From positions 48,405,591 to 48,469,590 of the forward strand of contig JAVLUZ010000154.1 of assembly GCA_036768485.1 (NCBI GenBank): a DNA stretch of 64,000 nt, given 5' to 3'. The notes beneath the pieces are model-generated. The model was not told the origin of the DNA, made no database searches, and saw only the letters and a program-made list of their open reading frames with translations. Source of the DNA: Mermis nigrescens (taxonomy: Eukaryota > Nematoda > Enoplea > Mermithida > Mermithidae). Position numbers and translations under genes: made by a program. Of the stretch, positions 1 to 64,000 are shown one piece after another (position 1 is the stretch's first letter; every line of letters starts with the position of its first letter).

Positions 1-482
1 CACAGCAAAATAAGGGCTTCCAGTTCTGTAGAGATGCAATGTTATTGCCAATTTTAATTTCCATTGAACAACTTGAATTTCCCTCTACAGGTACCTTCTC
101 CAGTAAATAAGCATGAATTCGTTTGAAACAATTTTTTGTAAATCCAAAATGAACATAAAAATCTTTATCCAAAGGTCATAAAAATAACAAGACTTGAATG
201 ATTGTTGTTTTGATTGAAAACGAGTTAAACCATCGAAAATGCCATATTTTTACAAAAACAAGTTTCATGTGTGCATGCTGGCGCAAAGAATAAGCTTTTA
301 ATCAAAAGTTTATCCAGCCCCCTGCCTCGTCTAGTGATTCATCTAAATCATGTCTAACTTTGACGAAATTTTGACGCGTCTAACTTAGACGTCTAATGAG
401 AAACACACTTAAGAATCAACATGTCTGAATGTACAAATTTCGATGCGTCTTAGCTTGGATGTCTTATGAGAAACCGACCCCA
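1..482 (-). mobile_element. PIF/Harbinger end: transposase N-terminus and terminal repeat
   Basis: Positions 1 to about 260 encode, on the minus strand, the N-terminal part of the HARBI1-like transposase that is seen more fully at 52,889-53,470. Positions 350-482 are the terminal repeat, rich in GTCTAA and TCTAAC motifs and ending in ...GAGAAACCGACCCC. The rest of the transposase lies left of the window. Confidence 0.75.
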
Positions 483-620
483 GGATGATAATTAATTGAA
501 TATTCATAGTCAGGTTCTGTTCTTCCTTGGACACCTGAGCAACTTAAGTTTGCTCCATATGTCAAGCAACCTCAAAACTTGATGCTTAAACTCGATAGGA
601 AGACAGTTAAGAGACATCAT
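482..620 (-). pseudogene. 5' end of an F-box-like gene, cut by Harbinger
   Basis: Reading leftwards from an ATG-ATG at 620, the sequence encodes about 45 residues beginning MMSLNCLP with the pattern LPxxxKxxVxxxLDxxSKxK. The F-box-like exons at 43,551-43,925 and 52,016-52,390 start the same way. The frame stops and then runs directly into the Harbinger terminal repeat at 482. The equivalent 3' part of this gene is at 36,650-37,367 in the other copy of the block. I read it as the broken first exon of a Polinton-borne F-box-like gene. Confidence 0.55.
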
Positions 621-729
621 TGTATAATGTAAAATGAGAACAATTGCATTTTGGGGACTGGTCAAGGATTTTTATACTTTTTAAAGCATGGGATTATGGA
701 CTGTTTCTTCTTTGGCAGCTGAAAATCTT

Positions 730-1200
730 TATACTATTGTGCTAGTAAGATTTCTATGAAAATTTTTCTCATATAGTTTTGGATAATGGAAAACTTAGTT
801 TGATTTGGACCTGCTTTTGTAACAAAGAGTTGCTAGTTAGATTTCCATAATATTTTGCTTTTGTACCTTTCTAGATTATGAAAAAACTTAGCTTGAATCG
901 ACAGCAGCACTTTAAAATAGATTTCTATAACATTTTTCTTTTGTAGTTTTCTGTGTAGTCAAAAACTTGAAGTTGGGCCTATTTTTGTATTAAAGATTCA
1001 CTAGCTGACGCCAGTGACCATTTAGATTTCAATAGTGATTTGCCTTTGTACTTTTCTTGAAAATAAAAATTTAGTTTGAGTAGCAATTCAAAATAGATTT
1101 TGATAATATTTTGCTTTTGTACCTCTTGGAATAATGAAAAACTTAGCTTGAGTCAACAGCTGGAGTTCAAAATATATTTTCTAATATATTTTTCCAGTTT
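730..1200. repeat. Degenerate tandem repeat of Polinton type
   Basis: Units carry the recurring words AGATTTCTATAA, TTTTGCTTTTGTAC, AATGAAAAACTTAGCTTGAG and GTCRACAGC. The same units form the array at 42,060-42,820 just inside the right terminal repeat of Polinton B, and a single degenerate unit lies at 6,200-6,330. They mark the non-coding flank of this Polinton family. No coding potential is seen. Confidence 0.75.
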
Positions 1201-1294
1201 CAAGAACAAATAATTTATCACACTAATAAAACTGTGTTATAGTATGTGCTCATATGCCGCCTAGTAATTAGTCAGTTCAATGCTATGATCTTTA

Positions 1295-1700
1295 TTCTGA
1301 TGGCTTTATAAAGATTGGCACTAAAAACTTTAATTTGAAAATTTGGCATTGCAGCTTGCAGCCACCTGCAGTTCTGCTATACCATAAATTCATGTGTGGT
1401 CTTGAAGTCCTGCTTTTGTCATAACTAGTGCTGACCTGTGCTGTGTTTTCGTTTAAATGTATCCTTTTTACACATGTTTTTATAGTGCCATTCTAAAGTT
1501 TTCTCATTGGTATTTTCCATATGCAGTATGTGTGCTTTTGCAACAACTAATGCCCTAGGCAAACACAGATTATCACTATTTTTAATTTTTACAAAGCATT
1601 TTCATCTTCATTTTATGTTCTGAATTTACAATCTATCTTTATGTTGGCCTGAACCGTTTGGTGGACTAACCTGAGTGACGAAGTGTACTAGATGCACTGT
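1295..1700 (-). pseudogene. Fragment of Polinton DNA polymerase B, N-terminal region
   Basis: The minus strand matches 46,200-46,610, part of the N-terminal region of the PolB relic. The shared stretch includes the sequence encoding FQIKVFSAD, the CGIPE region and the conserved AACCGTTTGGTGGACTAACCTG block. Several indels and stops disrupt every frame. A second partial copy of the GGTGGACTAACC block with its downstream TGCACTGTG sits at 2,085-2,130, so this end of the polymerase gene was itself partly duplicated. Confidence 0.7.
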
Positions 1701-2293
1701 GACCTAGGGTGAAATGTGGCGCTTTGCGCCTGTGCATTATGGCCCAAAACTCTACACTTAAGTCCTTACGCTTGAAGTCTATGCTTAAGCACGTACTGTG
1801 CTTTAGCACACTGCTGGAATGAGAGGGATGGGGCGACCGCCCCTGTTGTCAAATAATATTTGGGCGCAATGAAGAATAGATGTGTATTTTTGATGATTTT
1901 AGCCATTCTTTATCATTAATTTTCTAATTTCTCCAGCACTTTGCGCTAGGATAGTACTCGTTAATGACATTTACTGACAATTTTTGGCACTTGAAAAGAC
2001 ATAAATTTACGTCAGAAGAGTAGTTGTACGAACAAAGATTTGTAGCTTCTACAATGATTTATCGAGCAATTTTGGCGAACTGTTTGGTGGACTAACCTGA
2101 GTGAAGTAGTGTATCAGATGCACTGTGCCCTAGGTGAGATGATAAGATATCAAATTTATAGTTAATTTTCCGAATTTATCGCTTATCAAATTCTTTTAGT
2201 CAGCATAACAATGGGCTCTTTTTTACAGTTTATGCTATTATCTACGTTCTTGTCAGCAATGAATGGCGCAATAGGTTCAAAAACAGACTCAAT
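1701..2293. other. Non-coding remnant between two Polinton relics
   Basis: This holds decayed terminal-repeat sequence with GGCGCTTTGCGCC and the half-palindrome TATGCTTAAGCACGTACTGTG at 1,780-1,800, followed by AT-rich sequence. No supportable gene is present. Confidence 0.6.
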
Positions 2294-2565
2294 AGTAGTA
2301 GTGCTCCCTGCTTCATGCTTAAGCATAGCACATGCCTAAGCATAGAGACTCTGACATTGCAGGCGCGAAGTGCCTACAATGGGGCCATACTACACAATGA
2401 AGCATGCTACATGTTAAAGTATAGGTGCAAAGTGCCAAATTTCGGGCCATACTACACATTAAAGCACGCTACACGTTAAAGTAAAGGCGCAAAGTGGCGA
2501 ACTTGGGAGGGCCAACCCTGACTCATAGGCGCAAAGTGCTAACTTGAGCTATACTACATTTTTAA
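2294..2565 (+). repeat. Left terminal repeat of Polinton A with palindrome and tandem units
   Basis: It starts AGTAGTAGTGCTCCC, like the AGTAGTACTCC end of Polinton B. The TGCTTAAGCATAGCAC palindrome follows at 2,313-2,347. Next come about 2.5 degenerate units of roughly 63 bp that read TACTACACATTAAAGCACGC and then GGCGCAAAGTGCC. No 6-bp target duplication can be assigned because the right end is missing. Confidence 0.7.
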
Positions 2566-2781
2566 TGCAATTCGCTCAGGGTTGGTCACCCCAGAAGAGT
2601 CTGCAATCAGCAGCATTCTCCCCAAAAAGACCCCGGTTCGATTTTATCCTATTTTTAGTTCACAATGCAGACAATTATGCTTATTTGATATAAGTTTTTA
2701 ATTTTATGAAGTTCGAAGTCAGATAATTTCTAGTTTTTTTCCAGATTTTTTGAATCACCTGACTGGTGCTCATCTCAAAAC

Positions 2782-2788
2782 TATAAAA
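2782..2788 (+). promoter_or_regulatory. TATA box of Polinton A
   Basis: TATAAAA lies about 73 bases before the leader that begins at 2,855. The same arrangement, TATA box then a GGAAAAAATCATT-like block then the NSDIKM-type leader, occurs at 33,610 and, on the minus strand, at 47,146-47,154. It is therefore conserved in at least three copies. Confidence 0.6.
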
Positions 2789-2854
2789 CGAGAGATCAGG
2801 CAGGAAAAATCATTTTTCAGCATTTTTTGCTCAATAAGCTTTTCTTGCTATACT

Positions 2855-3701
2855 GTGAATTCCGACATCAAAATGGAAGACACTTTCAACACAGGACGCA
2901 TGGCACAATGGTGATGAAGAAATGTGAGGGGTGTGGCAGGGCAGTTTGGAAAAGATAGATTTTTATTAAAGTATACAGATGTCAGGCTAGAATTAAACAG
3001 AAATCCTGATGCATTTGTTTTGCAAAGGTTTAAGGGTGCCAAAAATGCATGCTTAAGTATTCAGCAAATGAATTTCTGCAAACAAAAGGCAGAAATTTTA
3101 AAAAGCATGGGGCTAGCTATCAGAAGAATACTTGCATCGAACACTAATAAATACCCCGTATGCACAGAGTTACGATGATGAATATACATATACCTAGCAT
3201 GTGTCAATCTACCCCCATAACACATTATTTTCAGGGCAGCTTCCTAGTATGCATTATTTTTGAATATTTGGATACAGATGCTTATAGAAGAAATATAAAA
3301 TCACCTTTCAACTTCAATTCATACAGCATTAACGATGCAAAAGTAATTTGCAGGGGCGTTACATTCCCTTCCCATCCATTCAGGCAGGACTTTAAAAGTA
3401 ACAAGTACCTTGGAGCTTTTGATCAATTATTCACAACACTTGATATTAGTTGGGACAATAAAGGGAATGGAGTGACAAGAGAAGGGTTCAAGAACTCTTA
3501 GTGTCTGTTTGCATTTGATCTAACACCTAACGGAAATGATGGTGGGCACTGGGATTTAATAAAAGAAGGCACAACTAGCATTGAAATATCATTTGCTGAA
3601 AGAATTCCCAATATGGGCATTGAAAAGATTGTTTACACCAAGTTTGATAATTTAGTAATGCTATATAGTACCGGAATATTATATATGATTATAATGCTTA
3701 A
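2855..3701 (+). pseudogene. PolB leader fused to F54H12.2-like Polinton capsid protein (broken)
   Basis: The first ~25 codons (NSDIKMED...) match the start of the PolB gene at 47,056. From about 2,955 the sequence instead matches the F54H12.2-like protein of Polintons, usually regarded as a jelly-roll capsid protein. Visible family signatures are DVRLELNRNPDAF, the TFAFxxDLTP-type block (CLFAFDLTPNGNDGGHWDL) and IVYTKFDNLVML near the C-terminus. The reading frame changes at about 3,060 and 3,240, and an in-frame TAG precedes CLFAF at about 3,500. The 5' half of the capsid protein is missing. The family is usually near 400 residues; roughly 240 codons remain. I cannot say from the fragment whether it is a major or minor capsid protein. 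Confidence 0.78.
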
Positions 3702-4234
3702 AAGTGAATACCTTTCAGCTCAATAGTATATAAAAAGGCGATCAAGTAGTTGATCAAAATTTTCTTGGTATTTCCCAAGCAATAGATTACTGACAATTAT
3801 CTATAAAACCAGCCACATTTATCATGAATATAGATGATAGTACAAAGCCCGGTTCACATTTAATGTGTGTATTTTCTGTTATGCATGATACTTGCAACTA
3901 TTTTGATAGTTACAGTATCCCGCCTGATGAGCAAACACAGAAACACATTCTACAATATGCTACAAAAACACATAATAATAGAAAAGGCATTCAAAAGCTT
4001 TTAACGTCTACATGTGGACAAATGTGCGTACATTTTACAATTTGGCGTTGCCGAAGGGTGCCCATGAAATTATTATCACAAAGCTTGAATAAAACTTATG
4101 CAAACGAATTTGTAACCAGTTTTGTAAATAGTATATTTAAGTTTAACACTGTTATCATAGATCAGGATTTCATCATCAACCAAATTTGTCGAAAATGGAT
4201 CATTTTCACGCAACATTACCATCCAACACTATAA
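3702..4234 (+). pseudogene. Adenain-type cysteine protease of Polinton A
   Basis: The open part is 3,824-4,234 (136 codons from ATG). It keeps the catalytic elements expected of the adenovirus-type maturation protease family: the His in PGSHLMC, the Asp in YFDSY, and the Cys in STCGQMC with the family's CG pair. The usual Trp after the His is Leu here. The N-terminal ~40 codons upstream (3,705-3,820) match the start of the intact-looking copy at 48,045 but are broken by stops and indels. In the element this enzyme would process virion proteins. It directly follows the capsid gene, as in copy C where the gap is two bases. Confidence 0.82.
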
Positions 4235-4245
4235 GCGATAGGCGA

Positions 4246-4940
4246 AATAGGCCTGTGCACTTCATCGTACATTTACCACAAAAAATTGAAACTAATTAGT
4301 GATTGGGAGTGTGGCCTCTCAGAATCTCTATATATACGCACAACTGGCAGATGTTAAAAAGTCTGAAAGGGAAATTAGAGTTACAAGCAGAAATATCTAG
4401 CTTTTGCATTAGAGGGTTTTTATGATTCTATTGACATATTTGTGAATAGTTTGAAATTATGGTGGTATGCCCAAAGGAGGCTTAGGAGAGATAGTACAGT
4501 TTAAATATAGTCAGTTAATAAAACGTATGCAGATTGTAATATCAAAAGACCATATCAAAAAAGTAATACTGTCGGAAAAAATGGTCAAGATTTCGGGATT
4601 TGACAGTGCATGTGATGGAAGAAACATCCTGGGAAGTTGGGGAGCCAAATCTAGTAAGTGCAGGGTTCAAAATTATGTATAATTACGACAACATTCTAGA
4701 ACCACAGATCATAGGAGATGTTTCTGCACCTCTTTTGCGTATTATAAATCTTGAGGGATCTTACTTAATGTTAGTGATAAAATTGATCACACTCCCAACT
4801 ATGTCCTAGTTTTAGTAAAAGACATTTCTCGCAGAGAAATTAGCATAAAAGACAATTTAAATGAGTTTATTCCATTTATCTTACAGAAAGTGATTGTCAA
4901 GCTGCATTTTAGAAAGATTAAACCTTCATATTTCTAGATG
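4246..4940 (+). pseudogene. Penton-like minor capsid protein of Polinton A (degenerate)
   Basis: It is homologous throughout to 48,560-49,275. Recognisable pieces are HKKLKLISDWECGL near the start and NILEPQIIGDVSAPLLRIIN in the C-terminal part at 4,690-4,760. In Polintons this C-terminal signature belongs to the single-jelly-roll minor capsid (penton) protein. Many stops and frame changes break it, so it cannot encode a protein. The 3' end (KLHFRKIKPSYF, then TAG) is well kept about 45 bases before the TBP start. Confidence 0.72.
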
Positions 4941-4979
4941 TAAATAGTTGTGTCTATTTAAAATTCATCATTCTCAATC

Positions 4980-5498
4980 ATGGTTACAATTCAAAATATT
5001 GTTTCTACAGCTCGAATCTCTTGAAAGCTTTGAAATTTGTATAAAATTAAGAGAAGTTGTGATGGGGTAGAAAACGATCATAGAAGATTTAATGCTATGA
5101 TAATAAGAATAAAAGACCCCAAAACAACAGCTCTGTTATTCAGTACTGGCAAACTCGTAAGCATTGTTGCTAAAAGCGTTGAACAAAATAAAATTGCGAA
5201 CAGAAAAATTTGCAAAATGTTGGAGAAAAGTGGATATGAGCTCAAAGCAATTGAACATAGAATTCACAATATTATGGGGTTGGGAAATTTAGGTGCAAAT
5301 ATAAATTTACAAGCTTTAGCACAAAGATACACAAAATTTGTTGAATACAAGCAAGAATTATTCCCTGGTTTGAAAATACGATTTCCAGATGGCCCACCCT
5401 CTGCCCTTATTTTTATGATGGGAAAAATTGTTATAACAGGCGCGAGAAATAAAGCACAACTGAAACAATTTCAAAAACGTGTAATGTGTTTGATTTAA
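4980..5498 (+). pseudogene. TATA-binding-protein homologue encoded by a Polinton
   Basis: The predicted protein follows the cellular TBP core along its whole length. It starts with TIQNIVSTA at the position of the QNIVST of TBP. Repeat 1 has RRFNAMIIRI and TTALLFSTGKLV; repeat 2 has QELFPGLKIRF and PSALIFMMGKIVITGA. The four phenylalanines of these blocks (RF, LLF, ELF, LIF) are the DNA-kinking residues of TBP. There is no N-terminal extension. The ATG at 4,980 is followed by two in-frame TGA codons near codons 15 and 18; downstream of them 153 codons are open to TAA at 5,498. It ends the plus-strand virion gene block. The family role is TATA-box binding and initiation-complex assembly; use on the element's own promoters is my inference. 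Confidence 0.9.
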
Positions 5499-5609
5499 GC
5501 ATTCAAAATAGTTTGATCATAAGGTTATTGTTTATTCAAAATGTTGTGCAAACAGAAAGGACGACAGTGCAAGACTGTACCCAGGGCACAAAACAGAAAA
5601 ATACTCGCC

Positions 5610-5750
5610 CTTGCAGACAATGGGTTGGTCGTTGTCATTGAGAATTTCTTTGGCATCTTCCAATTCATGCCCATCGTAGGTGATAATAGCAAAGTGGATT
5701 TGAATGATAAAATAGTGGCACAGACCTCAATTTTTCATGCTTTTATACTC
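5610..5750 (-). pseudogene. F-box-like gene fragment with TATA box (Polinton A)
   Basis: The minus strand encodes ITYDGHELEDAKEILN and ends in PIVCK before a mutated donor (GG then GCGAGT). It corresponds to the 3' end of exon 1 of the F-box-like genes, which ends NPQTIICK at 43,551 and NPGTMTCR at 37,255. The F-box part itself is deleted. A TATAAAA box remains at 5,741-5,747 (minus strand), directly before the remnant. Confidence 0.5.
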
Positions 5751-5766
5751 GCAAAAGTAGCTTAAA

Positions 5767-6195
5767 TTATAAAATTGGCGCCCATTTTGTTTGACTAGAT
5801 GAAGCTCTCTCAGCCAGCTGCTCATGCAGCTGCCCAGCCTGTGGGACAGGGACCGGAGCTTCAGTGCAGGCCATGTTTTTTCTACTTAAGGAGAATGTTT
5901 ACTCACCACAGTTGTCTATATTGCTCATAATTCTCTCAATTTGCATTTCAACAGTATTTTCGGTTGATGGTGTCCAAATAAGCAACATTCTGGCCGAATA
6001 TGTTGTTACATTTCGCAATACAAAGATGTTTTAAAACGGGCCATTTGCTGCTCTAAAGCTGTAGCAAAGTGCCAGAAGCCCCGCTGTTCATTTTTCTCTG
6101 TTGACTCACACTGCATGTTGTATTGCACAGCAGCCGCTTTCTACTGATCTTTGTAGGCATCATAGAAGCAGTTCCAAAAATATGAAGCGATCCAA
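5767..6195 (-). pseudogene. Unrecognised Polinton ORF X, with probable small intron
   Basis: I do not recognise this protein. Copies A and B share the pattern KWxAAAxQ, RGFWHF, FKTSLYxEMWQxIRPEC and a C-terminal RIxSxIDxC. In copy A a good donor (GTGAGT, 5,901-5,906) follows the last motif, and CCCACAG ending at 5,839 could be the acceptor. Joining there adds only WAAA and a stop in the phase-1 reading. Copy A has an in-frame TAA inside the EMWQ block and a frameshift after it. It lies upstream of the F-box fragment on the same strand and overlaps that gene's promoter region. Confidence 0.45.
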
Positions 6196-6330
6196 ACATA
6201 TTTCTTTTGTAATATTCTAAACAATGAAAACGTAGCTTGAGTTTTATCTATTTTTTAATGTAATAAGTCAATAGCTAGATGTCCCTGACTGTTTATATTT
6301 AAATAATATTTAGCTTTTCTCAATTTTTGT

Positions 6331-6769
6331 AGGCTTTTTAATTAGGTTTTAACGTAAACTTCCAAAGCAGATTCAAGTTCGAATCCTTCTCCATCAGCAT
6401 CTATACTTAAACACTGAAGAACATTTCTTAATTTTTCAAGTGCGTACACACCGTTGCATAAATTGCTACAACGTATAAACACAATTATAAATGCGTACAC
6501 TGAAATCCAGCTTCAGTCGAATGTTGAACAATCAATCGCCACCTTACCATTATGAATGTTCACCAGTCCAATGCTCAAGCAATCAGCGTCTAACAACTTT
6601 TGTTGCCCAAAAATTGATCCAATTCGACGTCCGAAGTTCTTATTGCCGCCTTTTCTATTCACTGTCTGTTGAACAAATCCAATGTTAAATATCAATGCCG
6701 CCGATGTTTGGTTGTTCAATGAAGTTTGCTTGTCCGTCAACGCAGTTGATCTATGCTCATTGAGCAAAT
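6331..6769. other. No gene recognised
   Basis: AT-rich sequence between the fading Polinton repeat and the LTR-like block. Short frames on both strands carry no recognisable motif. Confidence 0.5.
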
Positions 6770-7066
6770 GTTCGTTTTCAAAACTGCTCCGACGTGTATT
6801 TCTAATGTGACCCGAAATATAAAAATAAACGACCCCATGCTAACGTGTGATGTATTACGAAATCCCATTCTGGAACGCGAATGAATAAAAAGCAATTCAA
6901 TATTATCCACAGATTTACATGAACTACATGGCGTCCTTTTATGCGAATTAAGTAAATAAAGTATATTAGAGCAGTTATGCAAACATGGAATGATTGTTGA
7001 AGGAACGTTAATACTAGCATATTTGTTATACCGTTTTGTGTGTCCAATATGAAAAAAGAAACATTT
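6770..7066 (-). repeat. LTR-like sequence
   Basis: Read on the minus strand it begins TGTAATGGGAAAATG at 7,066 and contains a run with CACCATGTAGTTCATGTAAA-like sequence shared with 30,430-30,745 at roughly 80 percent. At 30,745 the same TGTAATGGG start follows a purine tract AAAGGGGAGG, as at the junction before a 3' LTR. No purine tract is present here, so this may be a solo LTR. Its other boundary and target duplication are not resolved. Confidence 0.45.
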
Positions 7067-7140
7067 TCCCATTACAGACCAAGATGTACAATAAATAGGT
7101 GGCTTGAATCAATTAGGCGATTAAGGCTATTTGATCATGA

Positions 7141-7182
7141 GATCATGATGATGATGATTATGAGGATGATGATGATGATGAC

Positions 7183-7222
<40 letters not shown>

Positions 7223-7306
7223 GTGATAATGGTGATGATAATGATGAAGATGATGACGGGGTGAAGATGATGATGATAGTGATGACAATGATGATGATGA
7301 GTATTA

Positions 7307-7345
<39 letters not shown>

Positions 7346-7441
7346 TTATTATTATTATTATTATTATTATTTCCATTATTATTATTATTATTAATATTGC
7401 ATTATCATCATTAGTGATATTATTATTTTTTATTATTATAA

Positions 7442-7495
<54 letters not shown>
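7141..7495 (+). repeat. Two abutting trinucleotide microsatellites, (ATG)n then (ATT)n
   Basis: 7,141-7,300 is mostly ATG/GAT repeats with interruptions and 7,301-7,495 is mostly ATT. The low-complexity Met-rich and Ile/Tyr-rich frames here are repeat artefacts. The duplicate copy at 60,361-60,714 differs in repeat number and in a few interruptions. Confidence 0.9.
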
Positions 7496-8217
7496 TTTTC
7501 TATCTAGGCGGCATCATGTGACATGCCATTTTCACACAATTGGCACATTTATGCATCTAACTTTTGATCTCTAGGCACTAATGAAAAAAAATAAATACAA
7601 TAAATGATCGGAATTCAATCGGCTTTAAGATAAATTAGTGCAACTTGAATGATATTATGCGTCTACAGTATAATTGCAGGCAAAAGCAAGTAGGTAAGCC
7701 TACTGTTTATTGAAGATTGCTTTTACTGAAATGATCATTTTTAAGGTTAACTCAACAGCCAATGCACGGCTTTCAATGAATTGAAGTGTTTTAATATTTC
7801 ATTTCCTGTTTGGCGAAATAGTGTCATTTTTAAATGACACTATTTGGGCACTATTTCGCCAAAATACATTTGTGCTAGCTTATGGCTACAGTATGCTTCT
7901 ATCCAAAAATCGCCTTTAATTTTTATGGTCCCGACAGCATACAGGTTTTGTTTTCTATTTTGAAAAGCAGCAAAATACTTAGCTATTTTTCTGCTCTGAA
8001 CTCTAAAAAGATAAACTATTTGTCTGATTAAGTATAGAATTCAATTTTTCCAACATGGCCGCCAAAAAGGCTGTCATACTATACCTTTTGATGTTCTTAG
8101 CTATTCTTTTATGAGTTTCCGACATTTCAAAATTTCTTTCCATACACAATTAGAAAATTTACGCTCTTTCTAATGAGCCATGTCCCATGTAGTGAATCCT
8201 TCTAGTTCTTTTGTTAA
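7496..8217. other. Intergenic, with a double hairpin at 7,809-7,864
   Basis: No gene recognised. At 7,809-7,864 an outer inverted repeat, TTTGGCGAAATAGTG with CACTATTTCGCCAAA, overlaps an inner one, AAATAGTGTCATTT with AAATGACACTATTT, so two alternative hairpins are possible. Confidence 0.6.
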
Positions 8218-8386
8218 AGCTGAAAGACCTCAAAATTATTCATTGAACGATGAAAACGGCGTGGAGAATGTTGATCTGAGGAACGGCGGACGAAGAATGG
8301 ACGGTGGGATGCCTGAGATATCCGATTTTGTCGATCAGGGTAATACAAATCATCAAGTCGACAATCGCATGATAACGCAGAGTTGA
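8218..8386 (+). CDS. Candidate terminal exon of a host gene
   Basis: This stretch is richer in G+C and CpG than its surroundings. It keeps one frame open from an AG after a pyrimidine-rich run (TTCTAGTTCTTTTGTTAAAG) to a TGA at 8,384-8,386. The frame encodes a polar sequence with NDENGVENVDLRNGG and MPEISDFVDQG. AATAAA follows at about 8,530. No domain is recognised. An internal GTAATA could also serve as a weak donor at about 8,340. The duplicate (61,439-61,607) encodes the same residues, which says little because the copies are recent. Confidence 0.3.
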
Positions 8387-9055
8387 ATATCGGGGACAAC
8401 GCGAGATCACCCACCGATCAAATTACTTCGAAATTGATGATTATAATTTATTATTAAAATTTTTCTCCTTCACTCCGAGAAAGAATCAGTAAATAACGAA
8501 CAAAATTGGCACCTTCTTTCGAATTGGAAAGAAATAAAATGTTATGAAGATAAAAATAAAAATAATAGAGAATAATTCAAATCGTCGTTTACACTCAGTT
8601 TCTTAGAATTTTGAGCACATTTGCAGATTATTTTTTATTTTTTATCTGCTTTTGACCTTCATTTGGTTTTATATTCTTGCAAAAACCTTTCGACTCGTTT
8701 ATTCGTTAATTTAGGTCATTCCACAGATAATCATCAACATGGTTGCTTTGCTTAATTATCCAACGTGTGTCCAGCCAGATAGCATTTTAGAGCCGAAACG
8801 GTATCAAAAACGGATAAAATGCTTAAATTGCGGGAGAAAGCTTATTTATTACCTATGTATGCATACCGTTTCTGATCCATTTTGTGCCCTCTTGCATATA
8901 ACTTTTTATTTAGCATTAAGTTTGCTAATTTTACGCAAGAAATCGCAACTATTCAATTCTGTAGTAGCTTTTTTTGAGCCGAAATCATGTTGTAAAGGTG
9001 TTTAAATCATATAGGGCAGCTGTTGTGGATGTGCCAGCCACAGGTTTTTTTGCCA
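8387..9055. other. No gene recognised
   Basis: AT-rich flank with possible polyadenylation signals near 8,530. The 88-codon frame at 8,739-9,005 has no domain or splice context that convinces me. Confidence 0.45.
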
Positions 9056-9960
9056 AAATGGCTTTAAAAAAATTATGTAGATGCTAAAATTGCGTACGAA
9101 CTAACTTAAATAGTTTCTAGTCACTTTCAAGCACTTTTCCACAAATGGCTGATTTTCATTCGTTTTTTGCCTCCATTTTCCTTTATCTTTCCCAAAAAAA
9201 TCTGAAATTTCCACCTTCTGCGGTCTGGTCCTCAAAGACATTGCAAGATCGGCCCGAAGCGTAGGGAAATTATCTGGTCTAGGATCAGATCTGAAGCTTT
9301 TATGAGTCAAACAAAGTTACCTCACTTTGTCATATCTGCTTTAGAAAATCGCTCCAACTTTTCAATTCAGCGGTCTATACGAATAAGCACTATGAACCGC
9401 ATCGGTCCAAGGGATAAGCTGGTGCTTTAGTTGGTGTGAGGGGCCAAACAGAGGGTTTTTGGAGAAAAGATGGTAAGGACGTTTATAAACGCTTAGATTG
9501 GATTTTCTGGTCAATCTCAAACACTTTTGTGAAAAATGTATGATTTTCTTGCATTTTTGACAATTAATTTTGCCTTATTTTTCTAAACAATCCGTAGCTT
9601 TTCCATTTTGTAGCGTAGGAGGTCGTAGATGCACAGAAAGATCGGTATGAACTGTAGGGAGGTCAGCCAGTCTAGGGGTCAGCGTAGAACTTTTATGAGC
9701 CAAATAGCGTAAAAAAGTATAATGTTAAAATTGTTTGAACTACGTTAACATACAGGCTTTAGTCAATTTCAAGCGCTTTTCTGTCAGTTGGTTGACTTTC
9801 ATTGATTTTTGGTCTTTATTTTGCTTATTTTCTCGAAAATTGGACACCAAGATGGGTCGACTTGTAAACCAGTCTGGGGGTTCTGGCGAAAACGTTATGC
9901 GGAATAGATTTAGGACTAGACGGTACTATATCTAGTCCATAGTTTCCCAAGGTCGAAAGT
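9056..9960 (+). repeat. Three degenerate ~320-bp tandem repeat units
   Basis: Units starting near 9,080, 9,420 and 9,720 share the run GTCAATTTCAAGCRCTTTT, then TGATTTTCATT with TTTTTGCC, then a GGTCTAGGGTCAG-like end and TTTTATGAGYCAAA. A further relative lies in intron 3 of the host gene at about 13,990-14,240. Non-coding. Confidence 0.65.
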
Positions 9961-11815
9961 TCAGGGGTGAAATCCTAAAATTCACGACCACTAAATTAGA
10001 AGTCGGGCCTTTTTTCAGGTCAAATATGAAAAATGGCTAAGACATCCTATATAGCATGCTTTAATGTGAAAAACTGAATTTTTAACTACTTTTTGTCCCA
10101 TTCTGACTAGTTTCGTCGCTCTTGTAAGTAAAAAATATAAGATTTCATCGAAAATTTTGACTTTTCAGTTCATTTTAAGTTCATTCTAGGTATAGTTAAA
10201 CAAAACAGAAATGTATTAGTCGGCGCGAAAAAATTTTGATATCTTCGCTGCTTTTGTACCCAAAAATCATGCAGAAAATGTTTGATAGCTCAAAATCGTC
10301 CGACAGTAATTCAAGTCTCGGACCCTGTGGTGGGGGTAATACCCCTCACCCCCTATGGGAATGTGATCCAGTCCATTAGGAACCTGGGCATTGCGACTAA
10401 GACCATATGAATTGTCGCATCCAGTCCAGACCCGAACCCAGGATTCGGCCAAGGGGGGGGGGGGTGGACCCAACACAAATTGGTCAATTTCTCGGAAAAT
10501 GCGTCGCGATAGCTCGAAAAATCGCATTTTTCGACGTTTTTAGACACGCTCTATCCATTAAAGTCATAAAATTAACCTTTTGAAAATAGTTTTTCTTACT
10601 AAAAGGCTATAAAAAGCTGCATTTTTTGGTCGCGCTTGTGTTTGAATTATGGAAAATACTGCACATTCAGCGCGAAGCGCTGAATTTTTAAATATTTTAC
10701 GACAAAACGCACGCGATATTTCCATTTCCGTTCATCATCTATGTACCTTTCAAATCTATTTTCGGCCAGGGAGGGCCCCGCCCCCGTTTAATACGGCCCT
10801 GACCGCATCTTGTGACTTGCTTCCACCAGAATTTCGGCTGAATTCCTCGATGTCAATTCAGAAACTTTGTGAACAAGTTTTTTCGCTGAAAATTAAGTTG
10901 CACAACAAGATCGAAGATTTATCAGTAACCATTTAGTAACTGGATGCGCCGCTTTCTTTCAGGCATCGTCAAATCTGCCGCATTGTTTCGCTATATTAAT
11001 TGATTCTTCGGCCTTGATTCTTATCTTCCTACGCAAATTTCGAAATCTTGTTCATACTCGCGAGTTCAATTATCGATGAAGTACAATATTGGCCGTCAGT
11101 TTTTCAGTCATCGTCTGATTTTGCTTCCATAAACTGCGATAACACATAACCAAACAATTACGCTCACTCGGAATAATAAGTTGAATATTTCCGCTGGTAT
11201 GCCTGTACACTGAAAACCGGATTTAGACAAATTTCGTCCCCACCAACTTTTGATCATCATATACATCAATTATTTATCGCTGTAATGGTACGCACCTACT
11301 TTTCTTTCAAAAACGTTTACGTGACGACGAACCAGAGGCCGGCCAAACTTGGCTGCCTTTTTCCTCTAGACAAAGTTCTCTAAACTATGTACAAACATAA
11401 TGATGTATTTACTGTAGGCGGGCTTTCCGTGCGTGCGTGCATTATTCTCATCTGTCAAAATAAGTACCTACATTTTCAGACTTGCCCCAACACTTTACTC
11501 ACTCGCATACTTATAACCATCCTTTTGATGCATTTCAAAGAATATCACGAATTTTCGCATTGAAACGTTAGCACGCGCGTTCTTCCTTATTTTTTACACT
11601 CTAGTTTACTGAGTTTATTTGAAAATGAACTCAAAATCCCGTTTTCTATTCGGAAATTCGGGCAAAAAAATATAAATCATAAGTTTATTATGTAGTCTGT
11701 TAAATTTCGTTATACGGCATTGAACTCCACAAACTCGCCTGCGCATAAATATACATACTTACACGCTTGATGGCGAGAAATTGCTCTCGTCGTTCGCATT
11801 CGTCATCTTCTTGGA
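9961..11815. other. Intergenic region upstream of the host gene
   Basis: No gene recognised. It contains an inverted CCATAGTTTCCCAAGGTC copy of a dispersed motif near 9,940, a G-run at 10,455-10,466 and GCGCGAAGCGC near 10,670. The duplicated block, as far as the window shows, reaches at least 10,778 (the counterpart of 64,000). The host gene promoter presumably lies in the last kilobase, but I see no clear core element. Confidence 0.5.
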
Positions 11816-14800
11816 ATGGATCGATCGGTCTCGAAACGAAATTCTAAATTCGAATATTTTTGCCATTTTTTCCGTTATTTCCTAATTTTTCAATCAATTT
11901 CGATTTGCGCCTTATTCTCATTTTTCGCACCGACCGCGGCTAACGAGAAAAACTTACGCTGTTACGCAATTTGCGTTGCCAAATGCATAAAACAGCAAGT
12001 AGGTTACTTCATCATTGTATCTATTTATTTATGGAACAAATTTTGAGAATACGACGTCTGGAAATTTTGATTAAATTTTTTCATTTATTAGCAAAGTTAT
12101 TGCCTGCTCAATGGGATTTGTTACCTAGTTATGAATGACGGATTTATAAATTATAGCCGTTTTCTTAATGTTTCCTAATAGTTTTATTTTCACGGAAAAC
12201 CTCGCATTGGTTAAATTAATTTTTCAGTATATCCGGAAGCTAGGACTACAAGGTCGACTTTATTATATAATTTATATTTAAAATACGTGAACGAAGAGAA
12301 GGAATCTTAATGTTTAATTAGGCTTAAAGGCTTATGCTCACTAGGTAGTATAATTTCTTATGTCAGGTTTTTACCAATAGTATCGTTAACATTTGGAGTA
12401 AGCTTTGAATCGTAGATTAAAATGCTAAAGTTGAATTAAGGCGGGCTTAAATCTTGATAGAATGAGGAGACCTTGAATAATCTCAATATCCTTCAGTTTG
12501 CACACTGTTTTTCAAATATTCCTATATTTCCTAATTTTTTATTGGTATCGTTAAAAATTGTAAAGTCTAGATAATTTTATCTTCACTGAGGATTTCGCTG
12601 TGCTGGAATTGGCTTCTCGATATCTGCTGAATATGGGTCAATAAGGTCGACTTGTAAATCATATTATCGTTGAAAACACCTTGAGAAAGAGAACGAATTT
12701 TAAAGTTTAATCTGACAATATATCTGTATATTTATGGAGTCAGATTTTTATAATTGAAACGTCATGAACATTTGGCACTAGCTTTACTGGAGTTAGATTT
12801 ACAACTTAAATCTAATTTGAGACTATGAAGAATCCCAATGTTCTTCACTTTGCGTACTGTGCTCTTAGAATATTGCAGAATGTGAGTTTGCCTAGGGTTC
12901 TACAGTGATGGAAGTTGTTGTTCAATTGAAAATATCGGAAGGCTCGGGGCTTTGTCGCATAATTTAATCAGATCTATCACTCAAGCTACTTGTGTGCGTA
13001 TAATTTCTGACAAAAAAATGCATATTGTATGCAAGAAGATCTATATTTTGATTTTAGCATTTTTGGCAAATTATCGCACCACTTGTTTTTGGCGAAAATT
13101 ATTAATCTGATCATCTCTCTTTTGTACTAATGATCGCTGTATTTCAGGCACAGACGCTCGATGTTTGCGATTCTCGCTGTCAAACGTATGCCAAGGATGA
13201 GAAATTATGCGTAAGTGGGTAAAATCGATTTTCAAGGTTAAGTTTCGAACGATGTTTTCAAATTTTAGGCCGACATTGATGTAGCGTGCTGGGATCGGTG
13301 CAGGAATTTGACGCTAGAAAATGGTAAAATTACCCACATCGTTTTATGGGTCATTTGGTCATATTTATTTAAAGAATGACTCGAAAATTTTATTGTCTAC
13401 TTTTTGTCTTGTTCTTTTTAATTTTTCCTCCCAACTTTCTTCAATTCCATTGATAGATACACTTGAATTAGTTGATAGCCTTAAAGAGACAGAAGAAAAA
13501 GATAAAACGATTAATTTCATTATATTGCAAAAAATAGATGGGAAGAAATTAGAAATATGGAAGAAATCTGAAAAAAATATGAACTTTATGTGATAGATGA
13601 CGTTTAATTCATGCCTCTAAAGCCAAATCAGGCATATCAGATTTTTCTTTTATCTCTTGAAAAGCTTTCTCAGTATAACAGTCTGCTGTTAATACACTAC
13701 AATAATTTTCACACTGTCTTATGCACATTTGAGAACAAATTTGATTATCAGTTATTCGTGTTTTTTTGAGTGGCGAAAAATTCCATTCAATATATTTTTC
13801 TATTGCATTTACCAACCAAAGAGAACCCCCTCGCCCTATAATTATCAGTTTTTAACAATCGATCAAAATTCATCCTCGCTGCTTTTTAGTGAAACTAGCA
13901 AATTGCTTTGATTTTTTTAATTTGCAGGGGCGGCAACAATTCAGACGCATTGAGTTAAAGCTGATTAAAAAAATGAGGATTCCAAGCATAAATGCCCAGC
14001 ATATGGCTGGTCTGGAGGGTCAACCAGAGAGCTTTGTTTAATGAAATGGCCTGAAAATGGGTGTAAATGCTCAATTAGCTAAAAAAATGTCTTAATTTAC
14101 AGTTTTCAATCAGTTTCAATCACTTTTGCATGAATTTATCGAGTTTCATTCACTTCCAGCTATAACCTTGCCTTCTTTTCCCGAAAATTTTCCCTCCTTA
14201 CCTTCTTAGGAGTCTGGATGGAAGGCCCTCATGTGCACAGCTGGTCCCACGACTACAGTATACCAAAACTTTATTCATTATACTGATTCCAACTTCACCT
14301 GTATCAAATCGTCAAATAGTTATTTAGGTTTAATTAGGAGTCATTTTAAACTTACTTATACTGATGAGATTCCAGTACTGTGTCATAAGATCTGTTAGCT
14401 TTCACTGTAACGATTTTCAAAATTTATAGGCAGACCCTTTTTCTGACAACGTCTTCTACGTTCGTATGTCCATATTTACGAATCGATTAAAGGTTTCCCA
14501 ATATTCTGTGACTTGACTACATAGCCGAGTTTAACTGAATCGCATTAGTTGCTAAAATCAAATTAATTTTGTATTATAATTATTAATTCAGTCAGAATTA
14601 TTAAAATCAAAATTATCGAATTTTATTAAATTACGTAAAAATTGAGGCTTTTTCATAGCCGAGGCCGAAAATCGATACAGTTGCTAAGAATTCTAGAAAA
14701 TTTACTTCTTAAACCTCGCATAATTTACAATGTCTACCACTATTTTCGATTTAGGAGCCAAACCGGACATCCCGACCGGTTTATCGTACATTTATGAAGA

Positions 14801-17800
14801 TATACGAGAGGGACTTGCGCAACTCCAGTGGAAACACGCGAAAGATGACGTTTTATACCTCGTGCAGTACGCTGAAAGTGAAGGAGAGTACAAGGAATCG
14901 GCTGACACGACGCCTAAATCGTCGGGCTTGTTGGTAAGAAAAATATTTCTGAGAAAATAGTATAAAGGAGACGAAAAAACGAAAAACAAAAATTTAGTGG
15001 GCACGAATGATGGTTTCGACGTCATTCGTTTTTTCGGTTCGTCAGCCAAAAGTCTGGAAGGAACGAGCGGGTCGTTAGTGCGGGGATACTTTCGCTTAGT
15101 TGAGAATTTTTTTCCAAAAATGCAACAAAATCAAACTTTACAAAATTAAAGAGTAAAAATACGATATAATTCATGCATGCGCAACACGGTGATTTCGGGG
15201 TTAAGCGACGATAAATATTTATAACGTGACTTTTCGGTAAGAATTTTTTCCAAAAAATGCAACAAAATCAAACTATACAAAATTAAAAAGTAAAAATACG
15301 ATTTAATTCATGCATGCGCAACAAGGGGATACCGGGGTTAAGCAACGATAAATTTTTATAACGTGGTTTTTTTGGCAGGAAAACGATGAGTATGTGCCGA
15401 ATGAAAGCGATTCTACAACATAATAAAATTCAAAAAATTCCTTCGCGTTAATTGAGCAGTATCACGATTGTTGGTCGTAAATTTTTATTCATTTTATTCG
15501 TTTCTTCAATTAACGAGGAGTTGAATCGAAATTTTCAAAACTTATGGAATGGAGCAAATCCTGGCGGTCGAAAATAGGTTCTAAAATCCGCTCTTCACGT
15601 GCGGAACAGCGTTTTGTTAACCGTTTATAGTCGAATTTTATTCAGAATTATTGAGCCGATTAATGAATCTGCCTAAAATTTCCAATTTTTTACAATTCAG
15701 TGCAACAAATATGTAAATTCCTCTGAATTAAGCGAAATTCCGACTTAATGATAGGGAATTTCGTTGAATTCGGGGCAGAAGGGCGTTTAGAGACTTAATC
15801 TACTCCCTCTATTGATGCACATGGAGCACTCTGAGTTCATTTAACGCTTATTTTTGCGCGAAGCGCTGGAATCTTGAGAATTTTAACTAGAAAAAATGTG
15901 AGAAAATTACACTGGTTCCACGAATCATTCATGAATATCTTTATTTCTACATAAAATTATTCCTGACGCCAAGAAACTAAATAAAGGTGCCTAATTATAT
16001 GCAGGAAATTGAGAAATTTTGTATGGTTAAACATCATTGCAAAATACATACTCATTTATTACCTCACCAACACCGTTGATCGCGTCTTAACAATACATTT
16101 GAATGCTTCTATTTTTGACACAATTTTCTATTTTAACCGTTGCATTCTTTATTTTTTATCAATTGAATCCTACTAGGGGTAATTAATAATGAATGTATTT
16201 TCCGCCAGACCTGTTTTCAAGGTTTTTGGGTATTATTGCGGTTTAGAACGAGCGCTCGCATTTCTTAATTCACACTCGTTTCGCTAAAACGTTAGAATTA
16301 TGCCGTTGTGAATGTATTGCGCATTAGGATCGCTCTTGGAAGTGTTTTTTTGGTTCGCATCCATGCTACCGAATTTCGTAATTTTACATCTTTTCATTTA
16401 TTTCGTGCTAATATGCTAGGAATGCTTTCATTCTTAATTACAGTACGTTCTGATGGCAGGATACATTGTATTATATTTTATTTTATTATATAATATTGCA
16501 TATTATTATTATTATTATAGATTACGCGATTGCATGATTTGAGGGATGAGAGAGGAAGTATTTCAAAAAAGTTTTTCGGCATTTCTGTCCTGCTTACTCA
16601 TCAAATACCTAGAATAAACTAAAAAGATCAAAAATGATCAAAAATGCAATTTTTGAATCAATTCTTGTATTTTTACCGACAAGAGTAACGAAATGATTCA
16701 GGATGGGCAAAAAAGCAATATAAAATGAACTCCTATCTCATTGAAGCATTTAATATAGGCAATTTTGATCATTTTTCGCATTTGACTCGCAGAAAAGGCA
16801 CGAACCCTAAACTTGCTAGTTCCAGATTTATGGATTTTTACCACTTCCTAGGCTGTGGACCTTGGGAAACTATGATTACAATAAACCACTTGTTTTTTAA
16901 TTTTTCGATTAAATTTCTTTTAATTTCGTTCATTTTCGATTCCTTTTTCATGTTTTAGACTCGTACTTGTTTATTCAAGCTTGCCTTGCTTTATTGAAGT
17001 ATAACTTACTACATTGGTTGCGGAAATTTTCGAGCGTTGAGACATCACTTGTTTAAAATTTTGGTTATTTAATAATATTTATTATTGTCCTTCCAATTGT
17101 CTGATTCCACGTAAGATATAATTAAATCAATAAACGGAAATCAGCTAATGCCAAAAAATTATCAAAATTTTCAATCAAATCACCGATTAGCTTCTATCTC
17201 GTCTTTCTTTTACATAATTTGTTGCGTTAAAGCTTTTGAAATGTCAGATTTTGCGTGGGGCTTTACCTTCTTCCAGAAAAATAAAATCAAGATGCATTTG
17301 TCAATTCTTAGATGTCGACGAATTCGTCGGTTGCTCTGCAGAAGAAAAATGTTTGCAGTTTGTACGAATACAAAGTCGCGGCGGCCAATGAATTCGGATT
17401 TAGTAACTTTTCGTCGGTCGCCGAAATACCCGGTAATTTTCTTTTCAAAATTCTGACTTTGAATTCCGCTTTTTTGACTAATAATTTGGTAGAACATCTC
17501 CGGAAATATTAAATTCGACGGATTTCAGTTTATTGGTAAATTTTATTTTTTATCTTCTCTTTTCAGTATTACGTATTTTTGACTTTGCTGTATTGCTGTA
17601 AACGTGAGCATTTCCGGCGTTAACATGTACGAAAATTCAGGTTTTAAAGCGGCTTATGTCGGTTTTGTCCTTGAGGTCGTATTTATGCATACTGTGATCT
17701 CGGAAGAAGTTTTTCCGAGGGTTTTTTCGTTATTTTTTCAGATTCTTAAACCTTTCAATTCAACTAAGTAGCGTAACTAAATTAATTTTTCAACAGACTA

Positions 17801-18960
17801 GATATTTTCATTGATTTTTTTATTTTTATTGTTTCAATTTTTATTTTTTTAAATTTTTTTATTCTTATTTTTCATTTTTATTTTCATATTTATTTTTATT
17901 GAGGTAAGTCTTTTCAAATACCTTTCAAGGCTAAGAAGATTTTCACGCTTCGTTTTTAAAATAATCAATGAAAACCCCGATTAAAGCTAACTTTTTGTTC
18001 AAAATTAGCAATTTTTAAAGCAATTTTTGAATTATTTTGGTCATTTGCAATATATTTTTCCTGATAATTATTTATGCGTTCATTTTCTAGAAAGTAAAAG
18101 CACCGTCAGGAATGTCACAAAAAATTTGTACGCGTATCCTCGCTTTTGAGCCTAAAAAGGCACTTTAGAACAAATTGTCGGCTCCACCCATAAAATGTTC
18201 ATGCTGTGCAGGTATATGGTCATATTTTTGCATTTTCATCATCACAAAAAAGTTTCGGCAGACTACATAACTGCAAAATCAAGCTTAAAATGATGAGAAT
18301 GTTAAGGCATTACCACCATTTATTAGTTAAAGTCTATTTATTTATGTTTATATTTTTATCGTCAAATTTTATAAAATTTATCTTATCTCAAAAATATTCT
18401 CCATATTTTAGTTTGCCAATTACATCGTGAGCCCTGATTATTATTTTGCTCTTACAATGAAAGCTTTGATCCATCTATATTGCGTTATTTGTAATAAATT
18501 TTAAAGTTTAAATTGACTGATTTTTATTTATATTAATTGTACATTTATATTTTTTGATTTGAATCATACATTCTTGCATACTTGTTTCCATCGTTTTCTT
18601 GCTATTTTCTCAGATTTTCTCTGCCTTTGTATTGCTCATTATTGTATAAGTTTTAAATTTATTTAAAAATAATATTGTAGAATCATGATTGAAATTTTTT
18701 TAGCTCCGATTCCGACCGTCCAAAACATATCATTCGAAATAATCGGCGCTAAAGTTGTTGATAAGCCGTTTTATGACAAAAATTTCGGTCGTTTGGACAA
18801 TCGATCGGTCGAATTGACTGTTCGCTTCGAACCTCCCATTGGCTGGAATTTGTCGTCCAACGACTATAGCCCCGTTTTTACCTCTTTCATTCAACATTGT
18901 AACAAAGGCATATTGCACGAAATGGAGGAAGTTGCGCCGGTCCGTTTTAGCTCGATTTAA
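11816..18960 (+). CDS. Six-exon gene: signal peptide, Cys-rich region, fibronectin-III-like domains
   Basis: Exons: 11,816-11,998; 13,148-13,210; 13,269-13,323; 14,755-14,933; 17,312-17,432; 18,704-18,960. All introns are GT-AG and the phases (0, 0, 1, 0, 1) join into one open frame of 285 codons. Residues about 19-42 are a hydrophobic signal peptide ending PTAANE. Exons 1-3 carry paired cysteines (CYAICVAKC, CDSRC, a lone C, CWDRC). Exons 4-5 form a fibronectin-III-like unit (GLAQLQWKHA, then YEYKVAAANEFGFS). Exon 6 starts another (APIPTVQNISF, VELTVRF). Cys-rich plus FnIII recalls anosmin or the N-terminus of ROS-type receptors, but no WAP or kinase domain is seen, so the family is unassigned. 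The TAA at 18,960 may be a true end, or exon 6 may splice further with the rest lost to the repeats beyond. Exon boundaries are inferred from sequence only. Confidence 0.72.
13324..14754 (+). other. Intron 3 of the host gene with a dispersed repeat
   Basis: The interval holds a relative of the ~320-bp repeat at 13,990-14,240. The 90-codon frame at 13,321-13,593 is low-complexity and begins inside exon 3 in a different frame from the gene, so I do not treat it as coding. Confidence 0.5.
15103..15375 (+). repeat. 137-bp tandem duplication in intron 4
   Basis: Two units about 137 bp apart share AAATGCAACAAAATCAAACT, TTCATGCATGCGCAACA and GGGGTTAAGCRACGATAAA. The rest of the intron up to 17,311 is AT-rich with no recognised gene and includes a short ATT run near 16,505. 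Confidence 0.75.
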
Positions 18961-19380
18961 TAATAATATTCAAACACGGGCGTGGGGGGTTTGGAGGCTT
19001 ACATGTAGCGCAGTTATTTAGGGGCAACTCCCACCCAAAGTTGGACGTCCTCCGGCCCCATCCTTCTAAGTCAGAAAATTTTTGACCCTTTCCCCAATTT
19101 TTGAAAAAAAAGTTGCGTTTTTTGGTCATTTTCATGTTTTTTGGCCGTTTTTGGCCAAAAATTAGAGGTCATTTACTCCCCTCCTAAAATGGTCAGGGCC
19201 CAGCCTAAATTTCGAGTCGTCACGTGTATGTTTGGGAACCCCAAAATTGAATTTTGCATGTCTTTTGGGATTTTTACCGTTTTTACACCACCCAGGCCCC
19301 CTAGAATTCGGCGGCTGAAACAACATAACATCTTTTATGTACAAATGCAGTATGTTACATGCCTTGGTTAGAATGGATAA
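18961..19380 (+). repeat. Dispersed repeat directly after the host gene stop
   Basis: The block CCACCCAAAGTTGGACGTCC with TCAGAAAATTTTTGACCC recurs inverted at 24,585-24,650. Poly-T-rich TTGGCCGTTTTTGGCC sequence follows. Its start only a few bases after the TAA at 18,960 suggests that insertion may have truncated the gene. Confidence 0.55.
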
Positions 19381-19581
19381 TCTTTTTCTTAATTTCTAAA
19401 TGTTTGTGAACTGGTTCATATCTAAAGAAAGTGTATTTTTGGCCTATTGGCAGTCACATAAAATAATAATAATGCTTTATTCAAACCCGTAGGTACAATA
19501 CAATGTTAAGAATAATACGCAACGTTTCGACAGTTAACCTACCGTCGTCGTCAGGCTCTTACAGAATATAAGAAGTTGTGG

Positions 19582-19662
19582 GCACCAGGAATCGAACCTT
19601 ACAGCTAAGTATCATTTATTTCTAGAGTCTGTGGTTTTACCAACTGAGCTTCACTGGGCCAG
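19582..19662 (-). repeat. tRNA-like sequence in the left Penelope arm
   Basis: Reverse complement of 21,811-21,891; see that entry. The B box reads GGTTCGATTCC and the A box AGCTCAGTTGG on the minus strand. Confidence 0.5.
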
Positions 19663-19707
19663 TTGTATAATATTATTTGTTCCTTTTAAAGTAACATAAT
19701 AATATTT

Positions 19708-21123
19708 TTAGTCTGGGGCCAAGGGCCTCTCCACATGGTGTATTCTCCTCAATAGGGCTCTATTCCATATACGACTGATCTCAATACTTCTTGAACCGAC
19801 ATTCTGCTCACTAGCCCTCTCCATCTCCAGGGTCTCCCGTATTTTCCTACGGTACCCATTGCTTTCTTCTGCGAGTATTGATGTATGCTCGAAATCTGGT
19901 CTACACCCACATGCTATGCAGTGTTCAGCAACCCCACTCCGTTCTTCTTTCAAATTCCTTAGTGCACTCCTATGTTCCCCAAGTCTTTTCTTAAGACTTC
20001 TACCAGTTTCCCCAATGTACTCCTTCCCACATTGTAGTGGTACTTTATACACTATGCCCTGCCGTAGATCTAAGGGTCTCTTTGGGGCAACACTTTGTAG
20101 TCTTTTTCTGATGGTGTCTTCACTCTTTGCCACAAGGCGCACTCCATATGCTTTGCACACTCGCTTAAGCTTCATGGTTAATGCCCCACTAAATGGTACT
20201 ACTGCTGTTGCAATGTAGTTAGTTGCATCACCCCTTGAGGGTGCAAGTTGTAGGGCTCTTTGTATTAATGGGCCAGGGTATCCATTAGCTTGAAACTCCT
20301 TAAGTATTTTCTGATGTTCACCTTCTTTACTGTGATTTGTTTGGCATATGCTCCTACATCTCATGGCCATTCCTCTAACTATACCTGCCTTTGTGCATTT
20401 CTGATGGTTTGACTGGTAGTTTAGGTATTGACCTGTATGTGTTGGCTTACGGTACACTGATGTCTCTAGATGGTCATGGGATCTCTTAACTAGTACATCC
20501 AGGAAAGGCAGTGTGCCTTCCACCTCCTTCTCCATGGTAAACTGAATAGCAAGATTTTGACTATTCATGTGCTGGAGGAAAGCTTCTAACTCCCGATCTC
20601 CATGATCCCACAAGATGAATGTGTCATCAACGTACCTGAGCCACATTGTAGGTTTATATGGTGCTGTTTGCAGTGCCTGTTTTTCTAAATCATTCATGAA
20701 CAGGTTGCACAGTACTGGTGACAATGGTGAACCCATGGACATCCCATCTACTTGCTGGTAATAATATTCCCCAAGCTGAAAGTAAGTACTCCTGACACAA
20801 TATTCCACCAGTTTGGCAATGACCTCAGCACTCATAGTTGTTCTTTGTGCTAGGGTAATATCCTGTCTAAGCAGATTCAATACACATTCTATAGCCAACT
20901 GAGTTGGGACACTTGTGAAGAGGCTCACAACGTCTAGGCTGACTAGCCGTGTATTTTCCTGTATTACCATTGGTTCTATCTTAGCCACAAAGTCGTTGCT
21001 GTTCTTCAATGAGCTGGCAATGTTCTGCTGCAGTGGGTTAAGTATGCTTAACCAGATATTTTGACAGAGGATGTATAGTTGTCCCAATGCAACTGACAAT
21101 CGGTCTAAGAGATGTAGGAGCAT
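19708..21123 (-). CDS. Penelope-type reverse transcriptase with GIY-YIG endonuclease (5'-truncated)
   Basis: The 471-codon frame shows the reverse transcriptase core in order: LVSLDVVSLFTSVP (motif A, residues ~40-55), GMSMGSPLSPVLCNLF (motif B, ~127-142), RYVDDTF (motif C, ~163-169) and LPFLDV (~207). The Penelope signature VYRKPTHTGQYLNY is near residue 223. The C-terminus holds a GIY-YIG nuclease (GIVYKVPLQCGKEYIGETG, then RSLKKRLGEHR). Such proteins copy the element at a nicked target in the nucleus. Full-length relatives are longer: the N-terminal region and first motifs are missing because the frame starts at the inversion junction. The rest is uninterrupted, suggesting recent activity of the source element. 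No intron is seen. Confidence 0.9.
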   Translation of the reverse strand: MLLHLLDRLSVALGQLYILCQNIWLSILNPLQQNIASSLKNSNDFVAKIEPMVIQENTRLVSLDVVSLFTSVPTQLAIECVLNLLRQDITLAQRTTMSAEVIAKLVEYCVRSTYFQLGEYYYQQVDGMSMGSPLSPVLCNLFMNDLEKQALQTAPYKPTMWLRYVDDTFILWDHGDRELEAFLQHMNSQNLAIQFTMEKEVEGTLPFLDVLVKRSHDHLETSVYRKPTHTGQYLNYQSNHQKCTKAGIVRGMAMRCRSICQTNHSKEGEHQKILKEFQANGYPGPLIQRALQLAPSRGDATNYIATAVVPFSGALTMKLKRVCKAYGVRLVAKSEDTIRKRLQSVAPKRPLDLRQGIVYKVPLQCGKEYIGETGRSLKKRLGEHRSALRNLKEERSGVAEHCIACGCRPDFEHTSILAEESNGYRRKIRETLEMERASEQNVGSRSIEISRIWNRALLRRIHHVERPLAPD

Positions 21124-21763
21124 ATGCCAAACAAATCACAGTAAAGAAGGTGAACATCAGAAAATACTTAAGGAGTTTCAAGCTAATGGATACCCTGGCC
21201 CATTAATACAAAGAGCCCTACAACTTGCACCCTCAAGGGGTGATGCAACTAACTACATTGCAACAGCAGTAGTACCATTTAGTGGGGCATTAACCATGAA
21301 GCTTAAGCGAGTGTGCAAAGCATATGGAGTGCGCCTTGTGGCAAAGAGTGAAGACACCATCAGAAAAAGACTACAAAGTGTTGCCCCAAAGAGACCCTTA
21401 GATCTACGGCAGGGCATAGTGTATAAAGTACCACTACAATGTGGGAAGGAGTACATTGGGGAAACTGGTAGAAGTCTTAAGAAAAGACTTGGGGAACATA
21501 GGAGTGCACTAAGGAATTTGAAAGAAGAACGGAGTGGGGTTGCTGAACACTGCATAGCATGTGGGTGTAGACCAGATTTCGAGCATACATCAATACTCGC
21601 AGAAGAAAGCAATGGGTACCGTAGGAAAATACGGGAGACCCTGGAGATGGAGAGGGCTAGTGAGCAGAATGTCGGTTCAAGAAGTATTGAGATCAGTCGT
21701 ATATGGAATAGAGCCCTATTGAGGAGAATACACCATGTGGAGAGGCCCTTGGCCCCAGACTAA
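21124..21763 (+). pseudogene. Inverted second copy of the GIY-YIG C-terminus
   Basis: This is the right arm of the inverted repeat. It encodes the last ~205 residues of the element protein, identical to the minus-strand copy and including the GIY-YIG block and the closing HHVERPLAPD. It has no reverse transcriptase motifs and no own start. Confidence 0.85.
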
Positions 21764-21810
21764 AAATATTATTATGTTACTTTAAAAGGAACAAATAATA
21801 TTATACAACT

Positions 21811-21891
21811 GGCCCAGTGAAGCTCAGTTGGTAAAACCACAGACTCTAGAAATAAATGATACTTAGCTGTAAGGTTCGATTCCTGGTGCCC
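21811..21891 (+). repeat. tRNA-like sequence in the right Penelope arm
   Basis: It contains a good internal polymerase III A box (AGCTCAGTTGGT at 21,821) and a perfect B box (GGTTCGATTCC at 21,873) with tRNA-like spacing over about 81 bases. I cannot fold a proper anticodon stem or a 7-bp acceptor stem, so it looks tRNA-derived rather than a functional tRNA. It lies between the coding end and the hammerhead-like core. Confidence 0.5.
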
Positions 21892-21908
21892 ACAACTTCT
21901 TATATTCT

Positions 21909-21956
21909 GTAAGAGCCTGACGACGACGGTAGGTTAACTGTCGAAACGTTGCGTAT
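21909..21956 (+). ncRNA. Hammerhead-like ribozyme core of the Penelope element
   Basis: CTGACGA at 21,917-21,923 is followed by a stem GACGG/CTGTC with loop TAGGTTAA and then GAAA at 21,943-21,946. ACG-TTG-CGT can form a short stem III before a possible cleavage site GUA. Hammerhead motifs are known in the terminal repeats of Penelope-like elements. I could not pair stem I convincingly, so it may be degenerate. The inverted twin is at 19,514-19,561 on the minus strand. Confidence 0.45.
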
Positions 21957-22059
21957 TATTCTTAACATTGTATTGTACCTACGGGTTTGAATAAAGCATT
22001 ATTATTATTTTATGTGACTGCCAATAGGCCAAAAATACACTTTCTTTAGGTTGATTACA

Positions 22060-23330
22060 GCGTCATCACTACCAGTGTCAAATTTATGCTTAACTTTATT
22101 CATTCTACCCGAGTTTACCAGAAATTTTGAAAAATATGTCTTCATTTTCCCAAAGCAATTTGATAAGTTCGTATTTTTTGCTTTCTGCTAAAGCCGAGTC
22201 TGTCAACTTAAGCGCAACTTCAGCTAATACCATATCCACTTGTGTTCCTACATTTTCCCAGCGTTCCTTTTTTTGAGAACTCTGCTGTGGTTCTATGAAT
22301 GGTTCAATATACCGTACGGCTCCGATTTTTAAATACCTTAACAGATTCATCTAACATCGCTTACAATATGCAGATTTATCCGTCCATTAACAATTTGAGT
22401 TACACTTTCAGTTAATAAAGATCCAGATTTTAGGTTCTTTTCCCGAGCTACATGGGGTAAAATTGCATTTGTCCCCTTCCGTATCTAAATGAGAAAATCC
22501 ATCTAAATACACTGCATGTGCCTAGGTGGAATCACTACTGTTTTATTGACACTATTTTAGGATTATAACAAACTGATTTTCTGTTTTCATCCATAAAAAA
22601 GACATGAGTGCCATTTACTGATGCTAGCTTAAGGATGAATACAAGCAAATATATCATAATAATCCATTTTCTCTTGACCTAATTTCGAATATCCACTCCA
22701 TTAAATCACTTATCAAGAAACTGCCAAAGTCATCTAGGGATTTCCATCCGGCAATCTTAATGACAATTCTACCTCAGAATCAAATTTAATTAAATGACCA
22801 TCAATTGATCAAATAGCTTTTTCACAGACTGGCTTCTCTACTACTTCTCACCATTACTTAAAAGCTCATCAATTACTCTACTATGTACCTTAAAAGAGCA
22901 TGAACTACCTGGATCGACAAAAACAGTTACATTAAAACTAAATGTACACAGAACCTACTATCAAGCTAATCAATGGGCTTAGAAATGACTAAAATGCTTA
23001 CGACTAATTTAAAGGCAAGTAGGGAGCTCAGAATTAGTAGAAAGCAGGAGGCGCTGGATTTACGACTGCATTCTGATTCACAGGAAGCAATGGGGAACCA
23101 TGAATGATTGCCTAGCAGACTGGCTCAAAGCAGCTTGCAGATGCATAGCTGAATGAGAACATTCTGCTGCGCCTGCGAACCCCACACTTAAACACAAAAC
23201 GCAAAATTTATAAGCGTACAAAACTGGTTTACGCTGAAAAGGTGCGCTAGAGACCAGCTAAAAATTTTCAACAGTTTCTTTTTATGTGCCCTACTTCTTG
23301 ACAAAACTAGCAATTAATAGATTGTGATTG
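22060..23330 (-). pseudogene. Decayed Ty3/Gypsy-like gag-pol fragment
   Basis: Read leftwards: a CCHC zinc knuckle at about 23,271-23,312 (CxFCQEVGHIKRNC, with a TAG in place of one residue); an aspartic-protease-like VFVDPGSSCSF at about 22,896-22,918 (DPG rather than DTG); then LAESKKYELIKLLWENEDIF at about 22,140-22,200. A frameshift leads into LGRMNKVKHKFDTG, the usual linker before reverse transcriptase. The order gag, protease, pol linker is that of Ty3/Gypsy elements. Stops occur throughout, and the reverse transcriptase is gone at the edge of the Penelope insertion. Confidence 0.6.
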
Positions 23331-24439
23331 ATTTTGAGAATTATTTCCAGAAAAAGATCTCACAGGAAATTCACTAAATGAACTAATTCGTTTGTTCCAA
23401 TTTTTGTTCAGGATTTTCTAGCATCACTATCCTAGGTGCAAACGATTTTTTTGCATTATACTCTCATGTAAAGAGGCTCCACTTTCAGCAAAAATTCATT
23501 GCCTCATCTAATGTACGCAGATGTTGATGCGCAGCTTACCAAGCGAATTTGTTCAGCATTTAGCAAGTCAATACAGATTTTGACCAAGAAATTCTTCATC
23601 AAAACCCGCTGGCACACGATGCATAGGCTTTTCTAACATGCTTGCAAAAAAGACATGTTAAAATATCTGACTACGATTCATTATACTTTTGATTTGGCCA
23701 TTTTAAATCAGTTTGCAATCTTTCCAAGTGCTGCTAAGGAACAAGATGACTAACAAGAGTCTGTTCTGCAGTGTCCTGCACAAAAACGTTTAGCCTTAGG
23801 TATTCCCATCGTCAAGCTGGAGCAGCACCCTCTTCAACAAGATTTGCGATAATAAAACATTTGTACCTATCTGCAGTGATCGGACCGAGGCCTCGGCCTG
23901 GCTCGGCCTCGGCAAGCCTCGGCGTTTTTTGGAGCCTCGGCCTCGGCGCCGAGGGCGAAGCTGAAAAGTGCCGAGGCGCCGAGGGTTAAAATCAAATTTG
24001 AATAAGTTTAATATGTCCGTTGAATATTAACTATTTAGGATGCATCTGCAGTACAAAGGCTATTTTTTACCTATAGACTTTTCTTGTGGTTTCAGTCGCG
24101 TACCCAGTTACACAAAGTTACATACAGCAAAGTGCCAATTTATTATTCATGTGATGACTAAGTTTTAATTCTCATGCTCGCTACATGGACCGGAAACACA
24201 CATTCCCAAAGGGGGGGCTGAGGGAGGGTTATTACCCTCCTCTCAGGGTACAAGACTAAAGTCACTGTCAAACGATTTTTGGTGAAAACCTTTTGAATAT
24301 TTTTGAACCTAATTTTTACTATAGCAAAAGTGCAGCTAAGTATTAGAATTTCCCGAAGTGATAGAGTATTTTTGAATGTAAGCAAAAGTAAATAGACAAA
24401 CTGTCACTATGAAACATGCATGGAACAGCTCAAAATTTT
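23331..24439. repeat. Repeat-rich interval with a CCTCGG-rich island
   Basis: At 23,880-23,985 the sequence is dominated by CCTCGG/CCGAGG words and starts GATCGGACCGAGG. A related island ends ...CCCTCGGTCC at 26,446, in inverse orientation, right before the assembly gap. The remainder is AT-rich with no recognised gene. Confidence 0.55.
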
Positions 24440-24930
24440 CGGGAGGGGCTCCTCGGCATACATGTAAGGGCTAGAAATTTCGGGTGGGAGATTAGCGACT
24501 CTAATTCTATGTCAAAAATGGCAAAAGCACCTAAAATAGCCAACAAAGCGCAAATTTTCGCCAAAAATGGGGAGAGTGGGTCAAAATTTTCTGACGTTGG
24601 AGGGAAGGTTAGGGGACGACGTCCAACCCTGGGTGGGTGGGGAATTCCCCAAAGCCCTTCCTGTTACACGTATGGTTTTCGGCTATTTTTATGGGAGAGG
24701 GCGTAAATGATTACGAACTTTCGGCCGAAAATCGCAAAAACGCACCTAAAAATGGCCAATAAATGCAGGTTTTGCCAAAAATCAATTTTGGCTCGTGCAT
24801 TTTTTGGAGCCATTTTTATACAATGTTTAAATACTTTCTTGGACAAAGTGATATTAATTATATCGTTTTTCAGTATTTTTTTAGGAAATTTCAAAAAATT
24901 TTCGGCGCTTCGCGCAAACTGTCGCTAATA
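24440..24930 (-). repeat. Inverted copy of the 18,961-19,380 dispersed repeat
   Basis: Shared blocks are TCAAAATTTTCTGACGTTGG, GGACGACGTCCAACCCTGGG and TTTCGGCCGAAAATCGC-like sequence. The block TTTTCGGCGCTTCGCGC near 24,900 recurs at 25,275. Non-coding. Confidence 0.5.
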
Positions 24931-26330
24931 TACTGTATTTAGATTGAAGCAGAGGCATTTAACACTCAAAAATCAATTTTTTGTAATCTAGGCATCTTTC
25001 TGCAGATTTAAATATCTTTTGTATCCATTTATACTGTTTTTAAAAATTTTATGCAAAACAAGTACTATTTAATAACTCAGCACATTTAGCCGTTCGAAGA
25101 TAAAATTGACTAATTTATCCTGATGTTGCATTGAATTTCTAAGCACAGTAGTGCTTATTACAAGATTTAATTGGCATATTACAATATCTGCAATATTTCT
25201 GATTTTGTAGTACAAGTTGTTTTAGCTTTCTCAGTCAAGTTTTATGTGTAAATTTCATCAAAAGCTCATAAAAATTTCGGCGCTTCGCGCCAAATAATCT
25301 TATGAACTATATCCAGGCCGAATTATCACATTTAGGACCACGGTTTTTTGTATTCGGCAAAGATTTTTCATAATGTACAGAATCTTTTCAGGACTGTCTT
25401 TGTACATGCACAAAGATTTTTGGAGAGACAAAAACTGTAAAAAGATGTAAAATTCCCGAAAATTTTCGGCGCATCAGTAATTGTTTGTCCTATATATCTT
25501 TAAAATAGTAGAATTTGCATTTAGAATGGAAAAATGTCAAATATTCAGAAACCCAGGAATTAGCTAAGAAACACTATCAAAGGTCAAAAAACCCTGTTTT
25601 ACCACACTAAATCGATACTGTACCATACTATAATAGTACACAAAATTTTGCATGTACAAAATGTTCAAAGACTTTTGGATACCATTTTTGTACATGTAAA
25701 AAGGTATCTTGCACAAAAGAAACACTGTTTAGGACTGCATGCCGGTTGCAGGTCACACACTGGCAGTATGTAAAAATGTGTATGTTCAAAAATATATTTA
25801 TATAATATATCTACAAAAATTTGTTCGCTCATACAAAGACACTACTTAATTTACTGGTCCCCCATTTTGGGATTTCACCCTTTCCTCAACTCTGGACCTT
25901 GGGAAACTATGATCGGAAAGTACAGTGCAGTTTCTGTCATATTACCTACCACACCAGAATTGGATGACTGAAAAAGCGTGTTTAAACATGCATTACTGCA
26001 AAAGCGAGCACAATAATGGCTACAGTTCTGTCTTTACTTAGCTTATTTCGTTTGTTCGTTTATTTCTTTAACACTGTTTTCTTATTTATGTATAGTAATA
26101 AAAGTTTTTAAGTGCTTGTTCAGCCATATTTTCTATTAACTTTTCCAAGTCTTCAACGGCAACTTGTTAAATTAAGTATGCTTTCATTCTGCTGACTTTA
26201 TTCAATAAATCCTTCACACATTTAATCTACTATTATTGAAAATGACATTCGATAAAGTGTTCAATATTACGATTATTCTCTAGCTCATTTGCATACAAAA
26301 TATTCTATAAGCACTATTTATGGGTATTGG
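24931..26330. other. No gene recognised
   Basis: AT-rich. It contains a repeat of ATTTCGGCGCTTCGCGCC at 25,273 and one copy of TGGACCTTGGGAAACTATG at 25,894. No supportable frame. Confidence 0.5.
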
Positions 26331-26446
26331 TATATAAGCTTGACCCTCGGCATTACCTCCGCTCGGCCTCGGCCTCGGCCGAGGCAAGGATTTTAAGGCG
26401 CCTCGGCCTCGGCCGAGGCCGAGGGTCCAAAAAGTACCCTCGGTCC
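26331..26446 (+). repeat. CCTCGG/CCGAGG-rich island at the gap edge
   Basis: Multiple overlapping CCTCGGCC and GGCCGAGG words form strong secondary structure. Assembly stops exactly here, consistent with hard-to-sequence GC-rich inverted repeats. Confidence 0.7.
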
Positions 26447-26546
26447 NNNNNNNNNNNNNNNNNNNNNNNNNNNNNNNNNNNNNNNNNNNNNNNNNNNNNN
26501 NNNNNNNNNNNNNNNNNNNNNNNNNNNNNNNNNNNNNNNNNNNNNN
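26447..26546. other. Assembly gap of exactly 100 N
   Basis: One hundred undetermined bases, the conventional filler for a scaffold join of unknown size. Frames spanning it are not real. Confidence 0.99.
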
Positions 26547-26554
26547 AGCAGTTG

Positions 26555-27360
26555 GTTACTAGCAAAGAAAAATGCTCCGATGGAACAAAAAAGATGAATA
26601 TACTTGGAATTGTGGATTATTACGGATGTAAAAGGAGGGGACTAGGAAAAAGCTACTTAAAGTCCCAAAATCTGATAAAAATCATACTTTCTCTAAGCAA
26701 CGCAAAAAATCGAAGTATGTTCTGCGGCCTCTAAAAAAGTGACTTTTTTAAATAATGCTCAAACCTTCAGATAAGAGTGTATTAACGAAATCTATGATGT
26801 TTATTTTTTTAAATTGCTTGCAAGTAGCAATGCTGACTAGCTTCGTATCCTGATTGATAGAAAAATAAGTGGTATTGTATTTAAAGTTGTTCTATTTTGT
26901 TATAAGCATTATAGCAAGCAAAGCAGGGGCCGATTTATTAGTGCACACAATTGTTACGGGCATGCTAGTGTACCTACATTTAGTCTGTTTCAAGTCAACT
27001 TACGCATTTCCTACTGTTTCAAACCAACAATTTCTTCAATTGTCTTGGATGCACCGATCTTTGCTATATCATTCAATTGGCTTAGAAAGACTGTTAGTTT
27101 ACTCAATATCATCTCCCATAGCTACTGCATAGGTAACGTGCTGCTTTTTCAATCATTTTTATGGTTAAATATTTATTTTAATCTGTTGGCCGCAGAATAT
27201 ACATCGATTTTTTGCCTTGCTTAGAGAAAGTGTGATTTTCATCAGATTTTGGGACTTAAGGAAGCTATCTTCTAGTCCCCTCCTTTTACATCCTTAATAA
27301 TCCACAATTCCAAGTATATTCATCTTTTTTGTTCCATCGGAGCATTTTTCTTTGTTAGCA
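26555..27360. mobile_element. Foldback or TIR element
   Basis: Arms 26,555-26,732 and 27,187-27,360 are inverted copies at about 90 percent (AAAGAAAAATGCTCCGATGG, GTGGATTATT, AAAGGAGGGGACTAG, TTCTGCGGCC). They enclose about 455 bp without a convincing gene; the 87-codon frame at 26,869-27,132 has no motif. A non-autonomous DNA transposon is the simplest reading. The left end is close to the assembly gap. Confidence 0.75.
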
Positions 27361-27639
27361 CCTACTTTTAATTAGCATGATTTGAGTACATCAGTCAGTA
27401 AACACATACAGTAACACGCCACAATAATGACAGCAGTCCAAGAACGCGAGAAAACAATATTGTTCTTAAGATCAGCATTATCCGTTTTAAACAAGACAAT
27501 CTTACATTATTTGAAAAGATTAAAGTTTTTCAGCATAAACTTTACGCAAATATTGAGTGTAAGGAACACTAATGCTCAGATTTGGAAGTAAAATAAATTT
27601 GTAGTATAAAGTACATTTTAACAACAAATAAATAGTGCA

Positions 27640-29300
27640 AGCTTTACACAACTACTAGGTGTAGAGAAAACTAACAGTCAGATTCCCAATTTGATTTTAC
27701 GTAGAACCTTTTGAAAAACAATCAAGTTTGCGCAAGGCTCTAGGACTAAAGTTTATATGCAGTGTAAACTTTACACAACCACAGTGTAAAGAAAATTTCA
27801 GTCGGATTCGTAATTCTGATATTACGATCAACATTTATGAAAAAAGTCTCAACAATGGCCCGAGGACAAATAAATATCAGATGTTAAACCACTTTATCAC
27901 ATTTGGTTTCTGGTTTATTTTTAGACTTGAGATAATGTCCAGACTCATAACCCAGAACTTGGCAGAAAAAAAAACAAGACAGAAACACGTTTAACTCCCC
28001 CGATTTTTTCGACTTTACACCTCCCAAAAAAGCTAAATATTGATGTAAACAAAGGCATTTTGCTGTGAAGCGTACCCCTTAGAAAGCACTTTATTTTTAT
28101 CCTATTCGACCTCACCCGACTTCTGAACAGAGAAAGTGGCGAACAAAAAATGGACAAACACGTATTTTCCACTGTCCACCACATTGTAAACTTTAAAAAT
28201 CTAAACCTAATGCCCCATTGAGTATAAATAAATTCGGTTCGAGCCAGTTTGTTGCCCTTTGATTGTAGTACGTTTGTAAGTGCCAAACTTATGTTCCGCA
28301 TTTACCAATCAAAATGCGAAAAAACCTGTTTTTTCGCCCATTTTACACCTCAGATTTCGAACTTTACACCCCCATAAACAACTCAATATTACGTTTTTTG
28401 AACGCGGCTCGCTTCAACATGTAGCCCTTAAAAGTTACTTTATTTCTATTTTATTAAATTCATCCCAACTCATAACCGAAAAAGTTGGCAGAGAAATCTT
28501 GGACAAAATCTGTTTCCTTACTCCTCTACGAGAGTAAAGTTTAAACCCCTGGTACTGTGTGTTAATTGTAGAAAAGTTTGCTGGTAAGCACAAGATAGCC
28601 CTTGATCCATAGTACATTTCTGTCAGAAAAAATTTCTTTAAACTCATAAACGGAGTTGTTGGCAGACATATATAAACAAGTCAGTAACTCGACCAAAATG
28701 TGTCTTTTCACCCCACCCCCAGATTTTCGCACTCTTTACACTCTCATTCGAGAACTAAGGCAAAATTCAAAAAACAAAAGAGTGTCATCTGCAGAACCTA
28801 AATAGATGAATAAGTCAAATACAGTGCATGGTTTTGCCAAAGGAATTGAAAAATGAAAAAAGTCAGTATTCAGGAGATTTGAACCCATTAGTCTTTTTTA
28901 AATCCGCAGGCGAGAACGGATGCATCAGCCACTGCACCAACTCAACATATCGGCGGATTTTAATACTTAGTGACATTATACTTTACACTTTTGTGCAACA
29001 ACCGTCGAGTGTTAAGAAATTCCAAGGTCAGATTCGTAATCTACAACTGAGGGGCAATATTTTTAAAAAAAAAATTGGCCCTTTGCTAATTGTTTGATAC
29101 CCAATGCTCTGGGCGGAAAAAACTTCTCGGTTTATACTTTACACTTGTGCTTATACCACAATATTGCGTGTATAGAAACAAAATAAACTAGAATCTGTAA
29201 CGCTAAGGTCAGGGCACCTTTTAAGCATAATTAGCATGATCCGCCTACTTAGCTGAGTAGCTGAAGAAATTTCGTTTTTGTCTCGAACCCTTTACACTAA
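27640..29300. repeat. Degenerate array built around TTTACAC motifs
   Basis: Recurring words are CTTTACAC, GTGTAAA and CATAACC/AAACGGA..TTGGCAG (near 27,948, 28,478 and 28,645). GTCRGATTCGTAAT occurs near 27,800 and 29,030. Units are irregular, at roughly 170-350 bp. No protein-coding signal. Confidence 0.5.
28871..28948 (-). repeat. tRNA-derived sequence (SINE-like head)
   Basis: On the minus strand an A box (TGGTGCAGTGG, at about 28,929-28,939) precedes a B box (GGTTCAAATCTCC, at about 28,873-28,885) with tRNA-like spacing. It sits inside the TTTACAC array. No complete cloverleaf is seen, so a tRNA-related SINE or pseudogene is likelier than a tRNA. Confidence 0.4.
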
Positions 29301-29974
29301 AACGATCACAGATCAAGAAATAATGCGTAATAAGAGAAGAAAACAAAGGATTTTGAGATATTGTAATCCTCTACAACATAAAACCTATTGGAAGCAGTTT
29401 TTAGAGATGTTATCATGCTCATCTTCCACCATTTGTTTTTTCTTTGCCGTACCTTGTCCAGAATTGACGAGTTAGGTAGGCTCAGTCGTCGATGTAGATG
29501 CAGGGTCTGCTGGAAAGCCTTTTCTGCCAGTAGCCTCAAAAACTAATAAAAATCGTAAAATAGCATAAAAACTATGTTAATCCCTGGCTTTCGTTCTATT
29601 TCAAGGCCTTTTTGAGAAGATTTTAGGTTTTTGACAATTCAATTTGATTAATTTTTTATAAAATTCTCTTCTTTTTAAAATTCTGAATTGAAGGGGCTTG
29701 AAGCTCATATCTTTGGAATCCTCATAGAACGTTCAACAAGAAACAAAAAAGCATTTTATTTTCATTGCATCTAGCGGTCTCACCCATCAAGCGAGAGCGC
29801 CATCAACTTGTCCGCTAAACCGCTCCTAAGAATTTTTCAAAACTTATAGTTTTACATTCTTAGATAATTTTTTCAATGAGGCCGTAAAACATGGCCCAGC
29901 GCAATGGCATCCTGAAAACTATTAATTTTTTCCCATGAGAAATACCATTTCTGTTTGATTTGAGCTTAGGCAGA
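29301..29974. other. No gene recognised
   Basis: AT-rich sequence with short frames only. Confidence 0.5.
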
Positions 29975-30200
29975 CCCCTGCTCCATAGATGAGCAGCACC
30001 AAAGTTCTGGGGGTGGGGCCTTAAAAATGGTGGTATGGAGAAAAACACCTTTTTCAACATTTCTCATCAAGCACTAGCCATTAGCATAAAAAAATTGCAA
30101 AAAAAAACAAAAAAAAGATTGAATTGTGGGGGGTATTTAGGTTTCTGGGGGAAATTTTGGTTTCTGGGGGGTGCATACCTCCCCAACCCCAGGTATGCCC
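29975..30200 (-). repeat. Dispersed G/C-run repeat (inverse of 44,770-45,034)
   Basis: It shares, in reverse complement with 44,770-45,034, the TTCTGGGGG and GGGGTGCATACC words, ATGGAGAAAAACACC-like sequence and GCACCAAA.TTCTGGGG. A related block lies at 38,335-38,400. Non-coding. Confidence 0.6.
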
Positions 30201-30429
30201 TGCTCTTCTTGCATGACTCATCTCGTCGCCGATTCACTCCAGAGATAAACATTTTATTGGAAATTAAAAATTTAAGATGACTGAGCGAATTTATATTTTA
30301 TTCATGTGGACCTCCATCCATTATTTTTGCTCTCTCCATCGTAAAAAGACATGAATGACCTATAAATTGCACTGGAATCCGGCTGCTACTAATTGCTAAT
30401 AGTAGGACTGTAGGTTCCTTAATTGTCAC

Positions 30430-31150
30430 TGGTCTTGTTGACTACAAACTGTTTTGACTGCTCCAACGTGTATTTCTAATGTGACCCAAAATCTTAGAAT
30501 AAGCATCAATGTGTGATTTATTACAAACTCCCGTTATAGAACGTGACTGAATAAAAAGTAATTCAATGTTATATACACATTTACATGAACTACATGGTGT
30601 CCTTTTATGCGAATCAAATGAATAAACAATATAGGAACATTTATGCAAATATGGAACAGTTGTTAAATGAACTTGATTACTAGCACACATGTTATACCGT
30701 CTTGTGTCCGATATGAATAAAGAAACAGTTTTCCATTACACCTCCCCTTTGGGACCAAATACTACTGAGGTCCAAAAGATAAACATGTAAAAGCTAAATA
30801 CAATTCAATCAAGACAGGGTGCCAGAATATGGTTGGACTAAGAGAATCCATCCCAACCTGGACTACCCCACCCAAATTACGAAATTTGCTTTGATCCTAA
30901 TGATCCAATACCATTCTTGGCTGCATGCCTATGCAGGTGTTTGGTAGGTGCATGCATAGATATCTTTAATTGGCTCCAAGCCAACCATTCCGCTTTGTTG
31001 GCTATGTTGATATAGTCTGTCTCTTGCAGCCATACTAACCTGTTTTCTACTGCGCCACTTTGTCAAACACTCTAGCCAATCATGCTATACTCAATACTTG
31101 GATCTCAGATAAAACATCAACAGGACCAGCCAAATAGGGTTTCCCAAAAC
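30430..31150 (-). mobile_element. 3' end of an LTR retroelement: LTR plus purine tract
   Basis: On the minus strand internal sequence ends in a purine tract (AAAGGGGAGG) directly followed at 30,745 by TGTAATGGGAAAAC, the start of an LTR-like repeat that runs to about 30,430. The LTR relative at 6,770-7,066 lacks the purine tract. Upstream, 30,770-31,150 has broken frames that could be integrase C-terminal remains (KPYLAGPVDVLSE), but I cannot confirm this. Confidence 0.45.
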
Positions 31151-32625
31151 CTACCACAAAATTAATAATTCAAAAACATAGCTAATAATAATTCTGTAAG
31201 CAGTTTTCCTATAATGAATTGGACCCCATTACACACAGTCCAGTACTCAAGGAAACTATTGTGTGCTCGTCATAAATATAAAGATGACAAAGTTAAAAAT
31301 AAAAGCAAATTACAAGCAATGATGACAATTTGTGGCTGGTTAATTATTTTTTAGCTGTTATATTTTTTGAATTCTATTTTAACCAGCTTCTTCTACAGAT
31401 AAAAACAAAAAAGGCATAGCAGTAATCATGATGAGATGTTGAGATGACCAGGTGGACTTTTGTAAAGTAGCAAGTTTATGAAGTAGAAGAACTGGGTAGA
31501 AGTCGTTGTATCGTGATGTGAAGTGCAGTTGTTGAATGCATTTGCAGATGTGAAGTTATAGAAGGTGCCGTCATTGAACGTCAGTAGCAGATGTGAAAAA
31601 GTTCGATTCGTCGCCACTGCTTTATTTCATAGTCACATTGTCTTAAATTCTTGAAGAAACAGATGCATAAAAACTGCATCAGACATCATTTGTTGAAATT
31701 GGCATCATCTGTCCGATTTGCTTAATGCTGAAGAACCTAATCCCACTAGCCTTTTAAATTATTCCGACTTAAGCTCCATGGTCATCCGCCCATAAATTTC
31801 ATTCGATTTTCTTCAAAAATCTCTGATTTTTAACAACAAAACGTACCTGCATTTTGTCCACTTTCCAGGGCTGGAACCGCTTCATTTTAAAAGTCAATTT
31901 TTGGCCTTATTATAACAATAATTTTAAGTGCTCTAAGATTCTTGGCACTAAAACTTTGAAAGAATATTTCTTGTACTACAGCCTATAAATGAACAATACA
32001 ATCAATGAAAATAAATGAAATATCAACAAAGCCCTCAACTAAAAATTTTTTATTCACAACTACGAATTTTCTCAATTTTTTACTCGACTTAGCAGCTGGG
32101 AATAATGAAAAAATTAATTTACTAAGCTATGAATTCAACAAAATTAATTTACATAAAAATAATATAAATGAAGCTATATTCATGTTTTATTTTCATACAA
32201 ATCTAAGCTAGTTTTTTTAAGCTTGTACCAAAATTTTTTCGTGAAATAAGCCTACTCAGCATTCATAATCGATCCGCACACTTTTCTGTCAAATGCATTA
32301 GCCGCTCAGGCATTAGTTTCAGCACCTTAAATATATGACTAAATATGAGTACAACACTTTTTACATTATTCAAATAAGATGGACTGCTTGCCTGCACCAA
32401 ATCAAAATAGCAAAATGGCATTAAGTTGATTACTTCTGCATTCTAAATCATCTGCAACTTTTGATTTACAACTATGTAAATACAATTCAGCATTCTGCTT
32501 AAAATTACTTATCTTAGACAGGAATCTGCTACATACCTATATGCTAATAATCTAAAGTCAAATGAAATTACATCAAAATGCGCTTTTGTCTTATAATCAA
32601 ATTTTCATGACAGATGCAACTTTTC
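31151..32625. other. No gene recognised
   Basis: AT-rich. Frames up to 68 codons are low-complexity. Confidence 0.5.
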
Positions 32626-33115
32626 TTGCTTCTAACAGAGCACCTCTTGCATTTCCTGACTTAGCTTTATGCTCTAATTCTTCATCATCTATTTTCATAT
32701 ACCTCAAAATATCTTTTTTTTAAATGCTAGTCAAAATATCGCTACCCAAAATTTTTACCACTGTTTTATTTCCGCGCTTGACATTAGCATATTCCAAATT
32801 ATTCATAGTAATAGCTGGGTAAAAAGGCAAATAATGTGGCTTCACAACAACTAATCCACCAACCATAGGCTCAAATTTTTTCGTATTTTCCGACATTACT
32901 ATTACCATCTTTAAATTTCCTAGCAGATTAGTTATCGGAAAATTTCTGGAACCATCAGTAACTCTTCCTAAATTTCTATTTTGATATTTTTCAAGAACCA
33001 AACAAGCTGCTACAAATATTTTGCTACTTTACCATTTAACAACTGCATAGATAACTGATTAGTATGTGTTGCCTCTTGAGCGCCACCATGATAAAGAATA
33101 GGACGTGCTTGAGCA
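32626..33115 (-). pseudogene. Unrecognised broken coding sequence
   Basis: A minus-strand frame (32,720-33,001) encodes GRVTDGSRNFPITNLLGN, then FEPMVGGLVVVKPHYLPFYP and NNLEYANVKRGNKTVVKILG. Coding-like sequence continues on both sides through frameshifts (QARPILYHGGAQEATHTNQ upstream; KIDDEELEHKAKSGNARGAL downstream). The composition looks like a real protein, but I do not recognise the family. It abuts the terminal-repeat remains of the Polinton relic at 33,120, so it may be a host pseudogene or part of another element. Confidence 0.4.
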
Positions 33116-33609
33116 TATACCTACTTCATGATTGTAACGCTTCATGCTAGGTGCAAAGCACCAAATTTCGAGCTGCACTACACCTTAAATCACACTGCAT
33201 CTCAAAGCGTAGATGCAAAGCAATCTATTTTTGTGTAACTTTTTTGAAATAAATAAACATTAAGTGCCAAACTTTTACTGCATAGGTCAGTCAACCCGGA
33301 TGGACAAAGTAATTAATTTTATATTTTCAGTATTAAACATGTCAACCTAATTTGCATAAGTAGTCACATTCATCATGCAGAGTCCTGTTCTATTTTTTGC
33401 TTATGTTTCTCCAAAATAAATGAACATTAAGCCCAACTTTCCACTGTAAAGTTGGTAACCCATGTGTAATTAATTTAAAAGCAAAATAATTTGTTTTTAG
33501 TTCACAATGCACACAGACAATGACTCATAAATCTAGCGCATTGTAATAATGGTGTCTATTTTTCGTGGAAGCATGTGACAGAGTCCAAAGTCAAACAAAA
33601 GCAGCAGCT

Positions 33610-33616
33610 TATAAAT
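33610..33616 (+). promoter_or_regulatory. TATA box of relic E
   Basis: TATAAAT lies 79 bases before the ATG at 33,689. A GGAAAGAATCATTCTC block follows it, like the block after the TATA boxes at 2,782 and 47,146. Confidence 0.55.
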
Positions 33617-33688
33617 GGAAAGAACAGACAGGAAAGAATCATTCTCCAAAATTTATGCTCAGTGACTTTTCTTTTTCTTTTTGCTAGA

Positions 33689-34134
33689 ATGGATTCTGAT
33701 ATCAAAATGGCTGACTTGCAAATGCAGAATGCATGGTACAAAACAGAGGAAGATGAACTTGAAATTGTAGGTGTGTGGTACCTGCCAAGAATTCCGCGAG
33801 TTGGGGGAACTGGATGCAGGATGGTCATGTAGAGAGCCGGACTTGGTAGGGGTGGTCTTGAAACATTGTACATCAATGCAAATATTTTAGAAGCTCAGAC
33901 TGTGGGCAATATTTCAGCCCCTCTTTTGTGCATCATTAATGTGGAAGGATCAAACCCTAGCATCATTAACAGAATCTATGATTTTCCGTACTTATTACAT
34001 ACCTGTACTCGTAAAAAATATTTCTAGCATAGAAATCATATAAAAGACAATTTGGATCAATTAATACCATTTATTTTTGGAAAAATGATTTGCAAGTTGC
34101 ATTTTCCAAAAATTAAAGCATCATATTTCTAGTT
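33689..34134 (+). pseudogene. PolB leader fused to penton-like C-terminus
   Basis: Codons 1 to ~40 (MDSDIKMADL...AWYKTEEDE) match the start of the PolB gene at 47,056. After a junction near 33,810 the sequence matches the penton-like gene from its GWSDREPDLVG region (49,000 in copy C) to its stop. Frames shift at the junction and near 33,990. No complete protein is possible. Confidence 0.65.
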
Positions 34135-34374
34135 TGAGAAATGATTTCAATTCAAAAATGTTTCTACAGTTTGACTTTTGTCTAAATTTTTGATGTTTAT
34201 TAAATTAAGAGTAATTATATTTTTTTGTTATCTCAGAACGAATATAATAAGCATTCAATAATTTTTATTTGCTAATATTTGAATCGCTTTGGGGTTACCA
34301 CCAAACGCGTAATTATCATTCTTGTCATCAAATGAATTGCTAGGAAATGGGTACAAAAACATTATATTGCTGTA

Positions 34375-34785
34375 ATTTCCAGACCATATTAGTCTCATCA
34401 TGTCTTTAATCTGCAACAGAAATTTATATAATACATCTAATTGAATATAAAAACTAAATATCATAACATATCTCAAATGATAACTTAAGACAAAGTTATT
34501 ATTCAAATCAAAGATCGGATATATCAAAATAAGTGACACTCTAGCACGCCTATCAGTATGCTGTGTAAATGTAATAGTTTACAGGCTATATTAGCCTCAT
34601 CATACCTTTAATTTGTAATAGAAATTTATATAATACATAAATGAATACAAAACTAAATAATATCATACCAGATATCTCAAATGATAGCTTAAGACATAGT
34701 TATTATTCAAATCGTAGATCGGATATCTCAAAATAAGTGACACTCTAGCATGCCTATCAGTAAGCTGTGTAAGAGTAATAGGACG
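34375..34785 (+). repeat. ~200-bp tandem duplication
   Basis: Two units about 204 bp apart share CATATTAGTCTCATCAT-like starts, ATAGAAATTTATATAATACAT, TCTCAAATGATARCTTAAGACA and AATAAGTGACACTCTAGCA. Non-coding. Confidence 0.75.
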
Positions 34786-36645
34786 CTAGCATTATTTCTT
34801 AGGAAAACAAAAACCTCACAACTCTCTAAGTTTTTCGCCTCTCAAGCAATCTAGCTTACAGGAAAACAGTGATAATGCACGCATGCAATGCCAACTTGAT
34901 TTCAATGTTGCTTAAGGTACGGGAAGGCCCTTTTGCACTAGACTGCAACCAATCTCATTGACCAATCTCATCGCCCTAGCCCCCTCGTTATTTGTTTTGT
35001 CCATTTCGTTTTGTGCTTGATGACATTTCAACTTTTCTAGTATTTGAGTTTGTTTTTACAATAAAATGGCATAGTGTCTCACTTTTGCTCGACTTGCTAA
35101 TTTTTAACTCAGTTTTAACATCTGTCTAAGCATGTTCCAGCCAATTGTCCCACAAATCTTTTCCATAGTAATATCAACCCAAAATCTGATGGATTGGTCA
35201 GTTATGTGCTCCTTGAATCTAGTAGCTGCAAGGATGTTCAAAATTTCAATACTAAGTAGTAACTTCCAATGGTACTGATAGAGCAAATTCACACTAAGTG
35301 TTTGTTCTTTAAATAGTGTTCTAATTATCCATCTTTTCTTGTTCTCCGATGTCATACTCAGCAAGTCCTAACAACAAAAATGTCACATTATTATATTTCA
35401 ATTCTAGCAATATTTAAGGAAATTGTAAACCCAGAGTTGCATAGCGCAATGATTAACTACTGTCAGCAATAATTAGCTCCAATAGCTGATGCGGAATATT
35501 TCATAGGATAACGCATTGTGGGTAAAAAATTATTATGTAGATGCCAATTTCAGTAAAAATTACTAACTAGAATAAGTAACGAAAGCCAGGAAATCCGCCA
35601 AACATTGGATGGAGAAGTATCAACGCAGCACAAACTGAAAGGCAATCACACTATGCATCACAAGAAAACACATTCACACATTGTACAACACACCAAATGA
35701 AAAACATGAACCAACATTAAAAATAAGCTAGCAAAATCAGGCAATAAGCTAACTAGCCTGTTTGGTAAATCTCAGCAATAAAATTATTATGTTTTAATCA
35801 AGCATAATGTGAACAAATATTACAGTTTAAATTTGCATGTATACAGGATGGGTAGCAAAAATGCTTAATTAAACAGTTAGAAAAAGTGCCCCTATAATAT
35901 TTGGATTACTAACAAAAGACCATTTATATTTGCATGGATAGACAAAAATGATAAATTTATGTAGGTTATAATACAGAATTATGCACATTATGACAATAAC
36001 ATAACAGAGCTAAATAATGGGATTCACTTGTAAACATAGTATTACAATGATTAAGGCGATTATATAGATACAAAGTTAAGTAATGCAGACAAAATATAAG
36101 CATTTAACAATCAAATATGTTTATGCAACAATATCAGTCCCCTTATTCTCGTTGTATTTCTGCATGTTTTTTGTCATAGGATACAAATTCCGTGCCTCTT
36201 TGATGAATCTAATGATATTGTCACAAGCGAACTTCATCTTACAACAAATTATTTATTTTTATACAGATTGTGATTCTACCCATACTATCAAAATCAATAT
36301 AAGACTTTGTGGATCAGCAGAACATTCATTTCTGGAACAATTTGACCATACTTTTTCAGACTTTGCTAGATAGTGGAATTCAAGCTGATGCATTTGTGCA
36401 GTAAGCATGAGAATGAACTGAATAAATGTAAAAATATAAATATTCTATAAAAATTTATTCAGATCAAATTAATATAAACACTACTTTGGTAACAAGTGAT
36501 ATATGTCACAACTATTTACATTACAAATAGTTATCTTACAATCACTGCATATAGAATTGGCGACTCATATGGGCTATGCCATTTGCTTAAACATTTAGGT
36601 AAACAGATTGATACCCCTAGCAAAAAGTGGCTCATAAACTCTCAA
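34786..36645. other. Mostly non-coding; one weak ORF on the minus strand
   Basis: The 86-codon frame at 35,104-35,364 (minus) contains KRWIIRTLFKEQ, HWKLLLSIEILNILAATRF and RFWVDITMEKICG. It faintly recalls the DUF4806-type domains found near transposons, but that is a guess. The rest is AT-rich without recognised genes. Confidence 0.3.
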
Positions 36646-36649
36646 AATT

Positions 36650-37367
36650 GAATGAATCGTTCATAAAGCTAAATTGCTTGGCATCCAAGCACACCATGCA
36701 ATGCATGTCTTTGAATGCAAGATCAGAACGTCTAATGTGTGTTGGAAACAGTTGCACATTTGTAATGCTAGATCATCCTGCACCAACTTAATAAAATTGA
36801 GGCACAAATAGGTCAAGCAGGGCACATTAGCTATGAAGCCTGATGAATAATTCTGGTATTGCTAGAACGTCATAGTACAATTTATTATGATTTTCCTAGG
36901 ATTTATTTAATATACACCAAATTGGCAAAATCAAAGACAATGCAACAGTTGTTGACAGTGAATCAATTCACCTGGAATGTGAAGTTAGGCATCAATTGTC
37001 ACATCCTTAAAACACAAGTTTTTCCTCACCTGCGTTTTCAAAGTGTGACATTAACAACAGCCCCCAGTTACCATTGAACCAAATCTCTGTAGAATTAGTG
37101 AATTCATCAGCTTTTAGGAGATAAAATTTAAAATGTTAGCATTCAAAAACCCATACATTATTTTAGATTATGCTTAGAGAAAGCAATAAATAATAATATA
37201 CAGATGAAAATTAACTCATGATGATGTTCTGTCACATTTATTAAAAATACTCACCTCTGCAAGTCATTGTTCCAGGATTTGTCAAGCAAATCAGCTTCTT
37301 CAGCGTTTCTTCAACATTGTCAGCGGATTTTACATTCAAACTTGACCTGTAGGTCGAAAATCACCAG
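36650..37367 (-). pseudogene. F-box-like gene: exon 2 and end of exon 1, cut by Harbinger
   Basis: Exon 1 remains at 37,255-37,367 (NVEETLKKLICLTNPGTMTC) and ends at a good donor (GTGAGT). The acceptor TTCTACAG precedes exon 2 at 37,086, which runs to about 36,650 and encodes, with stops, IANVPCLTYLCLNFI and LDVLILHSKTC. Exon 2 of the copy at 51,480-51,852 reads IANAPRLSYLRLDFI and IDILILQSDEC at the same place, a leucine-rich pattern typical of F-box proteins' C-terminal halves. The 5' part of exon 1, with the F-box, is 16 kb away at 53,704-53,842 because a Harbinger element starts at 37,368. Confidence 0.6.
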
Positions 37368-37621
37368 GGATGGGTTTGACAAACTTCAGATGCATCAAAG
37401 TTAGACAGAAGTTAGACGCGTGCATCTTAAAGTCTTAACTGTGTTTCTCATAGAACTTCTAAATTACGTCTAACTTGTAAGTTAGGTGTAAGTTGCTCAA
37501 TACAAACAAATATTTGTGTGGTGTCTTTCTTTGATTCAAATTACAAATTCGTATTGTCAGTAATTACAAAATATTGTTTGAAGTTGTGTGTTTGTATTAT
37601 TGATTGCTGACAAAAATTTTT

Positions 37622-37921
37622 ATGGAGTCATCACAGTTCGAATCAGATTCTGAATCAAAAACATCCAAAACCAATAGCAAAAGTCAAGGGTCAGCTAAAT
37701 GCCAGCAATGTCCAAATTTTTCTGCTGCAGACACTGCGATTTTAGTTGAAGAATATGAAAAGCCTCAAAAACTTTTGGATGGCCCCTTTTTGGCTACATG
37801 TACAGCCAATAAGAAGAATGAAGCCTGGCAAAGCTTATTGAATGAATATAAAGCAATAGCCAGCCAAAAAAGGTTAAAATCATTAAATCAAACATTACTT
37901 GCTTCTACTTTCCCTCTATAA
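37622..37921 (+). CDS. Myb/SANT-like DNA-binding protein of Harbinger element
   Basis: The ATG at 37,622 opens a frame of 99 codons. After a Ser-rich start (SDSESKTSKTNSK) it shows NFSAADTAILVEEYEK, then a spacer with LLDGPF and TANKKNEAWQSLLNEYKAIA, the pattern of the Myb/SANT-like trihelix domain usual in the accessory protein of Harbinger transposons. That protein brings the transposase to the nucleus and to the element ends. The frame ends at TAA 37,921, shorter than most relatives, so the C-terminal part may be lost. It points towards the transposase remains. Confidence 0.65.
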   Translation: MESSQFESDSESKTSKTNSKSQGSAKCQQCPNFSAADTAILVEEYEKPQKLLDGPFLATCTANKKNEAWQSLLNEYKAIASQKRLKSLNQTLLASTFPL

Positions 37922-37989
37922 TGGGTTCAAGACTCAAGAGTAATAATCAGACATGGACCTATAAAGTTTTGGAGAACATTTGAAACATC

Positions 37990-38575
37990 AATAGTTTGAC
38001 CAAATTTTTTTTTATTTTAAAATTTTTTTCTGGAAAGATTTTGTCAGCTTGATTGTGGGCTAATCATAAAGGGCTCCAAAAGACATTAATTTTCCTTTTA
38101 GTTTTAAAGATTTTTTAGCTGTTGTGAAAGCAGGATTGGTGAACACCATACATGCACATTATAAAAATTCTGGGGGTCAACGGAAAGAAATTTTTTTCGA
38201 AAAACGTCTAAAAATCAAGAAATATTGAATTTAGCATTAAAAACGTTTCTGAGCATTTTCCATCATATTTGATCGAAAAAATGACAAAAAATTTTTCGAA
38301 AAAAAATTTTAGTCATTCTGCTGTGGTCACCAAGAATCTGCTGGGGGTCAGTGGGGGGGTCAGCACACCCTCCCTAAACCCCCGACCCCCAAGTACATGT
38401 ATGGTGAACACCCCAATTGTATGCTGAAGACATGATGGTACTGTGATTGCTCAACTTAGGCTTGGTATTCTTTATGTTTCAAACTCGAAACCTGAAATCA
38501 CATAAACTAACTTATGCAGGCACATGTTTTATTTGGTTTTCCAAAGTTTTTGCTGCGAAGAAATGATTAAGTTTA
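37990..38575. other. Non-coding interval inside Harbinger with a G-run repeat
   Basis: 38,335-38,400 (GGGGGTCAGTGGGGGGGTC and CCCCCGACCCCCAAG) resembles the repeats at 29,975 and 44,770. No gene seen. Confidence 0.45.
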
Positions 38576-38744
38576 ATTGTACCTTTACAAGGTCTGCCAG
38601 GCACTTATAAAGTATAGACCTGATTCTTTGCTGTATGAAATATTTTTTAGAAGTTACAACATGTCTGACACAATCATGAACTTAAAATATTCCCACCTAT
38701 GCTGCCCATCTATACATACCTTGTTTTTCTGTGATAATCATTCA

Positions 38745-38905
38745 ACTGATTTTTTTGGCATCAGTAATTGGTCTCAAATAAGGTGTAAGAAGCCATTTTT
38801 TTACATGGATACCCAGAATCGCCAAGTAAAATATTGGGTAGGGTGCCATTTTCTAACTGTAATGATAAGTTGTTAGTAGATAAAATTCTACTGTCATGAG
38901 CTGAA
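38745..38905 (-). pseudogene. C-terminal part of HARBI1-like transposase
   Basis: The minus strand encodes HDSRIL directly at the edge of Polinton B, then LENGTLPNILLGDSGYPCKK. These are the HDS (second catalytic Asp) and LLGDSGYP blocks of Harbinger DDE transposases. A stop follows ETNY at about 38,760. The matching N-terminal part, ending PGSA, is at 52,889-53,470. Confidence 0.82.
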
Positions 38906-39180
38906 AGTAGTACTCCTGGACCCTGGGGAGTCTCCGTGCTTAAGCATAGCTTATGCTTAAGCATAGAGACTCCGAAATTGTAGGCGCAACACGCCTACAA
39001 TGGGGCCCTACTACTACACATTAAAGAACGCTACACTTCAAATTATAGGTGCGTAGCGCCAAATTTGGGCCCTATGCGGGTGCAGAATGTCTAATTTCTC
39101 CCTAGGTTGCATGAGCCCATCAGGTACAGGGTGCTAATTTCACTAACGCCATCAGAATAAAGATAAAACATCAAAACTAT
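38906..39180 (+). repeat. Left terminal repeat of Polinton B with the empty site for C
   Basis: It carries the ~47-bp palindrome (GGAGTCTC...GAGACTCC with two TGCTTAAGCA cores) at 38,924-38,970. Next come CTACTACTACACATTAAAG and then TGCGGG at 39,075-39,080. On both sides of TGCGGG it matches, in reverse complement, the left and right flanks of Polinton C, so it is the unoccupied version of C's insertion site. Confidence 0.85.
39075..39080. other. Empty target site of Polinton C (TGCGGG)
   Basis: Reverse complement of CCCGCA, the 6-bp duplication flanking Polinton C at 42,927-42,932 and 52,611-52,616. Neighbouring sequence is collinear on both sides. Confidence 0.85.
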
Positions 39181-39382
39181 GGGTTTAAGCACAAAAAAGA
39201 TAGCTAAAATGGCTGAGAGTTCATTAAGTGTGCAAGTGTTTCACTGAGTAATTTACATATCCATTACCTATTTAGGCACCACTCAAAGAAAGTACGCAAA
39301 TAATTCATGTAAAATAAAAACATATTAATTAATTGATTAATTAATTAATTTGACATTACATGTACCTTTGAGACTAATTAAA

Positions 39383-39577
39383 TTCTGAGCATTTTTATCT
39401 GATCTGGATAGTCTGGCAGAGCACTGCTAGACTCTTCAGCAGATGTGACAACTTCATTATTGTCTTCTCGATTCATCTGCTAATCCTCAAATAGTTCGGC
39501 ATTTTTGCTAATCAATTTTTTAAACATGTATTTTCGACTGGCCCAAGCTGTCTCTTCAGCTTCCTTTTTGCCAAACT
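39383..39577 (-). pseudogene. Unrecognised coding remnant inside Polinton B
   Basis: The minus strand encodes FGKKEAEETAWASRKYMFKK and, after one in-frame stop, NREDNNEVVTSAEESSSAL and DYPDQIKM. It looks like the charged C-terminal part of a protein but I do not recognise it. It lies just inside the left terminal repeat. Confidence 0.35.
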
Positions 39578-39609
39578 TTAATTCATATCAGTAAAAATGA
39601 TTTTTTTTG

Positions 39610-39692
39610 CATTTTAGATAGATTAAACCATCGTATTTTTAGACATAAATAATCGTGTCTATTTAAAATTCACCATTCTCAATTATGATTAC
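39610..39692 (+). repeat. Second partial copy of the penton/TBP junction
   Basis: GCATTTTAGATAGATTAAACC to ATTATGATTAC matches 40,530-40,614 (penton stop, spacer and first TBP codons). It ends just after the TBP start codon. Confidence 0.6.
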
Positions 39693-40017
39693 GCTATTCA
39701 AGATGTGGCAATTCTTAAATAAACTTTATTGCACATGTGACTCACATTTACATCACATTCTTAACGTAGAAGCTCACATTCTTCACAATATTGGTCACTA
39801 CAGTCACTTTATTCAATTCTAAGCCTAGCATGCGTTTCCTTCATATGCAAACATTAAGCCTGGTTCTTAAGTAAAAATTATCGCTAACAAAGTGCGCCAA
39901 TTTTTAGTTGACAATATCTCCAGCATCGATAATAATAAAACCTCATGCAGAAAGGTGGTTTTCTGCCAATTCCGCTAGCGCCTATATTAGGGATTGCTGG
40001 TCAGTTGTAAGCTGATG

Positions 40018-40271
40018 CAATTACAAATAGGTGACTTTTATAAAACACACATAAGATATGCCTAATTGAGATTTTCAGAGGAATGTGGTGATGTGATGGC
40101 TTTTGTGCAGAATGTGAGGATTTTGTGCACCTCACATTCTGAAGAAAACTTCACATTCCAAATTGTGCACCTCACATTCTGCACAAAAACCAACACATCG
40201 CCACATTCCTCTGAAAATCTCAATAAGGCATATCTTATGCGTGTTTTATAAAAGTCACCTATTTGTAATTG
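40018..40271. mobile_element. 254-bp hairpin MITE inside the penton-like gene
   Basis: The two arms, 40,018-40,123 and 40,166-40,271, are inverted copies at about 95 percent (CAATTACAAATAGGTGAC, GATTTTCAGAGGAATGTGG, TTTTGTGCAGAATGTGAGG). The loop holds further copies of CCTCACATTCTG. Penton homology resumes immediately at 40,272 (GAGCCAAATCTAGTAAG), which marks the insertion edge. Confidence 0.8.
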
Positions 40272-40566
40272 AGCCAAATCTAGTAAGCGGGGGTTTGAAA
40301 CTATGTATGTTTACGCCAACATTTTAGAACCCCAGATCATAGGAGACGTTTCAGCACCTCTTTTGCGTATTATAAATGTTGAGGGATCTTACTCTAACGT
40401 AATTGATAAAATTTATGACACGCCCCTACTATGTCCGTTTTAGTAAGAGACATTTCTAGCATAGAAATTAACATAAAGGACAATTTAAATGAGTTCATTT
40501 CATTTATCTTGGGGAAAGTGATTGTCAAGCTGCATTTTAGAAAAATTAAACCATCGTATTTTTAGA
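40272..40566 (+). pseudogene. Penton-like minor capsid C-terminus (Polinton B)
   Basis: It encodes YVYANILEPQIIGDVSAP and LLRIINVEGSYSNVIDKIYD, then VKLHFRKIKPSYF and TAG. This is the C-terminal region of the Polinton minor capsid protein. One frameshift lies near 40,425. Everything upstream is deleted or replaced by the hairpin element. Confidence 0.72.
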
Positions 40567-40607
40567 TATAAATAATCGTGTCTATTTAAAATTCACCATT
40601 CTCAATT

Positions 40608-41144
40608 ATGATTACAATTCAAAATATTGTTCCTACAGCTCGAGTCTCTTCAAAACTTTTAAATTTGTATAAAATTTAGAGGACTTGTGATGGGGTAGAA
40701 TACGATCATAGAAGATTTAATGCTATGATAATAAGAATAAAAGACCCCAAAACAACGGCTCTGTTATTCAGTACCGGCAAACTCATATGCATTAGTGCTA
40801 TAAGCGTTGAACATAATAAAATTGCGAACGGAAAAATTTGCAAAATGTTGGAGAAAAATGGATACGAGGTAAAACTAACTGAACATAGAATTCACAATAT
40901 TGTACGGGTCGGGAAATTTAGGCGCAAATATAAATTTATGAGATTTAGCACAAACATACAAAAAATTTGTTGAATATGAGCAAGAATTATTCCCTGGTTT
41001 AAAAATACAATTTTAGTGATGGCCCACCCTCTGCCCTTATTTTTATGACGGGAAAAACTGTTATAACAGGCGCCAGAAATAAAGCACAACTGAAACGCTT
41101 TGAGAAATGCATATTGTTTGACTGATGCATTCAAAATAGCTTGA
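40608..41144 (+). pseudogene. TBP homologue (Polinton B)
   Basis: Same gene as at 4,980 and 49,316. The start reads MITIQNIVPTARVS without the TGA codons seen in the other copies. A TAG follows in the LYKI block (about codon 24), then FNAMIIRI and TTALLFSTGKL. A frameshift falls at about 40,910 after HNIVRVG, another near 41,015, and QELFPGL and TVITGAR-type repeat-2 sequence follows. Comparing copies shows each lesion is private, so the ancestral gene had an intact frame. Confidence 0.85.
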
Positions 41145-41284
41145 GCATAAGGTTTATGTTTATTCAACACCTTGTGCAAATAGAAAGGTCAGCTATTGAA
41201 TGTTGCACAATGCGTGCTACCTAAACTGTATGCAGGGTTGAATGCATACAGCCCTGCGGTCTTACAAAACAGAAAAATACTTAC

Positions 41285-41400
41285 CCTTGCAGACGATTGT
41301 TCCTGGGTTTGTTGTTGTTGTTGAATTTCTTCAATATCTTCCTATTCCTACCCATCATAGGTGATAATTTAAATGATAAGAAAACGGCACTCATTTTGTT
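41285..41400 (-). pseudogene. F-box-like exon-1 fragment (Polinton B)
   Basis: Homologous to 5,610-5,750. It ends with a better donor (GG then GTAAGT at about 41,281). A CAA/CAG expansion (QQQQ) and stops break the frame. Confidence 0.45.
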
Positions 41401-41404
41401 TGAC

Positions 41405-41995
41405 TAGATGAAACTCTCTCAGTCAGCTGCTTATGCAGCTGCCCAGCCTGCGGGACGAGGACCCAGAGCTTCAGCACAGGCCATTTTTTATTTTTTTATA
41501 TATTTTTTTAATTTTTATTTCTTTTTATTTCTTTTTTTCTTTTTTTCTTTTATTAAATTTTTTTTAAATTTTTTTGTTTTTTTCTTTTTCATTTTTTTTT
41601 ACTTAAGTAGCATGCCTATAGACTACAACTGTCTATGCTGCTCTTGATACGCTTTATTTGCGTATCAGCAATATTTCCCGTTGACAGGGACCAGATAGCA
41701 TGACATTCTGGCCGAATATTTTGCCACATTTCGACATACAAAGATGTTTAAAAATGGGCAAAAACTTTAGCAAAATGCCAGAAGCCACGCCGTTTGCTTC
41801 TCCCTGTCAACTTGTGCTGCGTGTTAAATTGTGCAGCAGCTGCTCTCCACTTACCCTTATAGGAGTCAGTGAAGCGCTTCCAAAAATAAGTAGTGAGCCG
41901 ATGAAGTTGGTAGTCCTCATATGGAGATGACAAAATATGAGCCAAGTCGAGCAAAAGCTGATAAATGTTGCTTGAGCAGAACACATTTTTGCGAA
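41405..41995 (-). pseudogene. ORF X (Polinton B), best-preserved copy
   Basis: From about 41,984 leftwards: IYQLLLDLAHILSSPYEDYQ, YFWKRFTDSYKGKWRAAAAQ, RRGFWHFAKVF, one TAA, TSLYVEMWQNIRPECHAIWS and IKRIKSSIDSC. The putative 3' exon (AGQLHKQ reading) is at about 41,385-41,455 behind a CCCGCAG acceptor. The donor site is mutated to GTCTAT. A T-rich expansion (41,485-41,610) lies in the intron position. The family is unknown to me. Confidence 0.45.
41485..41612 (+). repeat. T-rich low-complexity tract
   Basis: TTTTTATTTC-type expansion not present in copy A; it sits in the putative intron of ORF X. Confidence 0.8.
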
Positions 41996-42059
41996 GAACA
42001 ATGAATGAATGCGTTTTGGGGGAGCGGTCAGGGATTTTTATGCTTTTTCAAAAGCAGCT

Positions 42060-42825
42060 GAAAATCTTTACACTATTGTGCTAGAAAGATTTCTATATAA
42101 TTTTTCTTTTGTATCTTTCTGAACAATGAAAAGTAACTTGAGTTGGACCTATTTTTGTAATGTTTTGCTTTTCTCTGAATAATGAAAAGGTAGCTTGAGT
42201 TGGACCTATTTTTGTAATGTTTAGCTTTTCTCTGAATAATGAAAACTTAGTTTGAGTCAACAGCTGCAGTTCAAAATAAATTTCTATAATATTTTTTCTT
42301 TTGTACTTTTCTGAATGATGAAAACTTAGCTTGAGTTGGACCTATTTTTGTAGTAAAGGGTCAATAGCTAGATGCCAGTGACCATTTAAATTTCATTAAC
42401 ATTTTGCTTTTTTCTTTTCTGAAAATAGAAACCTAGCTTGAGTCGACAGCTGCAGATTAGAATAGATTTCTATAATATTTTGCTTCTGTACGTTTCTGAA
42501 CAATGAAAAATGTAGCTTGAGTTGGATCTATTTTTGTAATAATGGGTCAATGGCTAGATGGCAGTGACTGTTTGAATTTCAATAATATTTGCCTTTTTTT
42601 CTGAATTATAGAAACCTAGCTTTAGTCGACAGCTGCACTTTAGAATAAATTTCTACAATACATTTTTCTTTTGTGCCTTTCTGAATAATGAAAACTTAGC
42701 CTGAGTTGGACCTATTTTTGTAATAATTGTTCAATAGCTAGATGCCAGTGACCATTTGAATTTCTATAATATTTTGGTTCTGTACCTCTTGGAATTATGA
42801 TTACTTAGCTTGAGTCGACAGGGCA
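42060..42825 (+). repeat. Polinton-family tandem array
   Basis: About eight half-units alternate AGTTGGACCTATTTTTGTAA with GTCGACAGCTGCA and AGATTTCTATAATATTTT. The longer period (about 185 bp) includes CAATAGCTAGATGCCAGTGA. It abuts the right terminal repeat of Polinton B. Same family as 730-1,200 and 53,950-54,420. Confidence 0.8.
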
Positions 42826-42932
42826 AATAGTTAATGTTTATTATCTTTGTTCAGATGGCGTTACTGAAATAGGCATCCTGTACCTGAAGGGCTCATGCAA
42901 CCTAGGGAGAAATTAGACATTCTGCGCCCGCA
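42826..42932 (-). repeat. Right terminal repeat of Polinton B, inner part
   Basis: Reverse complement of about 39,070-39,180 (CTAATTTCTCCCTAGGTTGC, GCATGAGCCC, GTACAGG). It ends in CCCGCA (42,927-42,932) where Polinton C begins; the repeat resumes at 52,611. Confidence 0.85.
42927..42932. other. Target-site duplication CCCGCA, left of Polinton C
   Basis: Identical to 52,611-52,616. Six bases is the Polinton-typical length. Confidence 0.88.
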
Positions 42933-43134
42933 AGTAGTAAGGGTGGCCCGTCTGGATTCTCCGTGCTTAAGCATAGAACGTGCTTAAGCATAGAGATTCC
43001 ATTTGGACCACGCACGCTTTTAGTACACTTGCACTCAGCCGCTTGAATCACCAAATTTTTGGCTATACTACTACACATAGGCGTGAAGCGCCCAACAATG
43101 AACAGTCGGTTATACAGGATGGGCGGAGCCAATT
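42933..43134 (+). repeat. Left terminal inverted repeat of Polinton C
   Basis: About 202 bp, pairing with 52,410-52,610. The TGCTTAAGCA palindrome is at about 42,957-43,002. The inner edge is GGAGCCAATT. A shorter, partial second unit of the TACTACACATAGGC to GCCAATT part follows at 43,170-43,243. Confidence 0.9.
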
Positions 43135-43550
43135 AATTTTAATTTGCATAACTAGCTAGCAGCCTCCCCCATGCTAATGTTACTACACATAGGCATGAAG
43201 CGCCCAACAATGCACAGTTGGTTATCCAGGACAGGCGGAGCCAATTGCTGCTCATATAAATTTGAGAGAGAGTGAGTAGAAATGAGAAAAAAATTTTTCA
43301 TAGCTAACTGCAGATCAAAACATGCTGTTTTGAGCGTTTTAGGCAAGCTCTACAAGAAAATATTAAAAATATTCTAAGATATAATTGACAATCACATTCG
43401 AAATAATTGCTATACAATAGAAATTGGTAACAAAATACATGAATAAATTCCTACGCATTAGAATGCCAGTTTTAAGCTACATGCCCACTAAAATTTAAAA
43501 AACCAACAGAGATTTTTAACACTGATTTTACATAACATAAAATTGCTCAC

Positions 43551-43925
43551 CTTGCAGATGATTGTTTGAGGGTTGGCCATCCGAATCAGCTCCTTGAGCG
43601 TTTCTTTGGTGTCTGCAGTCAGTCTATCACTATTGCTAGCACTATACACAATGAAATCTATTGCTTCTTCATGCGAAATAGGCCACAAAGCCCGATCCTT
43701 ATCCGTGTTACCAGGCCTATAGTTGATTGTGTACTCTTGTTCCAGCCCGGGCATGTTAGCAAAAGCAACTAATATGGTTAGATTTGTATTAATTTCGACC
43801 TTGCTTGTCTTTGAAATCGCGTTCCATTCTTGATCTACCCTGGCCATTCTAAACTTGTTCGATAAATCGAGCGAACTGTATATCTGTCACTTGACTTTGG
43901 CGGGCAAACCCATAAGAGACATCAT
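43551..43925 (-). pseudogene. F-box-like protein, exon 1 (left copy in Polinton C)
   Basis: The ATG at 43,925 begins MMSLMGLPAKVK. A TGA then replaces one codon, and the frame continues QIYSSLDLSNKFRMARVDQE and WNAISKT. This LPxKVKxxIxxxLDxxxxxxxAxVDxxWN pattern matches the F-box, the Skp1-binding module of SCF ubiquitin ligases. Exon 1 ends NPQTIICK at a donor GTGAGC (43,545-43,550). A TATAAA box lies at 43,991-43,996 (minus strand), about 66 bases upstream. I see no clear exon 2 before the terminal repeat. The gene is intron-bearing, unlike the plus-strand virion genes. Confidence 0.6.
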
Positions 43926-44251
43926 GTTAGATGATGGTTAATACAGTGAGGAGCAGAGTTGTGAAATGAAAATCCACAAATTTTCATTCATTTATACTCA
44001 CAAAAGTTGGCTTAAATTAAGAAACTGGCGCGCATTTTGTTTAACCAGATGGAAATGAACACCTTAAATTTTATCTGATGATACACATGAAACTATATGG
44101 ATGAGCAAGAAATGATTCCACTCCAAGTTGAAATGAATAACATATGTAAATTAGTTAAAATCGCTTTGCGCCTATGAACTATGAATAAAAATGATCTCGA
44201 TGCATTGAAAATGAATGATAAATGAGCTTGAAGCTAGTTTTAGTAACATTT
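43926..44251. other. F-box gene 5' flank
   Basis: Contains the TATA box at 43,991-43,996 (minus) and AACTGGCGCGCATTTTGTTT, shared with 5,780 in relic A. Otherwise no gene. Confidence 0.5.
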
Positions 44252-44694
44252 AGACGCCTGTCTTATGTCACCCGCAGTGCAGCTCAATATAGTTTCAAGA
44301 GCTTTGCTTAGTAATAATAAAAGTGTATAGCATGAATAACATGTTTCGCCCTACAAGAACTTAGCTAGACAAAGCTTATCTTTGAAAAAGCTAGACGCCA
44401 TTCTTATGTCACCCGCAGTGCAGCTCAAAATAGTTTCAAGAGCAATGCTTAGTAGTAATAAAACTGTATAGCATGAATAACATGTTTTGCCCTACAAGAA
44501 CTTTGCTAGGCGAAGCTTATCTTTGAAAAAGCTAGACGCCAGTCTTATGTCACCTGCAGTGCAGCTCAAAATAGTTTCAAAAGAAATGCTTAGCAGTAAT
44601 AAAACTGTATAGCATGAATGACATGTTTTGCCCTACAAGAACTTCGCTAGGCGAAACTTATGTCACCCGCAGTGCAGCTCAATATAGTTTCAAG
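44252..44694 (+). repeat. 141-bp tandem repeat, about 3.2 units
   Basis: Units begin AGACGCC at 44,252, 44,393 and 44,534. They contain CTTATGTCACCCGCAGTGCA, TAAAACTGTATAGCATGAAT and GCCCTACAAGAACTT. A last partial unit starts near 44,658. Non-coding. Confidence 0.9.
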
Positions 44695-44769
44695 CCGCCA
44701 TGCGGTACGATGCCTATTGTTTGTGGCTTTAGGTAGGTCGATCAAAAAACTTTGTTACAAACGCTTGCT

Positions 44770-45034
44770 ATCCACACATGGGCTTGGGGGTTTGGGGGTA
44801 TGCACCCCCCAGAAGTTGAAATACTCCCCCCAGAAATCAAAATACCCCCCCCCAGAAAATTTTTTTGCCTTTTTAGCAATTTTTTGATGCCATTGGATAG
44901 TGCTCAATGAGAAACGTCGAAAAATGGTGTTTTTCGCCATATGACCACTTTTAAGACCATTTTTTTGACCTTTAAAAATTTTTTCACCCCCTCCAGAAAT
45001 TTTTTCACCCCCCCAGAATTTTGGTGCTACCCAC
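44770..45034 (+). repeat. Dispersed C-run repeat that truncates PolB
   Basis: CCCCCCAGAA-type words, with ATGGTGTTTTTCGCCAT in the middle. Inverse copy at 29,975-30,200. The PolB reading ends exactly at its edge. Confidence 0.65.
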
Positions 45035-47056
45035 CTATGTTGCTATCGTTAATGAGCAGTCAAACAGATCCATCCCTGTCTCAGCTATAAATAAATTGCG
45101 GAATTTGAGGCAGCATCTTCTTAAAATGTCAACATTGGACTCACAATAAGTCAAGAGTTCCGATTTGAAATCAAAAATTTTGCCCTTTTGTTGGGTGTAC
45201 CATTTTTGAAAACTTTCTTTGTTCTTTGAACTCATAGTGGCTGGGGAGTAGTACCATGCGTCTGGCCATTCACCCACATAATTTTCGTTCGCCTTTGTAT
45301 TGAACAGATGCGGGAAAAAGCCTTTTTTGAGCTCAGGCTCATCAAACGTTTTTGGCAGAGCGGATAGGGCCATGGGCAGAAAATTGAATGAGTCGATTAG
45401 TTTTACTGATCCAGCGCTCAGGCTCATAATTTCTAACCCTTTTGTGACAATGGTGGGCGCAATAGCTTGTTTAAACAGATATTTTAAAATAAAATGTCCA
45501 TCAAAACCTTTTGCATTATGGGCGATTGCTATAGCATTTTCGAGACCAAAAAGGAAATCGCAAAATGCATCAGTACAATTATTGCCATAAAATATGCGCC
45601 GGTTTTTGCCACATTTATTGCAATGTCCAAGTAACTTCGCCACTGTACATACAATATGTGCTATACACAAATTGGGTTCATGCTTGAGTCTTGAATTTCC
45701 GCAGGTCTTTTCTTGTCTCATCTCAAAATCAAAAAACACATATTTGGTCTTTTTCTTTTCATCTTTTTTGCCAGATACAACTTGCATATAACATTTATGA
45801 TCAACCGTAGGTGCATCAGATTTACACGTTTTACAATAAAAGTGGCCACATTTATGCTTCCGTATTTTATCAACTCTATTTACATGTCAGCCACAGGTTT
45901 CACATAGCATGGTTTGTTGACAAACCGATTGTTGATTTTTTCCGACTTTTTTATGATTTTCAAAGCAGCTTTGTCCCCTAAATAGGCGATTACAGTCTGC
46001 ACATTCTGTGAGAGCAACGTTCGGACATGCTGGACCATAGCAACATGGGCAAATTTTAGAGCACTGATGTTGATTGGCATTAGAATAGCCAACATTACAA
46101 TTTTCGCAAAAGTAGCTGCAATTCATAAAGCCAGCCATGCTGCCTATGACGTCAAAATGATTATTGTTATGACACACATGTACAATTTTTCTGCAGATGG
46201 CCCTTCAAAAATTATGGCATTACAGAAATCGGCACTAAAGACTTTAATTTGAAAATTTGGCATTGCAGCCTGCAATGCCTGCAGCTCTGGTATACCGCAA
46301 GGGCCAACATGGTCTTGAAGGCCTGCGAGATTCATCAACTCCTTTGCACTATTTCGCTGCATCGTGTACCGATATGTGTCACCCATGCACATATGTTTAT
46401 ATTTAGATTTTAGAGTTTTATTGTCAGGCTTTTCCATATGTAGAGCACGCGCTTTTGCTACTACTAATGCTCTTGGCAAAAATAAATTATCATTATTCTC
46501 AATTTTAACAAAGCAGCGTTTTGCCTTCATTTATTTTTCCAAATTTATAAATTTGCGCTTATGCTGAGCTGAACTGTTTGGTGGACTAACCTGCACTATT
46601 TTCATCCGCGTTTCTGTCTCTTCAAGGTGCACTTCCTCGTTTGACTGTAAAATGAGCTTGATTGTATGTACAATTTGTTCACCGTTTATCTGTTCACCTT
46701 TTCAAAAGGGCACAATTGCCGGTTTCTTTAGCATTGGGTGTGTAATTTGCAGGCCTACCATGTCCATCGTGTTAGAATCGTCCAAAATCTGTGTGATGGC
46801 ACTGTCAAAAATTTTGGACAAACTTTTTTCCAAGTCAAGGCAATCCAAATTTTTAAAGTTCAACGTATACACTTGGCCTTCCGTATTGAATCGTTTTATT
46901 TTCTGCGTTTTCGGCTCCCCCAACTCGTAAAATTCCTCTGGTGGGTACCACTCGTCCACAACTTCAACTGTCCTCCCACTCCTCCCGCATTTCTTTGTCC
47001 GTTTCATACCACACGTCTTGTGTTAAAAATTCGTCCATCTCAATGTTGGAATCCAT
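45035..47056 (-). pseudogene. Protein-primed DNA polymerase B of Polinton D (N-terminal and exonuclease parts)
   Basis: The ATG at 47,056 begins MDSNIEMDEF. The N-terminal region follows (FLPRALVVAKARALHMEK, PCGIPELQALQ, IKVFSADFCNAIIFEGP). Next is a Cys/His-rich stretch at about 45,890-46,120 (YFCENCNVGYS, CADCNRLFRGQSC), then the 3'-5' exonuclease domain in an open frame 45,035-45,787: Exo I VFFDFE, Exo II AHNAKGFDGHFILK and Exo III YCESNVDILRRC. It ends at LTIAT, so the whole polymerase palm is missing, cut off by a dispersed repeat. At least five frameshifts or stops lie upstream of the exonuclease. In the family this enzyme replicates the element by protein priming. Confidence 0.88.
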
Positions 47057-47145
47057 TTGAATGAGGAAAACAATTTAAGAGCAAAATTGAGAGGTTCAAA
47101 AGGGTTGGAGATATCAGAGAATGATTTTTTTCCTCCCTCCTCCCT

Positions 47146-47154
47146 CCTTTTATA
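47146..47154 (-). promoter_or_regulatory. TATA box of the PolB gene
   Basis: TATAAAAGG on the minus strand, about 95 bases before the ATG at 47,056. A purine-rich GGAGGGAGGAGGGAGGAAAA run and AATCATTCTC follow, as in the other copies. Confidence 0.6.
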
Positions 47155-47379
47155 TTTTCTGAGAAATGACTACTCTTAGAATCAGACAAACCGGAAAAAA
47201 ACCGGAAATTGTTGGACTTTGGACTTTACAAAAAAGAAAAACTTTTATAAAATAACAATTGTCTGCATTTTAAACTAAAAATAAGATAAAATAAAATTTG
47301 TAGACAGCAACTAATAATAACTGTTTGCATTTTGAAATAAAAATCGGATAAAATAAAATTTGCAGTCAGTATATAGGAT

Positions 47380-47610
47380 GACCATCTCTGGGCGCTTTGA
47401 AGTAAAAGTTTAGAGGGTTGTCCCTCTAGTGTGGCGTTTTGTGCTTATGATTCATGGGTTGGCCTTTTCGGCTCTATGGGGCTATATGTTTTAGGGTTAT
47501 GCGTAGTACAGGCTTATAAAAGGCTTGAAGCGCCTTCTATGCAGAGTCTCCATGTTTAAGCGTGTGCTATGGTTAACCATTGTAGAGCTCAAGGGGCATG
47601 GAGTACTACT
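47380..47610 (-). repeat. Right terminal repeat of Polinton D
   Basis: It ends GGAGTACTACT at 47,610. The palindrome core (GAGTCTCCATGTTTAAGCGTGTGC...) is at about 47,544-47,590 and degenerate GGCGCTTT units lie inward. Capsid-coding sequence starts abruptly at 47,611. The left end of D is not identifiable, so D is truncated. Confidence 0.65.
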
Positions 47611-48042
47611 CAGATGCATATAGGGGGGATATAAAAAAATCTCCTTTCAATTTTAAATCATACAGCATAAATGATGCAAAAGTAATTTGTGGGGGCGTTA
47701 CCTTCCCCTCCCACCCATTTGGGCTAGACTTTAAAAATAACAAGTACCTCAGAGCTTTTGATCAATTATTCGAAACACTTGATATTAGTCGGGACAGTAA
47801 AGGGAACGGGGTGACAAGCGAAGGGTTCAAAAACGGTCAGTGTCCCTTTGCATTTGATTTGACTCCAGACAAAGATGACGGCGGACATTTGGGATTTAAT
47901 TAGGGAAGGTACAACTAGCATTGACATATCATTTTCCGAAAAAATTCCTGATACGGGCCTTGAAGTGATTGTTTATGCCGAGTTTGATAATTTAGTAATG
48001 TTAGATAAGAAGAGAAACGTAATGTATGATTATAATGCTTAA
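47611..48042 (+). pseudogene. F54H12.2-like capsid protein, C-terminal part (Polinton C)
   Basis: It encodes SPFNFKSYSINDAKVICGG, FDQLFETLDISRDSKGNGV, QCPFAFDLTPDKDDGGH and, after a one-base insertion near 47,892, EVIVYAEFDNLVMLDKKRN and VMYDYNA before TAA. This C-terminal signature belongs to the F54H12.2-like Polinton protein. The N-terminal two thirds are missing: Polinton D ends exactly where the homology starts. The stop lies two bases before the protease ATG, a compact virus-like arrangement. Confidence 0.8.
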
Positions 48043-48044
48043 AC

Positions 48045-48555
48045 ATGAATACCTTTCAACTCTCAAACGTTTTAAAAGGCGACCAAGCGGTCGGTCAAAA
48101 TTTTCTTGGTGTCTTCCCGAGTGATAAATTACCACCCATTTTTAGCAAGCCTGCTGCATTGGTAATGAATATGGACCCTAGTACCCAACCTGGCTCGCAT
48201 TGGATGTGCATGTATTTTGACGCGCATGACTCATGCGACTATTTCGACAGCTACAGCTTAGTGCCTGATAACCAAACACAAAATTATATTCTACAGTATG
48301 CTACAAAAATTAAGCATAATAAAAAATGCGTGCAGTAGCCACTAACGTCTACGTGCGGCCAAATGTGTGTTTATTTTTTAATTTGGAGGTGCAGAGGGGT
48401 GCCCATGAAACTAATTCTAAAAAGTTTAGAAAAAAGTTATGCAGACAAATTTGTAACGGGTTTTTGTAAATAGTCTATTTAAGATAAACACCTCAGTCAT
48501 AGATGAAGATTTTATCATAAACCAAATTTGTGAAAAATGGATCAATCTTACATAA
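48045..48555 (+). pseudogene. Adenain-type protease (Polinton C), most complete copy
   Basis: The ATG at 48,045 begins NTFQLSNVLKGD, with a clear N-terminus lacking in copy A. Catalytic-region motifs are PGSHWMCMYFD (His), CDYFDSYS (Asp) and STCGQMCVYF (Cys). A premature TAG separates the Asp and Cys motifs (about 48,337). One extra T in the FVTGF block shifts the frame before DEDFIINQICEKWI. Length to the final stop is about 170 codons, usual for these maturation proteases. Confidence 0.82.
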
Positions 48556-48559
48556 ATTT

Positions 48560-49275
48560 GCCTAGCAACACGATAAGCGATAGGTAAAATACGCCTTCAA
48601 ACTTTATTGTACATTTACCACAAAAATTAAAACTAATCGGTGATTGGGAGTGTGGTCTCTTGGAATTTATTTACCCCCATAATTGGCAAACAATAAGAAA
48701 ACACGAAACGGAAATGAAAATTACAGATGCCTATGGTATTGAATATAAACTTCAAATGCAGGAAGGATGCTACGACTCCATTCAGGAATTTATAGAGGCT
48801 ATGAAATTTTGTGTAGAAAAACTAGAAGGAGTAGAATTCAATTATTACGCTTCAATAAAACGCGTTTCTGTAATGATGCTCGAATCCTTTGTGAAATCAG
48901 TGAAACTGTCCAAAAGAATAGCACATATTTTAGGATTTAAAGAGACAGTACTAAAAGATACAGGATGGTCGGATAGGGAGCCGGACTTGGTGGGGGTGGT
49001 CTTGAAACCATGTGCGTCTATGCCAACATTTTAGAACCCCAGATCGTAGGCGATATTTCAGCTCCTCTTTTGTGCATCATAAACGTGGAAGGAACATACC
49101 CCAACATCATTGACAGAATCTATGATTTTCCTCACTACATACCCGTCCTCGTAAAAGGTATCTCTAGCATAGAAATAAACACAAAAGATGATTTGGATCT
49201 ATTAATACCATTTATTTCCAAAAAGTGATTGTCAAGTTGCATTTTTTGAAAGATTAAACCTTCATATTTTTAGAT
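48560..49275 (+). pseudogene. Penton-like minor capsid protein (Polinton C), best copy
   Basis: Early sequence reads NFIVHLPQKLKLIGDWECGL, the characteristic start of the Polinton minor capsid protein. An open stretch follows (48,660-49,034) with RISVMML-type and GWSDREPDLVG segments. The C-terminal part (49,010-49,228) reads VYANILEPQIVGDISAPLLC, then VEGTYPNIIDRIYD and HYIPVLVKGISSIEI. Frames shift at about 49,000 and 49,220, and the exact start is unclear. In the virion model this single-jelly-roll protein forms the vertices. It ends about 45 bases before the TBP start. Confidence 0.78.
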
Positions 49276-49315
49276 ATGAATAGTTGTGTCTATTAAAATT
49301 TTATCATTCTCAATC

Positions 49316-49853
49316 ATGATTACGATTCGAAATGTTGTTTCTACAGCTTGAGTCTCTTTAAAGCTTTTAAATTTGTATAAAATTAAGAGAACTTGTGATG
49401 GTGTGGAATTTAATCATAAAAAGTTTAACGCTGCAGTAATTCGAATAACAGAGCCAAAATGTACAGGCCTGTTGTTTAGTAGCGGCAAACTTGTTTGCAT
49501 CGGTGCTAAAGGCGTTGAACAAAACAAAATTGTGAACGAAAAAATTTGTGAAATGTTAAAGCAAAGTGGATACGAGCTAAAAGTGACTGAACATAAAATC
49601 CGCAATATAGTCGGATCAGGAAGTTTAGGTTTGATGATTAATTTGCGGAATTTAGCTCAATATTACAAAAAATTTTGTTGAATACGAGCAAGAATTATTC
49701 CCTGGTTTAAAACTACAATTTCCAGATGGTCCGCCATCTGCCCTTATTTTTACAATGGGAAAAATTGTTATAACGGGAGCTAGGAGTGAGGCGCAACTGA
49801 AATGCTTTGAGAAATGCATAATGTGTTTGATTGATGCATTCAAAATAGCTTGA
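49316..49853 (+). pseudogene. TBP homologue (Polinton C)
   Basis: It starts MITIRNVVSTA, with a TGA as the next codon. Then VSLKLLNLYKIKRTCDG, FNAAVIRITEPKCTGLLFSS, GKLVCIGAKGVEQNK, RNIVGSGSL, one frameshift at about 49,675, EYEQELFPGLKLQFPDG and PSALIFTMGKIVITGAR, ending FKIA and TGA at 49,853. Both TBP repeats and the four DNA-intercalating Phe positions are kept. Relative to copy A it is clearly diverged at the amino-acid level while keeping the core motifs, which suggests that the gene was under selection before decay. Confidence 0.9.
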
Positions 49854-49959
49854 GCAAAAAGGTTGATCTTTATTCAAAACACTGTGCAAACAGAAAAGGT
49901 TGGCAGCGCACGACTGTATGCAGGACAGTATGTCTACAATGAATTCTTCATTGTAACAT

Positions 49960-51160
49960 TTTAGCCCATGCAACAATATTATGCACCTGTGTAGCATTTA
50001 GAAAAAAAAGATGGCGCTGCAAGAGAATTTTGACCCGTTCACTTTTGTTTTCGAGCAGAAATAAATAGCTTAGAAACAGCATAATTTACTTTCAGGTCAT
50101 GTATAGATTTTGAACGAACGTATTTTTGCACTGCCAATTGCTCAATTGGTGGACTAGTCCCCTGCGCAAAATATAAAAATGCAGAAAATGGAGTAATATG
50201 CTCTTTATGTGCGGTCAGTTTTGATGCGTATTTTTATTAAATTGAAAGCTACCTACTTTAAAAAATAACGACATATTAAAAACCCACCACCAAAACAAAT
50301 CACCCCTTATTCACTCTTGATACTTTTGTTGTTTGTAAGCTTAAATGATAATAATTTATGTAAAATTTTGATCAAACAAAAGTTTATAATTAGTAAAAAT
50401 TTTTATAAATTATTTATTGGTGAAACAGTTATACAAGTTTTAAGAAAATGCATTTTACTCTCACCTTCAAGGTCATTGTATAGCTCTCAAACGAACCTGA
50501 GCCCTATCTTCTTCTCCACCACGTGGTGGAGTTTCTGGCCTTGAGAGTCATTACAACTCAGAAGAGGTCTGCCACCTTCAATTTCGCAGGTGCATCCCCT
50601 AACTCTAAAAAGGATGCAAAATTACTAGGAAGATTAAAATAATGAATTTAAATTTATATTTATACCTCTAATATTATCACGGATGTTGCAAAAATACATA
50701 AAAAACTTTGGAGGCGTTTCCATTGTATACGGATTGTTAAGATCTAAATAATAATTGCAAATTAAGAACAAACATTTAATACAATAAGACACACCTCAGA
50801 GTGAATAGATATATGTTTGTGTAAAAAGTGAAAAAAGCAATAAGTACTAGCGCTTACATTAAAAATGACACGCAACAATGTAAATAATAAAAATAAAAAG
50901 GGGGCAACATTCCAAGAAAATTTATTCAAATGGTAGACATAGACATAGACAACTATGACGTGCAATAACATGCACTTCTGCATGTTATGGTGCGAATTGT
51001 TGGAAGTGTTTAGATTACCAAAAAGCATCATGCATCTACTTTATACAGCTGTATGGTATTAGGAAAAAGATTGCGCTGCAACCACATTTTAACCCGCCCA
51101 TTTATGTTTTTGAGCAGAAATAAATAGTTTTAGGAGCAACATATTTCAACCGCATTACCT
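49960..51160. repeat. Direct ~120-bp repeats around a non-coding interval
   Basis: 49,985-50,100 and 51,035-51,150 share TTAGRAAAAA..GATGGCGCTGCAA-like sequence, TTTTGACCCG and TTTTYGAGCAGAAATAAATAG. Between them lies AT-rich sequence with a perfect 18-bp palindrome CTCCACCACGTGGTGGAG at 50,514-50,531. No gene. Confidence 0.6.
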
Positions 51161-51479
51161 GGAGGAAAGCTTATTGCATATTCTATTTTTGTGGGGATCC
51201 TTAACACAGGATTCTAATGAGCGAAATGCAGAAGTGCGCGCTTCATGGTTATTGATGATACTCATCACAATTATTCAAATTCCGTATGGTAATTTTATGT
51301 TCCGTGCGGTAATGGGTAGCCACCCATTTCAGTTTAAATGTTCGCTTAAAATTTAAGTTGAACAAACTAACACCACACATAAAAATGGTTGAATGAATTC
51401 TTTGAACTCTCTAGAATGATCAAAACCTATATGTTTGGCATTTATACATATAGTGCATTCATCTGATTGCAAAATCAAT

Positions 51480-52390
51480 ATATCAATTGCACGTCAAAAA
51501 CAGTCGCGCATGAGCATAGAAAGATTATTTTCTGATGCGTTTATGAAATCGAGTCTCAAGTAAGATAAACGTGGTGCATTTGCGATAATACCGGACAAGA
51601 AACCCATGTATAGCCAATACATATGACACCCATCCAATACTACATTTTTCGGATTTATGCGCTTAACTAGCTCAACAAAGTCATAATCAATGCAGCAGTC
51701 TTCCGCAGTGAACTGCTCTACTTGAAACGCATGATTTGGAATCCAATTGGGGGGTATGGATTGTCATGTCTACAAGATGAAGGTTTTTGCACCAGAACCT
51801 GCTCGGAAATGCTCTATCAGGATAGGTCCCCAATGTGAGTTGAAGCGGAATCCTAAAGATGTAGTGAATTGAGTTGGTGAAGAATGCATATTTTTTTATT
51901 GTCAAAAACACGCAGTTTATTTATTTTTATTATTTTTTTCTTATTTTCTTTATTTTTTTAGAAAAAGAGTAGAAATTAATAAATTACTTTTCAACCGTAC
52001 ACCCTACTCACTCACCCTTACAACATATCGTTCCTGGGTTAGTGATGTCAATAATATGTTGAAGTGCTTCCGAATGTTGTCGGATGGCCTGGAAGCGGGT
52101 CGAGGGCTGTATAACATGAAGTCCACTGTGGGACCTTCACAAATAGGCCATAGGTCAATATTTTTGTCCACATTTCAATCACAAAAGCTTATTGCATATT
52201 CTTCCTCCAGTACTAGCCTGCGAGCACGCCCAACCATTAGGGTTAGCTTGGAGTGCAACTGAGTTGGGGTGGACTTGGAAAGAGTATTCCACTTGCGCGA
52301 TGTTTGGGAAATTTTTGATTTGCTACATACATCTAATACATTAAAAACTCGACGCTTGAGCTTGACTGGTAGATCAGCAATGGACAGCAT
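51480..52390 (-). pseudogene. F-box-like gene, two exons (right copy in Polinton C)
   Basis: Exon 1 (52,390-52,016) starts MLSIADLPVKLKRRVFNVLD, then SRKWNTLSKS, an F-box pattern (LP..LK..VF..LD......SRKWN). It ends NPGTICCK-like before donor GTGAGT. The acceptor ACATCTTTAG precedes exon 2 (51,852 to about 51,480), which encodes FWCKNLHLVDMTIHTPQLDS and, after a frameshift, NPKNVVLDGCHMYW, IIANAPRLSYLRLDF and IDILILQSDEC. The latter half resembles the leucine-rich C-termini of F-box proteins. A stop in exon 1 (FCD then TGA/TAA, about 52,175) and one in exon 2 disable it. The ATG lies 20 bp inside the right terminal repeat, so its promoter must be within that repeat. Confidence 0.62.
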
Positions 52391-52409
52391 AGCAATTGGG
52401 TTGAAGATA

Positions 52410-52610
52410 AATTGGCTCTGCCCGTCCTGGATAACCGACTGTGCATTGTTGGGCGCTTCACGCCTATGTGTAGTAGTATAGCCAAGAATTTGGTGATTCA
52501 AGCGGCTGAGTGCAAGTGTACTAAGAGCCCGCGTAGTCCAAATGGAATCTCTATGCTTAAGCACGTGCTATGCTTAAGCACGAGACTCCAGAAGGGCCAC
52601 CCTTACTACT
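52410..52610 (-). repeat. Right terminal inverted repeat of Polinton C
   Basis: Pairs with 42,933-43,134 at about 90 percent. The palindrome is at about 52,541-52,590. Outer end CCCTTACTACT at 52,610. Confidence 0.9.
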
Positions 52611-52616
52611 CCCGCA
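52611..52616. other. Target-site duplication CCCGCA, right of Polinton C
   Basis: Matches 42,927-42,932 exactly and 39,075-39,080 in reverse complement. Confidence 0.88.
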
Positions 52617-52888
52617 TAGTGCCCGATTTGGGCGCTACATGCTTTTGCTTTGCTTCACAGAGTGTATGTACTGCCCAAGTTCGGCGCTTCATGCTTCTGC
52701 TTCAGGGATTGTACCGCCCAGGTCCGGCGCTTTGTGCTTATACTTTTGTGATACTTTTGTGATACTTTTGTGCTTTATTGTGTAGTAGTATAACCTGAAC
52801 TTTGGCGCTTTGCGCCTCATGGAGTCTCTCTGCTTAAGCATGTGCTATGCTTAAGCATGGAGACTCCAGAAGGTCTGGGAGTACTACT
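52617..52888 (-). repeat. Right terminal repeat of Polinton B, outer part
   Basis: It carries the palindrome at about 52,822-52,866 and ends GGAGTACTACT. Compared with the left repeat it contains extra GGCGCTT subunits and three copies of a 12-base TGATACTTTTGT word near 52,748-52,780, so the two repeats have diverged by internal expansion. Confidence 0.82.
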
Positions 52889-53470
52889 GCTGACCCTGGC
52901 CTGTCTGCGTAAATGTTCAAAAATTTACCCTCCACATCGCATACTGCTTGGCAATTTATAGAATGTTGTCTTTTATAATTTACATGAGAAATTTCGTCAT
53001 CACTGGGCGCTAAAACCAATACATACATAGGTACAATCAATGCATTCTATGACATTTGGTATTTTGCATTTTCTATAAAATTTTTGCTTGATCGCGTTCA
53101 AATCTTCAATATTTCCTGCAGAAAATATAACTTTGTTCAGCATATACTTGAATAATTGATCCGTGGTTTCAGTAACAATTCTTGGAACAGTTGATTTCAA
53201 ATGCAAATGAAACAGTTTCTCCACAGCAAAATAAGGGCTTCCAGTTCTGTAGAGATGCAATGTTATTGCCAATTTTAATTTCCGTTGAACAACTTGAATT
53301 TCCCTCTACAGGTACCTTCTCCAGTAAATAAGCATGAATTCGTTTGAAACAATTTTTTGTAAATCCAAAATGAACATAAAAATCTTTATCCAAAAGGTCA
53401 TAAAAATTACAAGACTTGAAGGATTGTTGTTTTGATTGAAAACGAGTTAAACCATCGAAAATGCCATATT
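52889..53470 (-). pseudogene. HARBI1-like Harbinger transposase, N-terminal and central parts
   Basis: The minus strand encodes NFYDLLDKDFYVHFGFTKNC, ITLHLYRTGSPYFAVEKLF, a helix-rich middle (TTDQLFKYM), then PNVIECIDCTYVCI (first catalytic Asp in the CID block), SDDEISHVNYKRQHSINCQA and NIYADRPGSA. The order is that of PIF/Harbinger DDE transposases. The reading stops at the Polinton B edge; its continuation, HDSRIL, is at 38,905. Several frameshifts are present. Confidence 0.82.
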
Positions 53471-53571
53471 TTTACAAAAACAAGTTTCATGTGTGCATGC
53501 TGGCGCAAAGAATAAGCTTTTAATCAAAAGTTTATCCAGCCCCCTGCCTCGTCTAGTGATTCATCTAAATC

Positions 53572-53703
53572 ATGTCTAACTTTGACGAAATTTTGACGCG
53601 TCTAACTTAGACGTCTAATGAGAAACACACTTAAGAATCAACACGTCTGAATCTACAAATTTCGATGCGTCTTAGCTTAGATGTCTTATGAGAAACCGAC
53701 CCC
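53572..53703 (-). repeat. Harbinger terminal repeat
   Basis: GACGCGTCTAACTTAGACGTC with ATGAGAAAC occurs twice, ending GAGAAACCGACCCC. Related inverse sequence is at 37,368-37,490. Copy of 350-482. Confidence 0.65.
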
Positions 53704-53842
53704 AGGATGATAATTAATTGAATATTCATAGTCAGGTTCTGTTCTTCCTTGGACACCTGAGCAACTTAAGTTTGCTCCATATGTCAAGCAACCTCAAAAC
53801 TTGATGCTTAAACTCGATAGGAAGACAGTTAAGAGACATCAT
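53704..53842 (-). pseudogene. 5' part of the F-box-like gene, cut by Harbinger (right block)
   Basis: ATG-ATG at 53,842 begins MMSLNCLP, then EFKHQVLRLLDIWSKLK. Homology ends at the Harbinger terminal repeat. Removing the Harbinger element would bring it next to 37,367, where exon 1 resumes. Confidence 0.58.
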
Positions 53843-53949
53843 TGTATAATGTAAAATGAGGACAATTGCATTTTGGGGACTGGTCAAGGATTTTTATACT
53901 TTTTAAAGCATGGGATTATGGACTGTTTCTTCTTTGGCAGCTGAAAATC

Positions 53950-54430
53950 TTTATACTATTGTGCTAGTAAGATTTCTATGAAAATTTTTCTCATATAGTT
54001 TTGGATAATGGAAAACTTAGTTTGATTTGGACCTGCTTTTGTAACAAAGAGTTGCTAGTTAGATTTCCATAATATTTTGCTTTTGTACCTTTCTAGATTA
54101 TGAAAAAACTTAGCTTGAATCGACAGCAGCACTTTAAAATAGATTTCTATAACATTTTTCTTTTGTAGTTTTCTGTGTAGTCAAAAACTTGAAGTTGGGC
54201 CTATTTTTGTATTAAAGATTCACTAGCTGACGCCAGTGACCATTTAGATTTCAATAGTGATTTGCCTTTGTACTTTTCTTGAAAATAAAAATTTAGTTTG
54301 AGTAGCAATTCAAAATAGATTTTGATAATATTTTGCTTTTGTACCTCTTGGAATAATGAAAAACTTAGCTTGAGTCAACAGCTGGAGTTCAAAATATATT
54401 TTCTAATATATTTTTCCAGTTTCAAGAGCA
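53950..54430. repeat. Polinton-family tandem array (right block)
   Basis: Copy of 730-1,200. Confidence 0.75.
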
Positions 54431-54514
54431 AATAATTTATCACACTAATAAAACTGTGTTATAGTATGTGCTCATATGCCGCCTAGTAATTAGTCAGTTC
54501 AATGCTATGATCTT

Positions 54515-54920
54515 TATTCTGATGGCTTTATAAAGATTGGCACTAAAAACTTTAATTTGAAAATTTGGCATTGCAGCTTGCAGCCACCTGCAGTTCTGCT
54601 ATACCATAAATTCATGTGTGGTCTTGAAGTCCTGCTTTTGTCATAACTAGTGCTGACCTGTGCTGTGTTTTCGTTTAAATGTATCCTTTTTACACATGTT
54701 TTTATAGTGCCATTCTAAAGTTTTCTCATTGGTATTTTCCATATGCAGTATGTGTGCTTTTGCAACAACTAATGCCCTAGGCAAACACAGATTATCACTA
54801 TTTTTAATTTTTACAAAGCATTTTCATCTTCATTTTATGTTCTGAATTTACAATCTATCTTTATGTTGGCCTGAACCGTTTGGTGGACTAACCTGAGTGA
54901 CGAAGTGTACTAGATGCACT
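54515..54920 (-). pseudogene. PolB N-terminal fragment (right block)
   Basis: Copy of 1,295-1,700 with the same lesions. Confidence 0.68.
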
Positions 54921-56076
54921 GTGACCTAGGGTGAAATGTGGCGCTTTGCGCCTGTGCATTATGGCCCAAAACTCTACACTTAAGTCCTTACGCTTGAAGT
55001 CTATGCTTAAGCACGTACTGTGCTTTAGCACACTGCTGGAATGAGAGGGGATGGGGCGACCGCCCCTGTTGTCAAATAATATTTGGGCGCAATGAAGAAT
55101 AGATGTGTATTTTTGATGATTTTAGCCATTCTTTATCATTAATTTTCTAATTTCTCCGGCACTTTGCGCTAGGATAGTACTCGTTAATGACATTTACTGA
55201 CAATTTTTGGCACTTGAAAAGACATAAATTTACGTCAGAAGAGTAGTTGTACGAACAAAGATTTGTAGCTTCTACAATGATTTATCGAGCAATTTTGGCG
55301 AACTGTTTGGTGGACTAACCTGAGTGAAGTAGTGTATCAGATGCACTGTGCCCTAGGTGAGATGATAAGATATCAAATTTATAGTTAATTTTCCGAATTT
55401 ATCGCTTATCAAATTCTTTTAGTCAGCATAACAATGGGCTCTTTTTTACAGTTTATGCTATTATCTACGTTCTTGTCAGCAATAAATGGCGCAATAGGTT
55501 CAAAAACAGACTCAATAGTAGTAGTGCTCCCTGCATCATGCTTAAGCATAGCACATGCCTAAGCATAGAGACTCTGACATTGCAGGCGCGAAGTGCCTAC
55601 AATGGGGCCATACTACACAATGAAGCATGCTACATGTTAAAGTATAGGTGCAAAGTGCCAAATTTCGGGCCATACTACACATTAAAGCACGCTACACGTT
55701 AAAGTAAAGGCGCAAAGTGGCGAACTTGGGAGGGCCAACCCTGACTCATAGGCGCAAAGTGCTAACTTGAGCTATACTACATTTTTAATGCAATTCGCTC
55801 AGGGTTGGTCACCCTAGAAGAGTCTGCAATCAGCAGCATTCTCCCCAAAAAGACCCCGGTTCGATTTTATCCTATTTTTAGTTCACAATGCAGACAATTA
55901 TGCTTATTTGATATAAGTTTTTAATTTTATGAAGTTCAAAGTCCGATAATTTCTTGTTTTTTTCCAGATTTTTTGAATCACCTGACTGGTGCTATCTCAA
56001 AACTATAAAACGAGAGATCAGGCAGGAAAAATCATTTTTCAGCATTTTTTGCTCAATAAGCTTTTCTTGATATACT

Positions 56077-56930
56077 GTGAATTCCGACATCAAAATGGAA
56101 GACACTTTCAACACAGGACGCATGGTACAAAGGTGATGAAGAAATGTGAGGGGTGTGGCAGGGCAGTTTGGAAAAGATAGATTTTTATTAAACTATACAG
56201 ATGTCAGGCTAGAATTAAACAGAAATCCTGATGCATTTGTTTTGCAAAGGTTTAAGGGTGCCAAAAAATGCATGCTTAAGTATTCAGTAAATGAATTTCT
56301 GCAAACAAAAGGCAGAAATTTTAAAAAGCATGGGGCTAGCTATCAGAAGAATACTTGCATCGAACACTAATAAATACCCCGTATGCAGAGTTACGATGAT
56401 GAATATACATATACCTAGAATGTGTCAATCTACCCCCATAACACATTATTTTCAGGGCAGCTTCCTGTATGCATTATTTTTGAATATTTGGATACAGATG
56501 CTTATAGAAGAAATATAAAATCACCTTTCAACTTCAATTTATACAGCATTAACGATGCAAAAGTAATTTGCAGGGGCGTTACATTCCCTTCCCATCCATT
56601 CAGGCAGGACTTTAAAAGTAACAAGTACCTTGGAGCTTTTGATCAATTATTCACAACACTTGATATTAGTTGGAACAATAAAGGGAATGGAGTGACAAGA
56701 GAAGGGTTCAAGAACTCTTAGTGTCTGTTTGCATTTGATCTAACACCTAACGGAAATGATGGTGGGCACTGGGATTTAATAAAAGAAGGCACAACTAGCA
56801 TTGAAATATCATTTGCTGAAAGAATTCCCAATATGGGCATTGAAAAGATTGTTTACACCAAGTTTGATAATTTAGTAATGCTATATATGTACCGGAATAT
56901 TATATATGATTATAATGCTCAAAAGTGAAT
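56077..56930 (+). pseudogene. PolB leader / F54H12.2-like capsid fragment (right block)
   Basis: Copy of 2,855-3,701. Here the DVRLELNRNPDAF part continues in frame further (KYSVNEFLQTKG) thanks to an A insertion, and the join at ...FSGQLPVCIIFEYLD is better preserved, so the two copies help read each other. The same TAG precedes CLFAFDLTP. The final TAA has changed to CAA. Confidence 0.76.
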
Positions 56931-57454
56931 ACCTTTCAGCTCAATAGTATATAAAAAGGCGATCAAGTAGTTGATCAAAATTTTCTTGGTATTTCCCAAG
57001 CAATAAATTACTAACAATTATCTATAAAACAGCCACATTTATCATGAATATAGATGATAGTACAAAGCCCGGTTCACATTTAATGTGTGTATTTTCTGTT
57101 ATGCATGATACTTGCAACTATTTTGATAGTTACAGTATCCTGCCTGATGAGCAAACACAGAAACACATTCTACAATATGCTACAAAAACACATAATAATA
57201 GAAAAGGCATTCAAAAGCTTTTAACGTCTACATGTGGACAAATGTGCGTACATTTTACAATTTGGCGTTGCCGAAGGGTGCCCATGAAATTATTATCACA
57301 AAGCTTGAATAAAACTTATGCAAACGAATTTGTAACCAGTTTTGTAAATAGTATATTTAAGTTTAACACTGTTATCATAGATCAGGATTTCATCATCAAC
57401 CAAATTTGTCGAAAATGGATCATTTTCACGCAACATTACCATCCAACACTATAA
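56922..57454 (+). pseudogene. Adenain-type protease (right block)
   Basis: Copy of 3,702-4,234. The open part 57,044-57,454 differs by one residue (SILPDEQ for SIPPDEQ). The His, Asp and Cys motifs are as in the left copy. Confidence 0.82.
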
Positions 57455-57465
57455 GCGATAGGCGA

Positions 57466-58158
57466 AATAGGCCTGTGCACTTCATCGTACATTTACCACA
57501 AAAAATTGAAACTAATTAGTGATTGGGAGTGTGGCCTCTCAGAATTCTATATATACGCACAACTGGCAGATGTTAAAAAGTCTGAAAGGGAAATTAGAGT
57601 TACAAGCAGAAATATCTAGCTTTTGCATTAGAGGGTTTTTATGATTCTATTGACATATTTGTGAATAGTTTGAAATATGGTGGTATGCCCAAAGGAGGCT
57701 TAGGAGAGATAGTACAGTTTAAATATAGTCAGTTAATAAAACGTATGCAGATTGTAATATCAAAAGACCATATCAAAAAAGTAATACTGTCGGAAAAAAT
57801 GGTCAAGATTTCGGGATTTGACAGTGCATGTGATGGAAGAAACATCCTGGGAAGTTGGGGAGCCAAATCTAGTAAGTGCAGGGTTCAAAATTATGTATAA
57901 TTACGACAACATTCTAGAACCACAGATCATAGGAGACGTTTCTGCACCTCTTTTGCGTATTATAAATCTTGAGGGATCTTACTTAATGTTAGTGATAAAA
58001 TTGATCACACTCCCAACTATGTCCTAGTTTTAGTAAAAGACATTTCTCGCAGAGAAATTAGCATAAAAGACAATTTAAATGAGTTTATTCCATTTATCTT
58101 ACAGAAAGTGATTGTCAAGCTGCATTTTAGAAAGATTAAACCTTCATATTTCTAGATG
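57466..58158 (+). pseudogene. Penton-like minor capsid protein (right block, degenerate)
   Basis: Copy of 4,246-4,940 with single-base deletions near 57,545 and 57,676. Confidence 0.72.
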
Positions 58159-58197
58159 TAAATAGTTGTGTCTATTTAAAATTCATCATTCTCAATC

Positions 58198-58716
58198 ATG
58201 GTTACAATTCAAAATATTGTTTCTACAGCTCGAATCTCTTGAAAGCTTTGAAATTTGTATAAAATTAAGAGAAGTTGTGATGGGGTAGAAAACGATCATA
58301 GAAGATTTAATGCTATGATAATAAGAATAAAAGACCCCAAAACAACAGCTCTGTTATTCAGTACTGGCAAACTCGTAAGCATTGTTGCTAAAAGCGTTGA
58401 ACAAAATAAAATTGCGAACAGAAAAATTTGCAAAATGTTGGAAAAAAGTGGATATGAGCTCAAAGCAATTGAACATAGAATTCACAATATTATGGGGTTG
58501 GGAAATTTAGGTGCAAATATAAATTTACAAGCTTTAGCACAAAGATACACAAAATTTGTTGAATACAAGCAAGAATTATTCCCTGGTTTGAAAATACGAT
58601 TTCCAGATGGCCCACCCTCTGCCCTTATTTTTATGATGGGAAAAATTGTTATAACAGGCGCGAGAAATAAAGCACAACTGAAACAATTTCAAAAACGTGT
58701 AATGTGTTTGATTTAA
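58198..58716 (+). pseudogene. TBP homologue (right block)
   Basis: Copy of 4,980-5,498. The 153 codons after the two TGA codons encode the same residues as the left copy; one silent change (GAG to GAA) lies in the KMLEKSG region. Same early stops. Confidence 0.9.
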
Positions 58717-58827
58717 GCATTCAAAATAGTTTGATCATAAGGTTATTGTTTATTCAAAATGTTGTGCAAACAGAAAGGACGACAGTGCAAGACTGTACCC
58801 AGGGCACAAAACAGAAAAATACTCGCC

Positions 58828-58972
58828 CTTGCAGACAATGGGTTGGTCGTTGTCATTGAGAATTTCTTTGGCATCTTCCAATTCATGCCCATCGTAGGTG
58901 ATAATAGCAAAGTGGATTTGAATGATAAAATAGTGGCACAGACCTCAATTTTTCATGCTTTTATATTCTCGC
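58828..58972 (-). pseudogene. F-box-like fragment (right block)
   Basis: Copy of 5,610-5,750. The TATAAAA box of the left copy is changed here to AATATAAAA by an inserted T. Confidence 0.48.
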
Positions 58973-58985
58973 AAAAGTAGCTTAA

Positions 58986-59415
58986 ATTATAAAATTGGCG
59001 CCCATTTTGTTTGACTAGATGAAGCTCTCTCAGCCAGCTGCTCATGCAGCTGCCCAGCCTGTGGGACAGGGACCGGAGCTTCAGTGCAGGCCATGTTTTT
59101 TCTACTTAAGGAGAATGTTTACTCACCACAGTTGTCTATATTGCTCATAATTCTCTCAATTTGCATTTCAACAGTATTTTCGGTTGATGGTGTCCAAATA
59201 AGCAACATTCTGGCCGAATATGTTGTTACATTTCGCAATACAAAGATGTTTTAAAACGGGCCATTTGCTGCTCTAAAGCTGTAGCAAAGTGCCAGAAGCC
59301 CCGCTGTTCATTTTTCTCTGTTGACTCACACTGCATGTTGTATTGCACAGCAGCCGCTTTCTACTGATCTTTGTAGGCATCATAGAAGCAGTTCCAAAAA
59401 TATGAAGCGATCCAA
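58986..59415 (-). pseudogene. ORF X (right block)
   Basis: Copy of 5,767-6,195, with the same GTGAGT donor and CCCACAG acceptor. Confidence 0.42.
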
Positions 59416-59989
59416 ACATATTTCTTTTGTAATATTCTAAACAATGAAAACGTAGCTTGAGTTTTATCTATTTTTTAATGTAATAAGTCAATAGCTAGAT
59501 GTCCCTGACTGTTTATATTTAAATAATATTTAGCTTTTCTCAATTTTTGTAGGCTTTTTAATTAGGTTTTAACGTAAACTTCCAAAGCAGATTCAAGTTC
59601 GAATCCTTCTCCATCAGCATCTATACTTAAACACTGAAGAACATTTCTTAATTTTTCAAGTGCGTACACACCGTTGCATAAATTGCTACAACGTATAAAC
59701 ACAATTATAAATGCGTACACTGAAATCCAGCTTCAGTCGAATGTTGAACAATCAATCGCCACCTTACCATTATGAATGTTCACCAGTCCAATGCTCAAGC
59801 AATCAGCGTCTAACAACTTTTGTTGCCCAAAAATTGATCCAATTCGACGTCCGAAGTTCTTATTGCCGCCTTTTCTATTCACTGTCTGTTGAACAAATCC
59901 AATGTTAAATATCAATGCCGCCGATGTTTGGTTGTTCAATGAAGTTTGCTTGTCCGTCAACGCAGTTGATCTATGCTCATTGAGCAAAT

Positions 59990-60286
59990 GTTCGTTTTCA
60001 AAACTGCTCCGACGTGTATTTCTAATGTGACCCGAAATATAAAAATAAACGACCCCATGCTAACGTGTGATGTATTACGAAATCCCATTCTGGAACGCGA
60101 ATGAATAAAAAGCAATTCAATATTATCCACAGATTTACATGAACTACATGGCGTCCTTTTATGCGAATTAAGTAAATAAAGTATATTAGAGCAGTTATGC
60201 AAACATGGAATGATTGTTGAAGGAACGTTAATACTAGCATATTTGTTATACCGTTTTGTGTGTCCAATATGAAAAAAGAAACATTT
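59990..60286 (-). repeat. LTR-like sequence (right block)
   Basis: Copy of 6,770-7,066. Confidence 0.45.
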
Positions 60287-60360
60287 TCCCATTACAGACC
60301 AAGATGTACAATAAATAGGTGGCTTGAATCAATTAGGCGATTAAGGCTATTTGATCATGA

Positions 60361-60402
60361 GATCATGATGATGATGATTATGAGGATGATGATGATGATG
60401 AC

Positions 60403-60442
<40 letters not shown>

Positions 60443-60526
60443 GTGATAATGGTGATGATAATGATGAAGATGATGGCGGGGTGAAGATGATGATGATAGT
60501 GATGACAATGATGATGATGAGTATTA

Positions 60527-60592
<66 letters not shown>

Positions 60593-60668
60593 TCCATTAT
60601 TATTATTATTATTAATATTGCATTATCATCATTAGTGATATTATTATTTTTTATTATTATAATATTAA

Positions 60669-60714
<46 letters not shown>
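60361..60714 (+). repeat. (ATG)n and (ATT)n microsatellites (right block)
   Basis: Copy of 7,141-7,495. One TTATTTTATT interruption of the left copy is absent and an ATTAATATT variant is present. Confidence 0.9.
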
Positions 60715-60716
<2 letters not shown>

Positions 60717-61438
60717 TTTTCTATCTAGGCGGCATCATGTGACATGCCATTTTCACACAATTGGCACATTTATGCATCTAACTTTTGATCTCTAGGCACT
60801 AATGAAAAAAAATAAATACAATAAATGATCGGAATTCAATCGGCTTTAAGATAAATTAGTGCAACTTGAATGATATTATGCGTCTACAGTATAATTGCAG
60901 GCAAAAGCAAGTAGGTAAGCCTACTGTTTATTGAAGATTGCTTTTACTGAAATGATCATTTTTAAGGTTAACTCAACAGCCAATGCACGGCTTTCAATGA
61001 ATTGAAGTGTTTTAATATTTCATTTCCTGTTTGGCGAAATAGTGTCATTTTTAAATGACACTATTTGGGCACTATTTCGCCAAAATACATTTGTGCTAGC
61101 TTATGGCTACAGTATGCTTCTATCCAAAAATCGCCTTTAATTTTTATGGTCCCGACAGCATACAGGTTTTGTTTTCTATTTTGAAAAGCAGCAAAATACT
61201 TAGCTATTTTTCTGCTCTGAACTCTAAAAAGATAAACTATTTGTCTGATTAAGTATAGAATTCAATTTTTCCAACATGGCCGCCAAAAAGGCTGTCATAC
61301 TATACCTTTTGATGTTCTTAGCTATTCTTTTATGAGTTTCCGACATTTCAAAATTTCTTTCCATACACAATTAGAAAATTTACGCTCTTTCTAATGAGCC
61401 ATGTCCCATGTAGTGAATCCTTCTAGTTCTTTTGTTAA

Positions 61439-61607
61439 AGCTGAAAGACCTCAAAATTATTCATTGAACGATGAAAACGGCGTGGAGAATGTTGATCTGA
61501 GGAACGGCGGACGAAGAATGGACGGTGGGATGCCTGAGATATCCGATTTTGTCGATCAGGGTAATACAAATCATCAAGTCGACAATCGCATGATAACGCA
61601 GAGTTGA
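61439..61607 (+). CDS. Candidate terminal exon (right block)
   Basis: Copy of 8,218-8,386, same residues. See that entry for the reasoning and doubts. Confidence 0.3.
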
Positions 61608-62279
61608 ATATCGGGGACAACGCGAGATCACCCACCGATCAAATTACTTCGAAATTGATGATTATAATTTATTATTAAAATTTTTCTCCTTCACTCCGAG
61701 AAAGAATCAGTAAATAACGAACAAAATTGGCACCTTCTTTCGAATTGGAAAGAAATAAAATGTTATGAAGATAAAAATAAAAATAATAGAGAATAATTCA
61801 AATCGTCGTTTACACTCAGTTTCTTAGAATTTTGAGCACATTTGCAGATTATTTTTTATTTTTTATCTGCTTTTGACCTTCATTTGGTTTTATATTCTTG
61901 CAAAAACCTTTCGACTCGTTTATTCGTTAATTTAGGTCATTCCACAGATAATCATCAACATGGTTGCTTTGCTTAATTATCCAACGTGTGTCCAGCCAGA
62001 TAGCATTTTAGAGCCGAAACGGTATCAAAAACGGATAAAATGCTTAAATTGCGGGAGAAAGCTTATTTATTACCTATGTATGCATACCGTTTCTGATCCA
62101 TTTTGTGCCCTCTTGCATATAACTTTTTATTTAGCATTAAGTTTGCTAATTTTACGCAAGAAATCGCAGCTATTCAATTCTGTAGTAGCTTTTTTTGAGC
62201 CGAAATCATGTTGTAAAGGTGTTTAAATCATATAGGGCAGCTGTTGTGGATGTGCCAGCCACAGGTTTTTTTGCCAAAA

Positions 62280-63180
62280 TGGCTTTAAAAAAGTTATGTA
62301 GATGCTAAAATTGCGTACGAACTAACTTAAATAGTTTCTAGTCACTTTCAAGCACTTTTCCACAAATGGCTGATTTTCATTCGTTTTTTGCCTCCATTTT
62401 CCTTTATCTTTCCCAAAAAAAATCTGAAATTTCCACCTTCTGCGGTCTGGTCCTCAAAGACATTGCAAGATCGGCCCGAAGCGTAGGGAAATTATCTGGT
62501 CTAGGATCAGATCTGAAGCTTTTATGAGTCAAACAAAGTTACCTCACTTTGTCATATCTGCTTTAGAAAATCGCTCCAACTTTTCAATTCAGCGGTCTAT
62601 ACGAATAAGCACTATGAACCGCATCGGTCCAAGGGATAAGCTGGTGCTTTAGTTGGTGTGAGGGGCCAAACAGAGGGTTTTTGGAGAAAAGATGGTAAGG
62701 ACGTTTATAAACGCTTAGATTGGATTTTCTGGTCAATCTCAAACACTTTTGTGAAAAATGTATGATTTTCTTGCATTTTTGACAATTAATTTTGCCTTAT
62801 TTTTCTAAACAATCCGTAGCTTTTCCATTTTGTAGCGTAGGAGGTCGTAGATGCACAGAAAGATCGGTATGAACTGTAGGGAGGTCAGCCAGTCTAGGGG
62901 TCAGCGTAGAACTTTTATGAGCCAAATAGCGTAAAAAAGTATAATGTTAAAATTGTTTGAACTACGTTAACATACAGGCTTTAGTCAATTTCAAGCGCTT
63001 TTCTGTCAGTTGGTTGACTTTCATTGATTTTTGGTCTTTATTTTGCTTATTTTCTCGAAAATTGGACACCAAGATGGGTCGACTTGTAAACCAGTCTGGG
63101 GGTTCTGGCGAAAACGTTATGCGGAATAGATTTAGGACTAGACGGTACTATATCTAGTCCATAGTTTCCCAAGGTCGAAA
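62280..63180 (+). repeat. ~320-bp tandem units (right block)
   Basis: Copy of 9,056-9,960. The rest, 63,181-64,000, copies 9,961-10,778 and has no gene. Confidence 0.62.
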
Positions 63181-64000
63181 GTTCAGGGGTGAAATCCTAA
63201 AATTCACGACCACTAAATTAGAAGTCGGGCCTTTTTTCAGGTCAAATATGAAAAATGGCTAAGACATCCTATATAGCATGCTTTAATGTGAAAAACTGAA
63301 TTTTTAACTACTTTTTGTCCCATTCTGACTAGTTTCGTCGCTCTTGTAAGTAAAAAATATAAGATTTCATCGAAAATTTTGACTTTTCAGTTCATTTTAA
63401 GTTCATTCTAGGTATAGTTAAACAAAACAGAAATGTATTAGTCGGCGCGAAAAAATTTTGATATCTTCGCTGCTTTTGTACCCAAAAATCATGCAGAAAA
63501 TGTTTGATAGCTCAAAATCGTCCGACAGTAATTCAAGTCTCGGACCCTGTGGTGGGGGTAATACCCCCTCACCCCCTATGGGAATGTGATCCAGTCCATT
63601 AGGAACCTGGGCATTGCGACTAAGACCATATGAATTGTCGCATCCAGTCCGAGACCCGAACCCAGGATTCGGCCAAGGGGGGGGGGGGGTGGACCCAACA
63701 CAAATTGGTCAATTTCTCGGAAACATGCGTCGCGATAGCTCGATGAACCGCATTTTTCGACGTTTCTAGACACGCTCTATCCATTAAAGTCATAGAATTA
63801 ACCTTTTGTAAATAGTTTTTCTTACTTAAAGGCTATAAAAAGCTCCATTTTTTGGTCGCGCTTGTGTTTGAATTATGGAAAATACTGCACATTTCGCGCG
63901 AAGCGCTGAAATTTTAAATATTTTATGACAAAAAGCACGCGATATTTCCATTTTCCCTTCATCATCTATGTACCTTTCGAATCTATTTTCGGCCAGGGAG

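Follow-up and report, generated by a model that had tools for sequence, protein, structure and literature searches.

Several lineages of Polinton (Maverick) transposons in the nematode Mermis nigrescens carry a gene for the TATA-binding protein (TBP) as a regular element gene, as shown by its synteny, by intact copies and by selection. We know of no report of TBP in Polintons. A Polinton/Maverick TBP is absent from the full-text literature searched, which left the nematode-Polinton study Jeong 2023 and Widen 2023 outside it, and priority is not certain; the accessible parts of PMC11071308 and PMC10120064 mention neither TATA nor TBP.

The window, by which we mean the whole stretch of 64,000 nucleotides analysed, contains four TBP copies (Table 1), and the places that a first-pass annotation had given for them are borne out by tblastn and Pfam. 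The copy under study (copy 3) lies inside a Polinton insertion (42933-52610), as indicated by its inverted arms, which begin AGTAGTAAGGG, by the same six bases CCCGCA on both flanks (exact), and by the element gene order, in which polymerase-B-side pieces on the minus strand (45038-46938) are followed on the plus strand by remnants of major-capsid-like (MCP-like), protease, penton-like and TBP genes. Neither a retroviral-type integrase nor an FtsK/A32-type packaging ATPase gave a match within the window, and the element seems shortened. The genome contains 58 matches to the left inverted repeat of this element (40 long, 18 short), and several of these, on our own reading of the match list, form inverted pairs 3.7-4.2, 9.5, 11, 13, 19 or 31 kb apart. 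On C672, C58, C282, C64 and C238 the repeat forms pairs that are a mere 3.7-4.2 kb apart, and pairs of this spacing look like short deletion derivatives of a Polinton.

Table 1. Features of the Polinton insertion and of the TBP copies in the window (L numbers denote fetched loci).
Feature	Position	Strand	Evidence or remark
MCP-like, protease and penton-like remnants of another element	2945..4934	+	tblastn
TBP pseudogene, copy 1	4980..5510	+	tblastn, Pfam TBP
Penton-like remnant before copy 2	40291..40562	+	tblastn
TATA box kept in spacer of copy 2	40567..40572	+	
TBP pseudogene, copy 2	40608..41152	+	tblastn, Pfam TBP
Left target-site duplication CCCGCA	42927..42932	.	flanks left repeat
Left terminal inverted repeat, begins AGTAGTAAGGGTGGCCC	42933..43140	+	repeat comparison
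DNA polymerase B piece of window element	45038..45787	-	Pfam DNA_pol_B_2 E 1.8e-18
Remnant, ORF family of L024:2418-3188, adjoins polymerase piece	46183..46938	-	tblastn 30% identity, E 4e-28
MCP-like remnant, two pieces	47610..48039	+	tblastn 82-84% identity to L026 ORF
Adenovirus-type protease remnant	48045..48546	+	tblastn 72-79%; Pfam Peptidase_C5 0.0017, below cut-off
Penton-like gene remnant	48537..49270	+	tblastn 87-89% to L057 gene
Altered TATA box in spacer: TATGAA, versus TATAAA in intact relatives	49275..49280	+	
TBP pseudogene, copy 3 (copy under study)	49316..49847	+	tblastn, Pfam TBP; first-pass span 49316-49853
F-box ORF, right end, overlaps inverted repeat	52178..52567	-	Pfam F-box E 8.1e-5
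Right terminal inverted repeat, ends CT	52404..52610	-	repeat comparison
Right target-site duplication CCCGCA	52611..52616	.	flanks right repeat
MCP-like, protease and penton-like remnants, duplicate of 2945-4934	56167..58152	+	tblastn
TBP pseudogene, copy 4, duplicate of copy 1	58198..58728	+	tblastn, Pfam TBP

Pfam TBP (PF00352) matches open pieces of all four copies, for which a full TBP core had been claimed (5034-5495 and 58252-58713, both E 2.4e-33; 40680-40970, E 5.1e-14; 49352-49678, E 5.5e-21), but none is an intact gene: every copy has stops, and the reading frame is also broken in copies 2 and 3 (40608 and 49316). The QNIVST start is found in copies 1 and 4, copy 2 having QNIVPT and copy 3 RNVVST instead; the second repeat of copy 3 continues in another frame; and only copies 1 and 4 have all four intercalating Phe positions within a single open frame. 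The distance of about 45 bases from the penton-like gene proved accurate, the TBP spans, which were set by tblastn with an intact relative as query, beginning 45 bases past remnant ends at 4934, 40562, 49270 and 58152. Copies 1 and 4 are held by segments 1-10727 and 53222-63953, which are mostly 94-100% identical and about 53.2 kb apart; they are thus one duplicated sequence, leaving three independent TBP copies in the window. This segment pair could be either a real tandem duplication or an assembly duplicate, and further matches to part of the unit lie immediately outside the window, on its upstream side. All four window copies are the dead remains of TBP-carrying elements. A fifth penton-like remnant (33851-34126) has no adjoining TBP match by tblastn. 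Elsewhere in the window (19422-22049), a perfect 941-bp inverted repeat overlaps a reverse-transcriptase ORF (RVT_1, E 3.8e-12), the C-terminal part of which resembles a GIY-YIG endonuclease, as in Penelope-like elements.

Across the genome (a 524-Mb assembly of 860 contigs) at least 150 Pfam TBP matches lie above the cut-off, 150 of 2,553 candidates having been scored, and many of these form one uninterrupted frame of 172-198 aa each. The worm's own TBP is encoded by at least two exons on C73. An HMM search, as proposed in the first-pass annotation, returned a strong two-repeat Pfam TBP match for all six open copies scanned (E 1.4e-41 to 3.4e-50). Twenty loci of 9-10 kb around TBP matches were fetched, hand-picked to span the TBP families rather than drawn at random. 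A clustered TBP ORF is present in 19 of them, and on our own reading 13 contain at least one MCP-like, penton-like, protease, integrase, ATPase-like or polymerase ORF cluster. Open TBP copies stand amid open capsid-type genes in L014, L024, L026 and L027.

The synteny count used the penton-like gene of L026 as query. It has 162 genome matches, of which 136, the last partial ones being left out, were paired with the 150 TBP matches listed (at least 150 in the genome). Among these listed matches, a family-A TBP lies downstream, on the same strand, of at least 61 of 68 full-length penton-like genes (at least 230 aa and at least 60% identical), and the two are separated by 42-57 bp in 58 of the 61 listed pairs. 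Five of the remaining seven also have a TBP in the fetched DNA (L047, L052, L053, L054 and L061), bringing the count to 66 of 68; the other two (C59:3909250 and C740:467153) are decayed, with 11 and 7 stops, and lie outside the fetched DNA. A TBP directly downstream of the penton gene, the arrangement first described from the window, holds for family A but only there: among the matches listed, TBP follows three of five penton-like genes that are 46-59% identical and none of the 15 under 46%, the most distant group. Partial penton-like matches that reach the gene's end have a TBP downstream in 13 of 28 cases, again among the matches listed. In other lineages TBP is found beside an ATPase-like gene (L024, L027) or a small cysteine-rich ORF (L009, L011, L028). 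The earlier view that the TBP belongs to the element, and is not a stray host pseudogene, is upheld by its occurrence after 66 of 68 penton-like genes and in these other Polinton lineages; the same two observations rule out one lucky junction as an explanation. Three TBP-polymerase pairs within 15 kb were found among the matches listed, versus 0.6 expected, the pairing having used 148 of the 150 listed TBP matches (host exons left out) and the best 80 of 168 PolB matches.

Two further ORF families recur in these loci. An F-box-type family is present in eight of the 20 TBP loci (L009, L010, L011, L012, L015, L018, L019 and L028), with Pfam F-box support for L010, L011 and the window ORF 52178-52567, and a link to host protein turnover is possible. 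A small conserved family with CxxC pairs (RKPYGRSIRPPIELCG...; L009:4165-4527, L011:4375-4758, L013:2372-2713 and L024:1568-1891) adjoins TBP in some lineages; it has no Pfam match over the cut-off and could be a zinc-binding factor.

The elements share with Polintons/Mavericks their AG...CT inverted repeats, 6-bp target duplication, family-B DNA polymerase and adenovirus-type protease, with an rve integrase seen in L024, and differ from them in that several Mermis lineages carry a TBP gene. Terminal inverted repeats with AG...CT ends and a 6-bp target duplication are present in the window element, and among seven elements the duplication is exact in five, matches at five of six bases in one and is out of register in another. 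The family-B polymerase, putatively protein-primed, lies inside the window element (DNA_pol_B_2, E 1.8e-18). L024 encodes an rve integrase (E 8.4e-14) plus Chromo (Pfam) beside a family-B TBP, and L026 an adenovirus-type protease (Peptidase_C5, E 1e-7), of which the window retains a remnant. Two matches fall below their cut-offs, namely Pox_A32 for the ATPase-like ORF of L024 (22.2 bits, cut-off 22.8) and Pfam DJR-like for the MCP-like ORF of L026 (20 bits, cut-off 27). The MCP and other element proteins found nothing in PHROGs, and the MCP profile nothing in PDB. The penton-like protein has no match in Pfam or PHROGs, so that "penton" is here a putative label.

Phylogenetic analysis (a final tree of 50 rows, five rows of the first tree having been removed) revealed two groupings of element-type TBPs. 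One comprises families B-H together with the outside relatives P0003, P0006, P0027, P0121, P0168 and P0223 (98/93), and the other family A with P0233, P0234, P0236-P0239 and P0241 (97/92). The outside relatives, which derive from metagenomes or read assemblies, are classed by TBP sequence, not by Polinton context. Family A stands beside the nuclear TBPs in the free tree with modest support (87/83), but the data do not reject a tree that unites all element-type TBPs (p 0.344); the element TBPs may have had one origin or two. The worm's own TBP falls among nuclear TBPs, those of nematodes included. Recent retro-copying from the host, against which a phylogeny had been suggested as a check, is rejected by the AU test for host plus family A (p 2e-11), as is a single group of the host TBP and all Mermis element TBPs (p 6e-74). 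We found 11 viral_contigs loci with a TBP, three of which supplied TBPs to the final tree, where these cluster with archaeal rows; scans of viral_contigs with TBP and MCP queries detected no relative of the Mermis elements.

Most TBP comparisons show purifying selection (16 of the 17 pairs with a computable ratio). In family A, dN/dS is 0.11-0.35 in the eight of 28 pairs with computable dS, the other 20 being saturated, and in families B-G it is 0.07-0.25 in eight of nine pairs, the ninth (L016 versus L022) having a value of 0.97. Between L026 and L014 the synonymous divergence of TBP is 0.283, versus 0.026 for the neighbouring penton-like gene, and between three subfamilies it is saturated for TBP versus 0.28-0.44 for the penton-like gene; in more distant pairs both are high. 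The penton-like genes of different subfamilies are 94-98% alike over their first 450 bases, while TBP and the DNA beyond differ, identity dropping toward the 3' end of the penton-like gene without recovery past TBP. Since TBP is more diverged than its neighbour and identity is lost at the neighbour's 3' end, the TBP end of the element seems to have been exchanged between lineages.

TATA boxes precede many element genes. For this count 75 of 99 element ORFs and 71 of 79 other ORFs (at least 90 aa, from the same loci) were kept, and 35 of the former have TATAWA 28-60 bp upstream of the start codon, compared with eight of the latter (Fisher p 3.4e-6). As controls, the bin further upstream has the motif in 4/75 and the opposite strand of the same stretch in 18/75, some of these perhaps from divergent promoters. 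A separate count against dinucleotide shuffles, which left out six of 19 TBP genes and 17 of 74 others (without 120 bp upstream, or near-identical), found TATAWA at -60 to -28 in 11 of 13 TBP genes (shuffle mean 1.3, maximum 4) and 27 of 57 other element genes (mean 4.5, maximum 12, 300 shuffles), a six- to eight-fold enrichment within TBP-bearing loci. The box frequently takes the form TCTATAAATA. In family A, 23 of the 24 TBP genes fetched outside the window have TATAWA at -47 to -32, within or bordering on the spacer that follows the penton-like gene, as do 17 of the 18 with an open frame of at least 175 codons; the exception in both counts is L049, an open frame that lacks TATAWA. Among the dead copies in the window the box is changed in three of four, equivalent to two of the three independent ones. 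Some loci have few boxes at this distance despite their TBP (L023 0/4, L019 1/5, L015 1/4). At L011:3991-4758 a divergent ORF pair has head-to-head TATA boxes between its members and looks like a two-way promoter. Because host TBP also binds TATA boxes, the boxes do not show the element TBP to be their reader; the first-pass suggestion that the element may bring its own promoter-recognition factor is strengthened by them, and we continue to infer it from sequence.

The working surface of the protein was compared over 17 element rows, nine nuclear rows and the outside relatives, with positions that we take to follow yeast TBP numbering and presumed factor contacts at E186/E188 (TFIIB stirrup) and helix 2 (TFIIA and regulators). 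The intercalating Phe residues (yeast F99, F116, F190 and F207) are kept in 15 of the 17 element rows; L009 and L015 (family D) have Tyr at F207, L015 has a gap at F190, and the outside relative P0234 has Leu at F99. Fourteen DNA-contact positions are mostly kept, with variation at T124, and Asn159 is lost in families B and C (Leu or Met). All element rows but one (16 of 17) retain E186 and E188, L015 having a gap there; among the outside relatives, P0237, P0238 and P0241 have another residue at 186. In contrast, the helix-2 pattern (R137, Y139, R141 and K145) as a whole is kept in none of the 17 element rows, whereas the nine nuclear rows keep it apart from one Tyr-to-Phe change. This basic helix is where nuclear TBPs meet TFIIA and regulators. 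By its residue pattern the element TBP would retain most of the DNA-binding saddle and the TFIIB contact, but not the basic helix of nuclear TBPs. It resembles eukaryotic nuclear TBP in its two-repeat core and in mostly keeping the DNA and TFIIB contact residues, and differs in having no long N-terminal extension and not the whole helix-2 pattern.

We propose, with a probability of roughly 0.6, that the element-encoded TBP brings host TFIIB and RNA polymerase II to element promoters. It would bind the TATA boxes preceding many element genes, its own included, would recruit host TFIIB and RNA polymerase II once bound there, and would act independently of host TFIID. Distinctly more tentative is the idea of a private promoter system, in which a transposon of perhaps only ~19 kb, with no RNA polymerase noticed in elements that were read in part, would use its TBP to read element TATA boxes, skip TFIID and the regulators, and leave the next step to host TFIIB and polymerase II; the end module that holds TBP might then be swapped between lineages, perhaps for promoter specificity or for escape from the host or from rival elements. 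An unlikely alternative is that the protein acts as a decoy, sequestering host TFIIB or promoter DNA so as to silence or divert the host's transcription, while host TBP reads the element boxes. The retained TFIIB-contact residues, combined with a helix-2 surface different from that of host TBP, would suit such a decoy, as would boxes equally usable by host TBP; against it, the protein retains its DNA-contact residues as well as the TFIIB face, and the TATA box of the TBP gene itself is conserved. TFIIIB steers the yeast Ty3 integrase to promoters, and the family-B TBP locus L024 carries an integrase with a chromodomain, so that a TBP directing the integrase to promoters, or acting at the ends in replication, can be envisaged; we regard this as improbable, as TATA boxes stand in front of many element genes and suggest a role in transcription.

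Purifying selection in nearly all computable pairs, retention beside 66 of 68 penton-like genes and the existence of several deep TBP lineages all speak against TBP as passenger cargo, captured and exchanged among elements but of no use to them. That reading, to which we give very little weight, would account for the varying position of TBP between lineages and for subfamilies in which TBP and the downstream DNA differ beside closely similar penton-like genes. It is just as hard to credit that some copies are now extra TBP paralogues serving the worm itself: many copies are open, but open TBPs stand amid open capsid-type genes in four loci, and the old window copies have decayed. Least credible, to the point of being negligible, is an origin of the copies by recent retro-copying of the worm's own TBP or by an assembly artefact. 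The near-identical duplication 53 kb apart in the window is a possible assembly duplicate, but relatives of the element TBPs are present in other public data, the host TBP groups with nuclear TBPs, and the AU test rejects joining it with family A or with all element TBPs.

Phycodnaviruses such as chloroviruses are thought to rely on host polymerase, and this reliance offers a precedent for a TBP without an RNA polymerase of its own. According to PMC5825884, TBP is encoded by mimivirus, chloroviruses and ASFV (B263R), and according to PMC4602308 Yellowstone Lake phycodnaviruses encode both TBP and TFIIB. Like these giant viruses and phycodnaviruses, the Mermis elements encode a TBP homologue, whereas the viral genomes are roughly ten times larger, no TFIIB gene was noticed in the Mermis elements, and the viral TBPs stand outside our tree. 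Among mirusviruses, PMC10132985 gives TBP in 59% of genomes and genomes of up to about 430 kb; in an alga, TBP is reported to be sporadic in viral elements of putative mirusvirus origin. A virus-borne TBP as a common gene is shared with mirusviruses, a likeness of gene content, but their genomes reach about 430 kb versus ~19 kb here, if the C775 repeat pair bounds the whole element. Animal TRF1, TRF2/TLF and TRF3 are alternative TBPs for a subset of promoters. They too are alternatives to TBP, but are encoded by the host and not, as here, by the element, the comparison with TRF2 being by description. The viral TBPs that we found described come from viruses with large genomes.

Eukaryotes and archaea share TBP as their central factor for promoter recognition. 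If the proposed loading of host TFIIB and RNA polymerase II by the element TBP is true, these elements may provide a small, testable case of a mobile element bypassing its host's main promoter-recognition complex while using the host polymerase, and they put on offer natural TBP variants without the regulator-facing helix pattern. The finding is also relevant to the question of how transcriptional control was acquired by Polintons and by their larger viral relatives.
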